Of a DNA stretch of 64,000 bases, positions 1 through 64,000 are shown in pieces. Source of the stretch: Catalimonadaceae bacterium JC749 (GTDB lineage: Bacteria > Bacteroidota > Bacteroidia > Cytophagales > Cyclobacteriaceae); NCBI GenBank assembly GCA_021730635.1, contig JAJNNC010000015.1, forward strand, positions 62,001-126,000, written 5' to 3'. Positions within the stretch are counted from its first letter, which is position 1. Each line of letters starts with the position of its first letter. The notes below the pieces were generated by a model that was given only the letters and a program-made list of their open reading frames with translations, searched no databases and had not been told where the DNA came from. The translations under genes were made by a program, and so were the position numbers.

Positions 1-989
1 TGATCCGTGGCAATCACGGCATCAGGAATCAGGATGGCTTCGTGTGCCTCACTGTTCAGTACCCTGGCATTGCCAAACATCCCGGGCTCTATGGCATAAT
101 CCGGATTGGGGAGCAGGGCTCTTCCCTGAAAGGTACCGGTACCAGGATCTACCTCGTTGTCGATAAAATCGATAATACCTTCATGGGCATAGGATTCCTC
201 ATTCAGAAGTTTGACCAACACGGAAAAAGCTGTTTCCTCGGATGATTCATGTCGGGTAGGGTGTAATTTGCTATACTTCAGCAAGGCTGATTCGCTGCCT
301 TCAAAATAAAAGTAGATAGGATCCAGCGAAACAATAGTCGTCAGCAACGTGGACTGATCACTGCCACCGCTGATCAGATTGCCTTCGGTAACAAAATCTT
401 TGCTGACCCTCCCTGCAATGGGGGCTTTTACCTGCGTAAATTGAAGGTCAAGCCGGGCACGGTCTACCAGTGCCTGTGCCGCTTCTATTCTGGCTTGTGC
501 GACATACAGCCCCTGCTGACGCAAATCAAATTCTTCCTGCGAAATGGCTTTGGAGTCTTTCAGCGAGGCTACCCGGTCAAAAGCACTTTGTGCCTGCTGG
601 TGCTCTGCTTTGGCCTGCTGAAGTTGTGCTTCTGCCTGTGCCAGGGCAATGGTAAAGGGGCGCTGGTCGATCACAAAGAGAACCTCTCCCTGACGGACCA
701 TGTCTCCATCCTTAAACTTTACTTTTTCAATATATCCGCTCACACGGGCACGAACTTCAACTCTCTCTACGGCACTAAACCTGCCGGTATATTCATCCCA
801 TTCGGTAATGGATTGATACAGCGGTTTGGAAACCGGTACTTTCAGTAGGGTAGATGGGGGATTAACCTGACCACTGCTGGGTTCGCAACTGATAAGGTAA
901 AGGCTGAGAAGGACAAAGAACAGGAGACCCGCATAATGCTGGATGCTCCTCGGATGAAATTTATATGATATTATTCGGTCAAGATGCAT
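1..989 (-). CDS. RND efflux periplasmic adaptor (HlyD/AcrA family), 3' part outside window
   Basis: This is the membrane-fusion subunit of a tripartite RND efflux pump, linking an inner-membrane pump to an outer-membrane channel. The minus-strand frame is open from an ATG at 989 to the window edge, about 329 codons, with no stop. A lipoprotein signal ends at LISC (Cys35). It is followed by a lipoyl-like half (VRARVSGYIEKVKFKDGDMV), a Gln/Ala-rich helical hairpin, the second lipoyl half (APIAGRVSKDFVTEG) and a barrel segment with the family hallmark DNEVDPGTGTFQGRA. The C-terminal end and the expected RND pump gene would lie to the left. An ArsR gene lies upstream on the same strand, and the gap between them holds two operator-like repeats, suggesting ArsR control. 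The family call is firm; the exported substrate is unknown. Confidence 0.9.
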   Translation of the reverse strand, partial: MHLDRIISYKFHPRSIQHYAGLLFFVLLSLYLISCEPSSGQVNPPSTLLKVPVSKPLYQSITEWDEYTGRFSAVERVEVRARVSGYIEKVKFKDGDMVRQGEVLFVIDQRPFTIALAQAEAQLQQAKAEHQQAQSAFDRVASLKDSKAISQEEFDLRQQGLYVAQARIEAAQALVDRARLDLQFTQVKAPIAGRVSKDFVTEGNLISGGSDQSTLLTTIVSLDPIYFYFEGSESALLKYSKLHPTRHESSEETAFSVLVKLLNEESYAHEGIIDFIDNEVDPGTGTFQGRALLPNPDYAIEPGMFGNARVLNSEAHEAILIPDAVIATD

Positions 990-1130
990 GGTAATAAAGG
1001 GTTTGTTTGAAGAAAATTACTTACCTGATTTTGAATGTACCTTGTGGAGGCTAGGCTTCTGAACATAGCGTCAGAAATCGTTCGGTACTAACAGCAACAG
1101 CTTTTCTTTAGGACAGTAGTCATGATTATT

Positions 1131-1162
1131 AACATTTAAACATTTAAATATATCAATATATT
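1131..1162. promoter_or_regulatory. ArsR operator-like AT-rich repeat, site 1
   Basis: The site contains two overlapping CATTTAAA units followed by TATCAATATATT. TATCAATATATT recurs in reverse complement at about 1639-1650, just upstream of the ArsR gene. Its position between the ArsR and efflux-adaptor genes fits an operator for the adaptor promoter. Assignment to ArsR is inference. Confidence 0.45.
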
Positions 1163-1286
1163 AAGGAAAAAATTGGCGCTTATTTTTCCATAACACGAAA
1201 AGAAAGAAGTGAGGGGCGTACTTTCCGGTGGTGAATTTTTTCCGGTACTATGCTCACTTCTCCGGGACTTGATGTATACTTACTAT

Positions 1287-1315
1287 TAAAACATTTAAAT
1301 GTTTCAATATATCAA
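1287..1315. promoter_or_regulatory. ArsR operator-like site 2 with perfect 14-bp palindrome
   Basis: AACATTTAAATGTT at 1290-1303 is a perfect palindrome and is followed by TCAATATATC, which resembles sites 1 and 3. It sits immediately downstream of the ArsR stop codon and upstream of the adaptor gene on the minus strand. It is probably the second half of a repressor-binding region; the binding protein is inferred. Confidence 0.45.
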
Positions 1316-1325
1316 AGAAAATTTT

Positions 1326-1619
1326 TTAAAAAGATTTCAACTTATTTAAAAAGGTGATATAGGCGTTGAGCACCTCTTCATTGAGGCGGTATCTAACCTT
1401 GCGACCTTCTTTTTCCTGAATGATCAGGTCTACATCTATAAGTTGCTTTACGTGGTGGGAGATAGAGGGTTGGGACAAATGGGTGATATCGAAAATATCA
1501 GTACAGGGTAAACAGTTGGTTTTATTTCTGATTTCCTGCAATATCTGCAAACGGGTGTCGTCGGCAAGGGCTTTAGAAATTTTTCTGGCTTCTTTCAAGT
1601 TCATAATACAATCCCTCAA
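1326..1619 (-). CDS. ArsR/SmtB-family winged-helix repressor
   Basis: A 97-residue DNA-binding repressor. The family motif ALADDTRLQIL lies at about 18-28. The recognition helix region reads LSQPSISHHVKQL and is followed by a wing (EKEGRKVRYRLN). Two cysteines in NCLPC, ahead of the recognition helix, could sense metal or thiol chemistry, but a full metal site cannot be read from the sequence. A second in-frame Met (MNLKEARK) at 1604 may be the true start. The TATCAATATATT motif upstream of its own start suggests autoregulation, and the efflux adaptor downstream on the same strand is the obvious target. The family is certain; the inducer is unknown. Confidence 0.88.
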   Translation of the reverse strand: MRDCIMNLKEARKISKALADDTRLQILQEIRNKTNCLPCTDIFDITHLSQPSISHHVKQLIDVDLIIQEKEGRKVRYRLNEEVLNAYITFLNKLKSF

Positions 1620-1628
1620 GATTAATCG

Positions 1629-1650
1629 AAATATGTAAATATATTGATAA
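1629..1650. promoter_or_regulatory. ArsR autoregulatory operator-like site 3
   Basis: AAATATGTAAATATATTGAT lies just upstream of the ArsR start codon. Its reverse complement shares TATCAATATATT with site 1 at 1151-1162. The location fits self-repression. No protein-binding evidence can be derived from sequence alone. Confidence 0.4.
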
Positions 1651-1839
1651 TACTTATGAATGAACTGCTTAGTTCCCCTAATGTTAAATTTAACTGTAGG
1701 AACATCTAATTGTTGAGCATCTTTTGGCAGACTTATCCACTGTCACAGGATCGCACTGACTGAGCAGTGCCAGTTCCCCCTGCAAAAAATCAGCAAGATA
1801 GCTTTCAGGTTTACACAAGTTTTTTCAGAAAATCAAAAG

Positions 1840-1864
1840 AAATGATCAATATTATATATATTTG
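1840..1864 (+). promoter_or_regulatory. Candidate GntR-gene promoter: Bacteroidota -7 box and shared 12-mer
   Basis: TATATTTG at 1857-1864 matches the Bacteroidota -7 consensus TAnnTTTG, 14 bases before the ATG. No clear -33 TTTG was found at the usual spacing. AAATGATCAATA at 1840-1851 recurs exactly at 2670-2681, directly before the sialate lyase start codon, so it may be a common regulatory element. Confidence 0.4.
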
Positions 1865-1878
1865 CCCTACATAAATAC

Positions 1879-2601
1879 ATGTTATCGATGAAGAAAAAAG
1901 TGGATGAACCTGATTTTGAACCCATTGTCACCGTCACCCGGGCAGAATTGGTGGAAGAACAGATCCGTGCCTATCTGAAGAAAAAAAAACTGAAACTGGG
2001 AGATCCTATTCCCAAGGAAACTGAGCTGGCTGAGTCACTGGGGGTAAGCAGGAATGTGATCCGGGAAGCCTTGAGCCGATTCAGAATGCTGGGCTTGATT
2101 GAATCCCGAAAAAAGCGGGGCATGGTACTCACCAAACCTGATATCATGAATGGACTGGAACGGGTACTGGATCCTAATCTGCTGGACAGAGAAACCCTGT
2201 TGGATATCTTCGAGATGCGACTGGTTTTGGAAATGGGACTGGCCGAACTGCTGTTTATTAAAAAAACGCCTAAAGATGTGGCCGACCTGGAGAAAATCGT
2301 CCATAAAAAGTCTGGTCAGAATAGTATTAAATTTAACCTGGAACATGAAGTGGAGTTTCATAGCAGGCTGTATGAAATTACGGGCAATGAAACCTTGCAC
2401 CGTTTTCAGCGGCTGTTATTACCCATTTTCCAGTTTGTGACCGATGAAGAAGCCCACCACAAAAAGCCTCCCAGAAAAGGAAAAGTTGACCATCAGCAAT
2501 TGGTTGAAATCATCAAAGACGGAAATCCTTTGTCTTTCCGACAGGGTATGTATGACCACCTGGAACCTCATTTTGAATGGATTTCACAAAGAAAAAAATA
2601 A
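1879..2601 (+). CDS. GntR/FadR-family regulator with FCD ligand domain
   Basis: A 240-residue transcription factor. The N-terminal winged helix-turn-helix has the GntR signature (LKLGDPIPKETELAESLGVS, then RNVIREALSRFRMLGLI) at about 38-90. The C-terminal all-helical FCD domain carries likely metal or ligand residues in HEVEFHSRLYE and EAHHK. ATG codons at 1879 and 1888 are both possible starts. It lies 80 bases upstream of the sialate lyase gene in the same direction, so it is the likely controller of the sialic-acid operon. FCD regulators often sense organic acids or sugar acids, including sialate in known NanR proteins. Repressor or activator role and ligand are inferred. Confidence 0.9.
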   Translation: MLSMKKKVDEPDFEPIVTVTRAELVEEQIRAYLKKKKLKLGDPIPKETELAESLGVSRNVIREALSRFRMLGLIESRKKRGMVLTKPDIMNGLERVLDPNLLDRETLLDIFEMRLVLEMGLAELLFIKKTPKDVADLEKIVHKKSGQNSIKFNLEHEVEFHSRLYEITGNETLHRFQRLLLPIFQFVTDEEAHHKKPPRKGKVDHQQLVEIIKDGNPLSFRQGMYDHLEPHFEWISQRKK

Positions 2602-2651
2602 TTGTCATAGTTTGACTTGACATTTTGAAGATATTTTTCTCACATTTGCAA

Positions 2652-2664
2652 TATGTAGTACATA
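2652..2664. promoter_or_regulatory. Candidate GntR/FadR operator before sialate lyase
   Basis: TATGTAGTACATA is a perfect palindrome around a central G. It contains the GT-N3-AC core typical of FadR-subfamily GntR operators. It lies 18 bases upstream of the lyase ATG and just downstream of the regulator gene. The shared 12-mer AAATGATCAATA follows at 2670-2681. Binding by the adjacent regulator is inference. Confidence 0.45.
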
Positions 2665-2681
2665 ACTTCAAATGATCAATA

Positions 2682-3608
2682 ATGCAAAAAACCAAAGGTT
2701 TGATTTCCGCTGCCTTCACGCCCTTTCATCGTGATTTTTCTGTCAATTATCCTCACATACCGCAACAGGTCAAGCAACTGATGGCCGGTGGGGTTTCGGG
2801 TACCCTTATCTGTGGCTCAACAGGGGAGGGATACTCCTTGTCGGTGCAGGAAAGGATGCAAATCGCCGAAGTGTGGCGGGAACATATACCGGATAATTTT
2901 TCTCTCTTTGTCCATGTGGGCCATAATGCCATACCGGAAGCCCGTACCCTGGCGGAACATGCCCATAGGATGGGTGTCAAAGGAATTATCGTGAGTGCGC
3001 CTACCTATTTTAAACCCAAAAATGTAGAGGATTTAATGGCCTATTGTAAGGCCATCGTCGAAGGGCTCGAAGGTACTCCTGTGTATTATTACCATATTCC
3101 CTCTTTGAGCGGGGTTCACTTTTCCATGCTCCGCTTGCTGGAGCTGGCCAGTGAATCCATCCCTGATTTCAGAGGGATCAAATACACCTACGAAGATCTG
3201 GACGAATTACAGCAGTGCCTACAGTATCAGCCCCAGGCCTATGAAATAGTTTTTGGTCGGGATGAGCTGCTACTCAGTGCCTTGCAACTGGGGATCACAG
3301 GAGCAATCGGGAGTACCTACAATTATATGGCGCCTCTTTTCAACGAAATGATGCAGGCACACCGGAGGGGAGATAGTGAGAAAGCAGCTTTCTTCCAACA
3401 GGAAGCCAATGCCATCATCAAAATTATCATCCGGTATGGCGGAGGCATTGTGGCCGGAAAAGCCATGATGGATATGCTAGGCATGGGGTGTGGTCCTTTA
3501 CGACTTCCTCTCAGCAACCTTGAGCCCCAAGAAATGCAGGAGATGGAATCCGCCCTGATGAACACCAAACTGATGCAATATGTCAACAACCCTACAATAG
3601 AAAGATAA
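2682..3608 (+). CDS. nanA: N-acetylneuraminate lyase (class I aldolase)
   Basis: Cleaves N-acetylneuraminate to N-acetylmannosamine and pyruvate in the cytoplasm. The 308-residue TIM barrel carries the carboxylate-binding loop GSTGEG at 45-50, the catalytic Tyr137 in YYYHIP, and the Schiff-base Lys167 in RGIKYT. The YYYHIP and GIKYT forms are closer to animal-type sialate lyases than to DapA. It is first in a run of nine closely spaced plus-strand genes that include two sialidases and a mutarotase-symporter, which supports the sialate assignment. SusC follows after 14 bases. No N-acetylmannosamine epimerase or kinase lies in this window. A related 2-keto-3-deoxy acid substrate remains possible. 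Confidence 0.85.
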   Translation: MQKTKGLISAAFTPFHRDFSVNYPHIPQQVKQLMAGGVSGTLICGSTGEGYSLSVQERMQIAEVWREHIPDNFSLFVHVGHNAIPEARTLAEHAHRMGVKGIIVSAPTYFKPKNVEDLMAYCKAIVEGLEGTPVYYYHIPSLSGVHFSMLRLLELASESIPDFRGIKYTYEDLDELQQCLQYQPQAYEIVFGRDELLLSALQLGITGAIGSTYNYMAPLFNEMMQAHRRGDSEKAAFFQQEANAIIKIIIRYGGGIVAGKAMMDMLGMGCGPLRLPLSNLEPQEMQEMESALMNTKLMQYVNNPTIER

Positions 3609-3622
3609 ATATCCAAAACACT

Positions 3623-6600
3623 ATGAAATCTAAAATGTACCTAAAACTAACAGCTTTAATGGTTTGCTTTTGGATGTGGCAGTCTCCTCTGTCACTGGCG
3701 CAGCAAGAGATTACCGTACGAGGAACGGTGACCTCCGATGAGGATAAAGAAGGCCTCCCGGGTGTGAATGTGATTGTGAAAGGAAGTAGCCAGGGAACGG
3801 TCACAGATGTTGCAGGAAATTATACGCTCTCTGTTCCCTCACGGGAAACTACCCTGGTATTTAGTTCTATCGGATTCAAACCCATAGAAGCAGCGGTAGG
3901 GGATCGCTCTGAAATCAATGTGGTCTTATCGCCGGATGTCACTTCTTTAGACGAGGTGGTGGTGGTGGGATATGGTGAACAATCCAGGGCTACCCTGACC
4001 AGTTCGGTCTCTAAAATTCAGCAGGAGGAACTGGAAAATATTCCATCTATCAACCCTATACAGGCCTTAAAAGGAAAGGCAGCTGGCCTGGATATCCGTG
4101 TCACCTCCGGTATGCCGGGGGAAGGTGCCGATGTGATTATCCGGGGAGGAACCTCCACGTCTCCCGACAATGATGGTCCGCTGGTGATCATCGATGGGGT
4201 CTACCGTACCATCAGTGATGTGAACCCTGCCGATATTGAATCCATACAGATTCTGAAAGATGCGGCCTCTACCGCCATCTATGGCGCTCAGGGTGCGAAT
4301 GGTATCATTCTGATCACCACCAAAACGGGTGGCAGAAATCAGAAAGGCCAGATCACAGTGGATTACGCCCACCAAATTGACCGTCAGACCCGACGTTATC
4401 CGTTTTCTTCTGCCAGAGATTATCTATGGGCTTCCCGTGTGGCAGCGGATGCCGAACTGGATTATAATACCAAAAACAGATTAACAGGAGGGGCTTACCC
4501 ATATTCCACGGGCGCTATCACCGGTAGCCTGCACGGTCCTGGCTATGGCAATGCGGTCTCTACCACTGAATTTGTGGATGATCTGGTAGCGGCAGAAGGA
4601 CAGCCCTATGTGGATGATTTGTTAAACCGGCAGGGGTATGAAACCATGACCGATCCGGTCACCGGCAGAGAGATTATTTTTAAAGATAACCAGTATCAGG
4701 ATGTGATGTTCCAGACGGGCAGGATGGATAATGTGAACCTGGGTTTTACCAAAGGAGGAGAGCAATATAGTCTGTATACCAACCTGGGCTATGCGGATGC
4801 TACCGGTACGGTGCAGGGCACCTATTATAAAAGAATGAGCTATATTCTTAATGGGAATTTCTGGCCCAGTGACAAGGTCAAGGTATCGGCAGGCTTGAAT
4901 TATCAGTATACCAATGATGCGGGACCAAAATCATACCAGGAAACCATCAACCGCTCCTCCAGACTGCCCTATACGACTCGTCTGTATTACGACGATGGTC
5001 TGCCCGCCATCGGAGAGTCTGCGGGTTCTCCCCGGAATATTCTCCATGAATTGTATTATGAAGATTTCTCTACCGAACGCAGCCGTACCACTATGCGTCT
5101 TGGCATGGAATGGGAAATCATCAAAGGGCTCTTTTTCAAACCATCAGGGTCTATTTATGAGGTGAATACCAATTCAAACGGATTTGAAAAATACCATGAA
5201 TACGACAAAAGACGTCAGATGTATGCGGACCACCAATTGGGTAAGCAGTATATGTTTGATGGGGTGATGACCTATGAGAAAAGCCTGGGGTGGCATAATC
5301 TCTCCCTGTTGGCAGGTACGAATTTTACATTCGACCGTCAGTTTAAGCTGCAGGGCGATGGGCAAAATGCGCCTACCGATTACATTCCTTCCCTCAATGC
5401 TTCGGCAACTGAAGACGAGAGGGTCACCTCAGAAATTACGAAAGACGCGTTGCTCTCTTATTTTGGTAGGGCCATCTATGACTACAAGAAAAAGTATCTG
5501 TTTAGCGGCAGTTTGCGCTATGATGGTTCCTCCCGTTTTGCCGAGAACAAAAAATGGGGACTCTTTCCCGCCTTTTCTTTCGGCTGGAATGTGCATGAAG
5601 AAGCCTTCTGGAATAGCAGTCTGCTCAATCAGTTAAAGGTAAGAACTTCCTGGGGACAGGCTGGTAATAATAATCTGTCTATCTCAGATACACAGGGCGC
5701 TTATACCATCGGTTATAACTACGATGAGCAACCCGGCTTGTTGAATACGACCCTGGCCAACAGAAGCTTGTTATGGGAGACTACTTCTTCTTTTGATGTG
5801 GGAGTAGATATGGCCCTCTTCCAAAACCGGGTCACGCTGCTGGCTGATTTTTATGATAAAATTACGGACGATCGTCTGGTAAGTATTCCTTTGGCCAGTC
5901 AGACGGGTTTTACCTCTATCGTTTCCAATTTTGGAAAATTGAGAAACAGAGGAGTAGAGGTAGAACTGGGTGCCAATGTCCTGAACAAAGGGGGCTTCAG
6001 CTGGGATATGAACTTTAATTTTAGTTTTAACCGCCTCATTGTATTGGAATTACCGGACAATGAGAATGAGAAAAACCGCATCAATGGCGGGTTGGTCTAT
6101 GATAAGGAAAAAGGGGATTATGTGATGGTTGGTGGATTGGCAGAAGGGGAGCGGATCGGAGGGGTATGGGCTTACCATATGCTGGGTGTTTATGCCACCG
6201 ATGAAGAAGCCCTGGACGCTCCATATGATACCAAAGTTTCAGGAGCCTGGCTTAACCTGCCGGAAGATCAGCCGCAGAAAGTAGGAGGGGATGCCATTTG
6301 GGAAGACCTGGATAACAATGGTATCATCGATGACCGGGATGTGGTGTTTATGGGTTATGTGAGTCCGGATAAATTTGGAGGCATGGTCAATACTTTCTCC
6401 TGGAAAGGCCTCACCGCCCGCTTTGTCATGGACTATGCCATGGGGCATGTGATCAACAATTCCTGGAGAGCCAGAGCCAATGGCAATGCCCGTAACAGGG
6501 TGATGACCCTAACCGATGTAAGCAGTGGAGCAATGTGGTGGAACCAGGGGGATCAGGCCAAATATCCCCGGTATAATGCAGCCTCCGACTGGGACAATGG

Positions 6601-6913
6601 GAAAAGAAACCATGTACGCCAGATCGATTCCTACAATGGCGTTGGACTGGATGAAGGCTATAATACAGACAATTCATTGTATTTCAGCAAAGGAGATTTT
6701 CTGGCATTCCGTGAAGTATCACTAAGTTACCGCCTTCCTGCTACGCTGACAGAAAAGTGGAAAATGAACCAGGTGATGTTCAATGCCGGCATGTATAACC
6801 TTGGTTATCTCACCGCCTTTGATGGCCTGACGCCCGAACATTACAATGGATATGAGCAGGGTGATTATCCACGTCCGATGCAAATCATATTGGGTTGTAA
6901 TGTGAGTTTCTAA
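3623..6913 (+). CDS. SusC/RagA-type TonB-dependent outer-membrane transporter
   Basis: An outer-membrane importer of 1096 residues that takes up glycan fragments using TonB energy together with its SusD partner. A signal peptide (about 1-27) ends before QQEIT. A carboxypeptidase-regulatory-like beta domain spans about 30-108, followed by the SusC hallmark DEVVVVGYG at 110-118. The plug domain has NPIQALKGKAAGLDIRV, and a long barrel region ends in aromatic NVSF. There is no N-terminal STN domain, unlike the SusC at 34653, so it is not expected to signal through a FecR/sigma pair. The SusD partner begins 19 bases downstream. Context points to a sialylated, possibly sulfated glycan. Confidence 0.95.
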   Translation: MKSKMYLKLTALMVCFWMWQSPLSLAQQEITVRGTVTSDEDKEGLPGVNVIVKGSSQGTVTDVAGNYTLSVPSRETTLVFSSIGFKPIEAAVGDRSEINVVLSPDVTSLDEVVVVGYGEQSRATLTSSVSKIQQEELENIPSINPIQALKGKAAGLDIRVTSGMPGEGADVIIRGGTSTSPDNDGPLVIIDGVYRTISDVNPADIESIQILKDAASTAIYGAQGANGIILITTKTGGRNQKGQITVDYAHQIDRQTRRYPFSSARDYLWASRVAADAELDYNTKNRLTGGAYPYSTGAITGSLHGPGYGNAVSTTEFVDDLVAAEGQPYVDDLLNRQGYETMTDPVTGREIIFKDNQYQDVMFQTGRMDNVNLGFTKGGEQYSLYTNLGYADATGTVQGTYYKRMSYILNGNFWPSDKVKVSAGLNYQYTNDAGPKSYQETINRSSRLPYTTRLYYDDGLPAIGESAGSPRNILHELYYEDFSTERSRTTMRLGMEWEIIKGLFFKPSGSIYEVNTNSNGFEKYHEYDKRRQMYADHQLGKQYMFDGVMTYEKSLGWHNLSLLAGTNFTFDRQFKLQGDGQNAPTDYIPSLNASATEDERVTSEITKDALLSYFGRAIYDYKKKYLFSGSLRYDGSSRFAENKKWGLFPAFSFGWNVHEEAFWNSSLLNQLKVRTSWGQAGNNNLSISDTQGAYTIGYNYDEQPGLLNTTLANRSLLWETTSSFDVGVDMALFQNRVTLLADFYDKITDDRLVSIPLASQTGFTSIVSNFGKLRNRGVEVELGANVLNKGGFSWDMNFNFSFNRLIVLELPDNENEKNRINGGLVYDKEKGDYVMVGGLAEGERIGGVWAYHMLGVYATDEEALDAPYDTKVSGAWLNLPEDQPQKVGGDAIWEDLDNNGIIDDRDVVFMGYVSPDKFGGMVNTFSWKGLTARFVMDYAMGHVINNSWRARANGNARNRVMTLTDVSSGAMWWNQGDQAKYPRYNAASDWDNGKRNHVRQIDSYNGVGLDEGYNTDNSLYFSKGDFLAFREVSLSYRLPATLTEKWKMNQVMFNAGMYNLGYLTAFDGLTPEHYNGYEQGDYPRPMQIILGCNVSF

Positions 6914-6932
6914 TCTTAACAACATTGAAATC

Positions 6933-8426
6933 ATGAATACTTATCATCAATTATATAGATTTCTTATTTCCCTTTGCCTGACCACAGCGCTCCTCACCGG
7001 CTGTGCCGATGAACTGGATATTGTTCCGGTTTCCGATATCACTTCTGCTGGTTTCTGGAACACGGAAGATGACGCACAAGCCTATCTGACCGGTATTTAC
7101 GATAAATTACGGGATGTATACAATACGACCTTATTTTTTGAAGATCGTTCGGATTCCTTTGCGCCCGGCGATATAGGACCGGTGTCGGAAGCCTGGAGTC
7201 AGAGTCTGAGTGCTTCCAATGCTCCCAACTGGGATGACTGGTATAACCTGATCTATCATTGTAATTTGCTCTTGAAGGAAACAGAAAATATTAGTTTCAG
7301 AGAGGAAACGGATAAAAATCAGGTAAAAGCGGAAGCTCATTTCATCCGTGCCTTTGCTTATTTTTCACTGGCCAGAATCTGGGGAGAAGTACCACTGGAA
7401 CTGACACCCCTGGAAAGTGCTGATGCCGAACTGAAACCCCGGGCACCCCTGTCCGATGTTTTTCAGCAGATAAAATCCGATGTGGAACAGTCGCTGAACT
7501 TATTTGCCGATAATATAATCGCTGATAAAAACAAAGTGTCCAGACCTGCGGCTTTGGCCCTGAAAGCAGATGTGATGCTGTGGACAGGCAAAGTGCTCGG
7601 TGGAGGGCAAGCTGATTTTGAAGTAGCACTCAGTGCGCTGAATGAAATTGAATCCACAGGTGTCACCTTGCTGGATGATACGGATAAGCTGGCCAACTAC
7701 TGGAGTATATTTTCATCAGAGAATGAGAATCATGAAGAAATAATATTTTCCCTTTTCTTCAAATACCAGGAACAGGATGGGATGTATGCCACCAATCTGA
7801 CTTCCTGGGGTATCAACGTGCAGGGTGCAGACAACTATCAGGATTTGCCGGTAACAGAAGCGAACCGGGCCAGAGCGGTTTACGCACCCAGTCCCAAACT
7901 CAGAGACCTGTATGCTGAGTATCCGGAGGATGTCCGCAACGAAATCGTGATCATAGACGCCATTACCACTGATGCCACTACGGGTGCTGTCGATACGATT
8001 CTCACCTGCTTTAATAAGTTTCGAGGCACTGTGTATGACGATCGTTATTTTGACAATGATATTAATGTCTATCGCTGGGGAGGTTTGCTGTTGCTCAAAG
8101 CCGAAGCCCTGGCTGCTCTGAACAGAACACAGGAAGCTGTGATGGCTTTGGATCTGGTAAGAGCCCGTGCCAATACCCCTGCTTATGCCGGTCCGATGGA
8201 TCAGCAATCGGTAGAAAAAACTGTGCTTGAAGAACGCTGGCGGGAACTGGTTGGAGAGTTGAAACGCTGGCCGGATTTGGTACGGTTTTATCATGGAGGC
8301 ACCATCAACATTTACGAAGAAGTGCCTAACCTGCAAGGCAAAAACAGCTATCCTTTATATTTCCCTGTTCATCAATCGGTACTGGATAATAATGAGCTAT
8401 TGACCCAAACGGAGGGTTATGAATAG
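6933..8426 (+). CDS. SusD/RagB-family glycan-binding lipoprotein
   Basis: A surface lipoprotein of 497 residues that captures glycans and forms the lid over the SusC barrel. The lipobox LLTGC gives a lipidated Cys24. The N-terminal SusD fold is visible in DDAQAYLTGIYDKLRD, the TPR-like stretch in AEAHFIRAFAYFSLARIWGEVPL and the conserved C-terminal LEERWRELVGELKRWPDLVRF. Its last 8 bases overlap the downstream sialidase gene if that gene starts at 8419, implying translational coupling. Partner SusC is immediately upstream. Confidence 0.95.
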   Translation: MNTYHQLYRFLISLCLTTALLTGCADELDIVPVSDITSAGFWNTEDDAQAYLTGIYDKLRDVYNTTLFFEDRSDSFAPGDIGPVSEAWSQSLSASNAPNWDDWYNLIYHCNLLLKETENISFREETDKNQVKAEAHFIRAFAYFSLARIWGEVPLELTPLESADAELKPRAPLSDVFQQIKSDVEQSLNLFADNIIADKNKVSRPAALALKADVMLWTGKVLGGGQADFEVALSALNEIESTGVTLLDDTDKLANYWSIFSSENENHEEIIFSLFFKYQEQDGMYATNLTSWGINVQGADNYQDLPVTEANRARAVYAPSPKLRDLYAEYPEDVRNEIVIIDAITTDATTGAVDTILTCFNKFRGTVYDDRYFDNDINVYRWGGLLLLKAEALAALNRTQEAVMALDLVRARANTPAYAGPMDQQSVEKTVLEERWRELVGELKRWPDLVRFYHGGTINIYEEVPNLQGKNSYPLYFPVHQSVLDNNELLTQTEGYE

Positions 8427-9645
8427 AGTATTGCTTAGGGTAGACATGAAAGTAAAATCCAACTTTATGGCAATTCTTACTGGAACCGGACGGGGAATAA
8501 TGGTCATGCTCTCTTTTTGCCTGCTGACTGTAGGAGGCTGCCAGCCATCCATTGGAGAGGAAGCCGAGCTTGCTTCCCCGGATACACCTCCAGCAGTAGT
8601 CAGACCGGAGTCCCTGCCCTATATTTATAGCTCAGGCACAGAGGGATATCATTGTTTCCGGATTCCTGCCCTGGTGAAAACAAAAGATGGCACTATCCTG
8701 GCCTTTGCAGAAGCCAGAAAAAATAATTGTTCGGATGAAGAGAATATTGATCTGGTGGTGAAGCGATCCAAGGATGACGGAAAAACCTGGAGCCCGATGG
8801 AGATTGTCTGGAGTGATGGAGAAAACACCTGCGGCAATCCCAGCCCAGTCGTTGACCTTGCCACTGGTACAATCCATTTGCTGATGACCTGGAATTTAGG
8901 AGAAGATGACATTGGGGAAATCAATAAGGGTATCAGCAAAGATACTCGAAGGGTTTTCTATACCGCTTCCACCGACGATGGGGAAACCTGGGCTGAACCG
9001 AAAGAAATTACTGAGTCTGTGAAAAAACCGGAATGGGGCTGGTATGCCACCGGCCCGGTACATGGGATTCAGTTACAGCATGGCCCCTACAAGGGGCGCT
9101 TGGTCATTCCCTGTGATTACATAGAAATCGGTCCTGACCGTGAAGGCTATTCTCATGTCATCTGGTCTGATGATGAAGGGGCTACCTGGCATCTGGGTGG
9201 CATCACCCCCCAACCTGGGGTGAATGAAAGTACGGTGGCAGAACTACCGGACGGGCAGTTGATGCTCAACATGCGTAGCCATGAGGGAGTGCGAATGGTT
9301 GCCATCAGTGAAGATGGGGGAGCTACCTGGACCCATATGAGAGGTGATCAAAGTCTGGTAGAACCAACCTGTCAGGGAAGTTTGCTATCCCATGCATCTG
9401 CCACCGGGACTGTGTTGTTTTTTTCCAATCCGGCCAGTCAGACCAGAGATCATATGACGATCAAAAAAAGTACAGACCATGGACAGACCTGGCCACAGGC
9501 ATATGAAGTGTATGCGGGACCGTCGGCTTATTCAGACTTGGTCATGCTTTCTGAGGAAACCCTGGGAATTTTATATGAAGCAGGCGTTGAGAAACCCTAT
9601 GAAGGAATCGCCTTCGAAGCCATTGCACTGGATAGCATACTGTAG
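8419..9645 (+). CDS. Exo-alpha-sialidase (GH33), lipoprotein
   Basis: Hydrolyses terminal sialic acids from glycans, probably at the periplasm or cell surface. The protein has 408 residues, with lipobox-like LTVGGC (Cys41). The sialidase FRIP motif holds the triad Arg81. Five Asp-boxes are visible (SKDDGKTW, STDDGETW, SDDEGATW, SEDGGATW, STDHGQTW), marking a six-bladed propeller. The region AYSDLVMLSEETLGILYEAG carries the expected C-terminal Tyr/Glu elements. An alternative start at 8446 gives a shorter signal sequence; the 8419 start overlaps SusD by 8 bases. A sulfatase follows after 40 bases. Preference for sulfated or other modified sialic acids cannot be read from sequence. Confidence 0.9.
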   Translation: MNRVLLRVDMKVKSNFMAILTGTGRGIMVMLSFCLLTVGGCQPSIGEEAELASPDTPPAVVRPESLPYIYSSGTEGYHCFRIPALVKTKDGTILAFAEARKNNCSDEENIDLVVKRSKDDGKTWSPMEIVWSDGENTCGNPSPVVDLATGTIHLLMTWNLGEDDIGEINKGISKDTRRVFYTASTDDGETWAEPKEITESVKKPEWGWYATGPVHGIQLQHGPYKGRLVIPCDYIEIGPDREGYSHVIWSDDEGATWHLGGITPQPGVNESTVAELPDGQLMLNMRSHEGVRMVAISEDGGATWTHMRGDQSLVEPTCQGSLLSHASATGTVLFFSNPASQTRDHMTIKKSTDHGQTWPQAYEVYAGPSAYSDLVMLSEETLGILYEAGVEKPYEGIAFEAIALDSIL

Positions 9646-9685
9646 GCAGAAGGTGAATGAGCGGAACAGTGGGTAAAGAAAAAAA

Positions 9686-11215
9686 ATGATAAAAAACGTA
9701 GCAGCCTTGATCAAGTTTATTGCACACATTCTAAGTCTGTTGATCTATCTTTTCATTCCTCTCAAAGGAGTGGGACAACCGGGATTGAAAAAAGAGGCTG
9801 AGAAGATGAATGTGGTCTTCATCGTAGTGGATGATCTGCGTCCTACCCTGGGTTGTTATGATGATCCTGGGGCTGTCACACCCCATATGGATCAGTTGGC
9901 ACAGCAAGGGGTGGTGTTTATGAAAGCTTATTGCCAGCAGGCGGTATGCAATCCATCCAGGACATCTATGCTTACTGGATTAAGACCCGACCAGATAAGT
10001 GTGACCGATTTAAAAACCCATTTCAGGGACAAAAGACCGGAAGTGATCACCCTACCGCAAATTTTTAAAGACAACGGCTATACGACCGTAGGATTGGGAA
10101 AGATATTTCATGGGGCTGCAAACACATTGGATGAGTCTTCCTGGTCGGTACCTACTGAATACGCGCTTTCTTTAAAAAAAGAGGAATATACGCTACCTGA
10201 AAACCAACAGGGAGGGAAAGCATTCAGTACCGAATCAGCAGCAGTGGAAGACACTGCCTATGAAGATGGAAAAATAGCGTATCAGGGGATTCAATGGCTC
10301 AAGGAGTTCAAAAAATCCAAGGCCCCTTTCTTCCTGGCACTGGGTTTTAAGAAACCGCATTTGCCTTTTGCTGCTCCCCAAAAATACTGGGATCTTTATC
10401 AAAAAGCGGCCTTTTCAGCTTTACCTGATAAAGAAAAACCTAAGGGGGCTCCTCCATTGGCTTTTCATCAATGGCAAGAGTTACGGGGTTACACAGACAT
10501 ACCAGAGGAGGGAAAACTTTCACCTGCCAAAGAGCAGGCATTAAGGCATGGGTATTATGCTTGCGTGAGTTATGTAGATGCCCAGATAGGCAAAATACTG
10601 AAGGCTTTGGATGAGGGGGACCTCAGGAAAAATACCATCATTGTATTATGGGGTGATCATGGCTTTCATCTGGGCGAACAGCAACTATGGGCTAAATCGA
10701 CAAACTTTGAGTTGGACGTCCGGATTCCCCTGATCATAGCGGTGCCGGACCTGACAACGGCAGGCAGGAAAACCGAAGCCATCGTGGAGGCCGTTGATCT
10801 GTACCCCACACTCATCAGCCTGTGTGGGATACAGCCAACACAGGCCCTGGCAGGGAGGAATCTTACCCCGCTTTTGCAACAGCCTGACAAATCATGGAAG
10901 CAGGTTGCCTTTAGTCAATTTCCCCGTCCATACAATGCTTTGTTTAAAGGAAAAGCTACGCATATGGGCTACTCTGTTCGTAGTAATCACTGGCGGTATA
11001 CGGCCTGGTTCAATATGAATACTGGTACTATGGATTATAAGGAGTTATACGCCCTGGAAGACCATCCTGCTGAAAAAGAAAATCTTTCCGGACAACCGGC
11101 ATGGTCAGCCCTGGAGTCGGGACTGCTGCACTTAGTGAGAGCTTACCAACAGGGACAATATAATGACATCAGAACGCAGCTAGATAGGAATGAATGGATA
11201 TTTGATAACCCATAG
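9686..11215 (+). CDS. Type I sulfatase, iduronate-2-sulfatase-like
   Basis: A formylglycine-dependent sulfatase of 509 residues with a hydrophobic signal sequence (about 1-31). Metal ligands appear in VVDDLRP (Asp49, Asp50). The FGly site CNPSR (Cys88) matches C-x-P-S-R, so a formylglycine-generating or anaerobic maturase must act on it. The late motif WGDHGFHLGEQQLWAKSTNF is close to iduronate-2-sulfatases. Its place between a sialidase and a lyase in the operon suggests it removes sulfate from the same glycan or from sialic acid itself. The substrate is inferred from context only. Confidence 0.9.
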   Translation: MIKNVAALIKFIAHILSLLIYLFIPLKGVGQPGLKKEAEKMNVVFIVVDDLRPTLGCYDDPGAVTPHMDQLAQQGVVFMKAYCQQAVCNPSRTSMLTGLRPDQISVTDLKTHFRDKRPEVITLPQIFKDNGYTTVGLGKIFHGAANTLDESSWSVPTEYALSLKKEEYTLPENQQGGKAFSTESAAVEDTAYEDGKIAYQGIQWLKEFKKSKAPFFLALGFKKPHLPFAAPQKYWDLYQKAAFSALPDKEKPKGAPPLAFHQWQELRGYTDIPEEGKLSPAKEQALRHGYYACVSYVDAQIGKILKALDEGDLRKNTIIVLWGDHGFHLGEQQLWAKSTNFELDVRIPLIIAVPDLTTAGRKTEAIVEAVDLYPTLISLCGIQPTQALAGRNLTPLLQQPDKSWKQVAFSQFPRPYNALFKGKATHMGYSVRSNHWRYTAWFNMNTGTMDYKELYALEDHPAEKENLSGQPAWSALESGLLHLVRAYQQGQYNDIRTQLDRNEWIFDNP

Positions 11216-11230
11216 TATGAACCCAAGCCT

Positions 11231-12166
11231 ATGAAACCACTGAGCAGTCAAGAGATAAAAGGAAATTGGGCTACCCTGTTGTTGCCCATTGAAAAAGATA
11301 ACAGCATCCATTTTGGAAAGCTGGCCGAAGAAATAGATATGTTCATCGCTATGAAAGTCAGTGGCATCTATTCTAATGGAACCGCAGGGGAATTTTATAA
11401 CCAGACGGAAGAGGAATTCGACAAGATAACTGCCTTATTGGCCGAAAAATGTCAGGCAGCGGGTATGCCTTTTCAAATCGGGTGCAGCCATATGAGTCCG
11501 GTCCTGGCGCTGGAAAGGATAAGGCGGACAGTGGCGCTACAACCCGGTGCCATGCAGGTGATTCTTCCCGATTGGTGGGCACCCAGTCTGCCAGAGGTCA
11601 TTGACTTTCTCCTAAAGATGGCGGAGGCTGCTGATCCGGTCGGATTAGTATTGTATAATCCTCCTCATGCTAAAAAAGTACTGACACCAGAGGATTATTA
11701 TCAGATCAAAAAAGCAGGGGCGCCTTTGGTAGGTTGTAAGGTGGCGGGAGGTGACCCTGACTGGTTCAAAAGGATGAAAGAGCTTGTACCTGACCTCTCC
11801 CTTTTTGTTCCGGGGCATCAACTGGCCACCGGCTTGCAAAGGGGCGCGCATGGGGCGTATTCTAATGTAGCATGTCTGCATCCGCAAAAGGCCCAAGAGT
11901 GGTATGAAATGATGCTCACGGATTTGCCACAAGCGCTGGCGCTGGAAATAAAGATTCAGAAGCTGATGAACGAACAGATTGTTCCCTACATCCGGCAGCA
12001 GGGTTATAGTCCGCAGGCAGCAGACAAATTGCTGGCAGCCATAGGCGGTTGGGCATCCATTGGTACCCGCCTGCGGTGGCCCTATCGGGGCATTCCTGAA
12101 GAAGAGGTGCAAAAGGTCAGGCTTGCTTGTCAACGAATTTTACCGGAATTTTTCGAAGAATCATGA
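11231..12166 (+). CDS. DapA/NanA-superfamily aldolase, second copy
   Basis: A 311-residue class I aldolase of the dihydrodipicolinate synthase/sialate lyase superfamily. Schiff-base Lys170 (GCKVAGGD), Tyr142 (YNPP) and the loop SNGTAGEFY at 48-56 are present. The loop reads GTAGE instead of GSTGE, and sequence similarity to the nanA at 2682 is low, so this is not a recent duplicate. It has no visible signal peptide and is presumably cytoplasmic. It lies between two sulfatase genes with small gaps. It may cleave a different 2-keto-3-deoxy acid, such as a modified sialate or KDN, or act in another direction. Substrate unknown. Confidence 0.82.
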   Translation: MKPLSSQEIKGNWATLLLPIEKDNSIHFGKLAEEIDMFIAMKVSGIYSNGTAGEFYNQTEEEFDKITALLAEKCQAAGMPFQIGCSHMSPVLALERIRRTVALQPGAMQVILPDWWAPSLPEVIDFLLKMAEAADPVGLVLYNPPHAKKVLTPEDYYQIKKAGAPLVGCKVAGGDPDWFKRMKELVPDLSLFVPGHQLATGLQRGAHGAYSNVACLHPQKAQEWYEMMLTDLPQALALEIKIQKLMNEQIVPYIRQQGYSPQAADKLLAAIGGWASIGTRLRWPYRGIPEEEVQKVRLACQRILPEFFEES

Positions 12167-12228
12167 ACAGCTGCCCTGGAAAAAAAGAACCGAGTTAACA
12201 CCTTGTTTACGGAGGGTACTTTACATAA

Positions 12229-13692
12229 ATGCGAAGAATGATGTTTCAAAAGAGAAAATATGCCATGGAGTTAGCCTTTCTTAGCCATACGAAAGGGCTG
12301 ACACTACTTCTATGCTTCCTTTTCTTTGTTAGCACTCCCGGGGTAACCCAGTCGGTATCGCCAAAACCCAATGTGATCTTCATAGCCATCGATGACATGA
12401 ACGATTGGATCAGTCTCTTTGACGAGCAAAATCCTATCAAAACCCCGCATCTGGAAAAACTGGCCGAAAGGGGTGCTTTCTTTACCCGAGCCTACAGTTC
12501 CTCGCCTGCCTGTAACCCGTCAAGAGCTTCGATCATGACCAGTACCCGACCGCATAAAACCGGCATCTATGGTAATGCCTCCGACTGGCGTAGTGCCCTG
12601 CCCAACACCAAAACAATACAACAATATTTTATGGAACATGGGTATTATGTTGGAGGAAGCGGCAAAATTTTTCATCATCATGCCAACTGGGCTTTTCATA
12701 ATGATGCCTCATTTCATGAATTTTTGCTCATGAAAATCAATGAGCCTTATCCACCCCAAAAATTAAATGGATTGGCGGAGTATGGTTCCCGAAATACGGA
12801 TTGGGGACCCTGGCCAGAAAGGATAGAAGAAACCGCTGATTACAGGACAGCTTCCTATGCGGTTCAGTTTTTACAAAGAGAGCATACCAAACCCTTTTTT
12901 TTGAATGTAGGCATATATAAACCGCACTCCCCGTTTTTTGCACCGGAAGCTTTTTATGATCAATATCCTCTGGAAACATTGTCAATGCCTGCACTAAAAA
13001 AAGAGGATATGAATGATTTACCCTCAGGGTCGAAAACGCTGTTAAAAGATAATCAATGGTTTTGGAAAGGAATGCAAAAAGCTGTGGAGGAAAATCCGGA
13101 AGCATATCGTGATTTTGTGCAAGCCTATCAGGCCTGTGCTTCCTTTGCCGATGCGATGATAGGTCGCGTGATGGTCGCCCTGGATCAGAGTCCTTATCAT
13201 GCTAATACCATAGTGGTACTTTGGTCGGATCATGGCTTTCATCTGGGAGAAAAAGAGCACCTGGAAAAATTTGCTTTGTGGGAAAAAACAACCCATGTTC
13301 CGTTGATGATCATAGCGCCGGGAAAGATCGCACCAGGAACAGTCATCGACAAACCGGTGGACCTGACCACAGTGTATCCTACTTTGGCCGAGTTGTGCGG
13401 ATTACCTGCCCCGGAGGTAGATGGCTTGAGCCTGCTGCCACTACTAGAGAACAAAAACGCTGATTTTCCTCCGGCACTGATGACCTATCAGAAAGGAAAC
13501 CACGCTATCCGTACAGAGCGGTGGCGCTACATTCAATATGCCGATGGTTCTCAGGAACTCTATGACCACAACCAGGACCCTCATGAGTGGAACAACCTGG
13601 CGAATGAGCCTCAGTATCAGGACATTATTCTGACTCTTCAACAGCATGTGCCGGATAGTAATGCTGATCAGGTACCTGACTTAGACCCTTGA
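12229..13692 (+). CDS. Type I sulfatase, second of the operon
   Basis: A formylglycine-dependent sulfatase of 487 residues. The FGly motif is CNPSR (Cys95 counted from 12229). Metal ligands occur in AIDDMNDW, and the late motif is WSDHGFHLGEKEHLEKFALW. An N-terminal hydrophobic stretch around residues 24-36 followed by TPGVTQ is a signal peptide. The start is ambiguous: Met codons at 12229, 12238, 12241 and 12265 are in frame, and the one at 12265 gives the most ordinary signal peptide. It differs clearly from the sulfatase at 9686, so the two probably cut different sulfate positions. A sialidase follows after 46 bases. Confidence 0.9.
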   Translation: MRRMMFQKRKYAMELAFLSHTKGLTLLLCFLFFVSTPGVTQSVSPKPNVIFIAIDDMNDWISLFDEQNPIKTPHLEKLAERGAFFTRAYSSSPACNPSRASIMTSTRPHKTGIYGNASDWRSALPNTKTIQQYFMEHGYYVGGSGKIFHHHANWAFHNDASFHEFLLMKINEPYPPQKLNGLAEYGSRNTDWGPWPERIEETADYRTASYAVQFLQREHTKPFFLNVGIYKPHSPFFAPEAFYDQYPLETLSMPALKKEDMNDLPSGSKTLLKDNQWFWKGMQKAVEENPEAYRDFVQAYQACASFADAMIGRVMVALDQSPYHANTIVVLWSDHGFHLGEKEHLEKFALWEKTTHVPLMIIAPGKIAPGTVIDKPVDLTTVYPTLAELCGLPAPEVDGLSLLPLLENKNADFPPALMTYQKGNHAIRTERWRYIQYADGSQELYDHNQDPHEWNNLANEPQYQDIILTLQQHVPDSNADQVPDLDP

Positions 13693-13738
13693 TAATCAAA
13701 AGAATTTTTCTTCTACTCAATAAATTGATATACAAAAC

Positions 13739-14905
13739 ATGACCAGCTACGCCAGTAAAATCTATTCCATCAGCCTGCTACTTTTCACACTATTGACGCC
13801 TTTGTACGCCCAGAAAAATAACAATTTTCCAGGAACTCCCTTATTTGTTTCGGGAGAAAAGGGGTATGAAAGCTATCGCATTCCATCTATTCTTACCACG
13901 CCTCAGGGAACGCTGCTGGCCTTTTGTGAAGGAAGAAAAAAACCAGGCGACGCCGGTGATATTGATCTATTACTGAGAAGGTCGACAGACCAGGGGAAAA
14001 CCTGGAGCGACCAACAGATAGTCTGGAACGATGGACCCAACACCTGCGGCAATCCATGTCCGGTCGTGGATGAAGAAACCGGCACCATCTGGTTGCTGAT
14101 GACGCATAACCTGGGAGAAGATGATGAATCGGAGATCATCACTAAAAAGGCAGCATCGACCCGAACCGTTTGGGTCAGTCACAGCGAAGATGATGGTAAA
14201 ACCTGGACGGAACCTGTGGAGATTACTTCTGGGGTCAAAGACCCCTCCTGGGGATGGTATGCCACCGGTCCCGGGGTAGGTATACAGCTTAAACACGGCC
14301 CTCACAAGGGAAGATTGGTCATTCCCAGCGATCATAGTTATGATGATCCGGAAGGAGAAGTACGGGGCGGTCCTTATGAGTATGGTTCCCATGCCATTTA
14401 CAGCGATGACCATGGCAAAACCTGGCAGTTGGGGGGTGTCATCCGTCCTAAAGTGAATGAATGCCAGGTAGTGGAAGTAGCCGATGGTAATGGTACATTA
14501 CTGATGGATATGCGTTCTTATTTTGACCGCAACCGACGGACCCATGCTCTCAGCTATGATGGGGGCATTACCTGGACCCAACCGGAAGATGTGGAAGCCT
14601 TGGTAGATCCTGTTTGTCAGGCCAGTATCCTGCGATACCAATGGCCGACAGGAGAACAGAAAAGCAAAATGTTATTTTTAAATCCTGCCAGTGCAGCCAA
14701 TGGAAAAAGGCATCATTTAACGCTGCGCATGAGTTATGATGAAGGCAACACATGGCCGGAAATCAAAACTATATTTCCAGGGCCTTCTGCCTATTCCAGC
14801 CTGACAGTAATAAATAATGGAAGGATAGCCTTACTCTACGAAGCAGGAGAAGAAAGTCCTTATGAGACCATCATTTTTCAGATCGTTGATGAAAGTATAT
14901 TTTAA
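13739..14905 (+). CDS. Exo-alpha-sialidase (GH33), periplasmic
   Basis: The second sialidase of the operon, 388 residues, with a cleavable signal peptide (about 1-25, ending LYAQ). The RIP motif SYRIPS supplies Arg47. Asp-boxes are STDQGKTW, SEDDGKTW, SDDHGKTW, SYDGGITW and SYDEGNTW. The closing segment AYSSLTVINNGRIALLYEAG matches that of the sialidase at 8419. No lipobox is present, so it is likely soluble in the periplasm while the other is membrane-anchored. Two sialidases with different anchoring may act at successive stages or on different linkages (inference). The mutarotase-symporter gene begins 3 bases after its stop. Confidence 0.9.
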   Translation: MTSYASKIYSISLLLFTLLTPLYAQKNNNFPGTPLFVSGEKGYESYRIPSILTTPQGTLLAFCEGRKKPGDAGDIDLLLRRSTDQGKTWSDQQIVWNDGPNTCGNPCPVVDEETGTIWLLMTHNLGEDDESEIITKKAASTRTVWVSHSEDDGKTWTEPVEITSGVKDPSWGWYATGPGVGIQLKHGPHKGRLVIPSDHSYDDPEGEVRGGPYEYGSHAIYSDDHGKTWQLGGVIRPKVNECQVVEVADGNGTLLMDMRSYFDRNRRTHALSYDGGITWTQPEDVEALVDPVCQASILRYQWPTGEQKSKMLFLNPASAANGKRHHLTLRMSYDEGNTWPEIKTIFPGPSAYSSLTVINNGRIALLYEAGEESPYETIIFQIVDESIF

Positions 14906-14908
14906 AGG

Positions 14909-17617
14909 ATGAAAAAAGAAGCGTTAGCGATGAAATATCATTTTGGATGGCTTTTCATTTTTTGTCTGGTAAGCCATATGGTTTGGAGTCAGGAAGGTTC
15001 GCTGGAATGGGACAGGGTGCCTGATCTGCCACCACCTCCCGGAGAGACGGAGCAGGCCGGACTGGCAGGCGTGTTTGCCGGTGTGCACCACAATGTGATG
15101 ATCGTGGCCGGAGGAGCCAACTTTCCAGACAAGATGCCCTGGGAAGGAGGTGAAAAAAAATGGTGGAACACCCTCTATATTTTGGAAAAGACAGCAGAGG
15201 GAGACTTTGCCTGGAAGAACAATATCCAGGATTTGCTGCCTGTTCCCCTTGCGTATGGAGTATCCATCAGCGTAGAAGAAGGTGTTCTCTGCATCGGAGG
15301 AAACAACGCAGAGGGAAATTCAGAGAAGGTGTTTTTACTTTCCTGGCATCCTGCTTCGCAAACCATCACTTATCAGGAATACCCTTCTCTCCCGCAGGGG
15401 TTTCAGGCTGACGCCGGTGTCAAAATAGGGCAACAGGTTTGGGTACATGGCATCATGGATGGTAAAAATCATCTCTTGTCTTTCAACTTACCGGATCGTA
15501 CCTGGCAATCCTGGCCGGGATGTCCCGGACCACCCAGGATTTTTTCTGTAGCGGCAGCCCAGAGCAATGGTGAAACAGACTGCCTTTATCTTTTCAGCGG
15601 CCGTTCTCACTCACCAGACCGAGTGACCATCCTGAAAGATGCCTATGTTTTCCATCCAATCAGTAAACAATGGCGGCAGGTAGGAAACATCAGTCTTGCA
15701 GACCAAAGAACCTTGTCGGTAATGGCAGGGTCGGCCGTGGCCGCCGGCGCTAACCATATCTTACTGATAGGAGGCGACGAAGGAAACAATTTTTTAACCC
15801 GCTTATCACTGGAAAAAAAATGGCAGGCGATACAGGATTCAACCCAAAAAGCATTGCTTCACCAACAGCTAACAGAAGAGTTTACAAAACACCCAGGTTT
15901 TCGTTCGGAAATACTGGCCTACCATACCCTTACCCATACCTATGTCAGCAAAGGAAACTTTCCCGGTCAGTTGCCTGTGACAACGAAAGCGCTGAAATGG
16001 GGTAATGAAATATTCCTGGTCAGCGGGGAAATCCGTCCAGGAGTGAGAACGCCTCAGGTCTGGAAAGCCTCTCTACCCCAAAAAGTGACGCATTTCGGAG
16101 GGTTGAATTACTTTGTGTTGTTTTTGTATTTTGGAGTATTGATTGTCATAGGACTCTATTTTTCTAAAAGGCAACAGTCTACCGAAGATTATTTCAAAGG
16201 GGGCAACAGAATCCCCTGGTGGGCTGCCGGACTCAGCTTGTTCGGCACCAGCCTCAGCGCCATCACCTTTATGGCGATTCCGGCAAAAACTTTTGCAACC
16301 GACTGGGCTTATTTTTTTCTGCAAATGACACCCCTGCTCACCGCACCTCTCATCGTGGGACTTTACATTCCTTTTTTTCGGAGACTGAACGTGACCACGG
16401 CCTATGAATATCTGGAAAAACGTTTTAACTACCTCACCCGGATATTGGGAAGCCTTTCCTTTATTCTTTTTCAAATTGGCCGGGTAGGTATCGTTTTATA
16501 CCTGCCTTCGCTGGCACTCCATATTGTGACGGATGTTAATATTTCATTCTGCATCCTGGCCATGGGTGTGATCAGTATTGTGTATACCATGATAGGAGGT
16601 ATAGAGGCGGTAATTTGGACCGATGTGTTGCAGGTGGTCATCTTGCTGGGTGGGGCCTTACTGTGCCTGGTCATGATGATCTCTCAAACCCAAGGAGGCT
16701 TTACCGGTTTCTCACAGATCGCTGCTGACAACGATAAATGGCAACTCCTGAATTTTGCCTTTGATTTGAAAGCCCCTACCTTCTGGGTAGTCGTACTGGG
16801 CGGTTTTTTCGCCAACCTGATTGCCAGTGGGAGTGATCAGACGATGGTACAACGCTACCTGACGACCAAAGATGAAAAAGGGGCCGCGAAAAGTGCATGG
16901 ACCTTTGCCTGGATGGCCATTCCGGCTACCTTACTGTTTTTTGGATTGGGCACTGCCTTATTTGTATTTTATCAGCAATATCCGGGGAAACTAAATGCAG
17001 GCATTGAGATCAACGATGCCATTCTACCCTGGTATATTGTCAATGAGCTGCCGGCAGGCGTTTCCGGATTAATCATTGCCGGCCTTTTTTCAGCGGCCAT
17101 GTCTAGTTTAAGCAGCAGCATGAACTCGGCGGCCACGGCTTTCACGGCCGATTTTTACCTCAGATTCCGACAGGTCAGCGACCGGCAGCAACTAAAGATT
17201 GCGCAATGGGCTACGCTGCTCTTTGGACTGGTGGGTACCGGTTTCGCCCTCATGATGGCCACCTGGAGCATACAATCTCTGTGGGATCAGTTTCAGTTAT
17301 TTATTGGCTTGTTTGCCGGGGGCTTAGGGGGCTTATTCTTATTGGGTATCACCACCCGCAAAGCCAATGGGGTGGGTGCTGTGGTGGGTCTGTTGATCAG
17401 CGGCCTGCTCCAATATTATCTTTCCAGGCATACCTCTATGCATGTCTTGCTCTTTACAGTGACAGGATTTGTATCCTGCTTTCTGGTGAGCTTTCTGGTC
17501 AGTCTGCTTTTTCCTATGTTTCAAAAAGACATCAAAGGATTGACCATTTTTACTATCTATAATACCCGGCAAGAACAGGAATTTTCCTCCAGAAACCGGT
17601 CTCAGGTAAAGCGATAA
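14909..17617 (+). CDS. Sialate mutarotase (NanM-like kelch) fused to SSS-family sodium symporter
   Basis: A 902-residue two-part protein. After a signal sequence (about 1-28) comes a kelch propeller of roughly 350 residues resembling N-acetylneuraminate epimerase, with blade elements such as GGANFPDKMPWEGG, LYLFSGRS, HILLIGGDEG and FLVSGEIRPG. From about 395 it becomes a sodium:solute symporter with many membrane helices and family motifs (FKGGNRIPWWAAGLSLFGTS, WTDVLQVVILLGGALLCLVM, GLFSAAMSSLSSSMNSAATA). The first part would interconvert sialate anomers in the periplasm and the second would import the sugar. The join is continuous in one frame. It is the last gene of the sialic-acid operon. 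Domain identities are firm; sialate as cargo is inferred from context. Confidence 0.88.
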   Translation: MKKEALAMKYHFGWLFIFCLVSHMVWSQEGSLEWDRVPDLPPPPGETEQAGLAGVFAGVHHNVMIVAGGANFPDKMPWEGGEKKWWNTLYILEKTAEGDFAWKNNIQDLLPVPLAYGVSISVEEGVLCIGGNNAEGNSEKVFLLSWHPASQTITYQEYPSLPQGFQADAGVKIGQQVWVHGIMDGKNHLLSFNLPDRTWQSWPGCPGPPRIFSVAAAQSNGETDCLYLFSGRSHSPDRVTILKDAYVFHPISKQWRQVGNISLADQRTLSVMAGSAVAAGANHILLIGGDEGNNFLTRLSLEKKWQAIQDSTQKALLHQQLTEEFTKHPGFRSEILAYHTLTHTYVSKGNFPGQLPVTTKALKWGNEIFLVSGEIRPGVRTPQVWKASLPQKVTHFGGLNYFVLFLYFGVLIVIGLYFSKRQQSTEDYFKGGNRIPWWAAGLSLFGTSLSAITFMAIPAKTFATDWAYFFLQMTPLLTAPLIVGLYIPFFRRLNVTTAYEYLEKRFNYLTRILGSLSFILFQIGRVGIVLYLPSLALHIVTDVNISFCILAMGVISIVYTMIGGIEAVIWTDVLQVVILLGGALLCLVMMISQTQGGFTGFSQIAADNDKWQLLNFAFDLKAPTFWVVVLGGFFANLIASGSDQTMVQRYLTTKDEKGAAKSAWTFAWMAIPATLLFFGLGTALFVFYQQYPGKLNAGIEINDAILPWYIVNELPAGVSGLIIAGLFSAAMSSLSSSMNSAATAFTADFYLRFRQVSDRQQLKIAQWATLLFGLVGTGFALMMATWSIQSLWDQFQLFIGLFAGGLGGLFLLGITTRKANGVGAVVGLLISGLLQYYLSRHTSMHVLLFTVTGFVSCFLVSFLVSLLFPMFQKDIKGLTIFTIYNTRQEQEFSSRNRSQVKR

Positions 17618-17756
17618 CATTCAAAACAGTCTGACATAAACATCAGGGCTTATGTAGGCTTTATAGCACTGCGGAAAAAATATTAATTTTTTCGGTATCA
17701 TTCTACCTTTTCCTTCCTTATACAAATAGAAAGCATCTTACAGAAGCATGATCTAC

Positions 17757-17788
17757 TGACAGGGCGCCTCCTTGGGAAAGCCCTGTCA
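17757..17788. terminator. Hairpin after sialic-acid operon
   Basis: TGACAGGGC at 17757-17765 pairs perfectly with GCCCTGTCA at 17780-17788 across a 14-base loop. It lies 140 bases after the symporter stop. No strong T-run follows, so it could be a factor-assisted terminator or an RNA-stability element. Confidence 0.4.
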
Positions 17789-17799
17789 TAAAACTGAAT

Positions 17800-17845
17800 G
17801 ATAGATCAAAAAGCGGTTGAGCGTATTGGATCCTTTTGATCTATC
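17800..17845. promoter_or_regulatory. Perfect 12-bp inverted repeat upstream of DMT gene
   Basis: GATAGATCAAAA at 17800-17811 and TTTTGATCTATC at 17834-17845 are exact reverse complements with a 22-base spacer. The repeat lies 62 bases before the DMT start. It could be an operator with two half-sites or a transcript hairpin. The arms contain the core TGATC, also found in the shared 12-mer near the GntR gene. Confidence 0.4.
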
Positions 17846-17906
17846 GCTAAAAAGCAGTACACGCATCAACGACAGACTGAATTTCTAAAACTACTAATAT
17901 AATACT

Positions 17907-18350
17907 ATGAAAATTTATCTTTTTGCTGTCATGTTATTGATTGGAGTCGTGTTGGCTCTGCATCTCACCATGAATGCCCAGGTAGGGGTGATACTCAAAA
18001 ACCCCAAAATGGGAAATGCTATTTTTTGGATCATCGGTGGCGTAACCGCTATTGTGATAGGTCTTACCTCCTGGGATACGGAAGTGTTTTCCCGCTTAAG
18101 AGAAGTACCTGCCTGGCTGCTAACGGCTGGTGCCATGGGCGCTCTTTTGGTGTTTGGCATCGCCTGGGCTATGCCGCAAATAGGGGCAGGTCCTGCCTTT
18201 GTCTTGATGATTGCTGGTCAGGTGATCACCGGAATGATCTTTTCTCATTATGGGATATTGGGATCGCCGATAGAACCCGTGTCCGTCTTGAAAATTGTAG
18301 GAGCCTTGCTTCTGATAGGAGGCGTAGGCATAGTGACACTGGCCAAGTGA
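17907..18350 (+). CDS. Small DMT-superfamily permease (DUF606/YdcZ-like)
   Basis: A 147-residue integral membrane protein with five predicted hydrophobic helices. It begins IYLFAVMLLIGVVLALHLTM and contains the family pattern MNAQVG followed by GNAIFWIIGG and GPAFVLMIAGQVI. Members of this family are short DMT permeases thought to act as dimers or as paired half-transporters. The gene starts a new transcription unit after two hairpins, and the TIM-barrel gene begins 11 bases after its stop. Cargo unknown. Confidence 0.78.
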   Translation: MKIYLFAVMLLIGVVLALHLTMNAQVGVILKNPKMGNAIFWIIGGVTAIVIGLTSWDTEVFSRLREVPAWLLTAGAMGALLVFGIAWAMPQIGAGPAFVLMIAGQVITGMIFSHYGILGSPIEPVSVLKIVGALLLIGGVGIVTLAK

Positions 18351-18361
18351 AGCCGAAAAAT

Positions 18362-19303
18362 ATGATGAATATGAAGAATATACAATCGATGCACAGAAGG
18401 GATTTTCTGAAAATAGCAGGCATGGGCAGTGCCGCATCCATGCTGGTGCCTTCCTTCGCCTTCCGTGAGGCCGCAAAAAAATTTAATATCGGCTCTACTT
18501 TTATCCTTTGGGGCTACGGGCCTGATAACCTGGAACCAGCGCTTAGCGATATGGCCAAACTGGGCTATCATTCCTTTGAAACTTTCGGACATGTCATAGA
18601 GGAATGGGAAAACAACCGGGGTGGTTTCAGTGAGGTGGTTGAAAAACATGGAGTACCCATTGTGTCAGCTTTCTGTATGACCGATGTGTTAGACCCTTCT
18701 AAAAGAAAAGAAGAAGTCAAGAAGCTGCTACGCTGGACAGAACTCCTGAAAAAGAATGGTGGCAAAGTGGTTGAATATTGTCCTTCCTCCATCAAGCGGG
18801 AAGGCTACGACTACAAAGAACATAAGAAGAGTCTGATAGAATCTATGAATGAGTATGCGAAAGTCGTGACCGATAATGGACTGGTTTGCGCACTACATCC
18901 TCATACAGGCACGCCTATAGAAACCGAAGAGGAAGTCTACTTTGTCATGGAGAATCTGGATACCAACTATATGAAATTTGGGCCGGATACGGGACAATTG
19001 GAAAAAGGGGGGGCTGATCCTGTCAAAATCATGAAGGATTTTATGCCGCTGGTTGAGCATGTGCATCTCAAAGATTTTGAGGGAGGTGATAACGGCTATC
19101 TGGGCTATGCACCTTTGGGAGAAGGAAAAGTGAAAGTAAAGAAAATCTTAAGTATGCTGGAAGATAGAAGAGACAAAATGGCGGGTATGATCATGTTTGA
19201 ACTGGATTCAGACAGAGATATTAAAACCCCTATCACAGAATTTGAGGCAGCCAAACTTTCCAGAGATTACCTAATGGAATTAGGGTACAACTTCAAGGCT
19301 TAA
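18362..19303 (+). CDS. Sugar phosphate isomerase/epimerase-like TIM barrel with Tat signal
   Basis: A 313-residue protein of the xylose-isomerase-like TIM-barrel family. It starts with a twin-arginine signal (HRRDFLKIAGMGSAASMLVP), so it is exported folded to the periplasm. Barrel metal-ligand regions include ALHPHTGTPIETEEE, KFGPDTGQL and VEHVHLKDFEGG, with a final Glu in IMFELDSD. The ATG at 18362, 11 bases after the DMT gene, gives the Tat signal at the correct place. The frame stays open upstream to 18026, but that stretch overlaps the DMT gene and encodes no signal. Likely an isomerase or epimerase of a sugar or keto-sugar; substrate unknown. Confidence 0.82.
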   Translation: MMNMKNIQSMHRRDFLKIAGMGSAASMLVPSFAFREAAKKFNIGSTFILWGYGPDNLEPALSDMAKLGYHSFETFGHVIEEWENNRGGFSEVVEKHGVPIVSAFCMTDVLDPSKRKEEVKKLLRWTELLKKNGGKVVEYCPSSIKREGYDYKEHKKSLIESMNEYAKVVTDNGLVCALHPHTGTPIETEEEVYFVMENLDTNYMKFGPDTGQLEKGGADPVKIMKDFMPLVEHVHLKDFEGGDNGYLGYAPLGEGKVKVKKILSMLEDRRDKMAGMIMFELDSDRDIKTPITEFEAAKLSRDYLMELGYNFKA

Positions 19304-19338
19304 ACCCAAGGTTGCGCTCGCCAGGAATAGATTTTTTT

Positions 19339-19375
19339 GAATTGCCCAAAGTACTGTCTGTTTCCAGGGCAATTT
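19339..19375 (+). terminator. Candidate terminator between TIM-barrel gene and aldehyde dehydrogenase
   Basis: AATTGCCC at 19340-19347 pairs with GGGCAATT at 19367-19374 across a 19-base loop and is followed by TCTTTT. It lies 36 bases after the TIM-barrel stop. It suggests that the dehydrogenase gene at 19493 has its own promoter in the remaining gap, where no clear consensus box was seen. Confidence 0.4.
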
Positions 19376-19492
19376 CTTTTCAGGGAATGGGCTACCCCAC
19401 CTGAGTAAACAGGATCAGGGTGAGCTTTGGCTAAACCGTCCCTTTGTTTTCCAGGGTGGGGAATAAGAAACTACAAATGACAAATAAATTTT

Positions 19493-20965
19493 ATGGAGAC
19501 GCTAAAGAACTATATTGACGGAGGATGGGTCAGCAGTAAAGAAAATAATACAGCAACCGTGGTCAATCCGGCCTCGCAGGAAGTCCTGGGAAAAGTACCT
19601 TATGGGACTAATACGGCGGCTGATGTGGCCACGGCAGTGTCAGTTGCCTCTAAAGCCTTTGCCAGCTGGAGCCAGGTACCTGTCATGAAGCGGGTGCAGC
19701 CCCTGTACAAGCTTAAACAATTGTTGGAAGAGCATGCGGAGGAAATTGCCCGGACCATTACCATGGAATGTGGCAAGACCCTGGCAGAATCGAGAGGAGA
19801 ATTGCAAAGGGCTATAGAAAATGTGGAGGTGGCTTGCGGTTCCCCTTCTTTAATGCAAAGTGAGTTTTCTGAAAATATCGCCACAGGCATAGATGAGTTT
19901 ATGATCCGGCAGCCGCTGGGCGTCTGTGCCTGCGTTGCCCCCTTTAATTTTCCGGGGATGATTCCCTTCTGGTTTTTACCCTATGCCATTGCCTGTGGAA
20001 ACACTTTTGTGTTGAAACCTTCGGAAAAGGTGCCCCTTACCATGGTCAAGGTCTTTCAACTCATTGAAAAGCTGGACCTGCCTCAGGGAGTCATCAATCT
20101 GGTGCATGGAGGCAAAGAAACAGTGGATGCCCTGCTGGATCACCCTGAGATCAAAGCCATCAGTTTTGTAGGATCTACCCAGGTAGCCCGGTATGTGTAT
20201 GCCCGGGGCACTGCTAATGGAAAAAGAGTACAGGCACAGGGCGGTGCTAAAAATCCCGTCGTGATCCTGCCGGATGCCGATATTGAAATGTCTACCCAAA
20301 TTGTGACTGATAGTGTGTTTGGTTGTGCCGGCCAACGCTGTTTAGCCGCTTCCAACATCATCACGGTAGGAGACAATGGACGGATGAAAGAGGCCCTCTA
20401 TGAAGCTGCCAAAGCCAGAACGACCGGGTACGGACTGGATGAAAAAGTGGAAATGGGACCCGTCATCACCGGCGAAAGCCGATCCAGGGTAGAGCATCTC
20501 ATAGACAAAGGGGTGAGTGAAGGAGCCAGGGTATTGCTGGATGGCAGAAAAGCAAAGATAGAAGGATACGAAAAAGGTAACTTTATTAAACCGACCATTC
20601 TCGAAGGGTTGCCGCTTGGCGGAGAAATCATCCGGACAGAGATTTTTGGACCGGTCATGAGCCTGATAGAACTCAAAACGGTAGACGAAGCCCTGGACTT
20701 TATTAACAGCGGCAATTATGGTAACATGGCCTGCCTGTTTACCAGCAGTGGGGCGAATGCCAGAAAATTCAGAAACCAGGCCAATGCCGGCAATATTGGA
20801 ATCAACATCGGCGTGGCGGCACCCATGGCGCAGTTTCCTTTCAGTGGTTGGAAAGAAAGCTTCTTTGGCGATCTGCATGGGCAGGGACGTCATGCCATTG
20901 AATTTTTTACACAAACCAAAGTGGTGGTGGAACGATGGCCGAAAGAATGGTCCAGGAAATTCTAA
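19493..20965 (+). CDS. mmsA: CoA-acylating methylmalonate/malonate-semialdehyde dehydrogenase
   Basis: Oxidises methylmalonate or malonate semialdehyde with CoA and NAD to propionyl- or acetyl-CoA. The 490-residue protein carries the MmsA-type signature [19 protein letters not shown], the cofactor region [13 protein letters not shown] and the catalytic Cys283 in [11 protein letters not shown]. This subfamily lacks the usual general-base Glu of hydrolytic aldehyde dehydrogenases, and the region [17 protein letters not shown] fits that. It begins a run of six plus-strand genes (dehydrogenases, cyclase, transketolase, cupin), suggesting that it finishes breakdown of a sugar-like compound to acyl-CoA. 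Other semialdehydes are possible. Confidence 0.87.
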
Positions 20966-21045
20966 CAGCCCCTGCAAGAAATGAAACACGCTGCTGCCAT
21001 TTACGGCTATTAAAATTGATTTACTGAATTGTTAATACTGATACG

Positions 21046-21831
21046 TTGAAAAAAGCATTTTGTCCTCCTTTTCGATTGCAGACTCAGCTGAATTTCCTAG
21101 GCGTCAGTTGTACCGTGACGGACCTGAGTCATACGATCAGCGAAGATGATCCAACCTTTATCGGGCACCAGCGAACCCTGATATGGAATCATTTGTCGCA
21201 TGAAGAAACACAAAAAATGGGGCTTACCAAGCCGCCTTATTCCTATAAAGTGGTAGGATTCACCCTGTGCGACCATTCCAATACGCATGTGGATGCGATC
21301 AACCACGTGGTGAATGAGCCTGATGCCAGAGCCGTGAACGAGCTTCCCCTGGAGTGGTTTATGGCTCCGGCTGTCTGGTTCGACTTCTCCCATAAAGAGC
21401 CTGCCAGCTATATCACCCGTGCCGATATTGAAGAAGCTATAGCAAAAACCGGGGTGACCATCCAGCCACAATCTGTGGTGCTCTACTACACCGGCTGGTA
21501 TAAGAAATGGAAAGAGCCCTTTGAATATATCAGAGGATACCCTGGCCTGGACCGCAGTGCCATAGAGTATCTCAACGATTTAGGAGCGGTGAGTATTGGC
21601 GCCGATGCCCCCAGCATCGATAGCCATCACGAAGTGGCCGTCGTGAAAGAACAGCCCGCTCATATCGTTTGCCGGGAACGCGAAATTCTTAACATGGAAA
21701 ACTTAGCGCAGGTAGATCTGATCCCTGCCCATGCTTTTTGGTTTGTTGGACTCCCGCTCAAAATTAAAGGAGGCTCTGGTTCTCCCTTCCGTGGGGTCGC
21801 CATTGTTCCTGAAAAACAGAAAAAAAATTGA
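21046..21831 (+). CDS. Cyclase-family metal hydrolase (kynurenine-formamidase fold)
   Basis: A 261-residue member of the PF04199 cyclase family, which hydrolyses amides or lactones, or cyclises substrates, using a metal. The family motif appears as DHSNTHVDAINH (His77, His81, Asp83, His87), close to the HxGTHxDxPxH consensus but with SNT in place of GT. There is no in-frame ATG near the N-terminus; TTG at 21046 is the only plausible start before an in-frame stop at 21025-21027. The Zn dehydrogenase follows after 2 bases. In this operon it could open a lactone made by one of the dehydrogenases (inference). Confidence 0.82.
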   Translation: MKKAFCPPFRLQTQLNFLGVSCTVTDLSHTISEDDPTFIGHQRTLIWNHLSHEETQKMGLTKPPYSYKVVGFTLCDHSNTHVDAINHVVNEPDARAVNELPLEWFMAPAVWFDFSHKEPASYITRADIEEAIAKTGVTIQPQSVVLYYTGWYKKWKEPFEYIRGYPGLDRSAIEYLNDLGAVSIGADAPSIDSHHEVAVVKEQPAHIVCREREILNMENLAQVDLIPAHAFWFVGLPLKIKGGSGSPFRGVAIVPEKQKKN

Positions 21832-21833
21832 CT

Positions 21834-22910
21834 ATGAATTTACCTCAACAAATGGATGCTCTGGTACTCAAAGGAGTCAGAGATTTTAGTATTGAAACTG
21901 TGCCGGTGCCAGTGCCTGATGACGATGAGGTCATCTGCCAGGTAGACACCACCTATATCTGCGGTACCGATCCGCATATCATTGCCGGTGATTTTCCCGG
22001 ATTCTGGCCGACTGGCTTCCCTTTTATTCCAGGTCACGAATGGTCGGGAACCGTGGTGCAGACAGGTTCCAAAGCTGCCCGGCTGGGCTGGAAAGAGGGA
22101 GATCGTGTTTGTGGCATTTCTCATTGCGGCTGTGGCTATTGTGAGATGTGTCTGAAAGGACGTTACAACCTCTGCCTGAACTACAGCCATGAAGAAAGAG
22201 GTCACCGCCAATATGGCCATTATACCCCTGGTGCTTATGCGCAATATATGCGTACGTCTGTCAAAAGCATTTTCAAAGTACCTGATGCTATGCCCCTGGA
22301 ATACGCGGCCAGTGTCGATCCGCTGAGCATTGCCCTGTATACGGTCAAGCGTTCCCGCATGCAACCCGGCAGCGATATCCTCATTCTGGGCACCGGACCA
22401 CAGGGACTCATGGCCATCCTATGTGCCAAAGCTTTGGGAGCCGGACGTATTTTTGCCGCAGGTAGTGGTGAACGCTTGCGAAAAGCCCAGGAATTAGGAG
22501 CGATCCCCATCGATTACAAGGAAGAGGAAGTCGTGGAAAAGGTAAAGTCACTAACCAATGGCAGAGGTATACCGGCGGTGCTGGAATGTGCAGGCACTGC
22601 TCAATCCATCAAACAGGCCTGTCTGGCAGCTGCCAAAGGAGGCGTAGTATCCGTCATCGGTATCCCTCATGCTGATCCTTCTCTTCCGCTTAAACGCATG
22701 GTGCTGGATGAGGTAGAACTGGTCGGCAACCGGGCCAATCCCAATACGGCACAGGAGACCATCGATCTGCTGATCAACAACCGTATCGATCTGCGTCCTT
22801 TGATGACCCATCGTTTTCCCCTGAAAGAATTTAAAACAGCCCTGGATACCTATGAGAAAAGAAAGGACGGAGCTATCAAAGTGGCTACCAAACCCAATGG
22901 GATGGAATAA
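21834..22910 (+). CDS. Zinc-dependent medium-chain dehydrogenase (sorbitol/threonine dehydrogenase-like)
   Basis: An NAD(P)-dependent polyol or alcohol dehydrogenase of 358 residues from the ATG at 21834. Catalytic zinc ligands are Cys43 (YICGTD), His68 and Glu69 (PGHEW). The structural zinc loop reads HCGCGYCEMCLKGRYNLC. The Rossmann motif is LILGTGPQGL. The ATG lies 2 bases after the cyclase stop, so the two are likely co-translated. Its SDR neighbour suggests two successive oxidations of the same carbon skeleton, as in polyol or keto-sugar pathways. Substrate unknown. Confidence 0.88.
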   Translation: MNLPQQMDALVLKGVRDFSIETVPVPVPDDDEVICQVDTTYICGTDPHIIAGDFPGFWPTGFPFIPGHEWSGTVVQTGSKAARLGWKEGDRVCGISHCGCGYCEMCLKGRYNLCLNYSHEERGHRQYGHYTPGAYAQYMRTSVKSIFKVPDAMPLEYAASVDPLSIALYTVKRSRMQPGSDILILGTGPQGLMAILCAKALGAGRIFAAGSGERLRKAQELGAIPIDYKEEEVVEKVKSLTNGRGIPAVLECAGTAQSIKQACLAAAKGGVVSVIGIPHADPSLPLKRMVLDEVELVGNRANPNTAQETIDLLINNRIDLRPLMTHRFPLKEFKTALDTYEKRKDGAIKVATKPNGME

Positions 22911-22946
22911 CTTAAATGAATTGTTTACTAAAAATACCAAATCACT

Positions 22947-23702
22947 ATGAGTAATAAAGTAATGATTGTCAGTGGGGGGGCTTCCGGACTCGGATTTGCA
23001 GCGGGTGTCAAGTTTGCTAAGAATGGATACAATGTCGTGCTCATAGACATCGACGAAGAGAAAGGGAAAAAAGCAGAGCAGCACATAAATGAACTGGGTG
23101 TAGAAGCTGTCTTTTGTCTCTGCGACATTTCCAATAAAGAACAGGTGCAGCGGGCAGCACGTATCACCCAGGAACGTTTCGGCAGAGCCGATGTGCTGAT
23201 CAACAATGCCGGGCTGGAAGTAAGAGGAAGTATCATGCAATGTACCGAAGAAGATTGGGAGCGTCTGTATGATATTAACCTCAAAGGCATTTATAATATG
23301 GCACGTGCCTTTGTCCCGATGATGATAAAGCAGGGTGCGGGGGCCATTGTCAATACAGGCTCCATTCTCGGATATCGTACGGTAGGGGAACGAGCCGCTT
23401 ATTCTTCCTCCAAAGGAGCCATTGATACGCTCACCAGAAGCATGGCTTTTGATTTAGCGGATAATCATATTCGTGTCAACTGTGTAGTACCCGGCGCTAT
23501 TGACACACCTTTGCTGAGAGGATCTATCAATGATTCCCCTGACCCGGCAGAAACTGAGCGTTTTCTGGGTGCAAAGAGTGTATTTAAACGGTTGGGTACC
23601 TCTGAGGAAGTGGCGAATGTGATGTATTTCCTGGCTTCTGAGGAAGCTTCCTTTGTCACAGGAGCGGCTTACTTCGTGGACGGTGGTTGGTCTATTCTGT
23701 AG
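22947..23702 (+). CDS. Short-chain dehydrogenase/reductase
   Basis: A classical SDR of 251 residues. The cofactor motif GGASGLG lies at 10-16, an acidic residue after the second strand (LIDID) favours NAD, NNAG lies at 86-89, and the catalytic Ser139, Tyr152 and Lys156 lie in NTGSILG and YSSSK. The C-terminus (FVTGAAYFVDGGWSIL) is typical. It sits 36 bases after the Zn dehydrogenase and about 70 bases before the transketolase. It probably oxidises a hydroxyl on an intermediate of this operon's pathway; the actual substrate is unknown. Confidence 0.88.
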   Translation: MSNKVMIVSGGASGLGFAAGVKFAKNGYNVVLIDIDEEKGKKAEQHINELGVEAVFCLCDISNKEQVQRAARITQERFGRADVLINNAGLEVRGSIMQCTEEDWERLYDINLKGIYNMARAFVPMMIKQGAGAIVNTGSILGYRTVGERAAYSSSKGAIDTLTRSMAFDLADNHIRVNCVVPGAIDTPLLRGSINDSPDPAETERFLGAKSVFKRLGTSEEVANVMYFLASEEASFVTGAAYFVDGGWSIL

Positions 23703-23773
23703 AAAATATCAAAAGACACGCTCCCGGTCTACTCATCAACTTTTTGTTAAGTACTTGCTAAAACATCATCACC

Positions 23774-25861
23774 TTGGTCTATTTAGAAGATAAAAAGTCC
23801 TTAATCAACAAAGGCATCACCCAATTGCTGGAAATCAAAGACGCCGACATCCGGTTGTTAAACCTGCATCAGTGTCGTCATGCTATCGATCATGCCATAC
23901 ATATTGGAGGCGCTTCTTCGGCTACCATTCCCATGGTCAGTTTGTTTTACGGGGGGATCATCGACCTCAATATTGAGCAACCCACCGCCACAGATCAGGA
24001 TATCTTTGTGTTGAGTAAAGGACATGCCGTCGCTACACTGGCTTCAATCTATGCAGATTTAGGCTACTTTGATTCATCCATTCTGGAAAACTCCCGCTCC
24101 CTGTCCAGCATTCTCAACGGACATCCAGGACCGCTGCTGCCGGGTGTGCATATCGCTACCGGCCCGATGGGACAGGGCATGGGCGTAGCCCAGGGATTTG
24201 CCATCGCAGGGCAGCGTGGGACCTCCTTTGATGTGTATGCCGTAACAGGTGATGGAGAATTGCAGGAAGGTTCTATCTGGGAAGCGGTGATGTTTGCCGG
24301 TTTCAAACGGCTGGATAACCTCTGCGTGATGGTAGATAACAATGGCGGGCAGCTAGACATTGTCAACAATTTACATTTTCCCTATTATGGTTTGGCAGGC
24401 AGCTTTGCCAGCTTTGGATGGCGGGTCATGGAAGTGGATGCCACCAAATACCACACCGTCTATCAAGCCTTGCTGGCTTTCAAATATGGAGAACGGGACG
24501 GCAGACCGACCGCTATTATCTGTAAAACAACCAAAGGGCATGGTGGTTTTTCCAACTTCATGAATAACCATAAAACCTCCATCGCCAATGAGCTGCTCGT
24601 TCAGGAAAGCCACTTGCAACAGCAGCAACGCAAAGAAAAGGAACAGACTTTCAGTAAATTTCTGAATTCCCTATCCGCCCAGGAAGGCTATCACGATGTG
24701 GTAACAGTGCTTCGGCAACATGCCACGGGCATGGGATTAAAGTTGAGTGGTGAGGGAAACAAAATCACTCAGGTCAGCAAGGGTTCGGTGAGTGTCAAAA
24801 CTAAAAAAGCACCTGTTAGAAATAAAAAAATCAATTATGCAGGTGAGGCAATGCCTAAAGTGGAAAAAGGGAAATCCTATGCTGCTCATAAAGTCATTGA
24901 GCAGGCGATGCAGGTTCTTGCCAAAGACGAACGCATTGTGTCGGTAGACTCAGACTTAGCCTCTACCAGCGGCCTGCAGGCAGGGGTGGGATATGTGGAT
25001 AAATCACGGGCCTTAAATGTTGGGGTGGCCGAAGCCAATATGATGCTGATAGGAGAAGCTTTTGGCGTATTGGGTGCCAATGTTTGGATCAGTACCTTTT
25101 GCCCCTTTTATGACTGGAAGGTGCTCAGAAGGGTGGCTGTGGGGCATCAGGAGCGCCTGGAAGTGATCGCCGATCAGGGTTGGCTCTCAGAAGGACATGG
25201 CATAGACCTCACCATGGTAGCCACAGCGGCGGATCTGGAAACCCAGTCGAACGGGGCAACCCATATGGGCAACGACGATGCTTTGCTGTTTAACGAAGTA
25301 GCCCATTTGAAAATCATTAATGTGTCCTGTCCGCAGCAATTGTTAGGCGTTATGAAATGGATTGTAGAGGGTAACAAAGGCATCGTATACATGCGTATTC
25401 TGAGAGCGGCGGCAGTGGCGCTATACGATGCCAATTTTACTTTTGAGTTCGGCAAAGCCTATACCGTCCGGCAGGCAGCGAATGCCCAGGCCTATATTGT
25501 TACAAGCGGACGAGGGGTGCACGAATCCCTGGGCGCAGCCAGTATGCTGGAAGCTAAAGGGGTATCGGTAGAAGTGGTAGATATGCCTACTATTGACGAG
25601 GGAGCGATTCAGAAAATGTATCATTCCGGGAAGCCGGTTTTTATTGTGGAGCAGAACAATGGTTATCTCTGGACTAATTTCAGGAAAGTATTATTTGCCA
25701 GGGAGGCTCGTATCAGTACGCAGCATCTGTATCCTATCAATACTTCTCAACCTGACGGGCTTCATTATATTCACTCCGGTACTTACGAAGAGCTGGCAGC
25801 ACATTATGGGCTGGACGCTGAGCAGCTGAGTCATCATATCCTTGAAACTTTAAATGCATAA
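23774..25861 (+). CDS. Transketolase-family enzyme, single chain
   Basis: A thiamine-diphosphate enzyme that transfers two-carbon ketol units. The 695 residues hold the N-terminal diphosphate-binding domain (SKGHAVATL at 81-89, TGPMGQGMG, and the TPP motif GDGELQEG starting at 159 and ending in DNN near 190). A basic linker of low complexity follows at about 335-355. The pyrimidine-binding domain (VGVAEANMMLIGEAFG) and a C-terminal domain complete it. TTG at 23774 is the probable start, since the first in-frame ATG falls inside the first domain. The linker, and motifs that differ from housekeeping transketolase, suggest a specialised catabolic role. The cupin gene follows after 3 bases. Confidence 0.82.
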   Translation: MVYLEDKKSLINKGITQLLEIKDADIRLLNLHQCRHAIDHAIHIGGASSATIPMVSLFYGGIIDLNIEQPTATDQDIFVLSKGHAVATLASIYADLGYFDSSILENSRSLSSILNGHPGPLLPGVHIATGPMGQGMGVAQGFAIAGQRGTSFDVYAVTGDGELQEGSIWEAVMFAGFKRLDNLCVMVDNNGGQLDIVNNLHFPYYGLAGSFASFGWRVMEVDATKYHTVYQALLAFKYGERDGRPTAIICKTTKGHGGFSNFMNNHKTSIANELLVQESHLQQQQRKEKEQTFSKFLNSLSAQEGYHDVVTVLRQHATGMGLKLSGEGNKITQVSKGSVSVKTKKAPVRNKKINYAGEAMPKVEKGKSYAAHKVIEQAMQVLAKDERIVSVDSDLASTSGLQAGVGYVDKSRALNVGVAEANMMLIGEAFGVLGANVWISTFCPFYDWKVLRRVAVGHQERLEVIADQGWLSEGHGIDLTMVATAADLETQSNGATHMGNDDALLFNEVAHLKIINVSCPQQLLGVMKWIVEGNKGIVYMRILRAAAVALYDANFTFEFGKAYTVRQAANAQAYIVTSGRGVHESLGAASMLEAKGVSVEVVDMPTIDEGAIQKMYHSGKPVFIVEQNNGYLWTNFRKVLFAREARISTQHLYPINTSQPDGLHYIHSGTYEELAAHYGLDAEQLSHHILETLNA

Positions 25862-25864
25862 TCC

Positions 25865-26245
25865 ATGACCATTATCCACGAAAATGATGTCCCTGAAGTG
25901 CAGCATCCCGGCAGATTCATGCGCTGGTTGGTGAGTGAAGAGTCTATGAAAGCCAACAATCTGTCAGTATGTGTGATCCGGGTCATGCCTGGGGAGACGG
26001 TACGACCGGCCCACTCGCATCCTAAAAGTGAGGAGCTGATCTATATTATGTCAGGGAATGGCAAGGTAATGATAGAAGGTGAGGTGGGAGAGGTGAAAAC
26101 GGGTTCTGCCATCCTTTTTGAGCAAGGGAAAGTGCATATGCTGAAAAATACGGGAGAGGTGGAAATGAAGGTAATCTGTTTCTTTGCCCCCGCCACCAGT
26201 CTGGACAATTATAAAATGTTTGAAGACATTTCTTTCCCCGAATAG
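25865..26245 (+). CDS. Small cupin-domain protein
   Basis: A single-domain cupin of 126 residues. Motif 1 (PGETVRPAHSHPKSEELIYIMSG) and motif 2 (FEQGKVHMLKNTG) supply the usual His, His, Glu, His metal ligands, and the barrel covers almost the whole protein. It is the last gene of the transketolase operon and is followed 21 bases later by a hairpin. In sugar catabolic clusters such proteins can be isomerases or mutarotase-like enzymes, or sensors; here the role cannot be fixed. Fold assignment is firm, function unknown. Confidence 0.85.
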   Translation: MTIIHENDVPEVQHPGRFMRWLVSEESMKANNLSVCVIRVMPGETVRPAHSHPKSEELIYIMSGNGKVMIEGEVGEVKTGSAILFEQGKVHMLKNTGEVEMKVICFFAPATSLDNYKMFEDISFPE

Positions 26246-26266
26246 AAGCTTTAAACATTAGGCTTA

Positions 26267-26310
26267 TCTTTACAATGATTATTCATGAGCACTTGAAGGC
26301 ATTGTAAAGA
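26267..26310 (+). terminator. Terminator-like hairpin after cupin gene
   Basis: TCTTTACAATG at 26267-26277 pairs perfectly over 11 bases with CATTGTAAAGA at 26300-26310 across a 22-base loop. It lies 21 bases after the cupin stop and is followed by a pyrimidine-rich stretch. It probably ends the operon that began at 19493. Confidence 0.5.
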
Positions 26311-26442
26311 GCTTTCCATTTCTAGAGTCCTGCCATATCCTATTCTTGGCAAACAAATTTGAATTTACGAGTGGCTGGTCCGTAATACATTCAATTGACT
26401 TTTCGAAAGAAAAAAGGGAAAGGCAATGCGTATGGAAGGAGT

Positions 26443-26471
26443 ATGCCTTCTCCCATCAAGATAGGAGGCAT
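26443..26471 (-). terminator. Bulged hairpin downstream of ECF sigma gene
   Basis: ATGCCTTCTCC at 26443-26453 can pair with GGAGGCAT at 26464-26471 with a three-base bulge. On the minus strand it lies about 30 bases after the sigma stop. No T-run follows, so the call is weak. Confidence 0.3.
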
Positions 26472-26501
26472 TCTATACGTTTTTGGAAGGATTAGTGTAG
26501 A

Positions 26502-27128
26502 TCAGCGTAGGCATTTACGCAGATGACTCAACCCTCGATACATGAGCCTTCTGGCAGAAGAGACATGTGAGAAGTTAAAAATTTCTGCGATCTGTGCATA
26601 ACTCAGCCCCTCATAATAGAAATAATAAATAGCTTCCCTTTCTTTCGCATCCAAAGCCTCCAAAGCCTTGTTCAGTTTGTCTAACTGTATCGCTTCAATT
26701 TGACGGTGGATATAGATGGATTCACTGGATAATTCTACAGGAAATTGAGAAAAAGCAAAAGATTCCTGGTACTGACGCTCCCTATTGGCTTTTTTCAGAT
26801 AATCTATGATCCTTCTTCGGAAAGCTTTGAACAAATACATTTTGATAGAATCGGTAGGGCCAAAACCTGCCCTGTTTTTGCGCAGATAGATAAAAAAATC
26901 CTGTAAACAATCTTTCACCAACTCCCGGTCAGTGGAAAACTGACAGCCATAAGAAAAAAGGGAGTTAGCGTAATCCTTATAGATACGTATAAAAGCAGAT
27001 TCATCCCCTTTTGTAAAGTCATCCCAAAGAAGTTTGTCAGATTCTTTATGGTGAATCACTTCGGGTGAAGACCCAGGAGACACAGCAGAGGAATACTGTG
27101 AGGTAGCTGGTTTACCTTCCAATAACAT
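26502..27128 (-). CDS. ECF-type RNA polymerase sigma factor
   Basis: A 208-residue extracytoplasmic-function sigma factor. Region 2 is visible as FTKGDESAFIRIYKDYANSL, then ELVKDCLQDFFIYLRKNRAG and SIKMYLFKAFRRRIIDYLKK. Region 4 is LEALDAKEREAIYYFYYEGL, then SYAQIAEIFNFSHVSSARRL. A FecR-type anti-sigma factor and STN-SusC lie 6.3 kb away on the other strand, the components this class of sigma factor normally works with in Bacteroidota. It is transcribed divergently from the first PQQ dehydrogenase. Pairing with the FecR at 33445 is inference, since in most loci the two genes are adjacent. Confidence 0.92.
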   Translation of the reverse strand: MLLEGKPATSQYSSAVSPGSSPEVIHHKESDKLLWDDFTKGDESAFIRIYKDYANSLFSYGCQFSTDRELVKDCLQDFFIYLRKNRAGFGPTDSIKMYLFKAFRRRIIDYLKKANRERQYQESFAFSQFPVELSSESIYIHRQIEAIQLDKLNKALEALDAKEREAIYYFYYEGLSYAQIAEIFNFSHVSSARRLMYRGLSHLRKCLR

Positions 27129-27655
27129 AGGGTAGTGCGTAATTAGCGGTGTTAGATTGTCTAAAGTTCTATATTATGATTTTTTTATTAAAACAAAAAG
27201 AAAATATAATTTTATTAAAAACAAAAGAAAAGTTTGGGTTGATGTTCCAAATTTAAAGTTTGCCCGTTGGCCTATTCCTCATCCCTTTTTCAACAGGAAA
27301 AATCACGGATTTTATTGTAATCAATAGTAAAGCAATAGGTTTAAATCGCGTCACTGATGAGGACCTGCTTGAGCATTTAACCGTTCTGCTTACTAGCGCT
27401 CACCAGGACGAATGATTTTATCTGGCTTCTCCAAAAGTCAGGAAAGTAGAGACATTTAGACTACTTATTTTACTTTTTAATACACGGCCAAAGAGAATTA
27501 CTAAATTTTCAGACCAAGCCGGTATCATTCTTCACTTTTCGGCCTTATACCAATAGATACGAAGCGTAAGTAACTTTTCGTACCACTTTGTTTGAAGGGG
27601 CATATCCCTTCCATGAATTCCTGAGTTTCACAACAATCTAAATCGATACCTAAAA
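27129..27655. other. 527-bp divergent intergenic region (sigma factor / PQQ dehydrogenase 1)
   Basis: No coding frame was found. The first part is very A/T-rich and should hold the sigma gene promoter. Near the PQQ gene, TACGAA (27558-27563) and TTCGTA (27577-27582) form a 6-bp inverted repeat. Nothing here resembles the region upstream of the second PQQ gene, although the two coding sequences begin identically. Confidence 0.5.
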
Positions 27656-28856
27656 ATGCAGAAAAGAAAAGGTTGCAAGGTGGCTAGTGATCCAGTCTGT
27701 GGAAGCATAGGCTGGCTCTGGCTGCTGCTGCTCTGTCTGGGCTGTGTTAGCACAGCCCGTGAAGAAGCCGGTCAGGTGGCTGCAGGGCAGCACCTGCACT
27801 GGCAGGACTATGGGGGAGGGGCTGACCAGTCCAAATTTGTAGCCCAGAGCTCTATCACCAAAGAGAATGTAGCAGCCCTAAAGCAGGCCTTCTTCTATGC
27901 CACGGCCGATGAACAGGTCTATCAGTTCAATCCCCTGATCGTGGACACTGTGATGTATGTGCTGGCCAAGAACAACTCTTTGGTAGCCCTGCATGCCCAG
28001 ACAGGAGAGGAGCTGTGGATTCATGCCCATTTGCAGGGCATAGCCCGCAGAGGGATCAACTACTGGCAGAGTGCGGATGGACAAGACAAAAGACTGCTGT
28101 TTCAGATCAACAACTATCTGCAGGCTATCAATGCAGAGACCGGAGAGTCTATCCTTTCTTTTGGAGAGCAGGGACTGGTAGACTTACGAGAAGGACTTGG
28201 CAGAGAGGCCAACACTTTGTCCAGGGCTCAGTCAGGAACCCCTGGAAAGATCTTTGAGAACCTCTTGCTGCTAGGTTCTTCCACCGGAGAAGGGTATATG
28301 TCCTCACCAGGCCACCTGAGAGCCTATGATGTGGTGAGTGGCAAGCTGGTCTGGACCTTCCATACCATCCCACAGCCAGGAGAGTATGGCTATGAGACCT
28401 GGCCCAAGGAGGCCTACCAGTATGTGGGAGGGGTCAACACCTGGGGAGAGATCAGTGTGGATGAGCAGAGAGGTATTGCCTACTATCCCTTGGGCTCACC
28501 TACCTATGACTACTATGGAGCAGACCGGAAAGGCAGCAACCTGTTTGCCAACTGTCTGCTGGCCTTGGATGCCAGGACAGGCAAGCGAATGTGGCATTAT
28601 CAGACAGTGCATCATGACTTGTGGGATTATGATCTGACGGCAGCCCCTCAGCTCTTGACAGTCACTCACAAGGGAGAGGAAGTGGAGGTGGTAGCTGTGG
28701 CCAGCAAGCATGGCTTTCTGTTTGTCTTTGACAGGGAAACAGGAGAGGCTTTGTGGCCCATAGAGGAGAGAGCCGTACCCAGCAGTGAGGTACCGGGAGA
28801 GGAGGCCTGGCCTACCCAGCCTTTTCCTACCATCCCGCCCCCCATTTCCAGACAGA
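27656..28856 (+). repeat. Exact 1201-bp direct repeat, copy 1
   Basis: Starts at the A of the PQQ dehydrogenase start codon and runs 1201 bases. Every line compared by eye matches 39749-40949. The bases just upstream differ (CTAAAA against TATC before the ATG), and divergence after GACAGA at the 3' end is immediate. The repeat covers the lipoprotein signal and roughly the first half of the protein. Confidence 0.9.
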
Positions 28857-29962
28857 GCATGACTTCAGCTGATATCACTCCCTTCTTTTTAACCCCGGAA
28901 GAACAGGCAGAATGGAAAACAAAGATCGATGGAATGCAAACCGGTTTCTTTACCCCTCTTTCCCACGAAAAAGAAACCCTGGCCTTGCCAGGGGCTGTGG
29001 GTGGCGTGAACTGGGGTAATACGGCTGCCAATCCGGAAAAAGGAATTATGTATATTTTAAATATTGACTGGCCCTCTTTTTACGGTAAATTGCAAACACG
29101 GGAGCAAATAGAGCAACAAGAAGCATTAGCGGCCTCCGGAGCGATGAATGTTTATCAGAAAAACTGTCAGGCCTGTCATGGGGCAGACCGTTCCGGGGTA
29201 GCCGGGCCTTCACTGGTTGATCTGGGCGAACGGTTAAAATTCACTGAATTCAAACAAGTAGTGATGACTGGAAGAGGAAAAATGCCAGCTTTTGCCCATC
29301 TGAGTGATGGGGAAGTTCGGGAGATATATCGTTATCTGGCGGGCAACAGCTTCAGACCTTATCCTACAGGGCCGGAGGGGGAAGTACCTCTACCTGATGG
29401 TCCGGTCGTGGCTTCCGGGGGGGCTCCCGGTGGACAGGAAATTCGACGCTCGGAAGGGGGGGGCGGCCGTTTTGGCGCTCCTTATCCGGAAGGCTTAGAG
29501 GTGCCTGCCGTGCGCTACTACCATCAGGGATGGGGGTTGGATTATCCCTACCTGATCAGTCCTCCCTGGTCGGAGATCATGGCCTATGACCTGAATGAGG
29601 GTACCATCAAGTGGAGAAGGGCTATCGGTCAGGATCTTGAAGCGGCAGCCCAGGGTGGACAGAACACCGGGGTGCCTCGTGCACAACGCAACGGTATGAT
29701 CGTGACCTCTACCGGATTGGTTTTCTCCACCGCCAAAGATGGTAAAATCTATGCTTTTGATGCCGATACCGGCGAGGAACTCTGGTCACAGGAACTGCCT
29801 ATGGGCACAGAAGGTCTACCCGCAATGTATGAGGTCGATGGCAAACATTACCTGGTCGTTTGTGCTACCTCACCGCTGAAATGGGGAAAGGGCGATGATG
29901 ACAGCCCGTCAGAAAAACCGAATGCGCAGGGAGGGTATGTTGTTTTTGCTTTACCAGAATAA
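27656..29962 (+). CDS. PQQ-dependent dehydrogenase with inserted cytochrome c, copy 1
   Basis: A quinoprotein dehydrogenase of 768 residues anchored as a periplasmic lipoprotein (lipobox LCLGC, Cys30). Propeller blades show PQQ-type tryptophan-docking repeats, for example LVALHAQTGEELW, RAYDVVSGKLVW, LALDARTGKRMWHYQ and IYAFDADTGEELW. A c-type heme site CQACH (504-508) is inserted between the first and second parts of the propeller. It would oxidise a sugar or alcohol and pass electrons to cytochromes. The first 400 codons are identical at nucleotide level to the copy at 39749, and the rest has diverged. The SMP-30 and PVC-type cytochrome genes follow directly. Substrate unknown. Confidence 0.9.
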   Translation: MQKRKGCKVASDPVCGSIGWLWLLLLCLGCVSTAREEAGQVAAGQHLHWQDYGGGADQSKFVAQSSITKENVAALKQAFFYATADEQVYQFNPLIVDTVMYVLAKNNSLVALHAQTGEELWIHAHLQGIARRGINYWQSADGQDKRLLFQINNYLQAINAETGESILSFGEQGLVDLREGLGREANTLSRAQSGTPGKIFENLLLLGSSTGEGYMSSPGHLRAYDVVSGKLVWTFHTIPQPGEYGYETWPKEAYQYVGGVNTWGEISVDEQRGIAYYPLGSPTYDYYGADRKGSNLFANCLLALDARTGKRMWHYQTVHHDLWDYDLTAAPQLLTVTHKGEEVEVVAVASKHGFLFVFDRETGEALWPIEERAVPSSEVPGEEAWPTQPFPTIPPPISRQSMTSADITPFFLTPEEQAEWKTKIDGMQTGFFTPLSHEKETLALPGAVGGVNWGNTAANPEKGIMYILNIDWPSFYGKLQTREQIEQQEALAASGAMNVYQKNCQACHGADRSGVAGPSLVDLGERLKFTEFKQVVMTGRGKMPAFAHLSDGEVREIYRYLAGNSFRPYPTGPEGEVPLPDGPVVASGGAPGGQEIRRSEGGGGRFGAPYPEGLEVPAVRYYHQGWGLDYPYLISPPWSEIMAYDLNEGTIKWRRAIGQDLEAAAQGGQNTGVPRAQRNGMIVTSTGLVFSTAKDGKIYAFDADTGEELWSQELPMGTEGLPAMYEVDGKHYLVVCATSPLKWGKGDDDSPSEKPNAQGGYVVFALPE

Positions 29963-29984
29963 ACTATCAACTATACTTTAATCT

Positions 29985-30869
29985 ATGAGATCCATGAAAA
30001 ACGTAATTGACCTATTTAAACCTTATGGCCTTAGTGCCCTGCTCATCGGTTTGGTACTGATGAGTATGCCTGTCGCAGGACAAAAAGTGAGCCTGGAAAA
30101 AAAATGGGAGACACCCGCAGAATTAAAAGAGCCGGAGTCGGTTATTTATGATCAGACAAATAATGTGTTGTATGTCTCCAACATCAATAATCCGGCAGGG
30201 GGTAAAGATGGCAATGGCTCGATCGGGCGTGTTGCCCTCTCAGGCAAGATAGAAAAAGTGGAATGGGTAGTGGGGGGCATGGACTCTCCCAAAGGTCTGG
30301 GATTGTCCAAAGGGTTGTTGTATGTGGCTGATCTGACCAAAGTGGTAGTCATTGATACCAAAACAGGCAAAGTAAAACAAACTATTCCTGTCGATGACGC
30401 TGGTATGCTCAACGATATTACTGTGGATGCACAGGGGGTCGTCTACATTTCTGATTCAGACAAAAAAAGAGTCTATAGAATAAACAATAACAAGGCTGAA
30501 GTATGGTTTGAAAAAGATCATTTTCAGAAACCCAATGGTTTGCTGGCCCATCAGAATAAATTTTATATGATTGATATGAATGCAGGTATTTTTTATGAAG
30601 TCAACAAAGAAACCAAAGACCTGAAAAAGATTGCAGAAGGCCTGGTAGGGGGCGATGGTATCATTCCGCTGGGCAACGACTTTCTGATCTCAAATTGGAA
30701 CGGAGAGATTTTGCATGTCTCAGCCAACGGAAAGGTTACTAAGCTGATCGATACCAAAGCAGATAAGGTGAATGCCGCGGACATTGCCTACATCCCCGAT
30801 CAGAAATTACTATTAGTGCCTACTTTCTTTGCCAACAAGGTGGTGGCTTATGAGGTAAAAGGAAATTAA
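29985..30869 (+). CDS. SMP-30/gluconolactonase-like periplasmic propeller
   Basis: A 294-residue exported protein with a signal peptide ending near VAGQ. An alternative start is the Met at 29994. Propeller repeats are seen in EPESVIYDQTNNVLYVSNI, DSPKGLGLSKGLLYVADL, LNDITVDAQGVVYISDSD, QKPNGLLAHQNKFYMID and NAADIAYIPDQKLLLVPT. The Glu and Asn/Asp positions resemble the metal site of gluconolactonases. Its place between a PQQ dehydrogenase and a cytochrome protein suggests it hydrolyses the lactone product of the oxidation (inference). It could instead be a non-enzymatic NHL-type propeller. Confidence 0.75.
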   Translation: MRSMKNVIDLFKPYGLSALLIGLVLMSMPVAGQKVSLEKKWETPAELKEPESVIYDQTNNVLYVSNINNPAGGKDGNGSIGRVALSGKIEKVEWVVGGMDSPKGLGLSKGLLYVADLTKVVVIDTKTGKVKQTIPVDDAGMLNDITVDAQGVVYISDSDKKRVYRINNNKAEVWFEKDHFQKPNGLLAHQNKFYMIDMNAGIFYEVNKETKDLKKIAEGLVGGDGIIPLGNDFLISNWNGEILHVSANGKVTKLIDTKADKVNAADIAYIPDQKLLLVPTFFANKVVAYEVKGN

Positions 30870-30913
30870 TGTATCACAAAATACCAGATTGATCAGGCAT
30901 AATCAGCACCCTC

Positions 30914-33256
30914 ATGAATGTACGCTCTTTCATTTTCCTGCTCTTTTCTACGGCATTGGTATTTCAGTGCACCCCTGCCGAAGAAAACGAACAGGATCGT
31001 TTCGATAACCGGCCAGCCTTTAATCCTCATCCGGAACCCACTTATTTGTCGCCGGAAGAAAGTATGAAAACCCTTCACCTGCCCAAGGGGTATCAGGTGG
31101 AATTGGTGGCGAGTGAACCTATGATACAGGAGCCCGTAGCCATTGCCTGGGATGGAAATGGAAGGATGTATGTAGCCGAAATGCTTACCTATATGCAGGA
31201 TGCCGATGCCTCTGGTGAACAGGAACCGGTCAGCAGAATTTCCCGGTTAGAAGATACCGACAACGATGGCAAAATGGACAAGCGTACCATCTTTATCGAT
31301 AGCCTGCTGCTGCCTCGGATGTTGCAGTGTGTAGGGGAAGAACTGCTGGTCAACGAAACCAACACCATTGACCTCTATAGCTACAGAGATACAGATGGCG
31401 ATGGCATAGCAGATGAAAAAAAATTAATCTATCACAATGACCAATATGTGCTGAATGATGCCAACATGGAGCATCAGCGTAGCGGGTTGGATTGGAACCT
31501 GGATAACTGGATGTACGTCACCTACGATCCTGTACGTTTTCGGTATACCAAAGGTACCCTGGTGGCAGACACCCTGCCCAGCGGTTCCGGCGGACAGTGG
31601 GGTGTGACCCATGATAACTATGGAAGGTTGTTCTATTCCAGGGCTGGGGGAGAGATTCCCGCGCTGGGATTTCAGATCAATCCTGCCTATGGCTCCCTCG
31701 ACTTCAAAGATCAATATAGCGCCTCTTTTGCAGAGGTTTGGCCTATCATCGCCACACCGGATGTACAGGGTGGTCCTTTGCGCTTACGGGCCAATGCCAC
31801 ACTGAACCACTTCACCGCTCCCTGCGGACAGTCAGTCTTTCGGGGCGATCGGCTACCCCCCGATTTTATCGGAGATTATATTGTCTGTGAACCGGTAGCC
31901 AGAACCATTCGTCGGGCAGAGCTGGTACAGGATGAGGGAAAAACCCTCTTAGAAAACACCTATGATCAACAGGAATTCATCGCTTCCACCGATATGAATT
32001 TCCGTCCGGTCAATTCGGCCACAGGCCCCGATGGGAATCTTTATATTGTCGATATGCACCGGGGTATCATACAGCAGGGCAACTGGACCAGACCCGGTTC
32101 TTTCCTACGCCAAAAAATAGATAGTATCGGACTGGCAGACAATGTGGGACATGGAAGAATTTATCGGGTGGTGCATGAGGATTATGAGCCAGGCCCCCTA
32201 CCAAGAATGCTGGAAGAATCGGGCAGCGAATTGTTAGCCCACCTCGACCATCCCAACGGTTGGTGGCGCGACAATGCGCAGAAAGAAATTATTGCACGCG
32301 ATGATCAGTCGTTGGTGCCTGCCTTGCAAGAAATGGCCAGGGGAGAACACGCCTTATTCTCAAAAGCTCCCGGACATCTTGGAAGAATACATGCCTTATG
32401 GACCCTGGAAGGATTAGGGGCTATCGATCAGGAAGTATTGGTGGCAGCCCTGAAAGATGAGCACCCCCAGGTAAGGAAGACAGCCGTGTGGATCAGCGAG
32501 CCTTTGTTGAAGGCCAAAAATGAGACGATGATAGCGCAGGTAGGACAGTTGAAGGATGATGAAGACGCCGAGGTACGGGTACAACTCCTGCTCTCCCTTT
32601 TTCAGAGTCAGGCTGAACAAGCGCAAGCCATCGTGAATGAGATTTTAGAGAATAATCCCAAAAATGAAATGCTGGTCGCTACCCATGCGGCACTGGAAAA
32701 AAACGAAGACGTCAGTACGTTTGGCAGCAAGCTGGGAGCTTTGAAAGAAACCGACAGACATCTGATCTTACAAGGCGCTACTATTTTCAAATCCCTTTGT
32801 GCCAGTTGTCATGGAGCGGATGGCAAAGGGTTGGCTATCGGGGGAACGCAACAGGCGGCACCCCCGCTGGAAGGCTCCGGCCGCTTGGCCTTTTTGGAGA
32901 AAAATAATACGATCAGAATCTTGCTGCATGGTTTAACCGGGCCTGTCGATGGAAAAGAATATTCCAGTGTGATGCCGGCTATGGAAGCCAACAGCGATGA
33001 GTGGATCGCCTCGGTGGTCAGTTATATCCGGTTCGAGTTTGGCGGACGGCCACCCCGCAGACCCGGAGAGATTCCCGGGATGGCGCCCAAGGCTGTCAAC
33101 AGTGCGTCAGGCTTTCCCGAAAGAAAAACGGTTTCTCCTGTCGTCACACCCGAAGAGATTAAAAAGATCAGGGAGGAAAGTGCAGGCAGGAAGAAACCCT
33201 GGACACTGGAGGAACTTGACCGGCAGAAACAGCAGGACGACGCCATCCTCTATTAA
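30914..33256 (+). CDS. PVC-type heme-binding dehydrogenase-like lipoprotein with HEAT repeats
   Basis: A periplasmic lipoprotein of 780 residues (Cys19, VFQC). The N-terminal half is a soluble-dehydrogenase-like propeller typical of planctomycete-style membrane-bound dehydrogenases (YQVELVASEPMIQEPVAIAW, YVAEMLTYM, SRLEDTDNDGKMDKRTIF). A HEAT-repeat region follows at about 450-610 and a cytochrome c site CASCH at 629-633. Such proteins are thought to oxidise sugars and relay electrons, but few members are characterised. It probably works with the PQQ dehydrogenase and SMP-30 protein encoded just upstream. A related 890-residue protein is encoded at 56499. Confidence 0.85.
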   Translation: MNVRSFIFLLFSTALVFQCTPAEENEQDRFDNRPAFNPHPEPTYLSPEESMKTLHLPKGYQVELVASEPMIQEPVAIAWDGNGRMYVAEMLTYMQDADASGEQEPVSRISRLEDTDNDGKMDKRTIFIDSLLLPRMLQCVGEELLVNETNTIDLYSYRDTDGDGIADEKKLIYHNDQYVLNDANMEHQRSGLDWNLDNWMYVTYDPVRFRYTKGTLVADTLPSGSGGQWGVTHDNYGRLFYSRAGGEIPALGFQINPAYGSLDFKDQYSASFAEVWPIIATPDVQGGPLRLRANATLNHFTAPCGQSVFRGDRLPPDFIGDYIVCEPVARTIRRAELVQDEGKTLLENTYDQQEFIASTDMNFRPVNSATGPDGNLYIVDMHRGIIQQGNWTRPGSFLRQKIDSIGLADNVGHGRIYRVVHEDYEPGPLPRMLEESGSELLAHLDHPNGWWRDNAQKEIIARDDQSLVPALQEMARGEHALFSKAPGHLGRIHALWTLEGLGAIDQEVLVAALKDEHPQVRKTAVWISEPLLKAKNETMIAQVGQLKDDEDAEVRVQLLLSLFQSQAEQAQAIVNEILENNPKNEMLVATHAALEKNEDVSTFGSKLGALKETDRHLILQGATIFKSLCASCHGADGKGLAIGGTQQAAPPLEGSGRLAFLEKNNTIRILLHGLTGPVDGKEYSSVMPAMEANSDEWIASVVSYIRFEFGGRPPRRPGEIPGMAPKAVNSASGFPERKTVSPVVTPEEIKKIREESAGRKKPWTLEELDRQKQQDDAILY

Positions 33257-33444
33257 AAGTTTCTAGAGGAATGGCAGAACCATTGCAAGCGTGAATTTCC
33301 ATAAGAAGTAATACCTTGCCAGAAGGGCAATAGAGCCATCCTTACACAATCATGGATAGAGGGAATTTTTTTATTCAAAAAAAATCAAAAATTACGGTAT
33401 CATATTTTTATTTTATCCCTTATTAAATTAGAAAGCTTAAAAAC

Positions 33445-34494
33445 TTGAAAAACGAAGAATCAGACATATTCTCCTATTTAATTACCAACAAGGATTTTCG
33501 GGATTGGGTATTGAATCCAACCCACGAAAGAAGCTATTATTGGAAAAAATGGATGGATGAACACCCAACGGCCATCGTCGAGGTGAAAAAAGCCAGGGAG
33601 TTTATAGAGCGAATGAATTTTCATAAAGAACAGCTTTCCACTGTTGAGTTGGACGATATGTTGGAAAAAATCATTGCCAACGAAAATCCAGCCTTTGAAC
33701 CCGAACACTATATTTACGGGTCTCCTCAAAAGCCTACCTTATACAGTATGGGGCAGTGGATGAAGGTGGCAGCCATTCTCCTGATCTGTTTTCTGTCTGC
33801 CATTCTGATTGACAGACTGGCACCTGTCAAAGTGGTGCAGCCTGCCCCGGTTGCCGTGGTCTGGAAAACTACCGATAACCCGAAAGGTATCAAATCTAAA
33901 ATTACCCTGCCCGATGGTACCATTGTGATGCTCAATTCGGCCAGCCAGTTAAAATATCCACAGTATTTTTCCGATTCTCTGCGCTTGGTAGAGCTTAAGG
34001 GAGAAGCCTTCTTCGAGGTGGTACGCGATGTCGACCGGCCTTTTATCATTCAAACTGAAAGAATGACAACCGAGGTTTTGGGAACCTCATTCAACATCAA
34101 AGCCTATGATGGCACGGAAAAGCAATCCATCGCTGTGGTGACCGGTAGGGTGAAGGTAAGTAATGCAGCGGGTGAAGCTGCTATCTTAAATCCTAATGAA
34201 ATGGGCTTGATCAGCAAAGCCGATAGCATTAACAAGACCACCTTTGACCTGAAGGAAGTCACCGGCTGGAAAGATGGTATCATTACTTTCAAAAGCGCTA
34301 CCTTCAAAGACATAGAAGAGCAATTGTCTCTATGGTATGGCGTCGATTTTGTGAAAGGAAAAGGCTTCCGGATGGAAAATGTCTATACCGGAGAATTTAC
34401 CAATGAAACGCTGGAAAATGTGATGAATGGTATTGCCTATTCATCCGGGTTTCAGTATCGAATTTCTGATAATAAAGTATTTGTCTATAAATAG
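33445..34494 (+). CDS. FecR-family anti-sigma factor
   Basis: An inner-membrane regulator of 349 residues. A cytoplasmic N-terminal domain that would hold a sigma factor precedes a single membrane helix at about 107-123 (VAAILLICFLSAILIDRLA). The periplasmic FecR domain (TLPDGTIVMLNSASQLKYP, LKGEAFFEVVRD, VLGTSFNIKAYD) is followed by a C-terminal DUF4974 domain. TTG at 33445 is the likely start, because the first in-frame ATG would remove the N-terminal 36 residues. It is followed by a short leader region and the STN-SusC gene. The matching sigma factor is probably the minus-strand gene at 26502. Confidence 0.92.
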   Translation: MKNEESDIFSYLITNKDFRDWVLNPTHERSYYWKKWMDEHPTAIVEVKKAREFIERMNFHKEQLSTVELDDMLEKIIANENPAFEPEHYIYGSPQKPTLYSMGQWMKVAAILLICFLSAILIDRLAPVKVVQPAPVAVVWKTTDNPKGIKSKITLPDGTIVMLNSASQLKYPQYFSDSLRLVELKGEAFFEVVRDVDRPFIIQTERMTTEVLGTSFNIKAYDGTEKQSIAVVTGRVKVSNAAGEAAILNPNEMGLISKADSINKTTFDLKEVTGWKDGIITFKSATFKDIEEQLSLWYGVDFVKGKGFRMENVYTGEFTNETLENVMNGIAYSSGFQYRISDNKVFVYK

Positions 34495-34513
34495 AACCTT
34501 ACAACAACCTATT

Positions 34514-34555
34514 ATGAAAAAACACAAAAAAATCAAAAAAAGAAAGGCCGGCTAG
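34514..34555 (+). CDS. Short lysine-rich leader ORF (13 codons)
   Basis: ATG at 34514 opens a frame coding for MKKHKKIKKRKAG and stopping at TAG (34553-34555). It lies 19 bases after the FecR stop and about 100 bases before the SusC start. The stop codon is exactly the loop of the GC-rich hairpin at 34546-34562. The composition (eight Lys/Arg of 13) and position suggest a regulatory leader peptide or a small basic protein. Whether it is translated is unknown. Confidence 0.45.
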   Translation: MKKHKKIKKRKAG

Positions 34556-34610
34556 GCCGGCCCCGAAATCTCTCTCATCCTTAAGAATTGGCCGTTCCTC
34601 CGGGATGAGA
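34546..34610 (+). promoter_or_regulatory. Two consecutive hairpins between FecR and SusC genes
   Basis: Hairpin 1: GGCCGGC (34546-34552), loop TAG, GCCGGCC (34556-34562), a very stable 7-bp GC stem. No T-run follows, so it is not a standard terminator. Hairpin 2: TCTCATCC (34573-34580) with GGATGAGA (34603-34610). The pair could form an attenuator or protect the SusC mRNA 5' end after processing. Function is inferred. Confidence 0.5.
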
Positions 34611-34652
34611 TCTACTCTATTAATTTTAGGATAAAATTAACTTTACAAAGTT

Positions 34653-37600
34653 ATGAAAAACTCTTTACTTATAAAGACATTGCTTATGTCGAAATTCGCT
34701 TTTTATGGCATTTTGCTTCAATGTTGTACCATAACGATACTGATGGCCTCCGTCAGTGGTTTGGGGCAGAGGCAAAGTATCAACGACGTTATAGTGTCTA
34801 TTGAGGTAGACAGCGAAAGACTGACGGAAGTATTTCAGCAGTTAGAAAATATTACTGAATTTAAATTTGCTTATAATCACCGCAATCTGGTCGAGCAGCA
34901 GAAAGTAACGCTTTCCGCCCGAAACAAATCCCTGGCCAATGTCCTCTTTATGATTTCACAGCAAACCAAACTGAGCTTTAAGAGAATTAATGAGAATATC
35001 CATGTGCTCAAGTTTGAGAAAGAAGAGGCTGAGCGGGTGGAGGAAGTCATGGATGCCGTGGCTGTGACCATCAATGGCAAAGTGACAGATGGAGAAACCG
35101 GAGATCCGGTGCCGGGTGTCAACGTGATCGCCAAAGGGACGACCAACGGAACGATTACCAATTTAGAGGGTTCTTATACGCTGAACGTTAGCGATGAGGT
35201 CACCACTTTAATCTTCTCATCCATTGGGTATGTATCACAGGAAGTTGCTATTCAGGGAAGAACAACCATCGACGTAGCCCTGGTGACCGATATCAAGTCT
35301 CTGGAAGAAGTAGTGGTAGTAGGTTACGGTACGCAAAAAAGGAGCGATGTAACCGGTGCCATAGGATCTGTGAGTTCTAAAGAAATAGAAGACGAACCTG
35401 TCATTCAGGTGGGACAGGCCCTGCAGGGAAAAGTGGCCGGCTTGCAGGTTTCTCAAAATTCAGGAGCACCCGGTTCCGGTCTGCTGATCCGTGTCCGGGG
35501 AACAGGAACGGTCAACAACTCTGAACCTTTATACGTCATCGACGGCAATCCGAATGCGAATCCCCTGGATTTGGTACCTGAGCAGATAGAAAGTATACAG
35601 GTGCTGAAAAGTGCGAGTGCGGCGGCCATCTATGGCGCCCAGGGAGCGAATGGCGTTATCCTGATCACCACCAAGCAGGGGAAGGCCGGGGCTTCTCAAC
35701 TGGATGTAAACTTCTCACAAGGATGGCAGCAGTTGCAGAGAAATCTGCCCATGACCAATGCCAGGGAGTATGCGATATTGTACAATGAAGGCTTGGTCAA
35801 TGCCGGACAGGCACCTATCTATCCCAATCCTGATGCTTTGGGGGAAGGTACCGACTGGCAAAAAGAAGTTTTCCGGACAGCACCCATGACCGATATTTCC
35901 GTATCCGCCAGTGGAGGAAGTGAATCCAGTAAATTCTACTTTTCAGCAGGGTATGAAAATCAGGAGGGTATTGTGAAGAATACTTCTTTTGACAGAGTGA
36001 ACCTGCGTATTAACTCTTCTCATAATATTACGCCTGCCATCCGGGTGGGACAAAATCTATCCGGTAGTTTAGCCAAATACGCGCAAATTACAGAGTTCCA
36101 ATTTGGTTCTGTACTGGGAAATACCCTGACGGCTAATCCTGAGGTTCCGGTAAAGATGCCGGATGGAGGATGGGGATACTCCGAAACTTCCCTGAATTCT
36201 ACCAACCCCCTGGCTACCATTCATTATACCAACAATGATACCCGTCGACCTGTCATTAATGGGAACGTATATGCCGATATCACCTTTTTCAAAGACTTTA
36301 TATTCCGCTCCCAGTTTAACGTCAACCTGGGATTTTCAGAGAATACTATTTTCAATCCATATTATATAATCTCTTCCCGGTTTCAGAATTTAGTGGCCAA
36401 CTTAGAGGAAAGAACGAACCGTTTCAGAGAATACAGCTGGGCCAATACCGTGACCTATCAGAAAGCTGTTGGCAATCATAATTTTGACGTACTGGGCGGG
36501 ATAACCACCCAGGAGTCTTATCGACAGTTCATTTCTGCCTACGCAGCAGGTCTTCCCGAAAACGCCACCGACAATCCTAATCTGCGGCATCTGAACCTTT
36601 CTACCCAGGGCAACAGAGTGGCAGGCGACGCTGGGGAGTGGGGCATCTTGTCATTCCTGGGCCGCGTGAACTACAACTATGGGGGTAAATATTTTACCAC
36701 CGTCAACTTCCGGGCCGATGGTTCTTCCAGGTTTGGTGAAAACAACAAATTTGGTTACTTCCCGTCCTTTTCACTGGGATGGAAAATTTCAGAAGAGCCT
36801 TTCATCCAAAACCAGAGCTGGATTAACAATTTGATGATACGAGGTGGTTGGGGTTCTCTAGGAAACCAAGGTTCTTTACCGAATTACGCTTTTGCCTACC
36901 TGGTCACGCCCAATATCAACTATTCGTTTGGTTGGCCGCAACAGGTGATCAGAGGGCAGGCCCCTACGGGTTTGGGTAACCCAGATTTGAAATGGGAAGC
37001 CACCCAGGAAACTAACCTCGGTTTTGATTTTATGGGGTTTGAAGGAAAAGTGACTGCTTCCTTTGACTGGTATCATAAAAAGACCACGGATATGCTTCTG
37101 CAAGTGCCTGTGATTCAGTATTCAGGGATACAGGAAGCACCCTATGTGAATGGTGGCAATGTGGTCAACAAAGGGGTTGAGCTCATGCTGGGTTATCAAA
37201 ACACTACAGCCTCTGGCTTCAACTATAATATTTCCGGTAACATCGCCCATAACAAGAATGAAGTAACGCAGCTCAGCAACAGTGGGTCAGCCATCTATTA
37301 CAGAGCCAGTTTTATCGGATTAGTGAATGTGACGGAAGTGGGTAGCCCAATTGCTTCTTTTTATGGCTGGAAAACCGATGGCTTGTTCCAGAATCAGGAA
37401 GAGATAGATGCTCACGCTTTTCAGAGTAGCGGAACGGCTCCCGGTGATATCCGTTTTGTTGATTTGAATGAGGATGGGATCATCAACGCGGAAGATCAGA
37501 CCATCATTGGCAATCCCTGGCCTACATTCACCTATGGGATCAACTCGACCTTTTCATACAAAGGATTTGATGTCAGATTGCAATTACAAGGTGTGCAGGG

Positions 37601-38015
37601 AAATGATATCTATATGGCTCTAAAATTTAGAACGGAAGGTTCCAACTTCTTTAACTACACCAAAAATGTGTGGGAAAATCGGTGGACAGGACCGGGTACC
37701 AGCAATGACGTTCCACGCATGACGACCAACGATCCCAACAACAATATGAGATCTTCAGAGTATTATGTGGAAGATGGTTCTTATCTGAGAGTCAGAAATT
37801 TCCAGATTGGATACAGAGTGCCGCAAAGTGTCGTTAATCTACGCAATGTCAGAATTTATGGCTCTGTCCAAAATGCACTGACTTTTACCAAGTATCCTGG
37901 ATTTGATCCTGAAATCGGGACAAACCGGGACGGTAATCCGCTCTATATCGGTTTGGATGAGACCAACTATCCTGTGCCCCGCATTTATACTTTTGGTGTT
38001 AACATAGGAATTTAA
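34653..38015 (+). CDS. SusC/RagA TonB-dependent transporter with STN signalling domain
   Basis: An outer-membrane importer of 1120 residues. After a signal sequence (about 1-39) comes an STN domain (about 47-120), which contacts periplasmic FecR. It is followed by a carboxypeptidase-regulatory-like domain (138-215), the SusC hallmark EEVVVVGYG, a plug (QVGQALQGKVAGLQVSQNSG) and the barrel. The STN domain means that substrate uptake can trigger the FecR/sigma cascade and so self-induce the locus. The SusD partner begins 55 bases downstream. The imported compound is probably oxidised by the flanking PQQ dehydrogenases (inference). Confidence 0.95.
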   Translation: MKNSLLIKTLLMSKFAFYGILLQCCTITILMASVSGLGQRQSINDVIVSIEVDSERLTEVFQQLENITEFKFAYNHRNLVEQQKVTLSARNKSLANVLFMISQQTKLSFKRINENIHVLKFEKEEAERVEEVMDAVAVTINGKVTDGETGDPVPGVNVIAKGTTNGTITNLEGSYTLNVSDEVTTLIFSSIGYVSQEVAIQGRTTIDVALVTDIKSLEEVVVVGYGTQKRSDVTGAIGSVSSKEIEDEPVIQVGQALQGKVAGLQVSQNSGAPGSGLLIRVRGTGTVNNSEPLYVIDGNPNANPLDLVPEQIESIQVLKSASAAAIYGAQGANGVILITTKQGKAGASQLDVNFSQGWQQLQRNLPMTNAREYAILYNEGLVNAGQAPIYPNPDALGEGTDWQKEVFRTAPMTDISVSASGGSESSKFYFSAGYENQEGIVKNTSFDRVNLRINSSHNITPAIRVGQNLSGSLAKYAQITEFQFGSVLGNTLTANPEVPVKMPDGGWGYSETSLNSTNPLATIHYTNNDTRRPVINGNVYADITFFKDFIFRSQFNVNLGFSENTIFNPYYIISSRFQNLVANLEERTNRFREYSWANTVTYQKAVGNHNFDVLGGITTQESYRQFISAYAAGLPENATDNPNLRHLNLSTQGNRVAGDAGEWGILSFLGRVNYNYGGKYFTTVNFRADGSSRFGENNKFGYFPSFSLGWKISEEPFIQNQSWINNLMIRGGWGSLGNQGSLPNYAFAYLVTPNINYSFGWPQQVIRGQAPTGLGNPDLKWEATQETNLGFDFMGFEGKVTASFDWYHKKTTDMLLQVPVIQYSGIQEAPYVNGGNVVNKGVELMLGYQNTTASGFNYNISGNIAHNKNEVTQLSNSGSAIYYRASFIGLVNVTEVGSPIASFYGWKTDGLFQNQEEIDAHAFQSSGTAPGDIRFVDLNEDGIINAEDQTIIGNPWPTFTYGINSTFSYKGFDVRLQLQGVQGNDIYMALKFRTEGSNFFNYTKNVWENRWTGPGTSNDVPRMTTNDPNNNMRSSEYYVEDGSYLRVRNFQIGYRVPQSVVNLRNVRIYGSVQNALTFTKYPGFDPEIGTNRDGNPLYIGLDETNYPVPRIYTFGVNIGI

Positions 38016-38070
38016 ATCAATTTCAGGGGTCATGTACCCTATCCCAACCTTCATCTAACGATCTAAAACT

Positions 38071-39576
38071 ATGAAACGAGTATCTTATTTTATATGTACC
38101 CTACTTTGCTGGATGATCCTCGGATGTGAAGACATTCTGGAAAAGGAGCCACTGGCATTGATTGATATTTCAAACGCTTATATCTCACCCTCTGATGCAG
38201 CCCGGGCTGTTACGGCAGCGTATCATCCGCTTCAGGCAAACAATTGGTGTTGTGGTGCCTGGGGTAACAGTGGTTTTATGCATTGGGTGCTTGCTAATGT
38301 GGCTTCCGATGATACCGAAAAAGGTGGAGAATCCGGTTCCGATCAGTTGTATGCGCAGCAGGTTTCACTCTTCAATATCCCAGCCGATAATGATGCGACC
38401 CGGTTTGCCTGGTCTTCTCAGTATATCGGTGTTCGTCGGGCCAACCTGGTATTGGACAACGTGCCTGATATTGAGATGGATGCTGCCCTAAAAGAACGTT
38501 ATCTGGCTGAAGCAAAATTTTTAAGAGCCTGGTACTACATCAACCTGGTGAAAACGTTTGGAGATGTACCCCTGATCCTTTCTTCCGAAATGGAATCCTA
38601 TGAGATGACAAGAACCCCTAAACAACAGGTGTACGATCAGATCATCAAAGATTTGCAGGAAGCAGAGGCTGTATTGCCTTTGGCGAGTGAATACACTTCT
38701 TCTGATCGGGGCCGGGCTACCAAAGGAGCAGCCCAGGCTTATTTAGGAAAAGTCTATCTGTACCTGAACGATTTCCCGATGGCAGAACAGTGGTTTGGTA
38801 CTGTCATTAATTCTAATGAATATGCTTTGGACCCCAACTACTTTGATATGTTCCTACGGGCCGGTGAAAACAGTACAGAACACATTTTTCAGGCACAATT
38901 TCACAATGATCAGGGTGCTCAACCTGCCAATAACCAGTTAAATATTGTTTTCGGTAGCAGAGCCAGAAACGGTTGGGGATTCAATTGCCCCACCCAGGAT
39001 TTTGTGGATGCTTTTGAAGAAGGCGATCCACGCCTGAATCATACCGTCTACAAAGAAGGCGATTTGATGCCCGATGGACTCACTGCCAATGTGGGAAATA
39101 CACCCACAGGCTATTTAAATAAAAAATATTATGTACCTGAATATGAGAGAGTGGGGGGGGCTTTACAACCTGGCCGTGACGACATCTACATGCGTCTGGG
39201 CAAAGTGTTGTTGTGGTATGCGGAGGCTGCCAATGAGAATGGTAATACACAGGCGGCCCTCAATGCACTGAACATGATCCGTGAGCGTGCCAGAGAAGGA
39301 AATCCGGACATTCTGCCTGCTATTACAGAAACCAACCAGGATGCCCTGAGGGAAATTATCTGGCAGGAGCAAAGAGTAGAATTCGGACAGGAATTCGAAC
39401 GCTTTTTTGAATTGGTAAGACAAGGTCGTGCCGGTCAGGTGCTCAGAGCTTATGCTGAAAAATATAACACCGCAAAGGGGTCAGGCTTCAGAGATGGTGT
39501 CAACGAAATATTCCCCATACCACAGTCGGAAATCAGCCTGAGTGGGGGGCTTCTTGAACAAAACCCTGGTTACTAA
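38071..39576 (+). CDS. SusD/RagB-family lipoprotein
   Basis: Surface-exposed binding partner of the SusC at 34653, 501 residues. The lipobox ILGC gives Cys19. SusD features include DAARAVTAAYHPLQANNWCC, the TPR-like AEAKFLRAWYYINLVKTFGD, the helix pair RGRATKGAAQAYLGKVYLYL and the C-terminal IWQEQRVEFGQEFERFFELV. It ends with a strong intrinsic terminator 21 bases downstream, so FecR-SusC-SusD form a unit separate from the second PQQ gene. Ligand unknown. Confidence 0.95.
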   Translation: MKRVSYFICTLLCWMILGCEDILEKEPLALIDISNAYISPSDAARAVTAAYHPLQANNWCCGAWGNSGFMHWVLANVASDDTEKGGESGSDQLYAQQVSLFNIPADNDATRFAWSSQYIGVRRANLVLDNVPDIEMDAALKERYLAEAKFLRAWYYINLVKTFGDVPLILSSEMESYEMTRTPKQQVYDQIIKDLQEAEAVLPLASEYTSSDRGRATKGAAQAYLGKVYLYLNDFPMAEQWFGTVINSNEYALDPNYFDMFLRAGENSTEHIFQAQFHNDQGAQPANNQLNIVFGSRARNGWGFNCPTQDFVDAFEEGDPRLNHTVYKEGDLMPDGLTANVGNTPTGYLNKKYYVPEYERVGGALQPGRDDIYMRLGKVLLWYAEAANENGNTQAALNALNMIRERAREGNPDILPAITETNQDALREIIWQEQRVEFGQEFERFFELVRQGRAGQVLRAYAEKYNTAKGSGFRDGVNEIFPIPQSEISLSGGLLEQNPGY

Positions 39577-39596
39577 TATGATGATTAGCGTATAAT

Positions 39597-39637
39597 GGGA
39601 ATGAAGGCATCTTATGACCTTCTATTCCCTTTTTTTT
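39597..39637 (+). terminator. Rho-independent terminator after SusD
   Basis: GGGAATGAAGG at 39597-39607 pairs with CCTTCTATTCCC at 39618-39629 (one bulged T) around a 10-base loop. Eight T residues follow immediately. This is the clearest intrinsic terminator in the window and ends the FecR-SusC-SusD unit. Confidence 0.88.
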
Positions 39638-39748
39638 GCTTGAATTATCCAGGTTATATTTTAGAAAATAATCAATCCTGTGTTGTCCACTTCTAAGTCA
39701 AGTCAGTAGGTATTCAAACAAGCATCATCCATTGAGAGGAGAAGTATC

Positions 39749-40949
39749 ATGCAGAAAAGAAAAGGTTGCAAGGTGGCTAGTGATCCAGTCTGTGGAAGCA
39801 TAGGCTGGCTCTGGCTGCTGCTGCTCTGTCTGGGCTGTGTTAGCACAGCCCGTGAAGAAGCCGGTCAGGTGGCTGCAGGGCAGCACCTGCACTGGCAGGA
39901 CTATGGGGGAGGGGCTGACCAGTCCAAATTTGTAGCCCAGAGCTCTATCACCAAAGAGAATGTAGCAGCCCTAAAGCAGGCCTTCTTCTATGCCACGGCC
40001 GATGAACAGGTCTATCAGTTCAATCCCCTGATCGTGGACACTGTGATGTATGTGCTGGCCAAGAACAACTCTTTGGTAGCCCTGCATGCCCAGACAGGAG
40101 AGGAGCTGTGGATTCATGCCCATTTGCAGGGCATAGCCCGCAGAGGGATCAACTACTGGCAGAGTGCGGATGGACAAGACAAAAGACTGCTGTTTCAGAT
40201 CAACAACTATCTGCAGGCTATCAATGCAGAGACCGGAGAGTCTATCCTTTCTTTTGGAGAGCAGGGACTGGTAGACTTACGAGAAGGACTTGGCAGAGAG
40301 GCCAACACTTTGTCCAGGGCTCAGTCAGGAACCCCTGGAAAGATCTTTGAGAACCTCTTGCTGCTAGGTTCTTCCACCGGAGAAGGGTATATGTCCTCAC
40401 CAGGCCACCTGAGAGCCTATGATGTGGTGAGTGGCAAGCTGGTCTGGACCTTCCATACCATCCCACAGCCAGGAGAGTATGGCTATGAGACCTGGCCCAA
40501 GGAGGCCTACCAGTATGTGGGAGGGGTCAACACCTGGGGAGAGATCAGTGTGGATGAGCAGAGAGGTATTGCCTACTATCCCTTGGGCTCACCTACCTAT
40601 GACTACTATGGAGCAGACCGGAAAGGCAGCAACCTGTTTGCCAACTGTCTGCTGGCCTTGGATGCCAGGACAGGCAAGCGAATGTGGCATTATCAGACAG
40701 TGCATCATGACTTGTGGGATTATGATCTGACGGCAGCCCCTCAGCTCTTGACAGTCACTCACAAGGGAGAGGAAGTGGAGGTGGTAGCTGTGGCCAGCAA
40801 GCATGGCTTTCTGTTTGTCTTTGACAGGGAAACAGGAGAGGCTTTGTGGCCCATAGAGGAGAGAGCCGTACCCAGCAGTGAGGTACCGGGAGAGGAGGCC
40901 TGGCCTACCCAGCCTTTTCCTACCATCCCGCCCCCCATTTCCAGACAGA
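39749..40949 (+). repeat. Exact 1201-bp direct repeat, copy 2
   Basis: Identical to 27656-28856 as far as can be compared by eye, in the same orientation and starting at the same ATG. The two starts are 12,093 bases apart. The repeats bracket the end of PQQ gene 1, the SMP-30, PVC cytochrome, FecR, SusC and SusD genes. Confidence 0.9.
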
Positions 40950-42082
40950 CCATCACCCCGGAGGATTTGTCCGATAGCGATTTAACCCCTGAAGAAAAGG
41001 AAGCCTGGGAAGTCTTTATGACTGCAGAAGAAAGAGAAACATGGAGAAAGAGGCTTGACACCGCCCGCATCGGATTGTTTACACCCCTTTCTACTACCCA
41101 TGAAGTGGTCTCTATGCCAGGGTCTACCGGAGGAGTGAATCTGGGTAATACAGCGGCTAATCCGGAAAAAGGAATCATGTATGTGATGAGCCAGTCTTAC
41201 CCTTCCATCTATGGTAAGCTGCAGACACAGCAAGAACTAGAGCAAATCGATGCTGTAGCGGCTGGTGGAGGGCAGAGTGTTTATGACAAAAATTGTCAGG
41301 TGTGTCATGGGGCAGACCGTTCCGGTGGTGTAGGGCCTTCCTTACTGGAGCTGGGGCAACGGCTGAGTTTTAGCGATTTTAAACAGGTTGTCGTTGCCGG
41401 TAGAAATAAAATGCCGGCATTTGCGCATATCGAAGACGATGAGCTAAGAAATTTATACCTGTTTCTGGCGGGTAATATCAGAAGGCCTTTGATGGCCGCT
41501 GCCGGGGAATTAGTGTTGCCTGATGGTCCCGTAGTGGCTTCAGGAGGAGCGCCCGGCGGACTGAAAGAACGTGAAGTCACCCTCAGAGGTGGTCGTTTTG
41601 GTGCACCCTATCCCGAAGGCGTGGAGGTTCCTTCGGACCGCTATTTCATTGAGGGATATGGGTTAGGGTATCCTTACCTGATGAAACCTCCTTGGTCGGA
41701 GATCATGGCCTATGACCTGAACCAGGGAACAGTGAAATGGAAAAGGCCATTAGGCAAAGGAAAAGGAGGCGTGAATACGGGGTTACCGAGAGGTTCGCAA
41801 CGGAATGGGATGATTGTGACATCTACCGGACTGGTGTTTTCAACGGCTGGTGATGGTAAAATCTATGCCTTTGATGCAGATACCGGCGAGGAACTGTGGT
41901 CTCAGGAACTGCCGATGAAATCGGAAGGATTGCCCTCCATGTATGCGGTAGACGGAAAACATTACTTGGTCGTATGTGCTACGACACCGCCAGTTTACTG
42001 GGGACGTGAGACGGAGGAGACCCAGACGGAGGCTGACGAAAAGCCCCAGGGAGGGTATGTCGTTTTTGCATTGCCTGATTAG
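39749..42082 (+). CDS. PQQ-dependent dehydrogenase with inserted cytochrome c, copy 2
   Basis: A 777-residue periplasmic quinoprotein lipoprotein (Cys30), the partner of the gene at 27656. Codons 1-400 are identical in DNA to copy 1. From residue 401 the two differ: this copy has an extra Glu/Asp-rich segment (TPEDLSDSDLTPEEKEAW) before the heme site CQVCH at 516-520, and different C-terminal propeller blades (AYDLNQGTVKWKRP, IYAFDADTGEELW). The diverged half probably sets a different substrate or electron acceptor, with a shared export and N-terminal module. It is preceded by its own intergenic region after a terminator, so it has a separate promoter. Confidence 0.9.
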   Translation: MQKRKGCKVASDPVCGSIGWLWLLLLCLGCVSTAREEAGQVAAGQHLHWQDYGGGADQSKFVAQSSITKENVAALKQAFFYATADEQVYQFNPLIVDTVMYVLAKNNSLVALHAQTGEELWIHAHLQGIARRGINYWQSADGQDKRLLFQINNYLQAINAETGESILSFGEQGLVDLREGLGREANTLSRAQSGTPGKIFENLLLLGSSTGEGYMSSPGHLRAYDVVSGKLVWTFHTIPQPGEYGYETWPKEAYQYVGGVNTWGEISVDEQRGIAYYPLGSPTYDYYGADRKGSNLFANCLLALDARTGKRMWHYQTVHHDLWDYDLTAAPQLLTVTHKGEEVEVVAVASKHGFLFVFDRETGEALWPIEERAVPSSEVPGEEAWPTQPFPTIPPPISRQTITPEDLSDSDLTPEEKEAWEVFMTAEERETWRKRLDTARIGLFTPLSTTHEVVSMPGSTGGVNLGNTAANPEKGIMYVMSQSYPSIYGKLQTQQELEQIDAVAAGGGQSVYDKNCQVCHGADRSGGVGPSLLELGQRLSFSDFKQVVVAGRNKMPAFAHIEDDELRNLYLFLAGNIRRPLMAAAGELVLPDGPVVASGGAPGGLKEREVTLRGGRFGAPYPEGVEVPSDRYFIEGYGLGYPYLMKPPWSEIMAYDLNQGTVKWKRPLGKGKGGVNTGLPRGSQRNGMIVTSTGLVFSTAGDGKIYAFDADTGEELWSQELPMKSEGLPSMYAVDGKHYLVVCATTPPVYWGRETEETQTEADEKPQGGYVVFALPD

Positions 42083-42199
42083 ATTAGACAATGAATACAA
42101 GAAATGAAATCCCATAAAAATAGGGAAAGAGGAGGTTTGTCGTTAGAAGGGAGGGCTTTCAAAACATAATACTATAGTTACACTTAATCATCATAACGA

Positions 42200-44128
42200 A
42201 TGAAGTTCTTTAGTCTGTCTTTTGTTTTCTCGTGTTTGGCTGTCGTTACCTTTGCCCAGTCAGTAGATACCTTTGAAACCAGTCTGACCTTTATGCCGGA
42301 TGATACAGTGGAAGCCACCAGCCTTGATCCCTGGCAGGTAATCGGGGACGCAGATTGGCAAGCCCGGAATGGAGAACTGATAGGAACCGCCAAAGCAGGA
42401 AGCAGTGGGTGGTTGGTGTATGACAGTGCCTACCAGGATATTGGTTTCCATGCTCTATTTAAAAACACCGGTAACAGCGAAACGGGTATCCTTTTCCGAT
42501 TGGAAAAAAACGGAGATGGCATGAAAGGGGTATTTATTTCTATCAAAGAAGAAGTGCTGCCCTACCAGGTAACGCTGGATGCCCAAGGGAAAGAGTTAAC
42601 CCGTGAGAAACTCAGATATGCCGGTGGCATATGGTATCGTTTGGCTCCACCACCTGTGGAAGAAGACGATGCCCAGGCTCCCGGAGGAAACAGAATACCG
42701 CCCCGACCGAAACCTCCTGTAGATTTGCCGGTGACACCACCCAATACAGACCTTCGTCCGGGAGAATGGAACCAGATTGAAATTTTTATGGATCTGAACG
42801 TCATCAGAACCTTCCTCAATGATGGCAGTGAGATCGGTGGTGCCGTTGATGACACTACCGAAGCAAATACTGGAATCCATGGCTACGGTCCGTTCGCCCT
42901 GTATGTGGGAGGGGCAGGAGAAGTACGATTTAAAGATATTATGCTGAAAGACATTTCTGTGAGAGAAACGCCCGAAGAAGAAATCTCCTCTCGATTTACC
43001 ATGCAACGTATCAATGATATGTACTATTCATGGGCAGCGGATGCCGCCGATTTTAACAGAGATGGCCATTTGGATGTAGTGGCTGGTCCTTACATTTATT
43101 ATGGTCCAGATTTTACAAAACATAAAGAAATTTTCCCTGCCATCACCGGTAGCCCTTCGCTGGAGTTTCCTTACAACCGGGTGCAGGATACCTACGATTT
43201 TAACAACGACGGTTGGCCAGATGTCTTGAGCAGTGCTTTTTCAACAACCCTGTACATCAATCCCAAAGGAGAGTCCAGACGATGGAAAAGCTACAATATT
43301 CTTCCCGATGTATCGCAAAGTGAAATCACCGATTTTGTAGACCTCGACCAGGATGGCAGGCCGGAATTGGTATACTCGGGAAATGGGTCAGTAAGGTATG
43401 CGAAACCCAGGGCGGAAGATCCTACCCAGCCTTGGGAAGAGTTTACTGTTTCTGAACAAGGCTATGGGATGTCTCATGGTATCGGAACCGGTGATATCAA
43501 TGGCGATGGTCGGATAGATATACTCAATGCGGTAGGTTGGTGGGAGCAGCCTGAGGCTTTGGATGATGAAAGTCGGTGGGAATACCACCCGGTAGCTTTT
43601 GGCCGTTATGGCCATCGGGCCAGAGGAATCGGGGGGAGTCTGATGGCCGTCTATGATGCGAACGGGGATGGCCTGAACGATGTGGTCACCAACTTAAATG
43701 CGCATGGATTTGGGTTTGCCTGGTATGAGCAACGTCGGGATGATGATGGCAATATTACGTTTGAAAGACACATGTTGAGTGACGACTATTCCGAAAAAGG
43801 GGTAGGGGATGTTACTTTTTCACAACCCCATGGAGCAACCTTTGCGGATATCGATCAGGATGGAGTGAAAGACTTTATTGTGGGTAAACGCTACTTTACA
43901 CACCTGGATAATTATTATGATCCGGATCCCTACAGTCCACCTGTATTGTATTGGTACCGCACGGTCAGGAATCCCGATGCGCCAGGGGGAGCTGAGTTTG
44001 TACCCGAACTCATCCACAACCGTTCCGGCGCAGGTTCAGAGATCACAGCGGTAGACCTGAACAAAGATGGGGCAGTAGACATTATTACCTCTACCAACGT
44101 AGGAACTTTTATCTTCTGGAATAAGTAA
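42200..44128 (+). CDS. DUF1080 (3-keto-disaccharide hydrolase-like) domain fused to FG-GAP propeller
   Basis: A 642-residue exported protein with signal peptide ending FAQ (20). The first 240 residues form a concanavalin-like DUF1080 domain (WQVIGDADWQARNGELIGTA, GNSETGILFRLEKNGDGM, RPGEWNQIEIFMDLN). The second part is a calcium-binding FG-GAP/VCBS propeller with repeated Asp-rich loops: DFNRDGHLDV, DFNNDGWPDV, DLDQDGRPEL, DINGDGRIDI, DANGDGLNDV, DIDQDGVKDF and DLNKDGAVDI. Some DUF1080 proteins hydrolyse 3-keto-glycosides, which would fit with nearby sugar oxidation. The propeller may bind a glycan or protein partner. Enzyme activity here is inferred. Confidence 0.82.
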   Translation: MKFFSLSFVFSCLAVVTFAQSVDTFETSLTFMPDDTVEATSLDPWQVIGDADWQARNGELIGTAKAGSSGWLVYDSAYQDIGFHALFKNTGNSETGILFRLEKNGDGMKGVFISIKEEVLPYQVTLDAQGKELTREKLRYAGGIWYRLAPPPVEEDDAQAPGGNRIPPRPKPPVDLPVTPPNTDLRPGEWNQIEIFMDLNVIRTFLNDGSEIGGAVDDTTEANTGIHGYGPFALYVGGAGEVRFKDIMLKDISVRETPEEEISSRFTMQRINDMYYSWAADAADFNRDGHLDVVAGPYIYYGPDFTKHKEIFPAITGSPSLEFPYNRVQDTYDFNNDGWPDVLSSAFSTTLYINPKGESRRWKSYNILPDVSQSEITDFVDLDQDGRPELVYSGNGSVRYAKPRAEDPTQPWEEFTVSEQGYGMSHGIGTGDINGDGRIDILNAVGWWEQPEALDDESRWEYHPVAFGRYGHRARGIGGSLMAVYDANGDGLNDVVTNLNAHGFGFAWYEQRRDDDGNITFERHMLSDDYSEKGVGDVTFSQPHGATFADIDQDGVKDFIVGKRYFTHLDNYYDPDPYSPPVLYWYRTVRNPDAPGGAEFVPELIHNRSGAGSEITAVDLNKDGAVDIITSTNVGTFIFWNK

Positions 44129-44167
44129 AAAATATAATACACTGGAAGGAAGCGCAGGCTAACACTA

Positions 44168-45556
44168 ATGAATAAACCAAAAAAGGCAGTATTCTATCTT
44201 CGATTAACATCTTTCATTTTGGTGGTAGCAGGAGTAGCCATGGGTTTGATGAGTGTATCAGGGATTGTTCCCTATCAGCCTGCTGTTATTCTGGTGTTGG
44301 TTTCCCTGGCGCTAGCCGTCATGAGCCTGGAACAAATAAAAGGGTATTCCTTTACCGCCTGGGTACTGGTTTGTGTAGGTACGGCTATGCTATATCCACA
44401 AGCCTTTGTCCAATGGGGTGATTTTAAACTGGAATGGCTCATCATTCCGTTGACACAATTGATCATGTTTGGTATGGGCACCACCCTCAGTCTGTCAGAC
44501 TTCACGCGGGTGGTAAAATCTCCCTGGCCGGTGATGTTAGGGGTATTTTTGCAGTTCAGCATCATGCCACTCACAGGCTATGTCATTGCAAAGTCATTAG
44601 GATTTGAGGGGGAAATCGCCGCTGGTATTGTGCTCATCGGATCCTGTTCAGGGGGCGTTGCTTCTAACTTAATGGCTTATCTGGCTGGAGGAAATGTTGC
44701 ACTATCCGTAACCATGACATTTTTTTCTACCCTGATCGCTCCCTTAGCCACTCCTTTGCTGATGAAGAGTCTGGCAGGGACTTTCGTACCCATCGATGCG
44801 GTAAAAATGATGATTTCCATATTGAATATGATCATCATTCCAGTGATAGCGGGATTGGTAGCCCACGAAATTTTGTATAGTCAAAAAGCATGGAGTCGTC
44901 AAATTGGCAAGTTGATGCTCGTCGTGATGAGCGCAGTATTCCTGGCAGCAGTGAGTCTCTTCTTAGGGCCTGAGAGACTGGGCCCCCTATTCAGTGGAAT
45001 TTTACTGGCGAGTGTACTGGTGGCTTTGATTAGCCTGGCAAAACTGATCATAGGCATAATTCTCAAACGTTCCAATGACTGGATGGATACCTTATTGCCT
45101 TTTATATCCATGGCAGGCATTTGTATGGTGCTGATGATCATCATAGCACAAACCTATGAGGTGTTAATAGCCGTGGGGATGCTCTTGTTGCTGGCAGCCA
45201 TTCTGCATAATGGGATAGGATATGCGCTTGGCTATTGGGGATCAAAAGGTTTTGGTTATCTGATGGGTAAGATGATGTTTCGGATGGGTAAGTCATCCGA
45301 TTCACGATCCACCATTACTGAATCGGAAAGTAGGACGATTGCTATCGAAGTGGGAATGCAAAATGGGGGTATGGCCAGCGGATTGGCCATAGAGGTATTA
45401 CAAAGCTATTTTGCCGCCCTACCACCCAATGTTTTTGGAACCTGGATGAATATTTCCGGTTCCATACTGGCAAATTATTGGAAACAAAGACCCATACAAA
45501 CCGATAAAAGGGAAGCGTTGGACAAGGAACAGATGGTTTACGCTCGCAAAACATAG
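44168..45556 (+). CDS. Bile acid:sodium symporter (SBF) family transporter, extended
   Basis: A 462-residue inner-membrane transporter of the SBF/ASBT family. Two extra hydrophobic segments occupy residues 1-80. The core then runs from LIIPLTQLIMFGMGTTLSLS through the crossover motif GSCSGGVASNLMAYLAGGNV and EVGMQNGGMASGLA near the C-terminus. The length exceeds the usual 300-330 residues because of the N-terminal helices. It lies 39 bases after the DUF1080/FG-GAP gene on the same strand and may export or import an organic acid made by the locus. The real cargo is unknown; bile acids are unlikely for this genome context. Confidence 0.85.
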   Translation: MNKPKKAVFYLRLTSFILVVAGVAMGLMSVSGIVPYQPAVILVLVSLALAVMSLEQIKGYSFTAWVLVCVGTAMLYPQAFVQWGDFKLEWLIIPLTQLIMFGMGTTLSLSDFTRVVKSPWPVMLGVFLQFSIMPLTGYVIAKSLGFEGEIAAGIVLIGSCSGGVASNLMAYLAGGNVALSVTMTFFSTLIAPLATPLLMKSLAGTFVPIDAVKMMISILNMIIIPVIAGLVAHEILYSQKAWSRQIGKLMLVVMSAVFLAAVSLFLGPERLGPLFSGILLASVLVALISLAKLIIGIILKRSNDWMDTLLPFISMAGICMVLMIIIAQTYEVLIAVGMLLLLAAILHNGIGYALGYWGSKGFGYLMGKMMFRMGKSSDSRSTITESESRTIAIEVGMQNGGMASGLAIEVLQSYFAALPPNVFGTWMNISGSILANYWKQRPIQTDKREALDKEQMVYARKT

Positions 45557-45813
45557 TGATAGCTAAGGAATCCGTCCAACTATCAGATCAATCAATAAGT
45601 GACTGAACACTTTCTCATTCCCTCCGGAACAGGGTGAGCAGGAGAGGGTCTCCATACTGGCTTACCTCAGAATTCCTATAAAATCGCTGAGAGGCTTTCA
45701 TAAATTTTACAAAGCATGGTTCTTGAAACAGACATCAGAAAGATTGTTTTCGTCAACTCCCAACTTGATTATGAAAGCCAACCTTAGGTTATTTTAAAAA
45801 TGACAGTCAGTGG

Positions 45814-45849
45814 AATAGCTTCCGGATTATACAAAATCCGGAAGCTGTT
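45814..45849 (-). terminator. Hairpin downstream of TonB receptor gene
   Basis: AGCTTCCGGAT at 45817-45827 pairs perfectly over 11 bases with ATCCGGAAGCT at 45836-45846 around an 8-base loop. Further A-T or G-T pairs extend the base of the stem. It lies a few bases after the receptor stop on the minus strand. The T-run is not immediate, so it may be only partly intrinsic; it could serve both strands. Confidence 0.55.
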
Positions 45850-45852
45850 GCC

Positions 45853-47985
45853 TTAAAATTTTAACTGAAAACTAGCATACACACCTCTACCAGGCCTGCC
45901 TGGCAATGTGTTAATATTCCTTCTGACTAATTCAGGATAATAGATCTCTTCATTGAGCACATTGGTGGTGTAAATATTCAATACGCCCTGTAAGTCTGTA
46001 GGCAGTTGTAACAACTTAAACATATCGGCATTCACATTAAACGTCATATAATGATAAGGATTGGCCGGTGGATTAACCTGTTTGGTGACCAGTTGCCCAT
46101 TGTTATAAGTTGAGATATCGCCACCCTTACCAAAATAAGTATTGAATACACCCAGACCAAAGCCTTTTTCATGCGTGTAATGCATGCCAAGTTTGGTCAT
46201 TGTGATGGGCATGCCATACACATCTTTTCTGTCATTGTCATTTTGGTTGGTTTGGTAAGCAAAGGAACCTACCATGGAGAGCCGGGGAGTAAAGTTGGCT
46301 TTCCCTTCTAGCTCTACACCCTGTGAAGTGAGCGAACCACGATTGATATATTGAGGAATCGAGGTGATGGCTCCTTTGTAATCTATCACATACAAGCTGT
46401 CTTTTACAGAAGAGCGTGTGATCAGATCACTTTGCCTGGTATTGAAATAGGTGATAGCCACCTCATATTTTCTGGAAGTATACGCCAACTGGGTTTCAAA
46501 TGTGCTCACCATTTCGGGGTTTAACGCTTTGTTGCCTACAATACCAGGCAGTGATATGGTATATCGTTCAAAGAAAGCAGGAGAACGGAAAGCCTGTCCA
46601 TATAAAACCTTGGCATTGAAAGCCTCAGTAAAATAAATGATGGTGCCTAACCGGGGTACAATACTGATGGGATGGTCGGTTACTTTGTTTGCCTGAAAAC
46701 CTGCAATAATTTTTGCGAATTGTACCGGTCTATAATCAGCCTGAAGATAGGCTGCTCCCCAGATTTCTTCGTACACAGGTACCTGGTAATGAGGATCAGG
46801 ATTGGTACCTGAGGTGAGGTCAAAATTCTCAAAAGTAGCGGTAAGCTCCGGTTGCGTAGCCCAACCAGATTGCATGTTGGCCAACACCCCTACAATAATG
46901 TTTAAATTTTCTGCCGGTTTGATATAATTAGTGGCTTCAACCAATAGGTCGTTGGAGGTTCGGTAAATTAAATTTTCCTTATATTCTGTTAAAGGAATGT
47001 ATTGTCGGGAAAGAAAATAGTTGTAGGTAGCATTGACCGACGTAGACATTTTTTTAGAGATCTTGTGGGTATAGCCAAGATCCACCAAGCCTTTGCTATT
47101 GGTGACACTATAGTCGGTAGGATTATTCCAAACGGGCGTTCTACCCATGGTTCTTTGATCTGAATACACATGGGCGGCATTCAGACTCAGTCCTCTGTAT
47201 CCTAACCGAAGATGGGTACCGATGCCTTGTTCACTCATCGGAATCGTGACAGGTTCTTTCAGCGCAGAATCAGCCGTGTTGGCCTGATTGCGGATTACCG
47301 ACTTCTCATCCCGTGCGGTATAATCCCATCCCTGGCTATTAAGATAATTAATTCCTCCGCTTACTTTTAATCCATTGAAAGCCGTAGTGCCGCTTACACC
47401 CGCTTGAACAGTTTGAAAGGAACCATAGCGTACGAAACTTTTCAGGGAATTGCTTCCTCCTTCTTTGGTGATGATATTGATTACCCCAGTATAGGCTGAA
47501 GTTCCGTACAGGACTGATCCGGGGCCTCTTAGAATCTCAATCTGCTTGATCACCTCTACAGGAAACATAGCGTTAAGGGCTCCATAGTTGGCTCCGTTGT
47601 TAAAGCTTTCTCTGATAGGCCTGCCATTGATCAAAAAAAGGACATGGGTATCATAAATGGAAGTATGATCCCCACGGATGGTAATATTAGCTTTTGGATA
47701 ATAGGTGCCATTGAAATAAGTTGCCGTGGCCCTGTCTAATACTTCTCCCAACGACATGGCCCCATACGATTCAATTTCTTTGGCAGTAATGATAGATATA
47801 ATAGCCGGCGCATCTTTAACAGACTCATTCGACTTTGAAGCTGTTTCTACCGTGATATTCATTAATTCTTCCAGCGACATACCAATCAGATCTTCTACTC
47901 CGGTATCTTCAGCATCCTGGGCAAAAGTATTGGTCAGGAACATCATCAACGCGCCTAATACTACGTAAATACATTTCTTTTTCAT
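45853..47985 (-). CDS. TonB-dependent receptor (non-SusC)
   Basis: An outer-membrane receptor of 710 residues with signal peptide 1-22. The plug domain begins near residue 50 (SVKDAPAIISIITAKEIESY) and holds the conserved VEVIKQIEILRGPGSVLYG and INIITKEGG. A 22-strand barrel follows and ends in aromatic SFQLKF. There is no carboxypeptidase-regulatory or STN domain and no SusD partner. The YfiR-like gene lies 65 bases upstream on the same strand and is probably co-transcribed. The cargo (metal chelate, cofactor or small glycan) cannot be told. Confidence 0.92.
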   Translation of the reverse strand: MKKKCIYVVLGALMMFLTNTFAQDAEDTGVEDLIGMSLEELMNITVETASKSNESVKDAPAIISIITAKEIESYGAMSLGEVLDRATATYFNGTYYPKANITIRGDHTSIYDTHVLFLINGRPIRESFNNGANYGALNAMFPVEVIKQIEILRGPGSVLYGTSAYTGVINIITKEGGSNSLKSFVRYGSFQTVQAGVSGTTAFNGLKVSGGINYLNSQGWDYTARDEKSVIRNQANTADSALKEPVTIPMSEQGIGTHLRLGYRGLSLNAAHVYSDQRTMGRTPVWNNPTDYSVTNSKGLVDLGYTHKISKKMSTSVNATYNYFLSRQYIPLTEYKENLIYRTSNDLLVEATNYIKPAENLNIIVGVLANMQSGWATQPELTATFENFDLTSGTNPDPHYQVPVYEEIWGAAYLQADYRPVQFAKIIAGFQANKVTDHPISIVPRLGTIIYFTEAFNAKVLYGQAFRSPAFFERYTISLPGIVGNKALNPEMVSTFETQLAYTSRKYEVAITYFNTRQSDLITRSSVKDSLYVIDYKGAITSIPQYINRGSLTSQGVELEGKANFTPRLSMVGSFAYQTNQNDNDRKDVYGMPITMTKLGMHYTHEKGFGLGVFNTYFGKGGDISTYNNGQLVTKQVNPPANPYHYMTFNVNADMFKLLQLPTDLQGVLNIYTTNVLNEEIYYPELVRRNINTLPGRPGRGVYASFQLKF

Positions 47986-48050
47986 CTTTTCTACATGTCA
48001 ATTTGTGGTAAATGAATTTGTAAATGGGTCTGGTTTCAGGAATAAAGGCA

Positions 48051-48572
48051 TTAAAGCACAGTAGCCAGAGCCAGCAGGGAATTACTGATTTTGATATTTT
48101 TTGATTCTATAGCAGCTTTATTGAGTTTAAACTTGAGTTTACTTCCTTCCAGGTAAAAACTGATGCCAGCCCCCTTCTCAGCCAGATCCTCATTTTCAGT
48201 TACCAGCAGAATACTGCTATTCCCAATACTTTGATTCAGCGATTCAAACTTGGCTGCCTGTTCTTTGGGCAGAAAAAGCATGTGGCATTTGTCAGCCTCC
48301 TCAGCTTGGCTTATCTGCATAATTTCTATCTGTCCTTTTTTAGCTGCGGCAATCTGGCTGAGTTCAGTGGCTACCTGTGAATTCCCCAGTACACCAATGA
48401 CCACTTTCTGTCCGGTACCGACAGAGGGCCATTTAATGTAATCAGTAAATTTTGTAAGAAACAGGGCGTAATACTTGGCTTCCTGTCCGAAAGCCTGGGA
48501 TCCCAGTGGCAGAAGGACAAAAATTACCAGGATGACAGACCACTTGATGTTCATAATGTTTGTTCGGTTCAT
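48051..48572 (-). CDS. YfiR-family periplasmic protein (DUF4154)
   Basis: A 173-residue exported protein. YfiR-type features are FTDYIKWPSVGTGQKVVIGV, ENEDLAEKGAGISFYLEGSK and the closing FKLNKAAIESKNIKISNSLL. In pseudomonads YfiR represses the diguanylate cyclase YfiN in the periplasm; no cyclase is encoded here. The signal peptide ends near SQAFGQ. A Met at 48554 may be the actual start. It lies just upstream of the TonB receptor on the same strand. In Bacteroidota such proteins often accompany receptor genes, with unclear role. Confidence 0.85.
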   Translation of the reverse strand: MNRTNIMNIKWSVILVIFVLLPLGSQAFGQEAKYYALFLTKFTDYIKWPSVGTGQKVVIGVLGNSQVATELSQIAAAKKGQIEIMQISQAEEADKCHMLFLPKEQAAKFESLNQSIGNSSILLVTENEDLAEKGAGISFYLEGSKLKFKLNKAAIESKNIKISNSLLALATVL

Positions 48573-49260
48573 ATGAGCATGAATGCGTTTTTATTTATAA
48601 TTTTTTTTAGGCTACAAAACTAGAACCCTAAAGTGAATGTAAAGCAGGGGCTGATGAAAGTAGGTAAGCGGAGAGGGGTTTACAGTGTAAGCCTGCGCAG
48701 CTTACTGTTGCAATTGGATCAAACTCATTTCTTTTATCACTACTTTATACATTAAAGAAGGGCCTCCTGTTTTTGTCAGGCGTTCAATTTTACAGCCTGA
48801 AACAGATCAACTGCCGTATGACCTTCACTTTGCAAAAAATCCCAAGGATGTATGTTTTCATAGTGACCTCTCTGTATTTGTATGCCTTGTGAAAGGAATC
48901 AAGCGGGGACAAGCAATCTCGGGAAAACAGAGGTAAACCTAAGACAATGAGGGTTTTAACGCATTGATTCTATGTAAAAACTCAGTACACTTAACTATCC
49001 AGTGTTTCTACTTTTTTTACAAGTCAGTGATGCAAGTCAGCACTTAAGAGATAATACAACAGAAAGCAACAAATAGGTAAAAGTTAGGATACTAACTCTT
49101 AAGGTCTTTGATAACCCCTTGAGAATTTAAATACATTCAGAAAGTGATGACATGTTTCCTGGACTGGGGAGTCTTGCAATTCGTGCTGTATGGTTAGGTT
49201 ACAAAAAGCAAATCAGTACTGACAAAAAGATATCTGTTTTCTCCCTTTTCACTAAGAGCC
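48573..49260. other. 688-bp intergenic region with several small hairpins
   Basis: No coding frame was found. CAAAACTA at 48615-48622 is, on the minus strand, TAGTTTTG, matching the -7 consensus TAnnTTTG for the YfiR-receptor unit. GTAAGC (48687-48692) pairs with GCTTAC (48700-48705). AGTTAG/CTAACT (49082-49097) and TCTTAAGG/CCTTGAGA (49097-49124) form two adjacent hairpins about 140-180 bases before the START gene. Function of these is unknown. Confidence 0.4.
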
Positions 49261-49932
49261 ATGAATAAGATCCCAAGTTTGCCACCTCTTTTCTACCTGC
49301 CCTGTATCAGAAAAAAAATGCTATTTGCTATGCTGCTGTATGTCTTGTTGCTGTGTAGTGCCTTGGGCATAGCCCAGGTGCCTGCGGAAGCTAACTGGAA
49401 GTTGGTAAAACAAGGAAAGGGCATCCGGGTTTATACGGCCCCGGCCGATAGTGTAGGGAGGAAATACATCAAAGTCTTGGCCGAAATGAGTGGCTCGTTA
49501 GAGCAAGCGAAAGTGACCTTTCAAAACATCGAGGAACAAAGGACATGGGTTTATGCCACCAAGCAAGCTTCTCTGAAGGAAAAGATCAATGAAAACCATT
49601 TGCAGTATTTCCATGAAACAGCCATGCCCTGGCCAGTGAGTAACCGGGCTATTAGTATTGCCATGACAATAAAGGAGGATATACCAAATCAAAATCTGAT
49701 AATCAGACAGGAAAGCATACCGGAAGGTTTACCTCCACAGAAAGGCATTGTAGAGGTGCCTCACTTCTGGGCTTCCTGGCAGTTTAGTGAGGTGGAAAAG
49801 GGTCAGCTAGCAGTAGCTTATTATTTAGATATTGACCCAGGAGGGGACTTGCCGGTCTGGGTCGTCAATCTGTTTGTGGCCAAAGGACCGTATGAAACTT
49901 TTGTCAGACTAGGCAAGATATTAAGTCCCTAA
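49261..49932 (+). CDS. START-domain lipid-binding-like protein
   Basis: A 223-residue exported protein with a START/SRPBCC fold. Following a hydrophobic signal (LFAMLLYVLLLCSALGIAQ) are WKLVKQGKGIRVYTAPAD, the helix-grip middle TWVYATKQASLKEKINENHL, FHETAMPWPVSNRAISIAM and VPHFWASWQFSEVEKG. This is the pattern of bacterial START proteins related to the StAR lipid-transfer domain. The Met at 49318 is an alternative start that shortens the n-region. It stands alone between long non-coding stretches. Ligand and role unknown. Confidence 0.82.
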   Translation: MNKIPSLPPLFYLPCIRKKMLFAMLLYVLLLCSALGIAQVPAEANWKLVKQGKGIRVYTAPADSVGRKYIKVLAEMSGSLEQAKVTFQNIEEQRTWVYATKQASLKEKINENHLQYFHETAMPWPVSNRAISIAMTIKEDIPNQNLIIRQESIPEGLPPQKGIVEVPHFWASWQFSEVEKGQLAVAYYLDIDPGGDLPVWVVNLFVAKGPYETFVRLGKILSP

Positions 49933-50380
49933 CTGCCGTAAAGACTTTTTTTCTAAACTCACACAGGAGCAGGTATTTTAGCTGAATGAAGGCATAGAAA
50001 ACAAATAAGCGTTTATGTCCAAGATGTGATTAAGCTGTTTGAGACATTCATGTTTTCTAGCATAACTTAATATCACACAAAAGTTGTGTAACTAAAATTA
50101 TGTTAAACAAATATTTTCATCTTCTTAACCAAGAACTTAAAAGGGCGGAAGAACCCATGGCTTCCCCAAACTACTTTACCTAGCTCCAATCCATCTTTCA
50201 TATCCCTCCCACAATTATCCTCTCAGCAACAAAATGGATATCAATTCAACACAGGCTTCTGTCAATCCAGCCCTGTCTATGGTCAAATAGAAGGGGGTAG
50301 GAGGGGATGTGTCCCAGTTTTTCAGCAACAAATTGATGATATTCGATATAAAATTATGTCTAACAAAACACTTAAACACC
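49933..50380. other. 448-bp intergenic region
   Basis: No gene was seen. ACACAA (50075-50080) and TTGTGT (50084-50089) form a small inverted repeat in an A/T-rich stretch. An in-frame extension of the next gene reaches back to 50309, but the signal peptide begins only at 50381. Confidence 0.4.
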
Positions 50381-51202
50381 ATGAAAAAGATGATGATTAA
50401 AACCTTTAGTCTGGCGCTATGCCTGCTGATTAGTGTAACTGCCTGCGAAGAAAATGATGCGCCCGAAATGGCTATCACAGAGAGCTTGCCTACAGAAGAT
50501 GCGCCAGTTATCGACAGAAGTGCTGAAACCTTTTTGTTGGCCAACATTTTTAAGGATGGCCATGAATTCCGGTTTATCACCGACGGTGACCAGGTAGACA
50601 TGCTGGAAAAGCTACCAGATAATAAGGAGAATGCCATTGGGTTTCTCGAGGAAAATCTGGAAAGTACTCCCTTCGACATTTTTGTAGCCCTGACAGAAGC
50701 GACGGTGGCTGTGCCCGCTATCATTGCCAAGACGGCTGAGGCGCATGCCTTGGCTCAATCCAACAGACAGGTGGATTATACCAACCAGCCTGTTACTATG
50801 AAGTACAATAGTTCCAGTACTGAAAAAAGCCTTGGCTGTAGTGATTTGGGACAAGATGCCTTTTATGACACCCATTGTTTTCCCCCAGTCGTTTCTACTT
50901 CCAGCAGCATGGAGTTTTGTGACAATGGTTCCTGGCTTACCCTGATCCGGTCCTCCGTTTTTGGTAACTCATGGAAGAAGGTGAAAAAAGTATCTACCCG
51001 AACCAACGTGATTTGTGGACTTACAAGAATCCAATTTCAGTATTGGAATGGCAGTGGTTGGACATTGTACCACCAGGTTGATTTCACAAATGGCATCTGG
51101 ATCTGGAATCAGAACAGATCCTCCGCGGAATATAGAAGAGTGGTGCGTAACCGGCCCAACAATTCGGGATCATTTCGGGCTTATACAAGATTCTATAATT
51201 AG
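50381..51202 (+). CDS. Unknown secreted lipoprotein
   Basis: A 273-residue lipoprotein I do not recognise. The signal (MKKMMIKTFSLALCLLISVT) ends at a Cys in TACEEN. An acidic N-terminal part (DAPEMAITESLPTEDAPVID) precedes an Ala-rich helix (VAVPAIIAKTAEAHALAQS). The C-terminal half has four cysteines (GCSD, THCF, EFCD, VICG) and is rich in Ser, Trp, Asn and Tyr (RIQFQYWNGSGWTLYHQVDF), suggestive of a disulfide-stabilised beta domain. The start at 50381 is chosen because it directly precedes the signal peptide. Neighbours give no clue. Confidence 0.75.
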   Translation: MKKMMIKTFSLALCLLISVTACEENDAPEMAITESLPTEDAPVIDRSAETFLLANIFKDGHEFRFITDGDQVDMLEKLPDNKENAIGFLEENLESTPFDIFVALTEATVAVPAIIAKTAEAHALAQSNRQVDYTNQPVTMKYNSSSTEKSLGCSDLGQDAFYDTHCFPPVVSTSSSMEFCDNGSWLTLIRSSVFGNSWKKVKKVSTRTNVICGLTRIQFQYWNGSGWTLYHQVDFTNGIWIWNQNRSSAEYRRVVRNRPNNSGSFRAYTRFYN

Positions 51203-51414
51203 ACAGTTCTGGCTGTTGAGAATTAGGCTTTCAAAGCTGATAATAATGATTCTTCAAAGTTCCCCTGACGCAGCGTGCTCCCTGTCATACTCCCCTCATA
51301 CCCCTACGAGATAGACTTAATCTCATGGGTCTTATGACTATACCAAGGTGCATTCCTTGAACTTTGACTACCTTACTATGAGAAAATGATTTACGAATCC
51401 CCCTGCCTGATAGT

Positions 51415-54009
51415 CTATTCATTCCTGAGCTTTTGTACCGGATTTACATTGGCCGCTTGATAGGACTTGAAACTGATGGTAAGCATTCCGATGAGAAAGG
51501 CCATTACCCCCGCCAGTAAAAAGAGAGCAGGATCAGGATGAATCCTGAAAACAAAATTGTCAAGCCATTGCTGCGTACAATAATAAGCCGTTGGGGCAGC
51601 GATCACAAAGGCTATCCCCAACAACAGCGCGTATTTTCTGCAGAGCATCATCATGAGCTGTAAGACATGAGCACCATGGACTTTACGAACACTGATCTCC
51701 TTAGACCGTTGGTCTGCAGCATAGGAAGACAAACCCAGTAAGCCCAGACAGGCAATAAACATAGAGACTGCCGCAAATATTTTCACCAGCGTACCCAAAG
51801 CAATCTCATTACGGTAAGTATTTTCATAAGTCTGGTCCAGAAAGTTGTACTGGAAGGGATAGGCAGGGTTCATTTTTTTGGTAATCTTCTCAACGCCCTG
51901 GAGGGCGGCTTGCACGTTGTGTTGTGTACGAATAAAAGCAACCGATGTACTTCTGGGGTCGTAGCGCAGAACAAGGGGTTCAAAAGGTTCATACAGGCTA
52001 CTCATATGAAAATTTCGCACCATACCAATAATCTTCCCTTGGTTTCCCCAAATAGAAAAATCCTGTCCGATGGGGTCATCAAAACCGATAAGGTCGGCGG
52101 TCACTTCATTGATGATGTAATGGGAAGTATCGGTTGTCATGAACTCGGAAAACGCCCTTCCCTGTAGGAGTTCAACACCCATTGTTTCAAAGAAGTCTGT
52201 GTCTACATTAAGCACATTGATCTCTACGGATTCGTTCGGATCTTTACCCTGCCAGTCAGCACTTCCCGTGGAGCGATGATAATCCAGTGGATTGCCACTG
52301 GTAAACGTTACTTGCTTCACCTCCGGAATTTGCTGAAGCTGGGTTTTGTAACTATCGGCCTGCCGGGATAATTCTCCTGAAAGATCCACATAGATGAGAT
52401 TTTCCTTGTCTAACCCCAGATGCTTATGGAGAATATAATAGATTTGTTGTGAGATCACCAGGGTCCCAATGATCAGTAACATGGAAAGCGCAAACTGAAA
52501 GATAACCAGGCCATTGCGAAACAGCTGGCTTGCTTCAGAATGTTTGATAGTGCCTTTCAGAGCATTGACCACCGGAAAACTCGGAATCAATAGGGCCGGA
52601 TAACTCCCGGCCAAGAAACCGGTCAAGATAGTGATACCAGCCATGCCCATCCAGACGTGAGGATGAAACAGATCCAGAGTCAATGATTTGCCAGTAATGT
52701 GATTAAAGAAGGGCAAGGCTAGCTTAGCAGCCAATAAAGCGGCAATCACCGAAAGAAAGGCCAGTAGAAAAGATTCCGTAAAGAATTGCAAACTCAGTGA
52801 CCTTTTGGCTGCACCCAGTGTTTTTCGCAGACCAATTTCTTTAGAACGTTTGCCGGCGCGGGCTGTTGCCAGATTCATATAGTTGACACAGGCAATGAGC
52901 AGTATGAAGAGGGCTACCATGGACAAGATCTTCACATATTGCAGGCGCCCTTCCGTAGGAATGCCGTTTTCAAAAGTAGAATAAAGATAGTTTTCAGCGA
53001 ATTTCTGCAGATAAAGACGTTCATCTGCGGCAAAGTTGGTGTGCTCATTAATCTCATGGGTAACCTTGCTTTGTACAGCGGCTATGTCTGCATCCTGGCG
53101 GAGGGTGAAGTAAATATTAAATCCTCCGTTATGCCAGCTTTCCATCCACTCATTTTGCTGGATAAAATAATCGGCAGGCAGGAGCCAGTCGAATTGTAGG
53201 GAAGAATGGATACCCGGATCTTGAAAAACACCTGTTACGGCAAAGGTCTGTGTATCATCAATCTGAAAAGTTTGGTCCAACACTTCCGTGCGCCAGTGAG
53301 TGCCAAAATATTTAAGGGCCAGACTTTCGGAAATTAAGACACCCTGCGGGTTTTGTAAAACTGTTTCAGGATTTCCTAGGAGTATTGGGAATGAAAAAAT
53401 ACGGAAGAATTCAGGAGACGCAAACCGGCCGGACTCATAAGAAAATTCCTCCTCATGTCTAAACAGAAGAGGCATACTCCAACTAAGCACGGTTACTGCT
53501 TCTATTTCAGGATATTCATTGTCAAGGACAAACGCTAAAGGCTGCGGGATGGCCTGTGTAGTGATAACCTCACCGCTGCTCTGATACATGTTGCGCCAAA
53601 CCTGATAAATACGATCCGACTTTGTATGAAATTGATCCATGCTAACCTCATCTCTGATCCATAATAAAAGGAGGATACTGGCAGTGATGCCAACAATGAG
53701 CCCCAACAGATTGAGCAGGGTATACCCTTTATATCTCAAAGCATGACGTAAGGCTGTTAGTAGGTGATGTTGTAGCATGTCGGAGGGATTGGTGAAGCTA
53801 AAGGTGACATTTCGGATGATCCCAGGACGAAACAGTAACATGACGTCCCGGTAATACAACCGTCGGGCTTTCGTAGGATTTACGCTCATCCGACGCTGAT
53901 AGAGCTCGTTCAGGTCTCCCTCTACATCTTCCAAAAGGTCTGGATCGCAGAACCAGCGAAGAAATCTTAGGGGAAGTTGAGGAGGCACTATAGGGGAGGG
54001 AGTTGTCAC
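51415..54009 (-). CDS. MacB/FtsX-type ABC transporter permease with N-terminal prefix domain
   Basis: A 864-residue inner-membrane protein of the large Bacteroidota ABC-permease family. A short cytoplasmic prefix (PLRFLRWFCDPDLLEDVEGD, then LNELYQRRM) precedes the first membrane helix at about 100-120 (LLNLLGLIVGITASILLLLW). A large periplasmic MacB-like domain and two FtsX blocks follow, with repeated motifs RAGKRSKEIGLRKTLGA and YAADQRSKEISVRKVHGA. Its start overlaps the upstream PadR gene by 4 bases (54006-54009), so the two are co-translated. No ATPase is encoded nearby. It probably acts in mechanotransmission, export or envelope stress. A second such pair begins at 63104. Confidence 0.9.
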   Translation of the reverse strand: MTTPSPIVPPQLPLRFLRWFCDPDLLEDVEGDLNELYQRRMSVNPTKARRLYYRDVMLLFRPGIIRNVTFSFTNPSDMLQHHLLTALRHALRYKGYTLLNLLGLIVGITASILLLLWIRDEVSMDQFHTKSDRIYQVWRNMYQSSGEVITTQAIPQPLAFVLDNEYPEIEAVTVLSWSMPLLFRHEEEFSYESGRFASPEFFRIFSFPILLGNPETVLQNPQGVLISESLALKYFGTHWRTEVLDQTFQIDDTQTFAVTGVFQDPGIHSSLQFDWLLPADYFIQQNEWMESWHNGGFNIYFTLRQDADIAAVQSKVTHEINEHTNFAADERLYLQKFAENYLYSTFENGIPTEGRLQYVKILSMVALFILLIACVNYMNLATARAGKRSKEIGLRKTLGAAKRSLSLQFFTESFLLAFLSVIAALLAAKLALPFFNHITGKSLTLDLFHPHVWMGMAGITILTGFLAGSYPALLIPSFPVVNALKGTIKHSEASQLFRNGLVIFQFALSMLLIIGTLVISQQIYYILHKHLGLDKENLIYVDLSGELSRQADSYKTQLQQIPEVKQVTFTSGNPLDYHRSTGSADWQGKDPNESVEINVLNVDTDFFETMGVELLQGRAFSEFMTTDTSHYIINEVTADLIGFDDPIGQDFSIWGNQGKIIGMVRNFHMSSLYEPFEPLVLRYDPRSTSVAFIRTQHNVQAALQGVEKITKKMNPAYPFQYNFLDQTYENTYRNEIALGTLVKIFAAVSMFIACLGLLGLSSYAADQRSKEISVRKVHGAHVLQLMMMLCRKYALLLGIAFVIAAPTAYYCTQQWLDNFVFRIHPDPALFLLAGVMAFLIGMLTISFKSYQAANVNPVQKLRNE

Positions 54010-54344
54010 GTTTTTTTGAAATCAAAGGCAATAGAAGGAATAGCTTTCCATAGCCGCTGTCGGGTTTCCATCACCTGTTCCAGGGCATGTTTACCGTAGG
54101 GTGTCACTTTGTAAAACCGCTTACGTTTACCACCCCGTACCGCAGTAGCTTCCCCAAAAGCTGATCGGAGAAAGCCTTTTTTTTCCAGGCGTTTCAATGC
54201 TGTTCGCATGGCACCTACACTAACCGTTCTATCTAGTCTGTTCTCTATTTCCTCTTTGATCGTAATCCCATAGGCATTGTCATACAGCACGGCAACTGTC
54301 AGCATCACAATCTCTTCAAACTCACCTATGGCATATTTTCCCAT
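54006..54344 (-). CDS. PadR-family transcriptional regulator
   Basis: A 112-residue winged-helix repressor. Conserved stretches are GEFEEIVMLTVAVLYDNAYG, RTVSVGAMRTALKRLEKKGF and the wing GGKRKRFYKVTPYGKHALEQ. It is very similar to the PadR encoded at 63104, which also precedes an ABC permease. It overlaps the permease gene and is probably its local regulator. Direct repeats at 54363-54419 just upstream may be its operator. Ligand unknown. Confidence 0.92.
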   Translation of the reverse strand: MGKYAIGEFEEIVMLTVAVLYDNAYGITIKEEIENRLDRTVSVGAMRTALKRLEKKGFLRSAFGEATAVRGGKRKRFYKVTPYGKHALEQVMETRQRLWKAIPSIAFDFKKT

Positions 54345-54728
54345 GACAGATAAATATTTAAGTCCTAAATGTAACTTAAATATATTAATCCTAAAAGTAA
54401 TCTAAATAAAAATTTAGGAGGTAACTTCTTAGTATTAGATTGAAAATGTTTGTATTCGAGAAAGTGAAATTCAACAAGCCTCATCCACCAGAAATGGATG
54501 GTAAAAGTTGTAAGCGAGGCTCCTAAGCGCAATATGAAAAAATAGGAGGGGAATCACTGGAGATAAAAAATAATTTAGTGCTACTTTGCTTACAACCAGG
54601 GTATGTCAACGGGTGAAAGGTCTTTAAAAGATTTGTCCTTATAGGTGATTTTGACTATTCTAATAACAGAGATGCCTGATGCATTACTAATTTCCAACTT
54701 TTATCCTGAATGTAACCAATATACAAGG
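54345..54728. other. 384-bp divergent intergenic region (PadR / GH30)
   Basis: Apart from the direct repeats close to the PadR gene, no gene or strong structure is seen. The GH30 reading frame extends back to a GTG at 54645, but the signal peptide starts at 54729. Confidence 0.4.
54363..54419. promoter_or_regulatory. Direct repeats upstream of PadR gene (candidate operator)
   Basis: TCCTAAATGTAACTTAAATA (54363-54382) and TCCTAAAAGTAATCTAAATA (54389-54408) agree at 17 of 20 positions with 26-base spacing. A third TCCTAAA occurs inverted as TTTAGGA at 54413-54419. They lie 19 to 75 bases upstream of the PadR start. Use by the PadR protein itself is inferred. Confidence 0.45.
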
Positions 54729-56186
54729 ATGGTAACGCTAAAACTTACTTCAATTCCCGGATTTTTCAAAGTATTTCTACTGCTCTTGGGTGCTGCTGGG
54801 TGTCAAAGTGAAGTAACCAATACCCAAGACCCCACACATTCTGTAAGCCTATGGCTCACGAAGCCTGATCAGTCCGCTTTATTCGCAAAACAGGATAGTG
54901 TGCTTTCCTTCGAAGATCAAAGCGATACGTCCGGATTTGTCATCACAGTAGACGCTACCCAGACCTTTCAGGAGATGGAGGGCTTTGGGTATACCCTGAC
55001 AGGGGGGAGTGCCATCCATATCCATCAGATGAGTGATGCAGCGCGTGCTGCGCTGCTGAAAGAATTGTTTACTACTGAAGGAAACAGCATAGGAATCAGT
55101 TATCTGAGGGTCAGCATAGGGGCTTCCGATCTGAGCGATCATGTTTTTTCTTATAATGACTTACCAGCCGGGCAGACCGATCCAAGCATGGAAAAATTCA
55201 GCCTTGACCCGGAACGTAAAGACCTGATTCCTGTCCTCAAGGAGATCCTGGCAATGAATCCCGGTATTAAAATTATGGGTTCTCCCTGGTCACCGCCGAC
55301 CTGGATGAAAACCAATCAGGACTCCAAAGGGGGGAGTTTAAAACCGGAATACCACGAGGCTTATGCGCTGTATTTTGTAAAATATATTCAGGGCATGCAG
55401 GAGGAAGGCATTCCCATTAATGCCATAACCATCCAGAACGAACCCCTGCATCCCGGTAACGAACCCAGTTTGCTGATGCTTCCCGAACAGCAGGCTACCT
55501 TTGTTAAAAACCATTTGGGGCCTGCTTTTGAACAAGCCGGTATCACCACAAAAATTATTTTGTATGATCACAATCTGGACAGGCCAGACTATCCTATCAG
55601 CATCATGGATGATCCTGAAGCCAAAAAATACGTAGATGGTTCGGCTTTTCATCTGTATGCCGGCGAGATAGAAACCCTGGAAGATGTCCACCAGGCCCAT
55701 CCGGATAAAAACATATATTTTACTGAGCAATGGGTAGGGGCCAACGGCAATTTTGCTGACGAACTCTCCTGGCATGTTAAAAACCTGACCATAGGCGCAC
55801 CCGGGCATTGGAGTCGGACCGTGCTGGAATGGAATTTGGCAGCGGATCCGAACCTGGAACCGCACACCGACCGGGGAGGCTGTACACAGTGTTTAGGCGC
55901 CTTAACCATTGATGGGGATAAAGTCAGTCGCAATGTAGCCTACTACACCATTGCCCATGCTTCCAAATTTGTTCGTCCAGGTTCTGTCCGAATAGGCTCT
56001 ACCGCACCGGAAGGGCTACCCAATGTGGCGTTCAGCACCCCGGAAGGACAAAAAGTTTTGATTGTATTAAACGATAGTACCTCACCCAAAAAATTTAGTA
56101 TCAGTGATCAGGGAAAAATGTTGACCACCAGTCTGGAGGGCGGCAGTGTAGCCACTTATGTGTGGTCAGCTCAGGCGGTACCATAG
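54729..56186 (+). CDS. GH30-family glycosidase (glucosylceramidase-like), lipoprotein
   Basis: A retaining glycoside hydrolase of 485 residues from the ATG at 54729, with lipobox LGAAGC (Cys25). The frame can be extended to a GTG at 54645, but that would bury the signal peptide. GH30 features: EGFGYTLTGGSAIHIHQM near the start of the barrel, MGSPWSPPTWMKTNQ, the acid/base Glu238 in IQNEP, and the nucleophile Glu333 in YFTEQW. A C-terminal beta domain (NVAFSTPEGQKVLIVLNDS) completes it. Family members cleave beta-glucosyl, beta-1,6-glucan or related bonds. It is followed 312 bases later by a PVC-type cytochrome protein. Exact substrate unknown. Confidence 0.9.
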   Translation: MVTLKLTSIPGFFKVFLLLLGAAGCQSEVTNTQDPTHSVSLWLTKPDQSALFAKQDSVLSFEDQSDTSGFVITVDATQTFQEMEGFGYTLTGGSAIHIHQMSDAARAALLKELFTTEGNSIGISYLRVSIGASDLSDHVFSYNDLPAGQTDPSMEKFSLDPERKDLIPVLKEILAMNPGIKIMGSPWSPPTWMKTNQDSKGGSLKPEYHEAYALYFVKYIQGMQEEGIPINAITIQNEPLHPGNEPSLLMLPEQQATFVKNHLGPAFEQAGITTKIILYDHNLDRPDYPISIMDDPEAKKYVDGSAFHLYAGEIETLEDVHQAHPDKNIYFTEQWVGANGNFADELSWHVKNLTIGAPGHWSRTVLEWNLAADPNLEPHTDRGGCTQCLGALTIDGDKVSRNVAYYTIAHASKFVRPGSVRIGSTAPEGLPNVAFSTPEGQKVLIVLNDSTSPKKFSISDQGKMLTTSLEGGSVATYVWSAQAVP

Positions 56187-56498
56187 CAATAGCTTCAAGA
56201 CAACTGTTACACTTGATATCATAAAAACAATAAACAGTTATGGTATTACAAGATGAAGCGCTTTGTATACCAAAGAATGATGACAACCATACACTACTGT
56301 CATCCCTTGAAGGTGAAGGGAAAGCCTATGTAAATTCTGATTTCTGACATGATAAAGACTCAGCTGTATGGTCATGAGAATGACAAGGAACCTGGTCGTA
56401 AATTCTTTGAAAGAAATAAAATAGTGTGTATACTTACTCGCCTGAAATGAATAAGGCTCATTGATTATTATACTTTAGCAAAAACACCTAACAAGCAC
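56187..56498. other. 312-bp intergenic region
   Basis: No coding frame and no strong terminator. ACTGTT and AACAGT at about 56203-56238 form a weak inverted repeat. A promoter for the TTG-started cytochrome gene must lie here, but no consensus box was identified. Confidence 0.35.
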
Positions 56499-59171
56499 TT
56501 GAAAACGCCGGAATATTATTCACCCTTATCAACTTTTGCTTTTACGCTGATTGGTTTTCTGATGATGCTGGGCTGTCAGTCACAGGAAAATTGTGAAGGC
56601 ATAGACAGCAGTGCCGCCCTGAAAATTTCTGATTCACTTTCCCAATCCCTCAACTGGCCTGAAGAGCTCTCCATGACTTACTTTGCCGGTCCGGATGTAA
56701 CACCAAGCCCCGCCTGTCTGGCCGTGTCACCTACCGGTGAAGTCTTTGCCGGGGTGGATATGATGGGATCGCTGGGTAAGGAACCCGGCAAAGGTGCTAT
56801 CCTTAAACTGGTAGATTGTAATCACGATGGCGTGGCTGACCAGCATACTACCTTTGCCAAAGTAGACAATCCCCGTGGCATTTTACCGGTTGGCGATAAA
56901 GTATTTGTACTGCATACCACCTTTTCCGAGGAGACTAACATAGCCAGTGGTATGAATCTGGTTGTCTTTGAAGATAAGGATCAGGATGGGGTGGCAGATG
57001 GATCTTCTCAACCGCTGATTGAAAACATCAGTTCCCCAAAATTCCTGCAGGAAAGAGGAACAGATCACGCCACCAATGGTATCCGTATGGGGATAGACGG
57101 TTGGATATATATAGCGGTAGGTGACTTCGGATTTCATGATGCCATTGACCGCTCAGGTACCAAGTTGACCATGCTGGGTGGAGGAATTGTGAGAGTTCGT
57201 CCCGATGGCAAGGAAATGGAAGTCTATACCCATGGTTTGCGGAATATTTATGATGTAGCCATTGACCCCTATATGAATATTTTTGCCCGTGGCAATACCA
57301 ATGATGGAGGGGGGTGGAACGTTCGCTTTTCTCATCAGATACAATCGGGTGAATATGGTTATCCTGTATTGTTCAAGCATTTTACCAATGAAATTATTCC
57401 GGCCCTGGTGGATGTAGGGGGTGGTTCCGGAACCGGTTCTTTGTTTTTAGAAGACCCCAACTGGCCTGAACCCTATAATAATGTTCCTATGATGGCAGAT
57501 TGGGGGAGAAATCACCTCTTTATTCACCGAGTCACTCCGGACGGGGTCAGCTTTACACAACAGCAGGAGGAATTTATAGCCTTACCACAAATCACAGACC
57601 TGGATATAGATGGATCGGGTCAGCTTTTCCTTTCCGCCTGGGATGGTGCTGGCTATAAAGGCGATTCCAGCAAAGGTTTTATTGTGCGTGCGGTACCCAA
57701 TTCATGGGAGTATGAACCTTTTCCTGATCTCGGAGAAGCCTCTGAGGAAGAACTGGCTGAACTGTTAACTTCAGGCAGTGCTGTGACCCGCTTGCATGCC
57801 CAGCAGGAACTGCTCACCCGTTCTGAGGAAGAAGCCCACGAAGCGGCCTGGGAAATAGCCGCTGATCAAAATTTGCCGTTGTTTGCCAGGGTAGCCGGAA
57901 TTTTTACGTATGCTCAGCTTGCCGGGACTTCTGGCATTGATAATTTGGTAAAACTCACCGATGAACCAGAGGTGAGGGAGTTTGCGCTACGCGCGCTTGC
58001 TGACCGGAAGGTACATCTTGAGGAAGTGCCGCTGCAACCTTTTCTGGATGCCATGCAAAACCCTTCTGAGCGGGTCAGGATAGCCGCCATCATCGGTCTG
58101 GGACGTTTGGGACGTACGGAGGCTGCTCAGGCCTTATTATCCGTAAAGGTGCCTACTTCCTTTGTGGTTCCTGCCAAAGGAACGGAAGGGCCGCATGCCA
58201 CACCAAACGCTGCCATCATTCCAGCTCATTTGGCGGTTCGTTCATTGGTCAGCCTGCATGCGGTCGATGCCTGCCTGCAAGCCCTTTCCTCAGACAACGC
58301 TGCTCTGGCCCTGTGGGCTTTGCGCTACATGCACGATCCCAAAACCGTGGAAGGATTGATCGCTGCTTATAAAGAGTACAAATCTGAATCTTTGCAAAAA
58401 GAAATCCTTGTCACGCTCTCCCGCCTGTACAAAAAAGAAGCACCCTATGATGGTTCCTGGTGGTGGAGTACACGACCCGACACCCATGGGCCTTACTATC
58501 AATCGATTACCTGGGAATCCTCTCCCATGATCAAAGATTTCCTGACGGAGGAAAGAGATAAAACCAATGCGACTGGAAAAGAATTTTTTGCTGAGCTGAA
58601 TGGCAAACATAGAATGGGTATCACCGAATTTGGCGGGGAGGAAGCGTTGGCAGTACAGGAGGAAGTTAAAGTAGACCTGGATAAAATCAGAAACGAGAAA
58701 GGACAGATAGGAAAAACTTCCATTGAAGATGTGATGCTGGCAATGGATGAAATACAGGGTGATCCAGCCCTGGGAAAAACCATCTTTACGAAGCAGGGCT
58801 GCATAGCCTGTCATAGCATTGAAAAAGGGGAAACGATGAAAGGACCTTTTATGGGCCAGATCGGCTCCATCATGACCCGTGAACAGATCGCTGAGTCAAT
58901 TCTGAAACCCGATGCTTCTATCTCACAGGGCTTTGCTTCTGTACATATCACCACCAAAGATGGGAAAGCGTATACAGGATTTGTTTCGGAAGAATCAGCC
59001 AATCAGCTGGTCATCAGAAATATCGCTGGCCAGGTATCCACTTTGAAAACCGGGGACATTCTCTCCCGTAAAGAGCTGGAAACTTCTATGATGCCTGCCG
59101 GGCTGGCCAACGCGCTGTCGTATGAGGAATTTGCTTCCCTGATCACCTTTCTGGCACAACAGAAAAAGTAG
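56499..59171 (+). CDS. PVC-type heme-binding dehydrogenase-like lipoprotein, HEAT repeats and C-terminal cytochrome
   Basis: A 890-residue lipoprotein (lipobox MLGC, Cys26) starting at TTG 56499. A sorbosone-dehydrogenase-like propeller (MTYFAGPDVTPSPACLAVSP, RGTDHATNGIRMGIDGW, THGLRNIYDVAIDPYMNIFA) covers the first 430 residues. HEAT-like repeats follow (VREFALRALADRKVH, RVRIAAIIGLGRLGRTEAAQ). A cytochrome c site CIACH (768-772) is followed by the C-terminal segment seen in planctomycete-type cytochromes (KPDASISQGFASVHITTKDG). It would oxidise a sugar or glycoside and reduce a periplasmic carrier. It resembles the 780-residue protein at 30914 but is not its close duplicate. Confidence 0.85.
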   Translation: MKTPEYYSPLSTFAFTLIGFLMMLGCQSQENCEGIDSSAALKISDSLSQSLNWPEELSMTYFAGPDVTPSPACLAVSPTGEVFAGVDMMGSLGKEPGKGAILKLVDCNHDGVADQHTTFAKVDNPRGILPVGDKVFVLHTTFSEETNIASGMNLVVFEDKDQDGVADGSSQPLIENISSPKFLQERGTDHATNGIRMGIDGWIYIAVGDFGFHDAIDRSGTKLTMLGGGIVRVRPDGKEMEVYTHGLRNIYDVAIDPYMNIFARGNTNDGGGWNVRFSHQIQSGEYGYPVLFKHFTNEIIPALVDVGGGSGTGSLFLEDPNWPEPYNNVPMMADWGRNHLFIHRVTPDGVSFTQQQEEFIALPQITDLDIDGSGQLFLSAWDGAGYKGDSSKGFIVRAVPNSWEYEPFPDLGEASEEELAELLTSGSAVTRLHAQQELLTRSEEEAHEAAWEIAADQNLPLFARVAGIFTYAQLAGTSGIDNLVKLTDEPEVREFALRALADRKVHLEEVPLQPFLDAMQNPSERVRIAAIIGLGRLGRTEAAQALLSVKVPTSFVVPAKGTEGPHATPNAAIIPAHLAVRSLVSLHAVDACLQALSSDNAALALWALRYMHDPKTVEGLIAAYKEYKSESLQKEILVTLSRLYKKEAPYDGSWWWSTRPDTHGPYYQSITWESSPMIKDFLTEERDKTNATGKEFFAELNGKHRMGITEFGGEEALAVQEEVKVDLDKIRNEKGQIGKTSIEDVMLAMDEIQGDPALGKTIFTKQGCIACHSIEKGETMKGPFMGQIGSIMTREQIAESILKPDASISQGFASVHITTKDGKAYTGFVSEESANQLVIRNIAGQVSTLKTGDILSRKELETSMMPAGLANALSYEEFASLITFLAQQKK

Positions 59172-59534
59172 GGAGGGATGGGTAAAACTGTGTTGAAGTT
59201 CAATGCGCTGCGTAGGGAAATAAAAGGCAAAATTACCCAGACCACAGACTGCTGTATTCTTTCAGAAAAGGAAGTGTTTGAACTTTAGAGAAAGCACGGA
59301 GTAGCTACTTCTTTTGACGATCATCTGGGATAGGCCTACTCCTTTGACACCCGTCTTAAAAAGAAAGCCCTATTTATAGCCGCTAGAGGCGACTCTTTAT
59401 TTTCTTTTCGTGGTTGAGAGGAAACACATTAGAACTCTTGCAAATTTAATGTGGCTGAAAATTTTCATATTCATGATTATTCAGGATTTTAGCCTCAGCA
59501 GTGTAGAGAATCAAGAACAACAAATGGAAACCCT
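59172..59534. other. 363-bp intergenic region
   Basis: No coding frame, repeat or strong hairpin was found between the cytochrome protein gene and the gamma-glutamyltransferase gene. It must contain the latter's promoter, but no clear consensus was seen. Confidence 0.4.
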
Positions 59535-61250
59535 ATGAAAATCACTATACAACTTTTTATTATCATTGCTTTCTCCCTTCAGCTATCAAATGTTCAGGCA
59601 CAGGATCGATTGTCCGGTCAGCCTTTTGCCACCCGTTCTGAAGTGATTGCTAAAAACGGCATGGCAGCTACCAGTCATCCACTGGCTACACAAATCGCTG
59701 TCGACATCTTAAAGCAGGGGGGAAGTGCTGTGGATGCGGCCATTGCAGCCAATGCTTTTTTAGGATTCGCGGATCCGGCCATGAATGGTGTTGGTGGCGA
59801 CTTATTTGCCATCGTTTGGAGTGCCAAAGACCAAAAGTTATGGGGATTGAACGCCAGTGGTCAATCACCCGAAAAGTTGGATCTTTCCTATTTCACTTCC
59901 CGGCAAATGAAGCGTATTCCGGCCGCTGGCCCTCTTTCTGTCACAGTCCCCGGTTGTGTGGATGGTTGGTTTGCCCTTCATGAGAAATTTGGAAAACTTG
60001 ACTTTGAAAAATTACTGACTCCCACAATTCATTATGCCAGGGAGGGGATCGGGATCACCGAAGAAGTGGCTGAAATGATGAATTATCTAGAGCGGGATCT
60101 GATCCGTACCTATGGTCTGCCTGAAAATTTTCAGTGGGATAGCTTAGCTGAGTTTAGCAAATTGTATAGAAAAAACGGTCGTTTTCCTCACAAAGGAGAA
60201 CTGTTCACCAATCCAGAGCTTGCTCAGACTTTAGAGAAAATCGCACTAAAAGGGAAAAAGGCCTTTTATGAAGGGGAAATCGCTGCGGCTATTGTAAAAC
60301 ATGTACAACAACAGGGAGGCTTTTTATCCTTAGAAGATTTTGCCGGCCATACCTCCACCTGGATAGAGCCTGTCTCTACCAATTACCGTGGATATGATGT
60401 TTGGGAGCTGCCACCCAATGCGCAGGGTGTGTCCGTTTTGCAAATGCTCAACATCCTGGAGGGTTATGATTTTTCTACCATCGACTTTGGCAGCAAAGAA
60501 CATATTCATTACTTCACGGAAGCCAAAAAACTGGTATATGCCGATCTCAATGCCTATTATGGGGATCCTGACTTCAGCAAAATTCCTTTGCAGGAACTTC
60601 TTTCCAAAGAATACGCAACACAGAGAAGAGCTGAAATCAAGGATCAATGGGCGCAAAACTTTGGTCCCGGTCTGGAATCTGAAAACCATACTATTTATCT
60701 GGCAGTGGCCGACAGCGAAGGAAATATGGTATCCCTGATTCAGAGTAATTCCTGGTTGTTTGGATCATTGGAAGTGCCTCCGGGGCTGGGTTTTGTACTG
60801 CAAAACAGAGGGACTGGTTTTACCCTGGAAGAAGGACACATCAACAGTTATGCGGCAGGCAAAAGACCCTTTCATACCATTATCCCTGCCTTCGTGACGA
60901 AGGATGGAAAGCCCTATATGAGTTTTGGGGTAACTGGTGGGGGGATGCAACCCCAAGGTCATGTTCAGATCCTCATGAACCATATAGATTTTCGTATGAA
61001 TCCACAGGAAGCCGGGGATGCTCCCCGCATACGGCATGAATATTTTGGGGCAGCTTCTCCTACAAATACTGGGGCTATTCAACTGGAAGCCGGATTTGAT
61101 TATGAGACCATCCGGGGTCTTATGAAAATGGGACATCAGGTGATGTATGGCTTTGAACGGTATGGCGGTTACCAGGCCATCCTTTTCGATGGCACCTTTT
61201 TTTACGGGGCTTCAGAATCCAGAAAAGATGGACAGGCCGCTGGATATTAG
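59535..61250 (+). CDS. ggt: Gamma-glutamyltransferase
   Basis: A periplasmic Ntn-hydrolase that cleaves or transfers gamma-glutamyl groups, for example from glutathione. The 571 residues start with a signal peptide ending VQAQ (22). The large-subunit signature reads GMAATSHPLATQIAVDILKQ, then GGSAVDAAIAANAFLG and NGVGGDLFAIVW. Autoprocessing is expected before Thr386 (ENHTIYLAVAD), which becomes the nucleophile, followed by GNMVSLIQSNS. The small-subunit GG pair is in VTGGGMQPQGH. The formaldehyde dehydrogenase gene follows after a hairpin-containing gap. The small-subunit start carries TIYLAVAD in place of the more common TTHFSVVD, so it may be a divergent subgroup. Confidence 0.9.
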   Translation: MKITIQLFIIIAFSLQLSNVQAQDRLSGQPFATRSEVIAKNGMAATSHPLATQIAVDILKQGGSAVDAAIAANAFLGFADPAMNGVGGDLFAIVWSAKDQKLWGLNASGQSPEKLDLSYFTSRQMKRIPAAGPLSVTVPGCVDGWFALHEKFGKLDFEKLLTPTIHYAREGIGITEEVAEMMNYLERDLIRTYGLPENFQWDSLAEFSKLYRKNGRFPHKGELFTNPELAQTLEKIALKGKKAFYEGEIAAAIVKHVQQQGGFLSLEDFAGHTSTWIEPVSTNYRGYDVWELPPNAQGVSVLQMLNILEGYDFSTIDFGSKEHIHYFTEAKKLVYADLNAYYGDPDFSKIPLQELLSKEYATQRRAEIKDQWAQNFGPGLESENHTIYLAVADSEGNMVSLIQSNSWLFGSLEVPPGLGFVLQNRGTGFTLEEGHINSYAAGKRPFHTIIPAFVTKDGKPYMSFGVTGGGMQPQGHVQILMNHIDFRMNPQEAGDAPRIRHEYFGAASPTNTGAIQLEAGFDYETIRGLMKMGHQVMYGFERYGGYQAILFDGTFFYGASESRKDGQAAGY

Positions 61251-61323
61251 TTAACTCTTTACCAAACGGGAAGAATTCTCTAATAGCAAGAAACTTGATG
61301 GTCAGACTCAGAAAGAGCTCTAT

Positions 61324-61354
61324 TGCCTCAGCGGATATTGTTTTTGCTGAGGCA
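61324..61354 (+). terminator. Hairpin after gamma-glutamyltransferase gene
   Basis: TGCCTCAGC at 61324-61332 pairs perfectly with GCTGAGGCA at 61346-61354 across a 13-base loop. It lies about 75 bases after the stop. There is no T-run, so termination strength is uncertain. Confidence 0.45.
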
Positions 61355-61511
61355 CTGCAGGCAAAGTAATCTTTGTTAAATTACCCTATCATTCCTTTTT
61401 AAAAAAAGGGAGAGCCTGCCACGGTCACTTTAATAAATAATTACCTTTTTAAACTTATTTATATCCGCTATCTTCACTTAAACTTATACAATCAACCTAA
61501 ACTAAAAAATC

Positions 61512-62702
61512 ATGTCCAGCAACAAAGGAGTAGCGTACATCAAACCCGGTGTGGTAGAAGTACAAAATATAGACTATCCCAAGCTTGCCCTTGGAGACCG
61601 TAAATGTAACCATGGTGTGATTTTAAAAGTGGTTTCCACCAACATTTGCGGTAGTGATCAGCATATGGTCCGTGGAAGAACCACTGCGCCTGAAGGTCTG
61701 GTACTTGGTCATGAAATTACCGGTGAAGTTATAGAGGCGGGGAGAGATGTAGAATTCATCAAAGTAGGTGATCTGGTTTCAGTACCCTTTAACATTGCCT
61801 GTGGCCGGTGCAGAAATTGCAAAGAAGGGAAAACAGGGATCTGTCTGAATGTGAATCCTTCCAGGCCGGGGGCTGCTTATGGATATGTGGATATGGGAGG
61901 CTGGGTAGGAGGGCAGGCCCAATACGTAATGGTGCCCTACGCCGACTTCAATTTGTTGAAGTTTCCTGATAAAGATCAGGCAATGGAAAAAATTAAAGAT
62001 CTTACCCTGCTGTCGGATATATTTCCCACAGGCTACCATGGGGCGGTCACAGCGGGAGTAGGTCCCGGTTCCATTGTGTATGTAGCCGGTGCAGGACCTG
62101 TGGGCTTGGCTAGTGCTGCTGCCTGTCAATTGTTAGGGGCCGCTTGTGTCATTGTAGGGGATATGATACAGGAGAGATTAGACCAGGCTCGTAGTTTTGG
62201 ATGTGAAACTGTTGATTTGCGCAAAGATGCTTCCCTACCCGAGCAAATCGCTTCGATCGTTGGTGTGCCGGAAGTAGATGCAGCGGTTGACTGCGTTGGT
62301 TTTGAAGCCCACGGACATGGCCACGATGCAGGGCATGAGCATCCGGCTACCGTGCTCAATTCTGCCATGGATGTAACCCGAGCCGGTGGAGCCATCGGTA
62401 TCCCCGGACTGTATGTGACCGATGATCCCGGTGCTAAGGATGATAAGGCCAAAAAAGGAATGCTCAGTATCAGAATAGGTCTGGGCTGGGCTAAATCTCA
62501 TGCTTTCTATACGGGGCAGTGTCCGGTCATGAAATACCACCGACAACTCATGCAGGCCATCCTTTATGATAAGATACAGATTGCGAAAGCCGTGAATGTA
62601 CAGGTTATTAGTCTGGAGGATGCTCCCAAAGGCTATAAGGATTTCGATCAGGGCGCCGCTAAAAAATTTGTATTAGATCCGCATGGCATGGTACCCGCCT
62701 GA
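61512..62702 (+). CDS. fdhA: Glutathione-independent formaldehyde dehydrogenase
   Basis: An NAD-dependent zinc enzyme of 396 residues that dismutates or oxidises formaldehyde to formate without glutathione. The N-terminus NKGVAYIKPGVVEVQNIDYP and the His-rich insertion FEAHGHGHDAGHEHP are typical of the Pseudomonas putida-type enzyme. Catalytic zinc ligands are Cys46 (NICGSD), His67 and Glu68 (GHE). The structural zinc cysteines are 97, 100, 103 and 111. The Rossmann motif is AGAGPVGLAS. It stands alone, followed by a hairpin. It may detoxify formaldehyde; no C1 pathway genes are nearby. Confidence 0.92.
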   Translation: MSSNKGVAYIKPGVVEVQNIDYPKLALGDRKCNHGVILKVVSTNICGSDQHMVRGRTTAPEGLVLGHEITGEVIEAGRDVEFIKVGDLVSVPFNIACGRCRNCKEGKTGICLNVNPSRPGAAYGYVDMGGWVGGQAQYVMVPYADFNLLKFPDKDQAMEKIKDLTLLSDIFPTGYHGAVTAGVGPGSIVYVAGAGPVGLASAAACQLLGAACVIVGDMIQERLDQARSFGCETVDLRKDASLPEQIASIVGVPEVDAAVDCVGFEAHGHGHDAGHEHPATVLNSAMDVTRAGGAIGIPGLYVTDDPGAKDDKAKKGMLSIRIGLGWAKSHAFYTGQCPVMKYHRQLMQAILYDKIQIAKAVNVQVISLEDAPKGYKDFDQGAAKKFVLDPHGMVPA

Positions 62703-63103
62703 CCGGCCTGAGATAGCAGCTTACTGTTGACAATCTTTTGGTGGGCTATTGCTTTCTAAAAATCGAGCTTCATTAGTTTGTTTTTAGAAAGCGACAAGCC
62801 TGCCAGGTTGATTCCGGAAAGATATTTTTCCGCAAAGAGAAGGCTATGTAATTTGATGTATGGTCGCTTTGTAACAATTGTTCTTACATCCAATCTCTTA
62901 ACAGGCTATCGTATTTGGATAATCATGATGGTTGGGGTCATGGAAAAGTGACAATTTGTCGTTTCCAAATAGAATGGGAAATGAAATGATGAAATACGTG
63001 CTCTGTGGCAGGAGCAAAGCAGATGATTTCCAGGAAAAAAATTTTTTTTCATTAATATTAACTACGAATAGGAATTTAATTAATAATCACCTACCTTTTG
63101 TTT
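62703..63103. other. 401-bp intergenic region before second PadR gene
   Basis: Contains the fdhA hairpin and a 10-bp palindrome AACAATTGTT at 62873-62882. The last 70 bases before the PadR gene are A/T-rich but do not contain the TCCTAAA repeats seen at the first PadR gene. No coding frame was found. Confidence 0.4.
62751..62792 (+). terminator. Terminator-like hairpin after fdhA
   Basis: GCTTTCTAAAAA at 62751-62762 and TTTTTAGAAAGC at 62781-62792 are exact reverse complements over 12 bases, with an 18-base loop. It lies about 48 bases after the fdhA stop. The stem is A/T-rich and lacks a T-run beyond its own arm, so it may act on either strand. Confidence 0.5.
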
Positions 63104-63436
63104 ATGAATAAAATTTCTTTAGGTGAATTTGAAGAAATTGTCTTGCTCACCGTGGCAGTGTTGTACGACGAAGCGTATGGAGTGGCCATCAAAGCAGAAA
63201 TTGAGCAAAGGCTGGATCGTAAAGTAAGTGTAGGGGCCTTGCAGGCAGCGCTGCATAGGATGGAAGATAAGGGGCTGCTGAATTCATGGCTGGGGGAAGC
63301 GACACAGGTAAGGGGAGGAAAAAGAAAGCGTTACTTCCGGGTGACCCCTTACGGTCAAAGTGTACTGGCCTATGTGCGGGAGACGCGCAACCAGCTTTGG
63401 GATGCTATTCCCAACATAGCTTTTAAGTTCTCATAA
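63104..63436 (+). CDS. PadR-family transcriptional regulator, second copy
   Basis: A 110-residue winged-helix repressor from the ATG at 63104; a TTG two codons upstream is possible but adds nothing. It closely matches the PadR at 54006: GEFEEIVLLTVAVLYDEAYG, RKVSVGALQAALHRMEDKGL, GGKRKRYFRVTPYGQSVL, DAIPNIAF. The ABC permease gene starts 6 bases after its stop. Both PadR/permease pairs probably come from an old duplication within a large family. Confidence 0.92.
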   Translation: MNKISLGEFEEIVLLTVAVLYDEAYGVAIKAEIEQRLDRKVSVGALQAALHRMEDKGLLNSWLGEATQVRGGKRKRYFRVTPYGQSVLAYVRETRNQLWDAIPNIAFKFS

Positions 63437-63442
63437 ATTACC

Positions 63443-64000
63443 ATGATAGCACCCAAACCACAATGGTCCCTTCGCCTGTTGCGTTGGTACTGCCATCCGG
63501 ACTTTGAGGAAGATATCTCAGGGGATCTGGAAGAGCTGTTTCAGCAACGGCAGCAGCAGGTGGGACAGTACAAAGCCCGCTGGTTACTCCTGCGGGATGT
63601 GCTGGTACTTTGTCGTCCGGAAATCATCGGTCTGCCTCACTTTACTTACCCAACCAACCATACCGCCATGTTCCGCAATTACTTCATCCTCACCTGGCGT
63701 TCGCTGAAGAAAAGCAGGTTATACGCATTCATTAATATCCTAAGTCTGGCCATAGCTATGGCCGTAGTGATTTTGATTGCTGTTTTTGTAAGCTATGATT
63801 TAAGCTTCGATGAATATCCTCCCAATGATGGGCACATCTATCGACATACTGTTGAGTTGGTTGGTTCGGACTGGAACTCAGCCAAATCATTTCCTGGCCT
63901 TGGTCCTTATCTGCTTGACCATTATGGGCAGGTTGAGGATTTTACCAGAATTTATGCCACACCAGAAACTGGTTCCATTGTAACCCCTTTTCCCGGTCAG
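63443..64000 (+). CDS. ABC transporter permease with prefix domain, truncated by window end
   Basis: The frame is open from ATG 63443 to the window edge (186 codons). The prefix domain (SLRLLRWYCHPDFEEDISGD, then LEELFQQR) parallels that of the permease at 51415, including the helix KARWLLLRDVLVLCRPEIIG. The first membrane helix (YAFINILSLAIAMAVVILIA, about 92-111) and the start of the MacB-like periplasmic domain (SYDLSFDEYPPNDGHIYRHT) follow. It would be regulated by the adjacent PadR. The remaining two thirds lie beyond the window. Confidence 0.88.
   Translation, partial: MIAPKPQWSLRLLRWYCHPDFEEDISGDLEELFQQRQQQVGQYKARWLLLRDVLVLCRPEIIGLPHFTYPTNHTAMFRNYFILTWRSLKKSRLYAFINILSLAIAMAVVILIAVFVSYDLSFDEYPPNDGHIYRHTVELVGSDWNSAKSFPGLGPYLLDHYGQVEDFTRIYATPETGSIVTPFPGQ

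Follow-up and report, generated by a model that had tools for sequence, protein, structure and literature searches.

Probable repeated gene conversion of the front half of two old PQQ dehydrogenase paralogs, with recurrence in a second genus

The window, that is, the whole 64,000-nucleotide stretch that was analyzed, contains two genes for predicted PQQ-dependent dehydrogenases with cytochrome c, apparently of the lipoprotein type: g1 (27656..29962, + strand; intact ORF of 768 aa) and g2 (39749..42082, + strand; intact ORF of 777 aa). They lie in the same orientation, with starts 12,093 bp apart, around a FecR/SusC/SusD cassette, and both match Pfam PF01011, PF13442, and PF13360. The quinohemoprotein domains scored above the curated cut-offs in both proteins (PF01011, 534 bits in g1 and 520.9 in g2; PF13442, 51 and 47.3 bits, respectively). 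The cytochrome c domain is inserted within the propeller sequence, at 29147..29338 (+) in g1 (PF13442 at residues 498-561) and at 41267..41467 (+) in g2 (PF13442 at 507-573). A 12-residue insertion distinguishes g2 (type b) from g1 (type a). Scores of g1 were below the curated NCBIfam cut-offs for TIGR03074, the glucose/quinate/shikimate PQQ dehydrogenases (348.1 vs 832.65 bits), and TIGR03075, the methanol/ethanol family (213.6 vs 480.05 bits), and by these scores it is a relative of the families, not a member.

The best four PDB sequence matches were the quinohemoprotein alcohol dehydrogenases 1yiq, 1kv9, 1kb0, and 8gy2, which likewise combine a PQQ propeller with a cytochrome c. In those enzymes, however, the cytochrome c is C-terminal, whereas in g1 it lies inside the propeller sequence (498-561 of 768), with a propeller segment after it. 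Structure prediction for g2 with nine sequences gave a poor model (mean pLDDT 60.3; 318 of 777 residues below 50, worst in the C-terminal half); the first four fold matches of this low-confidence model were the same four entries, in an order unlike the sequence ranking, and are at most consistent with a quinoprotein fold.

Upstream of g1 and divergent from it lies a gene for an ECF-type sigma factor (26502..27128, - strand; PF08281, PF04542), which has a 73% aa match in the corresponding locus of G113, a genome of another genus assembled as a single contig. Directly following g1 is an SMP-30/BamB-like gene (29985..30869, +; PF13360, PF08450), for which tblastn gave no match at E≤1e-10 in the G113 locus. 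Further genes between g1 and g2 encode a DUF7133 protein with cytochrome c (30914..33256, +; PF23500, PF00034) and a FecR-like anti-sigma protein (33445..34494, +; PF04773, PF16344), both syntenic in G113, a SusC-like TonB-dependent receptor (34653..38015, +; PF13715, PF07715, PF00593; 83% aa in G113), and, directly upstream of g2, a SusD-like protein (38071..39576, +; PF07980, PF14322; 84% aa in G113). Directly downstream of g2 lies a gene for an FG-GAP/3-keto-disaccharide hydrolase-domain protein (42200..44128, +; PF13517, PF06439); by tblastn, this neighbor also adjoins the counterparts in G113, G397, and three Confluentibacter loci.

Direct comparison within this draft assembly revealed that 27656..28856 (+) and 39749..40949 (+), the 5' parts of g1 and g2, are identical over 1201 bp with no mismatches, and that the flanking base differs on either side, so the identity cannot be extended. 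The shared block encodes the signal sequence, with a lipobox-like LCLGC (Cys30) recognized by eye, and the first part of the PQQ propeller (PF01011 at 49-513), including HHDLWDYD with D324, which we take to be the expected catalytic Asp motif. The only other exact direct repeat of at least 25 bp found in the window measures 29 bp (29567-29595 = 41693-41721) and lies farther downstream in the same two genes. The genome to which the window belongs (G000; 8,001,652 bp, 86 contigs) contained two full-length copies of the block, both in the window; a genome-wide search of these 8.0 Mb yielded no third full copy, and all six further matches were partial (65–87% identical).

Behind the block, identity between g1 and g2 fell to 67.0% (nucleotide) and 64.3% (amino acid). 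At 4-fold sites, the genes differed at 0/179 in codons 26-400 and at 70/127 in the 3' halves, a contrast that exceeds chance and purifying selection by far. The upstream regions showed no significant similarity (best E, 0.44). A preliminary description of this stretch had reported the exact 1201-bp identity, unrelated upstream regions, merely homologous 3' halves, and two full-length quinoproteins, all of which was borne out. Its account of the 3' difference as one of propeller blades was correct but incomplete: the difference also involves a linker, with the 12-residue insertion in g2, and the inserted cytochrome c domain. Directly after the block, a divergence island comprises codons 401-475 of g1 (28856..29080, +), supported by quartet sites and an approximately unbiased (AU) test, and its aligned counterpart in g2 comprises codons 401-487 (40949..41209, +), with the 12-aa insertion at about 40976-41011.

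G113 carries a pair of these genes (G113a and G113b) at the same two positions around FecR/SusC/SusD, in a gene order that matches the window (ECF sigma factor, DUF7133, FecR, SusC, SusD, and the downstream FG-GAP gene). Two upstream stretches, of 64 bp (E 1e-19) and 41 bp (E 4e-5), are common to g1 and G113a and absent between g1 and G113b. Identity between G113a and G113b was 95.8% for the front half and 64% behind it, with 18/171 4-fold sites differing in codons 26-400 and 59/110 in the 3' half. Front-half identity was thus 100% (G000) and 95.8% (G113) within genomes vs 73.5% between them, and 64/124 4-fold sites differed between g1 and G113a in this half. Between genomes, the back halves differed at 76/119 and 74/114 4-fold sites, about as within genomes. 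Synonymous comparison inside and outside the block against this other-genus relative gave a homogenized front half and a divergent back half in both genomes. Because five neighboring genes differed at 59–70% of 4-fold sites between G000 and G113, the genera must have split long ago, and the identities within the block are recent. The 3' edge of identity is codon 401 for G000. For G113 it is about codon 396, and identity there begins after about codon 9. The G113 block differences were clustered (longest identical run 233 bp; P=0.0024 by shuffling). Synonymous changes accounted for 33 of the 40 differing codons, the pattern expected if the conversions had happened at different times.

Alignment showed that g2 and G113b share the 12-residue insertion, a 5-residue deletion, and an extra residue before QRNGM, three features absent in g1, G113a, G397, and Confluentibacter flavum. 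Since both genera share both positions and the second-position 12-residue insertion, the duplication would be older than the genera. Informative quartet sites in codons 1-400 numbered 0 for the ortholog topology, 293 for the within-genome topology, and 0 for the other; the corresponding counts were 23, 9, and 2 in codons 401-475, and 59, 79, and 19 (nucleotide) or 25, 23, and 2 (protein) in the whole back half. The segment limits of the topology tests were chosen after these counts were known. Codons 41-400 rejected the ortholog tree (AU p=6.6e-6 with 11 sequences; p=3e-97 with 26), as did codons 476-560, the cytochrome c part (p=0.0035). For codons 401-475, the within-genome topology was rejected (AU p=0.008) and the ortholog topology accepted (p=0.123). 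Neither topology was rejected for the whole back half (ortholog, p=0.103, and within-genome, p=0.144, with 11 sequences; within-genome, p=0.076, with 26).

Trees were built from 11 sequences or from a selection of 26, a subset of the genes found, and the table of pairwise identities and 4-fold differences covered nine genes. The C-half tree of 26 sequences grouped g1 with G113a (support 88) and g2 with G113b (70), whereas the best whole-C tree of 11 sequences paired G113a with G1001 (support 56) instead of g1. C-half amino acid identity between g1 and g2 (64.3%) was slightly above that of the positional counterparts (61.3% and 61.6%), so that older conversions would be needed in the C half too. 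Read from the sequences, a clear ortholog signal is confined to codons 401-475, the indels, and the gene order. Synteny, indels, and codons 401-475 thus indicate a duplication older than the species split, whereas the whole C half is undecided, its counts leaning toward within-genome pairing. Two hallmarks of concerted evolution, bounded likeness within genomes and homogenization of synonymous sites, were found.

Whole-protein surveys of overlapping sets of 59, 390, 395, 145, and 395 genomes revealed, among the matches listed, only two genomes in which two close relatives share a locus, G000 and G113. The 390-, 395-, and 395-genome sets were drawn from larger groups and searched with strict cut-offs (1e-160, 1e-200, and 1e-230), with at most two candidates per genome among the matches listed, and further genomes with such a pair may exist. 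No closer relative carrying the pair turned up: the sole other genome of the G000 genus had no match at E≤1e-160, and one of three genomes in the G113 genus had a match, G113 itself. In G016, whose two copies lie on separate contigs, there was no sign of conversion. A single copy is present in G1001, which belongs to a different class of the phylum; the 37 kb examined there contained no second one. In G031, further family members, 41–53% identical to g2, lie a few kb apart.

The observations at these loci are an exact identity, a synonymous contrast, synteny, shared indels, conflicting segment trees, and recurrence in a second genus, and they are very likely the outcome of repeated partial gene conversion of the front half between the old paralogs g1 and g2, and likewise in G113. 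The very recent partial conversion considered in the preliminary description is supported and can be extended, because the same half was homogenized separately in the other genus. RecA-type homologous recombination without crossover would repeatedly transfer the first ~400 codons between g1 and g2. The tract would begin with the start codon, upstream of which the genes are no longer homologous, and would end at about codon 400, at the onset of an old, indel-rich linker of low identity. Each round of conversion would restore the identity required by the next, and the front half would therefore evolve in concert within each genome. Codons 401-475 would escape conversion and retain types a and b, while the cytochrome c insert has signs of probable older conversion and the remaining back half appears mixed. 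The linker may be spared by selection for different substrates or partners; plain lack of homology would look alike. Because the copies in g1 and g2 are identical, donor and recipient cannot be read from them, and a direction of copying could only be presumed. The recurrence rests on two lineages, since the pair was found in two genomes only. Contrary to the weight first placed on it, the start-codon boundary carries no special meaning: upstream similarity was not found within ~98 bp of the ATG even between g1 and G113a, the ATG is under selection anyway, and the G113 identity starts several codons later.

A single recent partial duplication or fusion, in which a ready export and N-terminal module was placed before another C-terminal half, would fit an identity that begins at the ATG beneath unrelated upstream regions. 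It is nevertheless improbable, as both C-terminal types occupy the same positions in G113, where each of them already has a complete front half; two occurrences with a nearly identical edge would be needed, and the search of G000 yielded no additional full copy. The earlier proposal, in which an export and N-terminal unit is reused ahead of different catalytic ends, is not supported: the C-terminal types are fixed in position across two genera with shared indels, and the predicted catalytic Asp motif, as we presume it to be, sits in the shared half. Slightly less probable still is that each genus recently duplicated the whole gene and that one copy then had its back half replaced or diverged rapidly there. 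The grouping of front halves by genome and the excess of within-genome over ortholog sites in the whole back half (79 vs 59) agree with it, but it requires two duplications into the same two positions, twice with the same second-position indels, and 4-fold differences in the back half within genomes (70/127, 59/110) are near those between genomes (76/119, 74/114).

An assembly artefact, with the front halves equalized by a collapsed or misresolved repeat, was another explanation raised at the outset, and G000 is indeed a draft of 86 contigs. It is very improbable, because the single-contig G113 has the same pattern at 95.8%, not 100%, which collapse would not yield; an assembler would not merge copies that are 33% divergent. 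The exact G000 figure, 100% or, for example, 99.8%, is to be read as assembled. That purifying selection alone holds the front halves alike can practically be dismissed: although the front half of the protein is more conserved between genomes (e.g., g1-G397, 72.6% vs 58.2% aa), synonymous sites are identical too (0/179, vs 64/124 for g1/G113a in the same half), and other paralog pairs differ at 66/100 (G016a/b) and 60/96 (G113a/c) front-half 4-fold sites.

Partial conversion between paralogs is already known from archaeal mtrA and from RF1/RF2, and g1/g2 is a clean new case; judged by titles and the starts of abstracts, no report of conversion in PQQ dehydrogenases was among the open-licence papers listed, although a Trichoderma review and a Methylococcus genome paper each mention quinoprotein and gene conversion once. 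In mtrA-1 and mtrA-2 of methanogens, paralogs in one operon, one domain is reported to be homogenized per species by gene conversion while another part has long been different and gene order is kept (Wang et al. 2015, PMC4632066). The likeness is that one part is homogenized per genome and another stays different; however, one mtrA copy acquired a distinct transmembrane domain by fusion, whereas g1 and g2, which are bacterial, show homology in both halves, and what escapes conversion is a linker within a propeller enzyme. For RF1/RF2, conversion of domain 3 is reported in Bacteroidia and Chloroflexi, tested with likelihood trees (Ishikawa et al. 2015, PMC4530459): as in g1/g2, a functionally common region is converted between bacterial paralogs and specificity differs elsewhere. 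Those were two independent cases in different groups and in opposite directions, whereas for g1/g2 each of the two related genera has had one event or more, the event in the window being very recent. In GOT1p1/GOT1p2 of Tigriopus, high-divergence regions are similarly reported to persist despite apparently ongoing conversion, although these are animal genes studied with population-level data (Willett 2013, PMC3728101).

If repeated partial conversion has shaped this pair, one reading of its use, tentative and on balance doubtful as a whole, is that the two dehydrogenases work as a pair in which the common PQQ core and heme relay must stay the same, for example because of a shared partner or joint assembly, while a single loop, codons 401-475, which in type b carries the 12-residue insertion, would set the substrate. 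Rather than noise, conversion would then be a continuing process by which improvements of the core reach both enzymes, with selection removing tracts that overrun the loop, and the direct repeats would permit excision of the 12-kb FecR/SusC/SusD cassette, which would place the g1 promoter in front of the g2 back half. Because conversion stops near the same codon in both genera, the 75-87 residues after the block are a candidate specificity segment. Full-length gene trees of the g1/g2 family can blend two histories, and the close agreement between the two genera in the codon at which conversion halts shows which part of a quinoprotein is open to free exchange and which is not.

Direct sequence comparison revealed that the first 1201 bp of two PQQ dehydrogenase genes in the window, g1 (27656..29962, forward strand) and g2 (39749..42082, forward strand), are identical (27656-28856 = 39749-40949), with a mismatch immediately flanking the match at each end. 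The two copies of the block are direct repeats whose starts are separated by 12,093 bp, and a search of the genome (8.0 Mb, 86 contigs) found no third full-length copy, although six partial, weaker matches (65–87% identity) were present. The reading frames are both intact; each product (768 and 777 aa, respectively) is a PQQ-propeller protein into which a cytochrome c is inserted. Behind the block, g1 and g2 showed 67.0% DNA identity and 64.3% protein identity, confirming the preliminary description, which had reported equal 5' parts, merely homologous 3' halves, and full-length quinoproteins. Four-fold degenerate sites differed at 70 of 127 comparable positions behind the block versus 0 of 179 in codons 26–400; because synonymous sites are identical, purifying selection is excluded as the sole cause of block identity. 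Another exact match of 29 bp (29567-29595 = 41693-41721) lies in the back halves; it may reflect an old tract of short length or have arisen by chance where the sequence is conserved.

A survey of 390 family genomes, 27 of which had a match at E ≤ 1e-160, turned up a comparable pair at a single locus in one further genome, G113, which belongs to another genus and is assembled as one 7.1 Mb contig. Its first- and second-position copies, G113a and G113b, showed 95.8% DNA identity in the front half and 64.4% in the back half, with the drop at approximately codon 396, compared with codon 401 in the window (g1 numbering). An assembly artefact, raised earlier as a competing source of block identity, is thus unlikely, since a single-contig assembly repeats the pattern. 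The proposed comparison of synonymous changes inside and outside the block in a relative gave 18/171 versus 59/110 differing 4-fold sites for G113; this contrast, together with a similar edge in a second genus, upheld the conversion reading suggested earlier. Front-half differences between G113a and G113b were clustered, with a 233-bp identical run starting in the signal sequence (P = 0.0024, shuffling), and 33 of the 40 differing codons were synonymous, making more than one conversion event likely.

The window carries, in order, a divergent ECF sigma factor gene, g1, genes for SMP-30/BamB-like, DUF7133 cytochrome, FecR, SusC, and SusD proteins, g2, and an FG-GAP/3-keto-disaccharide hydrolase-domain gene; the combination of FecR, SusC, and SusD is typical of uptake loci in Bacteroidota. 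The G113 locus (L083) has a matching order (ECF sigma, copy a, DUF7133, FecR, SusC, SusD, copy b, FG-GAP gene), with no match there to the SMP-30-like gene. In another genome, G397 (locus L084), the second position, after SusC/SusD and before the FG-GAP gene, is filled by a lone gene that lacks the 12-aa insertion described below, and no first-position copy was found within the 17 kb read. Elsewhere in the window, one ORF (14909-17617) encodes both an N-acetylneuraminate epimerase-like kelch domain (PF24996) and a sodium:solute symporter (PF00474).

Between the two genomes, five neighbouring genes show differences at 59–70% of 4-fold sites, so the genus split is old. In codons 401–475, 23 informative sites grouped the genes by position (g1 with G113a, g2 with G113b), 9 by genome, and 2 neither way; the within-genome tree was rejected (AU p = 0.008) and the ortholog tree accepted (p = 0.123), although p-values for back-half parts are somewhat optimistic because segment limits were set after viewing the site counts. 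Common to g2 and G113b are a 12-residue insertion, a 5-residue deletion, and one added residue, none of which occurs in the aligned g1, G113a, G397, and Confluentibacter flavum sequences. Upstream, g1 shares stretches of 64 bp (E 1e-19) and 41 bp (E 4e-5) with G113a and not with G113b, and a 26-sequence C-half tree joined g1 to G113a (support 88) and g2 to G113b (support 70). Given these features and the conserved gene order, the two copies most likely predate the split. Codons 1–400 gave 0 ortholog, 293 within-genome, and 0 other informative sites, with the ortholog tree rejected (AU p = 6.6e-6; p = 3e-97 in the 26-sequence analysis), which indicates that, once the genera had split, homogenisation of the front halves took place independently in the two lineages.

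The block encodes a signal sequence, in which a lipobox-like LCLGC can be read by eye, and the propeller through codon 400. This propeller part includes HHDLWDYD, which in the alignment falls on the WDY motif of the quinohemoprotein alcohol dehydrogenase 1yiq and whose WDY Asp we take to be the catalytic base. The catalytic core is therefore expected to be common to g1 and g2, which differ in the linker, cytochrome c, and last propeller part. A ready-made front module fused to different C-terminal halves, as also suggested earlier, is unlikely: this expected core falls in the common half, g2 and G113b already share indels, and G113 keeps the gene order of both positions. Neither protein reached the curated NCBIfam cut-offs for the two large subfamilies of PQQ dehydrogenases. 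Their cytochrome c (29147-29338; 41267-41467) lies inside the propeller sequence, whereas it is C-terminal in the solved enzymes 1yiq and 1kv9. Within g2 codons 401–487 (40949-41209), GGVNWGN of g1 reads GGVNLGN; the Trp is kept in G113a, G113b, G397, and C. flavum. We would guess that this position lies near PQQ and has a role there.

Recent duplication in both genera would predict that the whole back half groups by genome. Its DNA sites lean that way (59 ortholog, 79 within-genome, 19 other), and similarity there is slightly higher between g1 and g2 than between either gene and its positional counterpart; codons 401–475 nevertheless group by position. Protein sites were divided (25 ortholog, 23 within-genome, 2 other), and neither topology was rejected for the whole back half with two sequence sets. 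Codons 476–560, the cytochrome c segment, gave 11 ortholog, 33 within-genome, and 7 other sites, with the ortholog tree rejected (AU p = 0.0035, likewise somewhat optimistic); this grouping by genome at far lower identity than in the front half suggests older conversions. Both topologies were accepted for codons 561–768. The best whole-back-half tree in one of the two tests placed G113a with G1001, a genome from another class of the phylum, and not with g1. The G1001 gene (L100:11683-14056) is 64–66% identical to g1, lacks the 12-aa insertion (by eye), and is closer to g1 than most same-family relatives listed; horizontal transfer is possible.

As previously described, g1 and g2 have unrelated upstream regions (best E 0.44). 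Homology between the copies therefore stops at the start codon, as would a tract that fills the homologous part; selection preserves the three ATG bases anyway. g1 and G113a showed no significant similarity within ~98 bp of the ATG. G113a and G113b have ATGCAAAGA in common, differ in the next codons 4–9, and become identical only thereafter. On the right, the tract runs up to a linker rich in indels, where DNA identity is 52–64% (codons 401–450), below what recombination needs to be efficient. This edge would be expected equally from missing homology and from selection for two types of linker.

Block identity is thus real and well explained. The pair g1 and g2 is of the same kind as other partially converted paralogs: mtrA-1/mtrA-2, in which one domain has long undergone conversion next to another that stays divergent (PMC4632066), RF1/RF2, with conversion of a common domain (PMC4530459), and GOT1, with divergence islands despite conversion (PMC3728101). 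Within the open-licence literature searched, PQQ dehydrogenases appear to be a new enzyme family for such conversion; two further features likewise appear to be new, namely the recurrence of this conversion in two genera at an almost identical edge and a short candidate specificity segment adjoining that edge.
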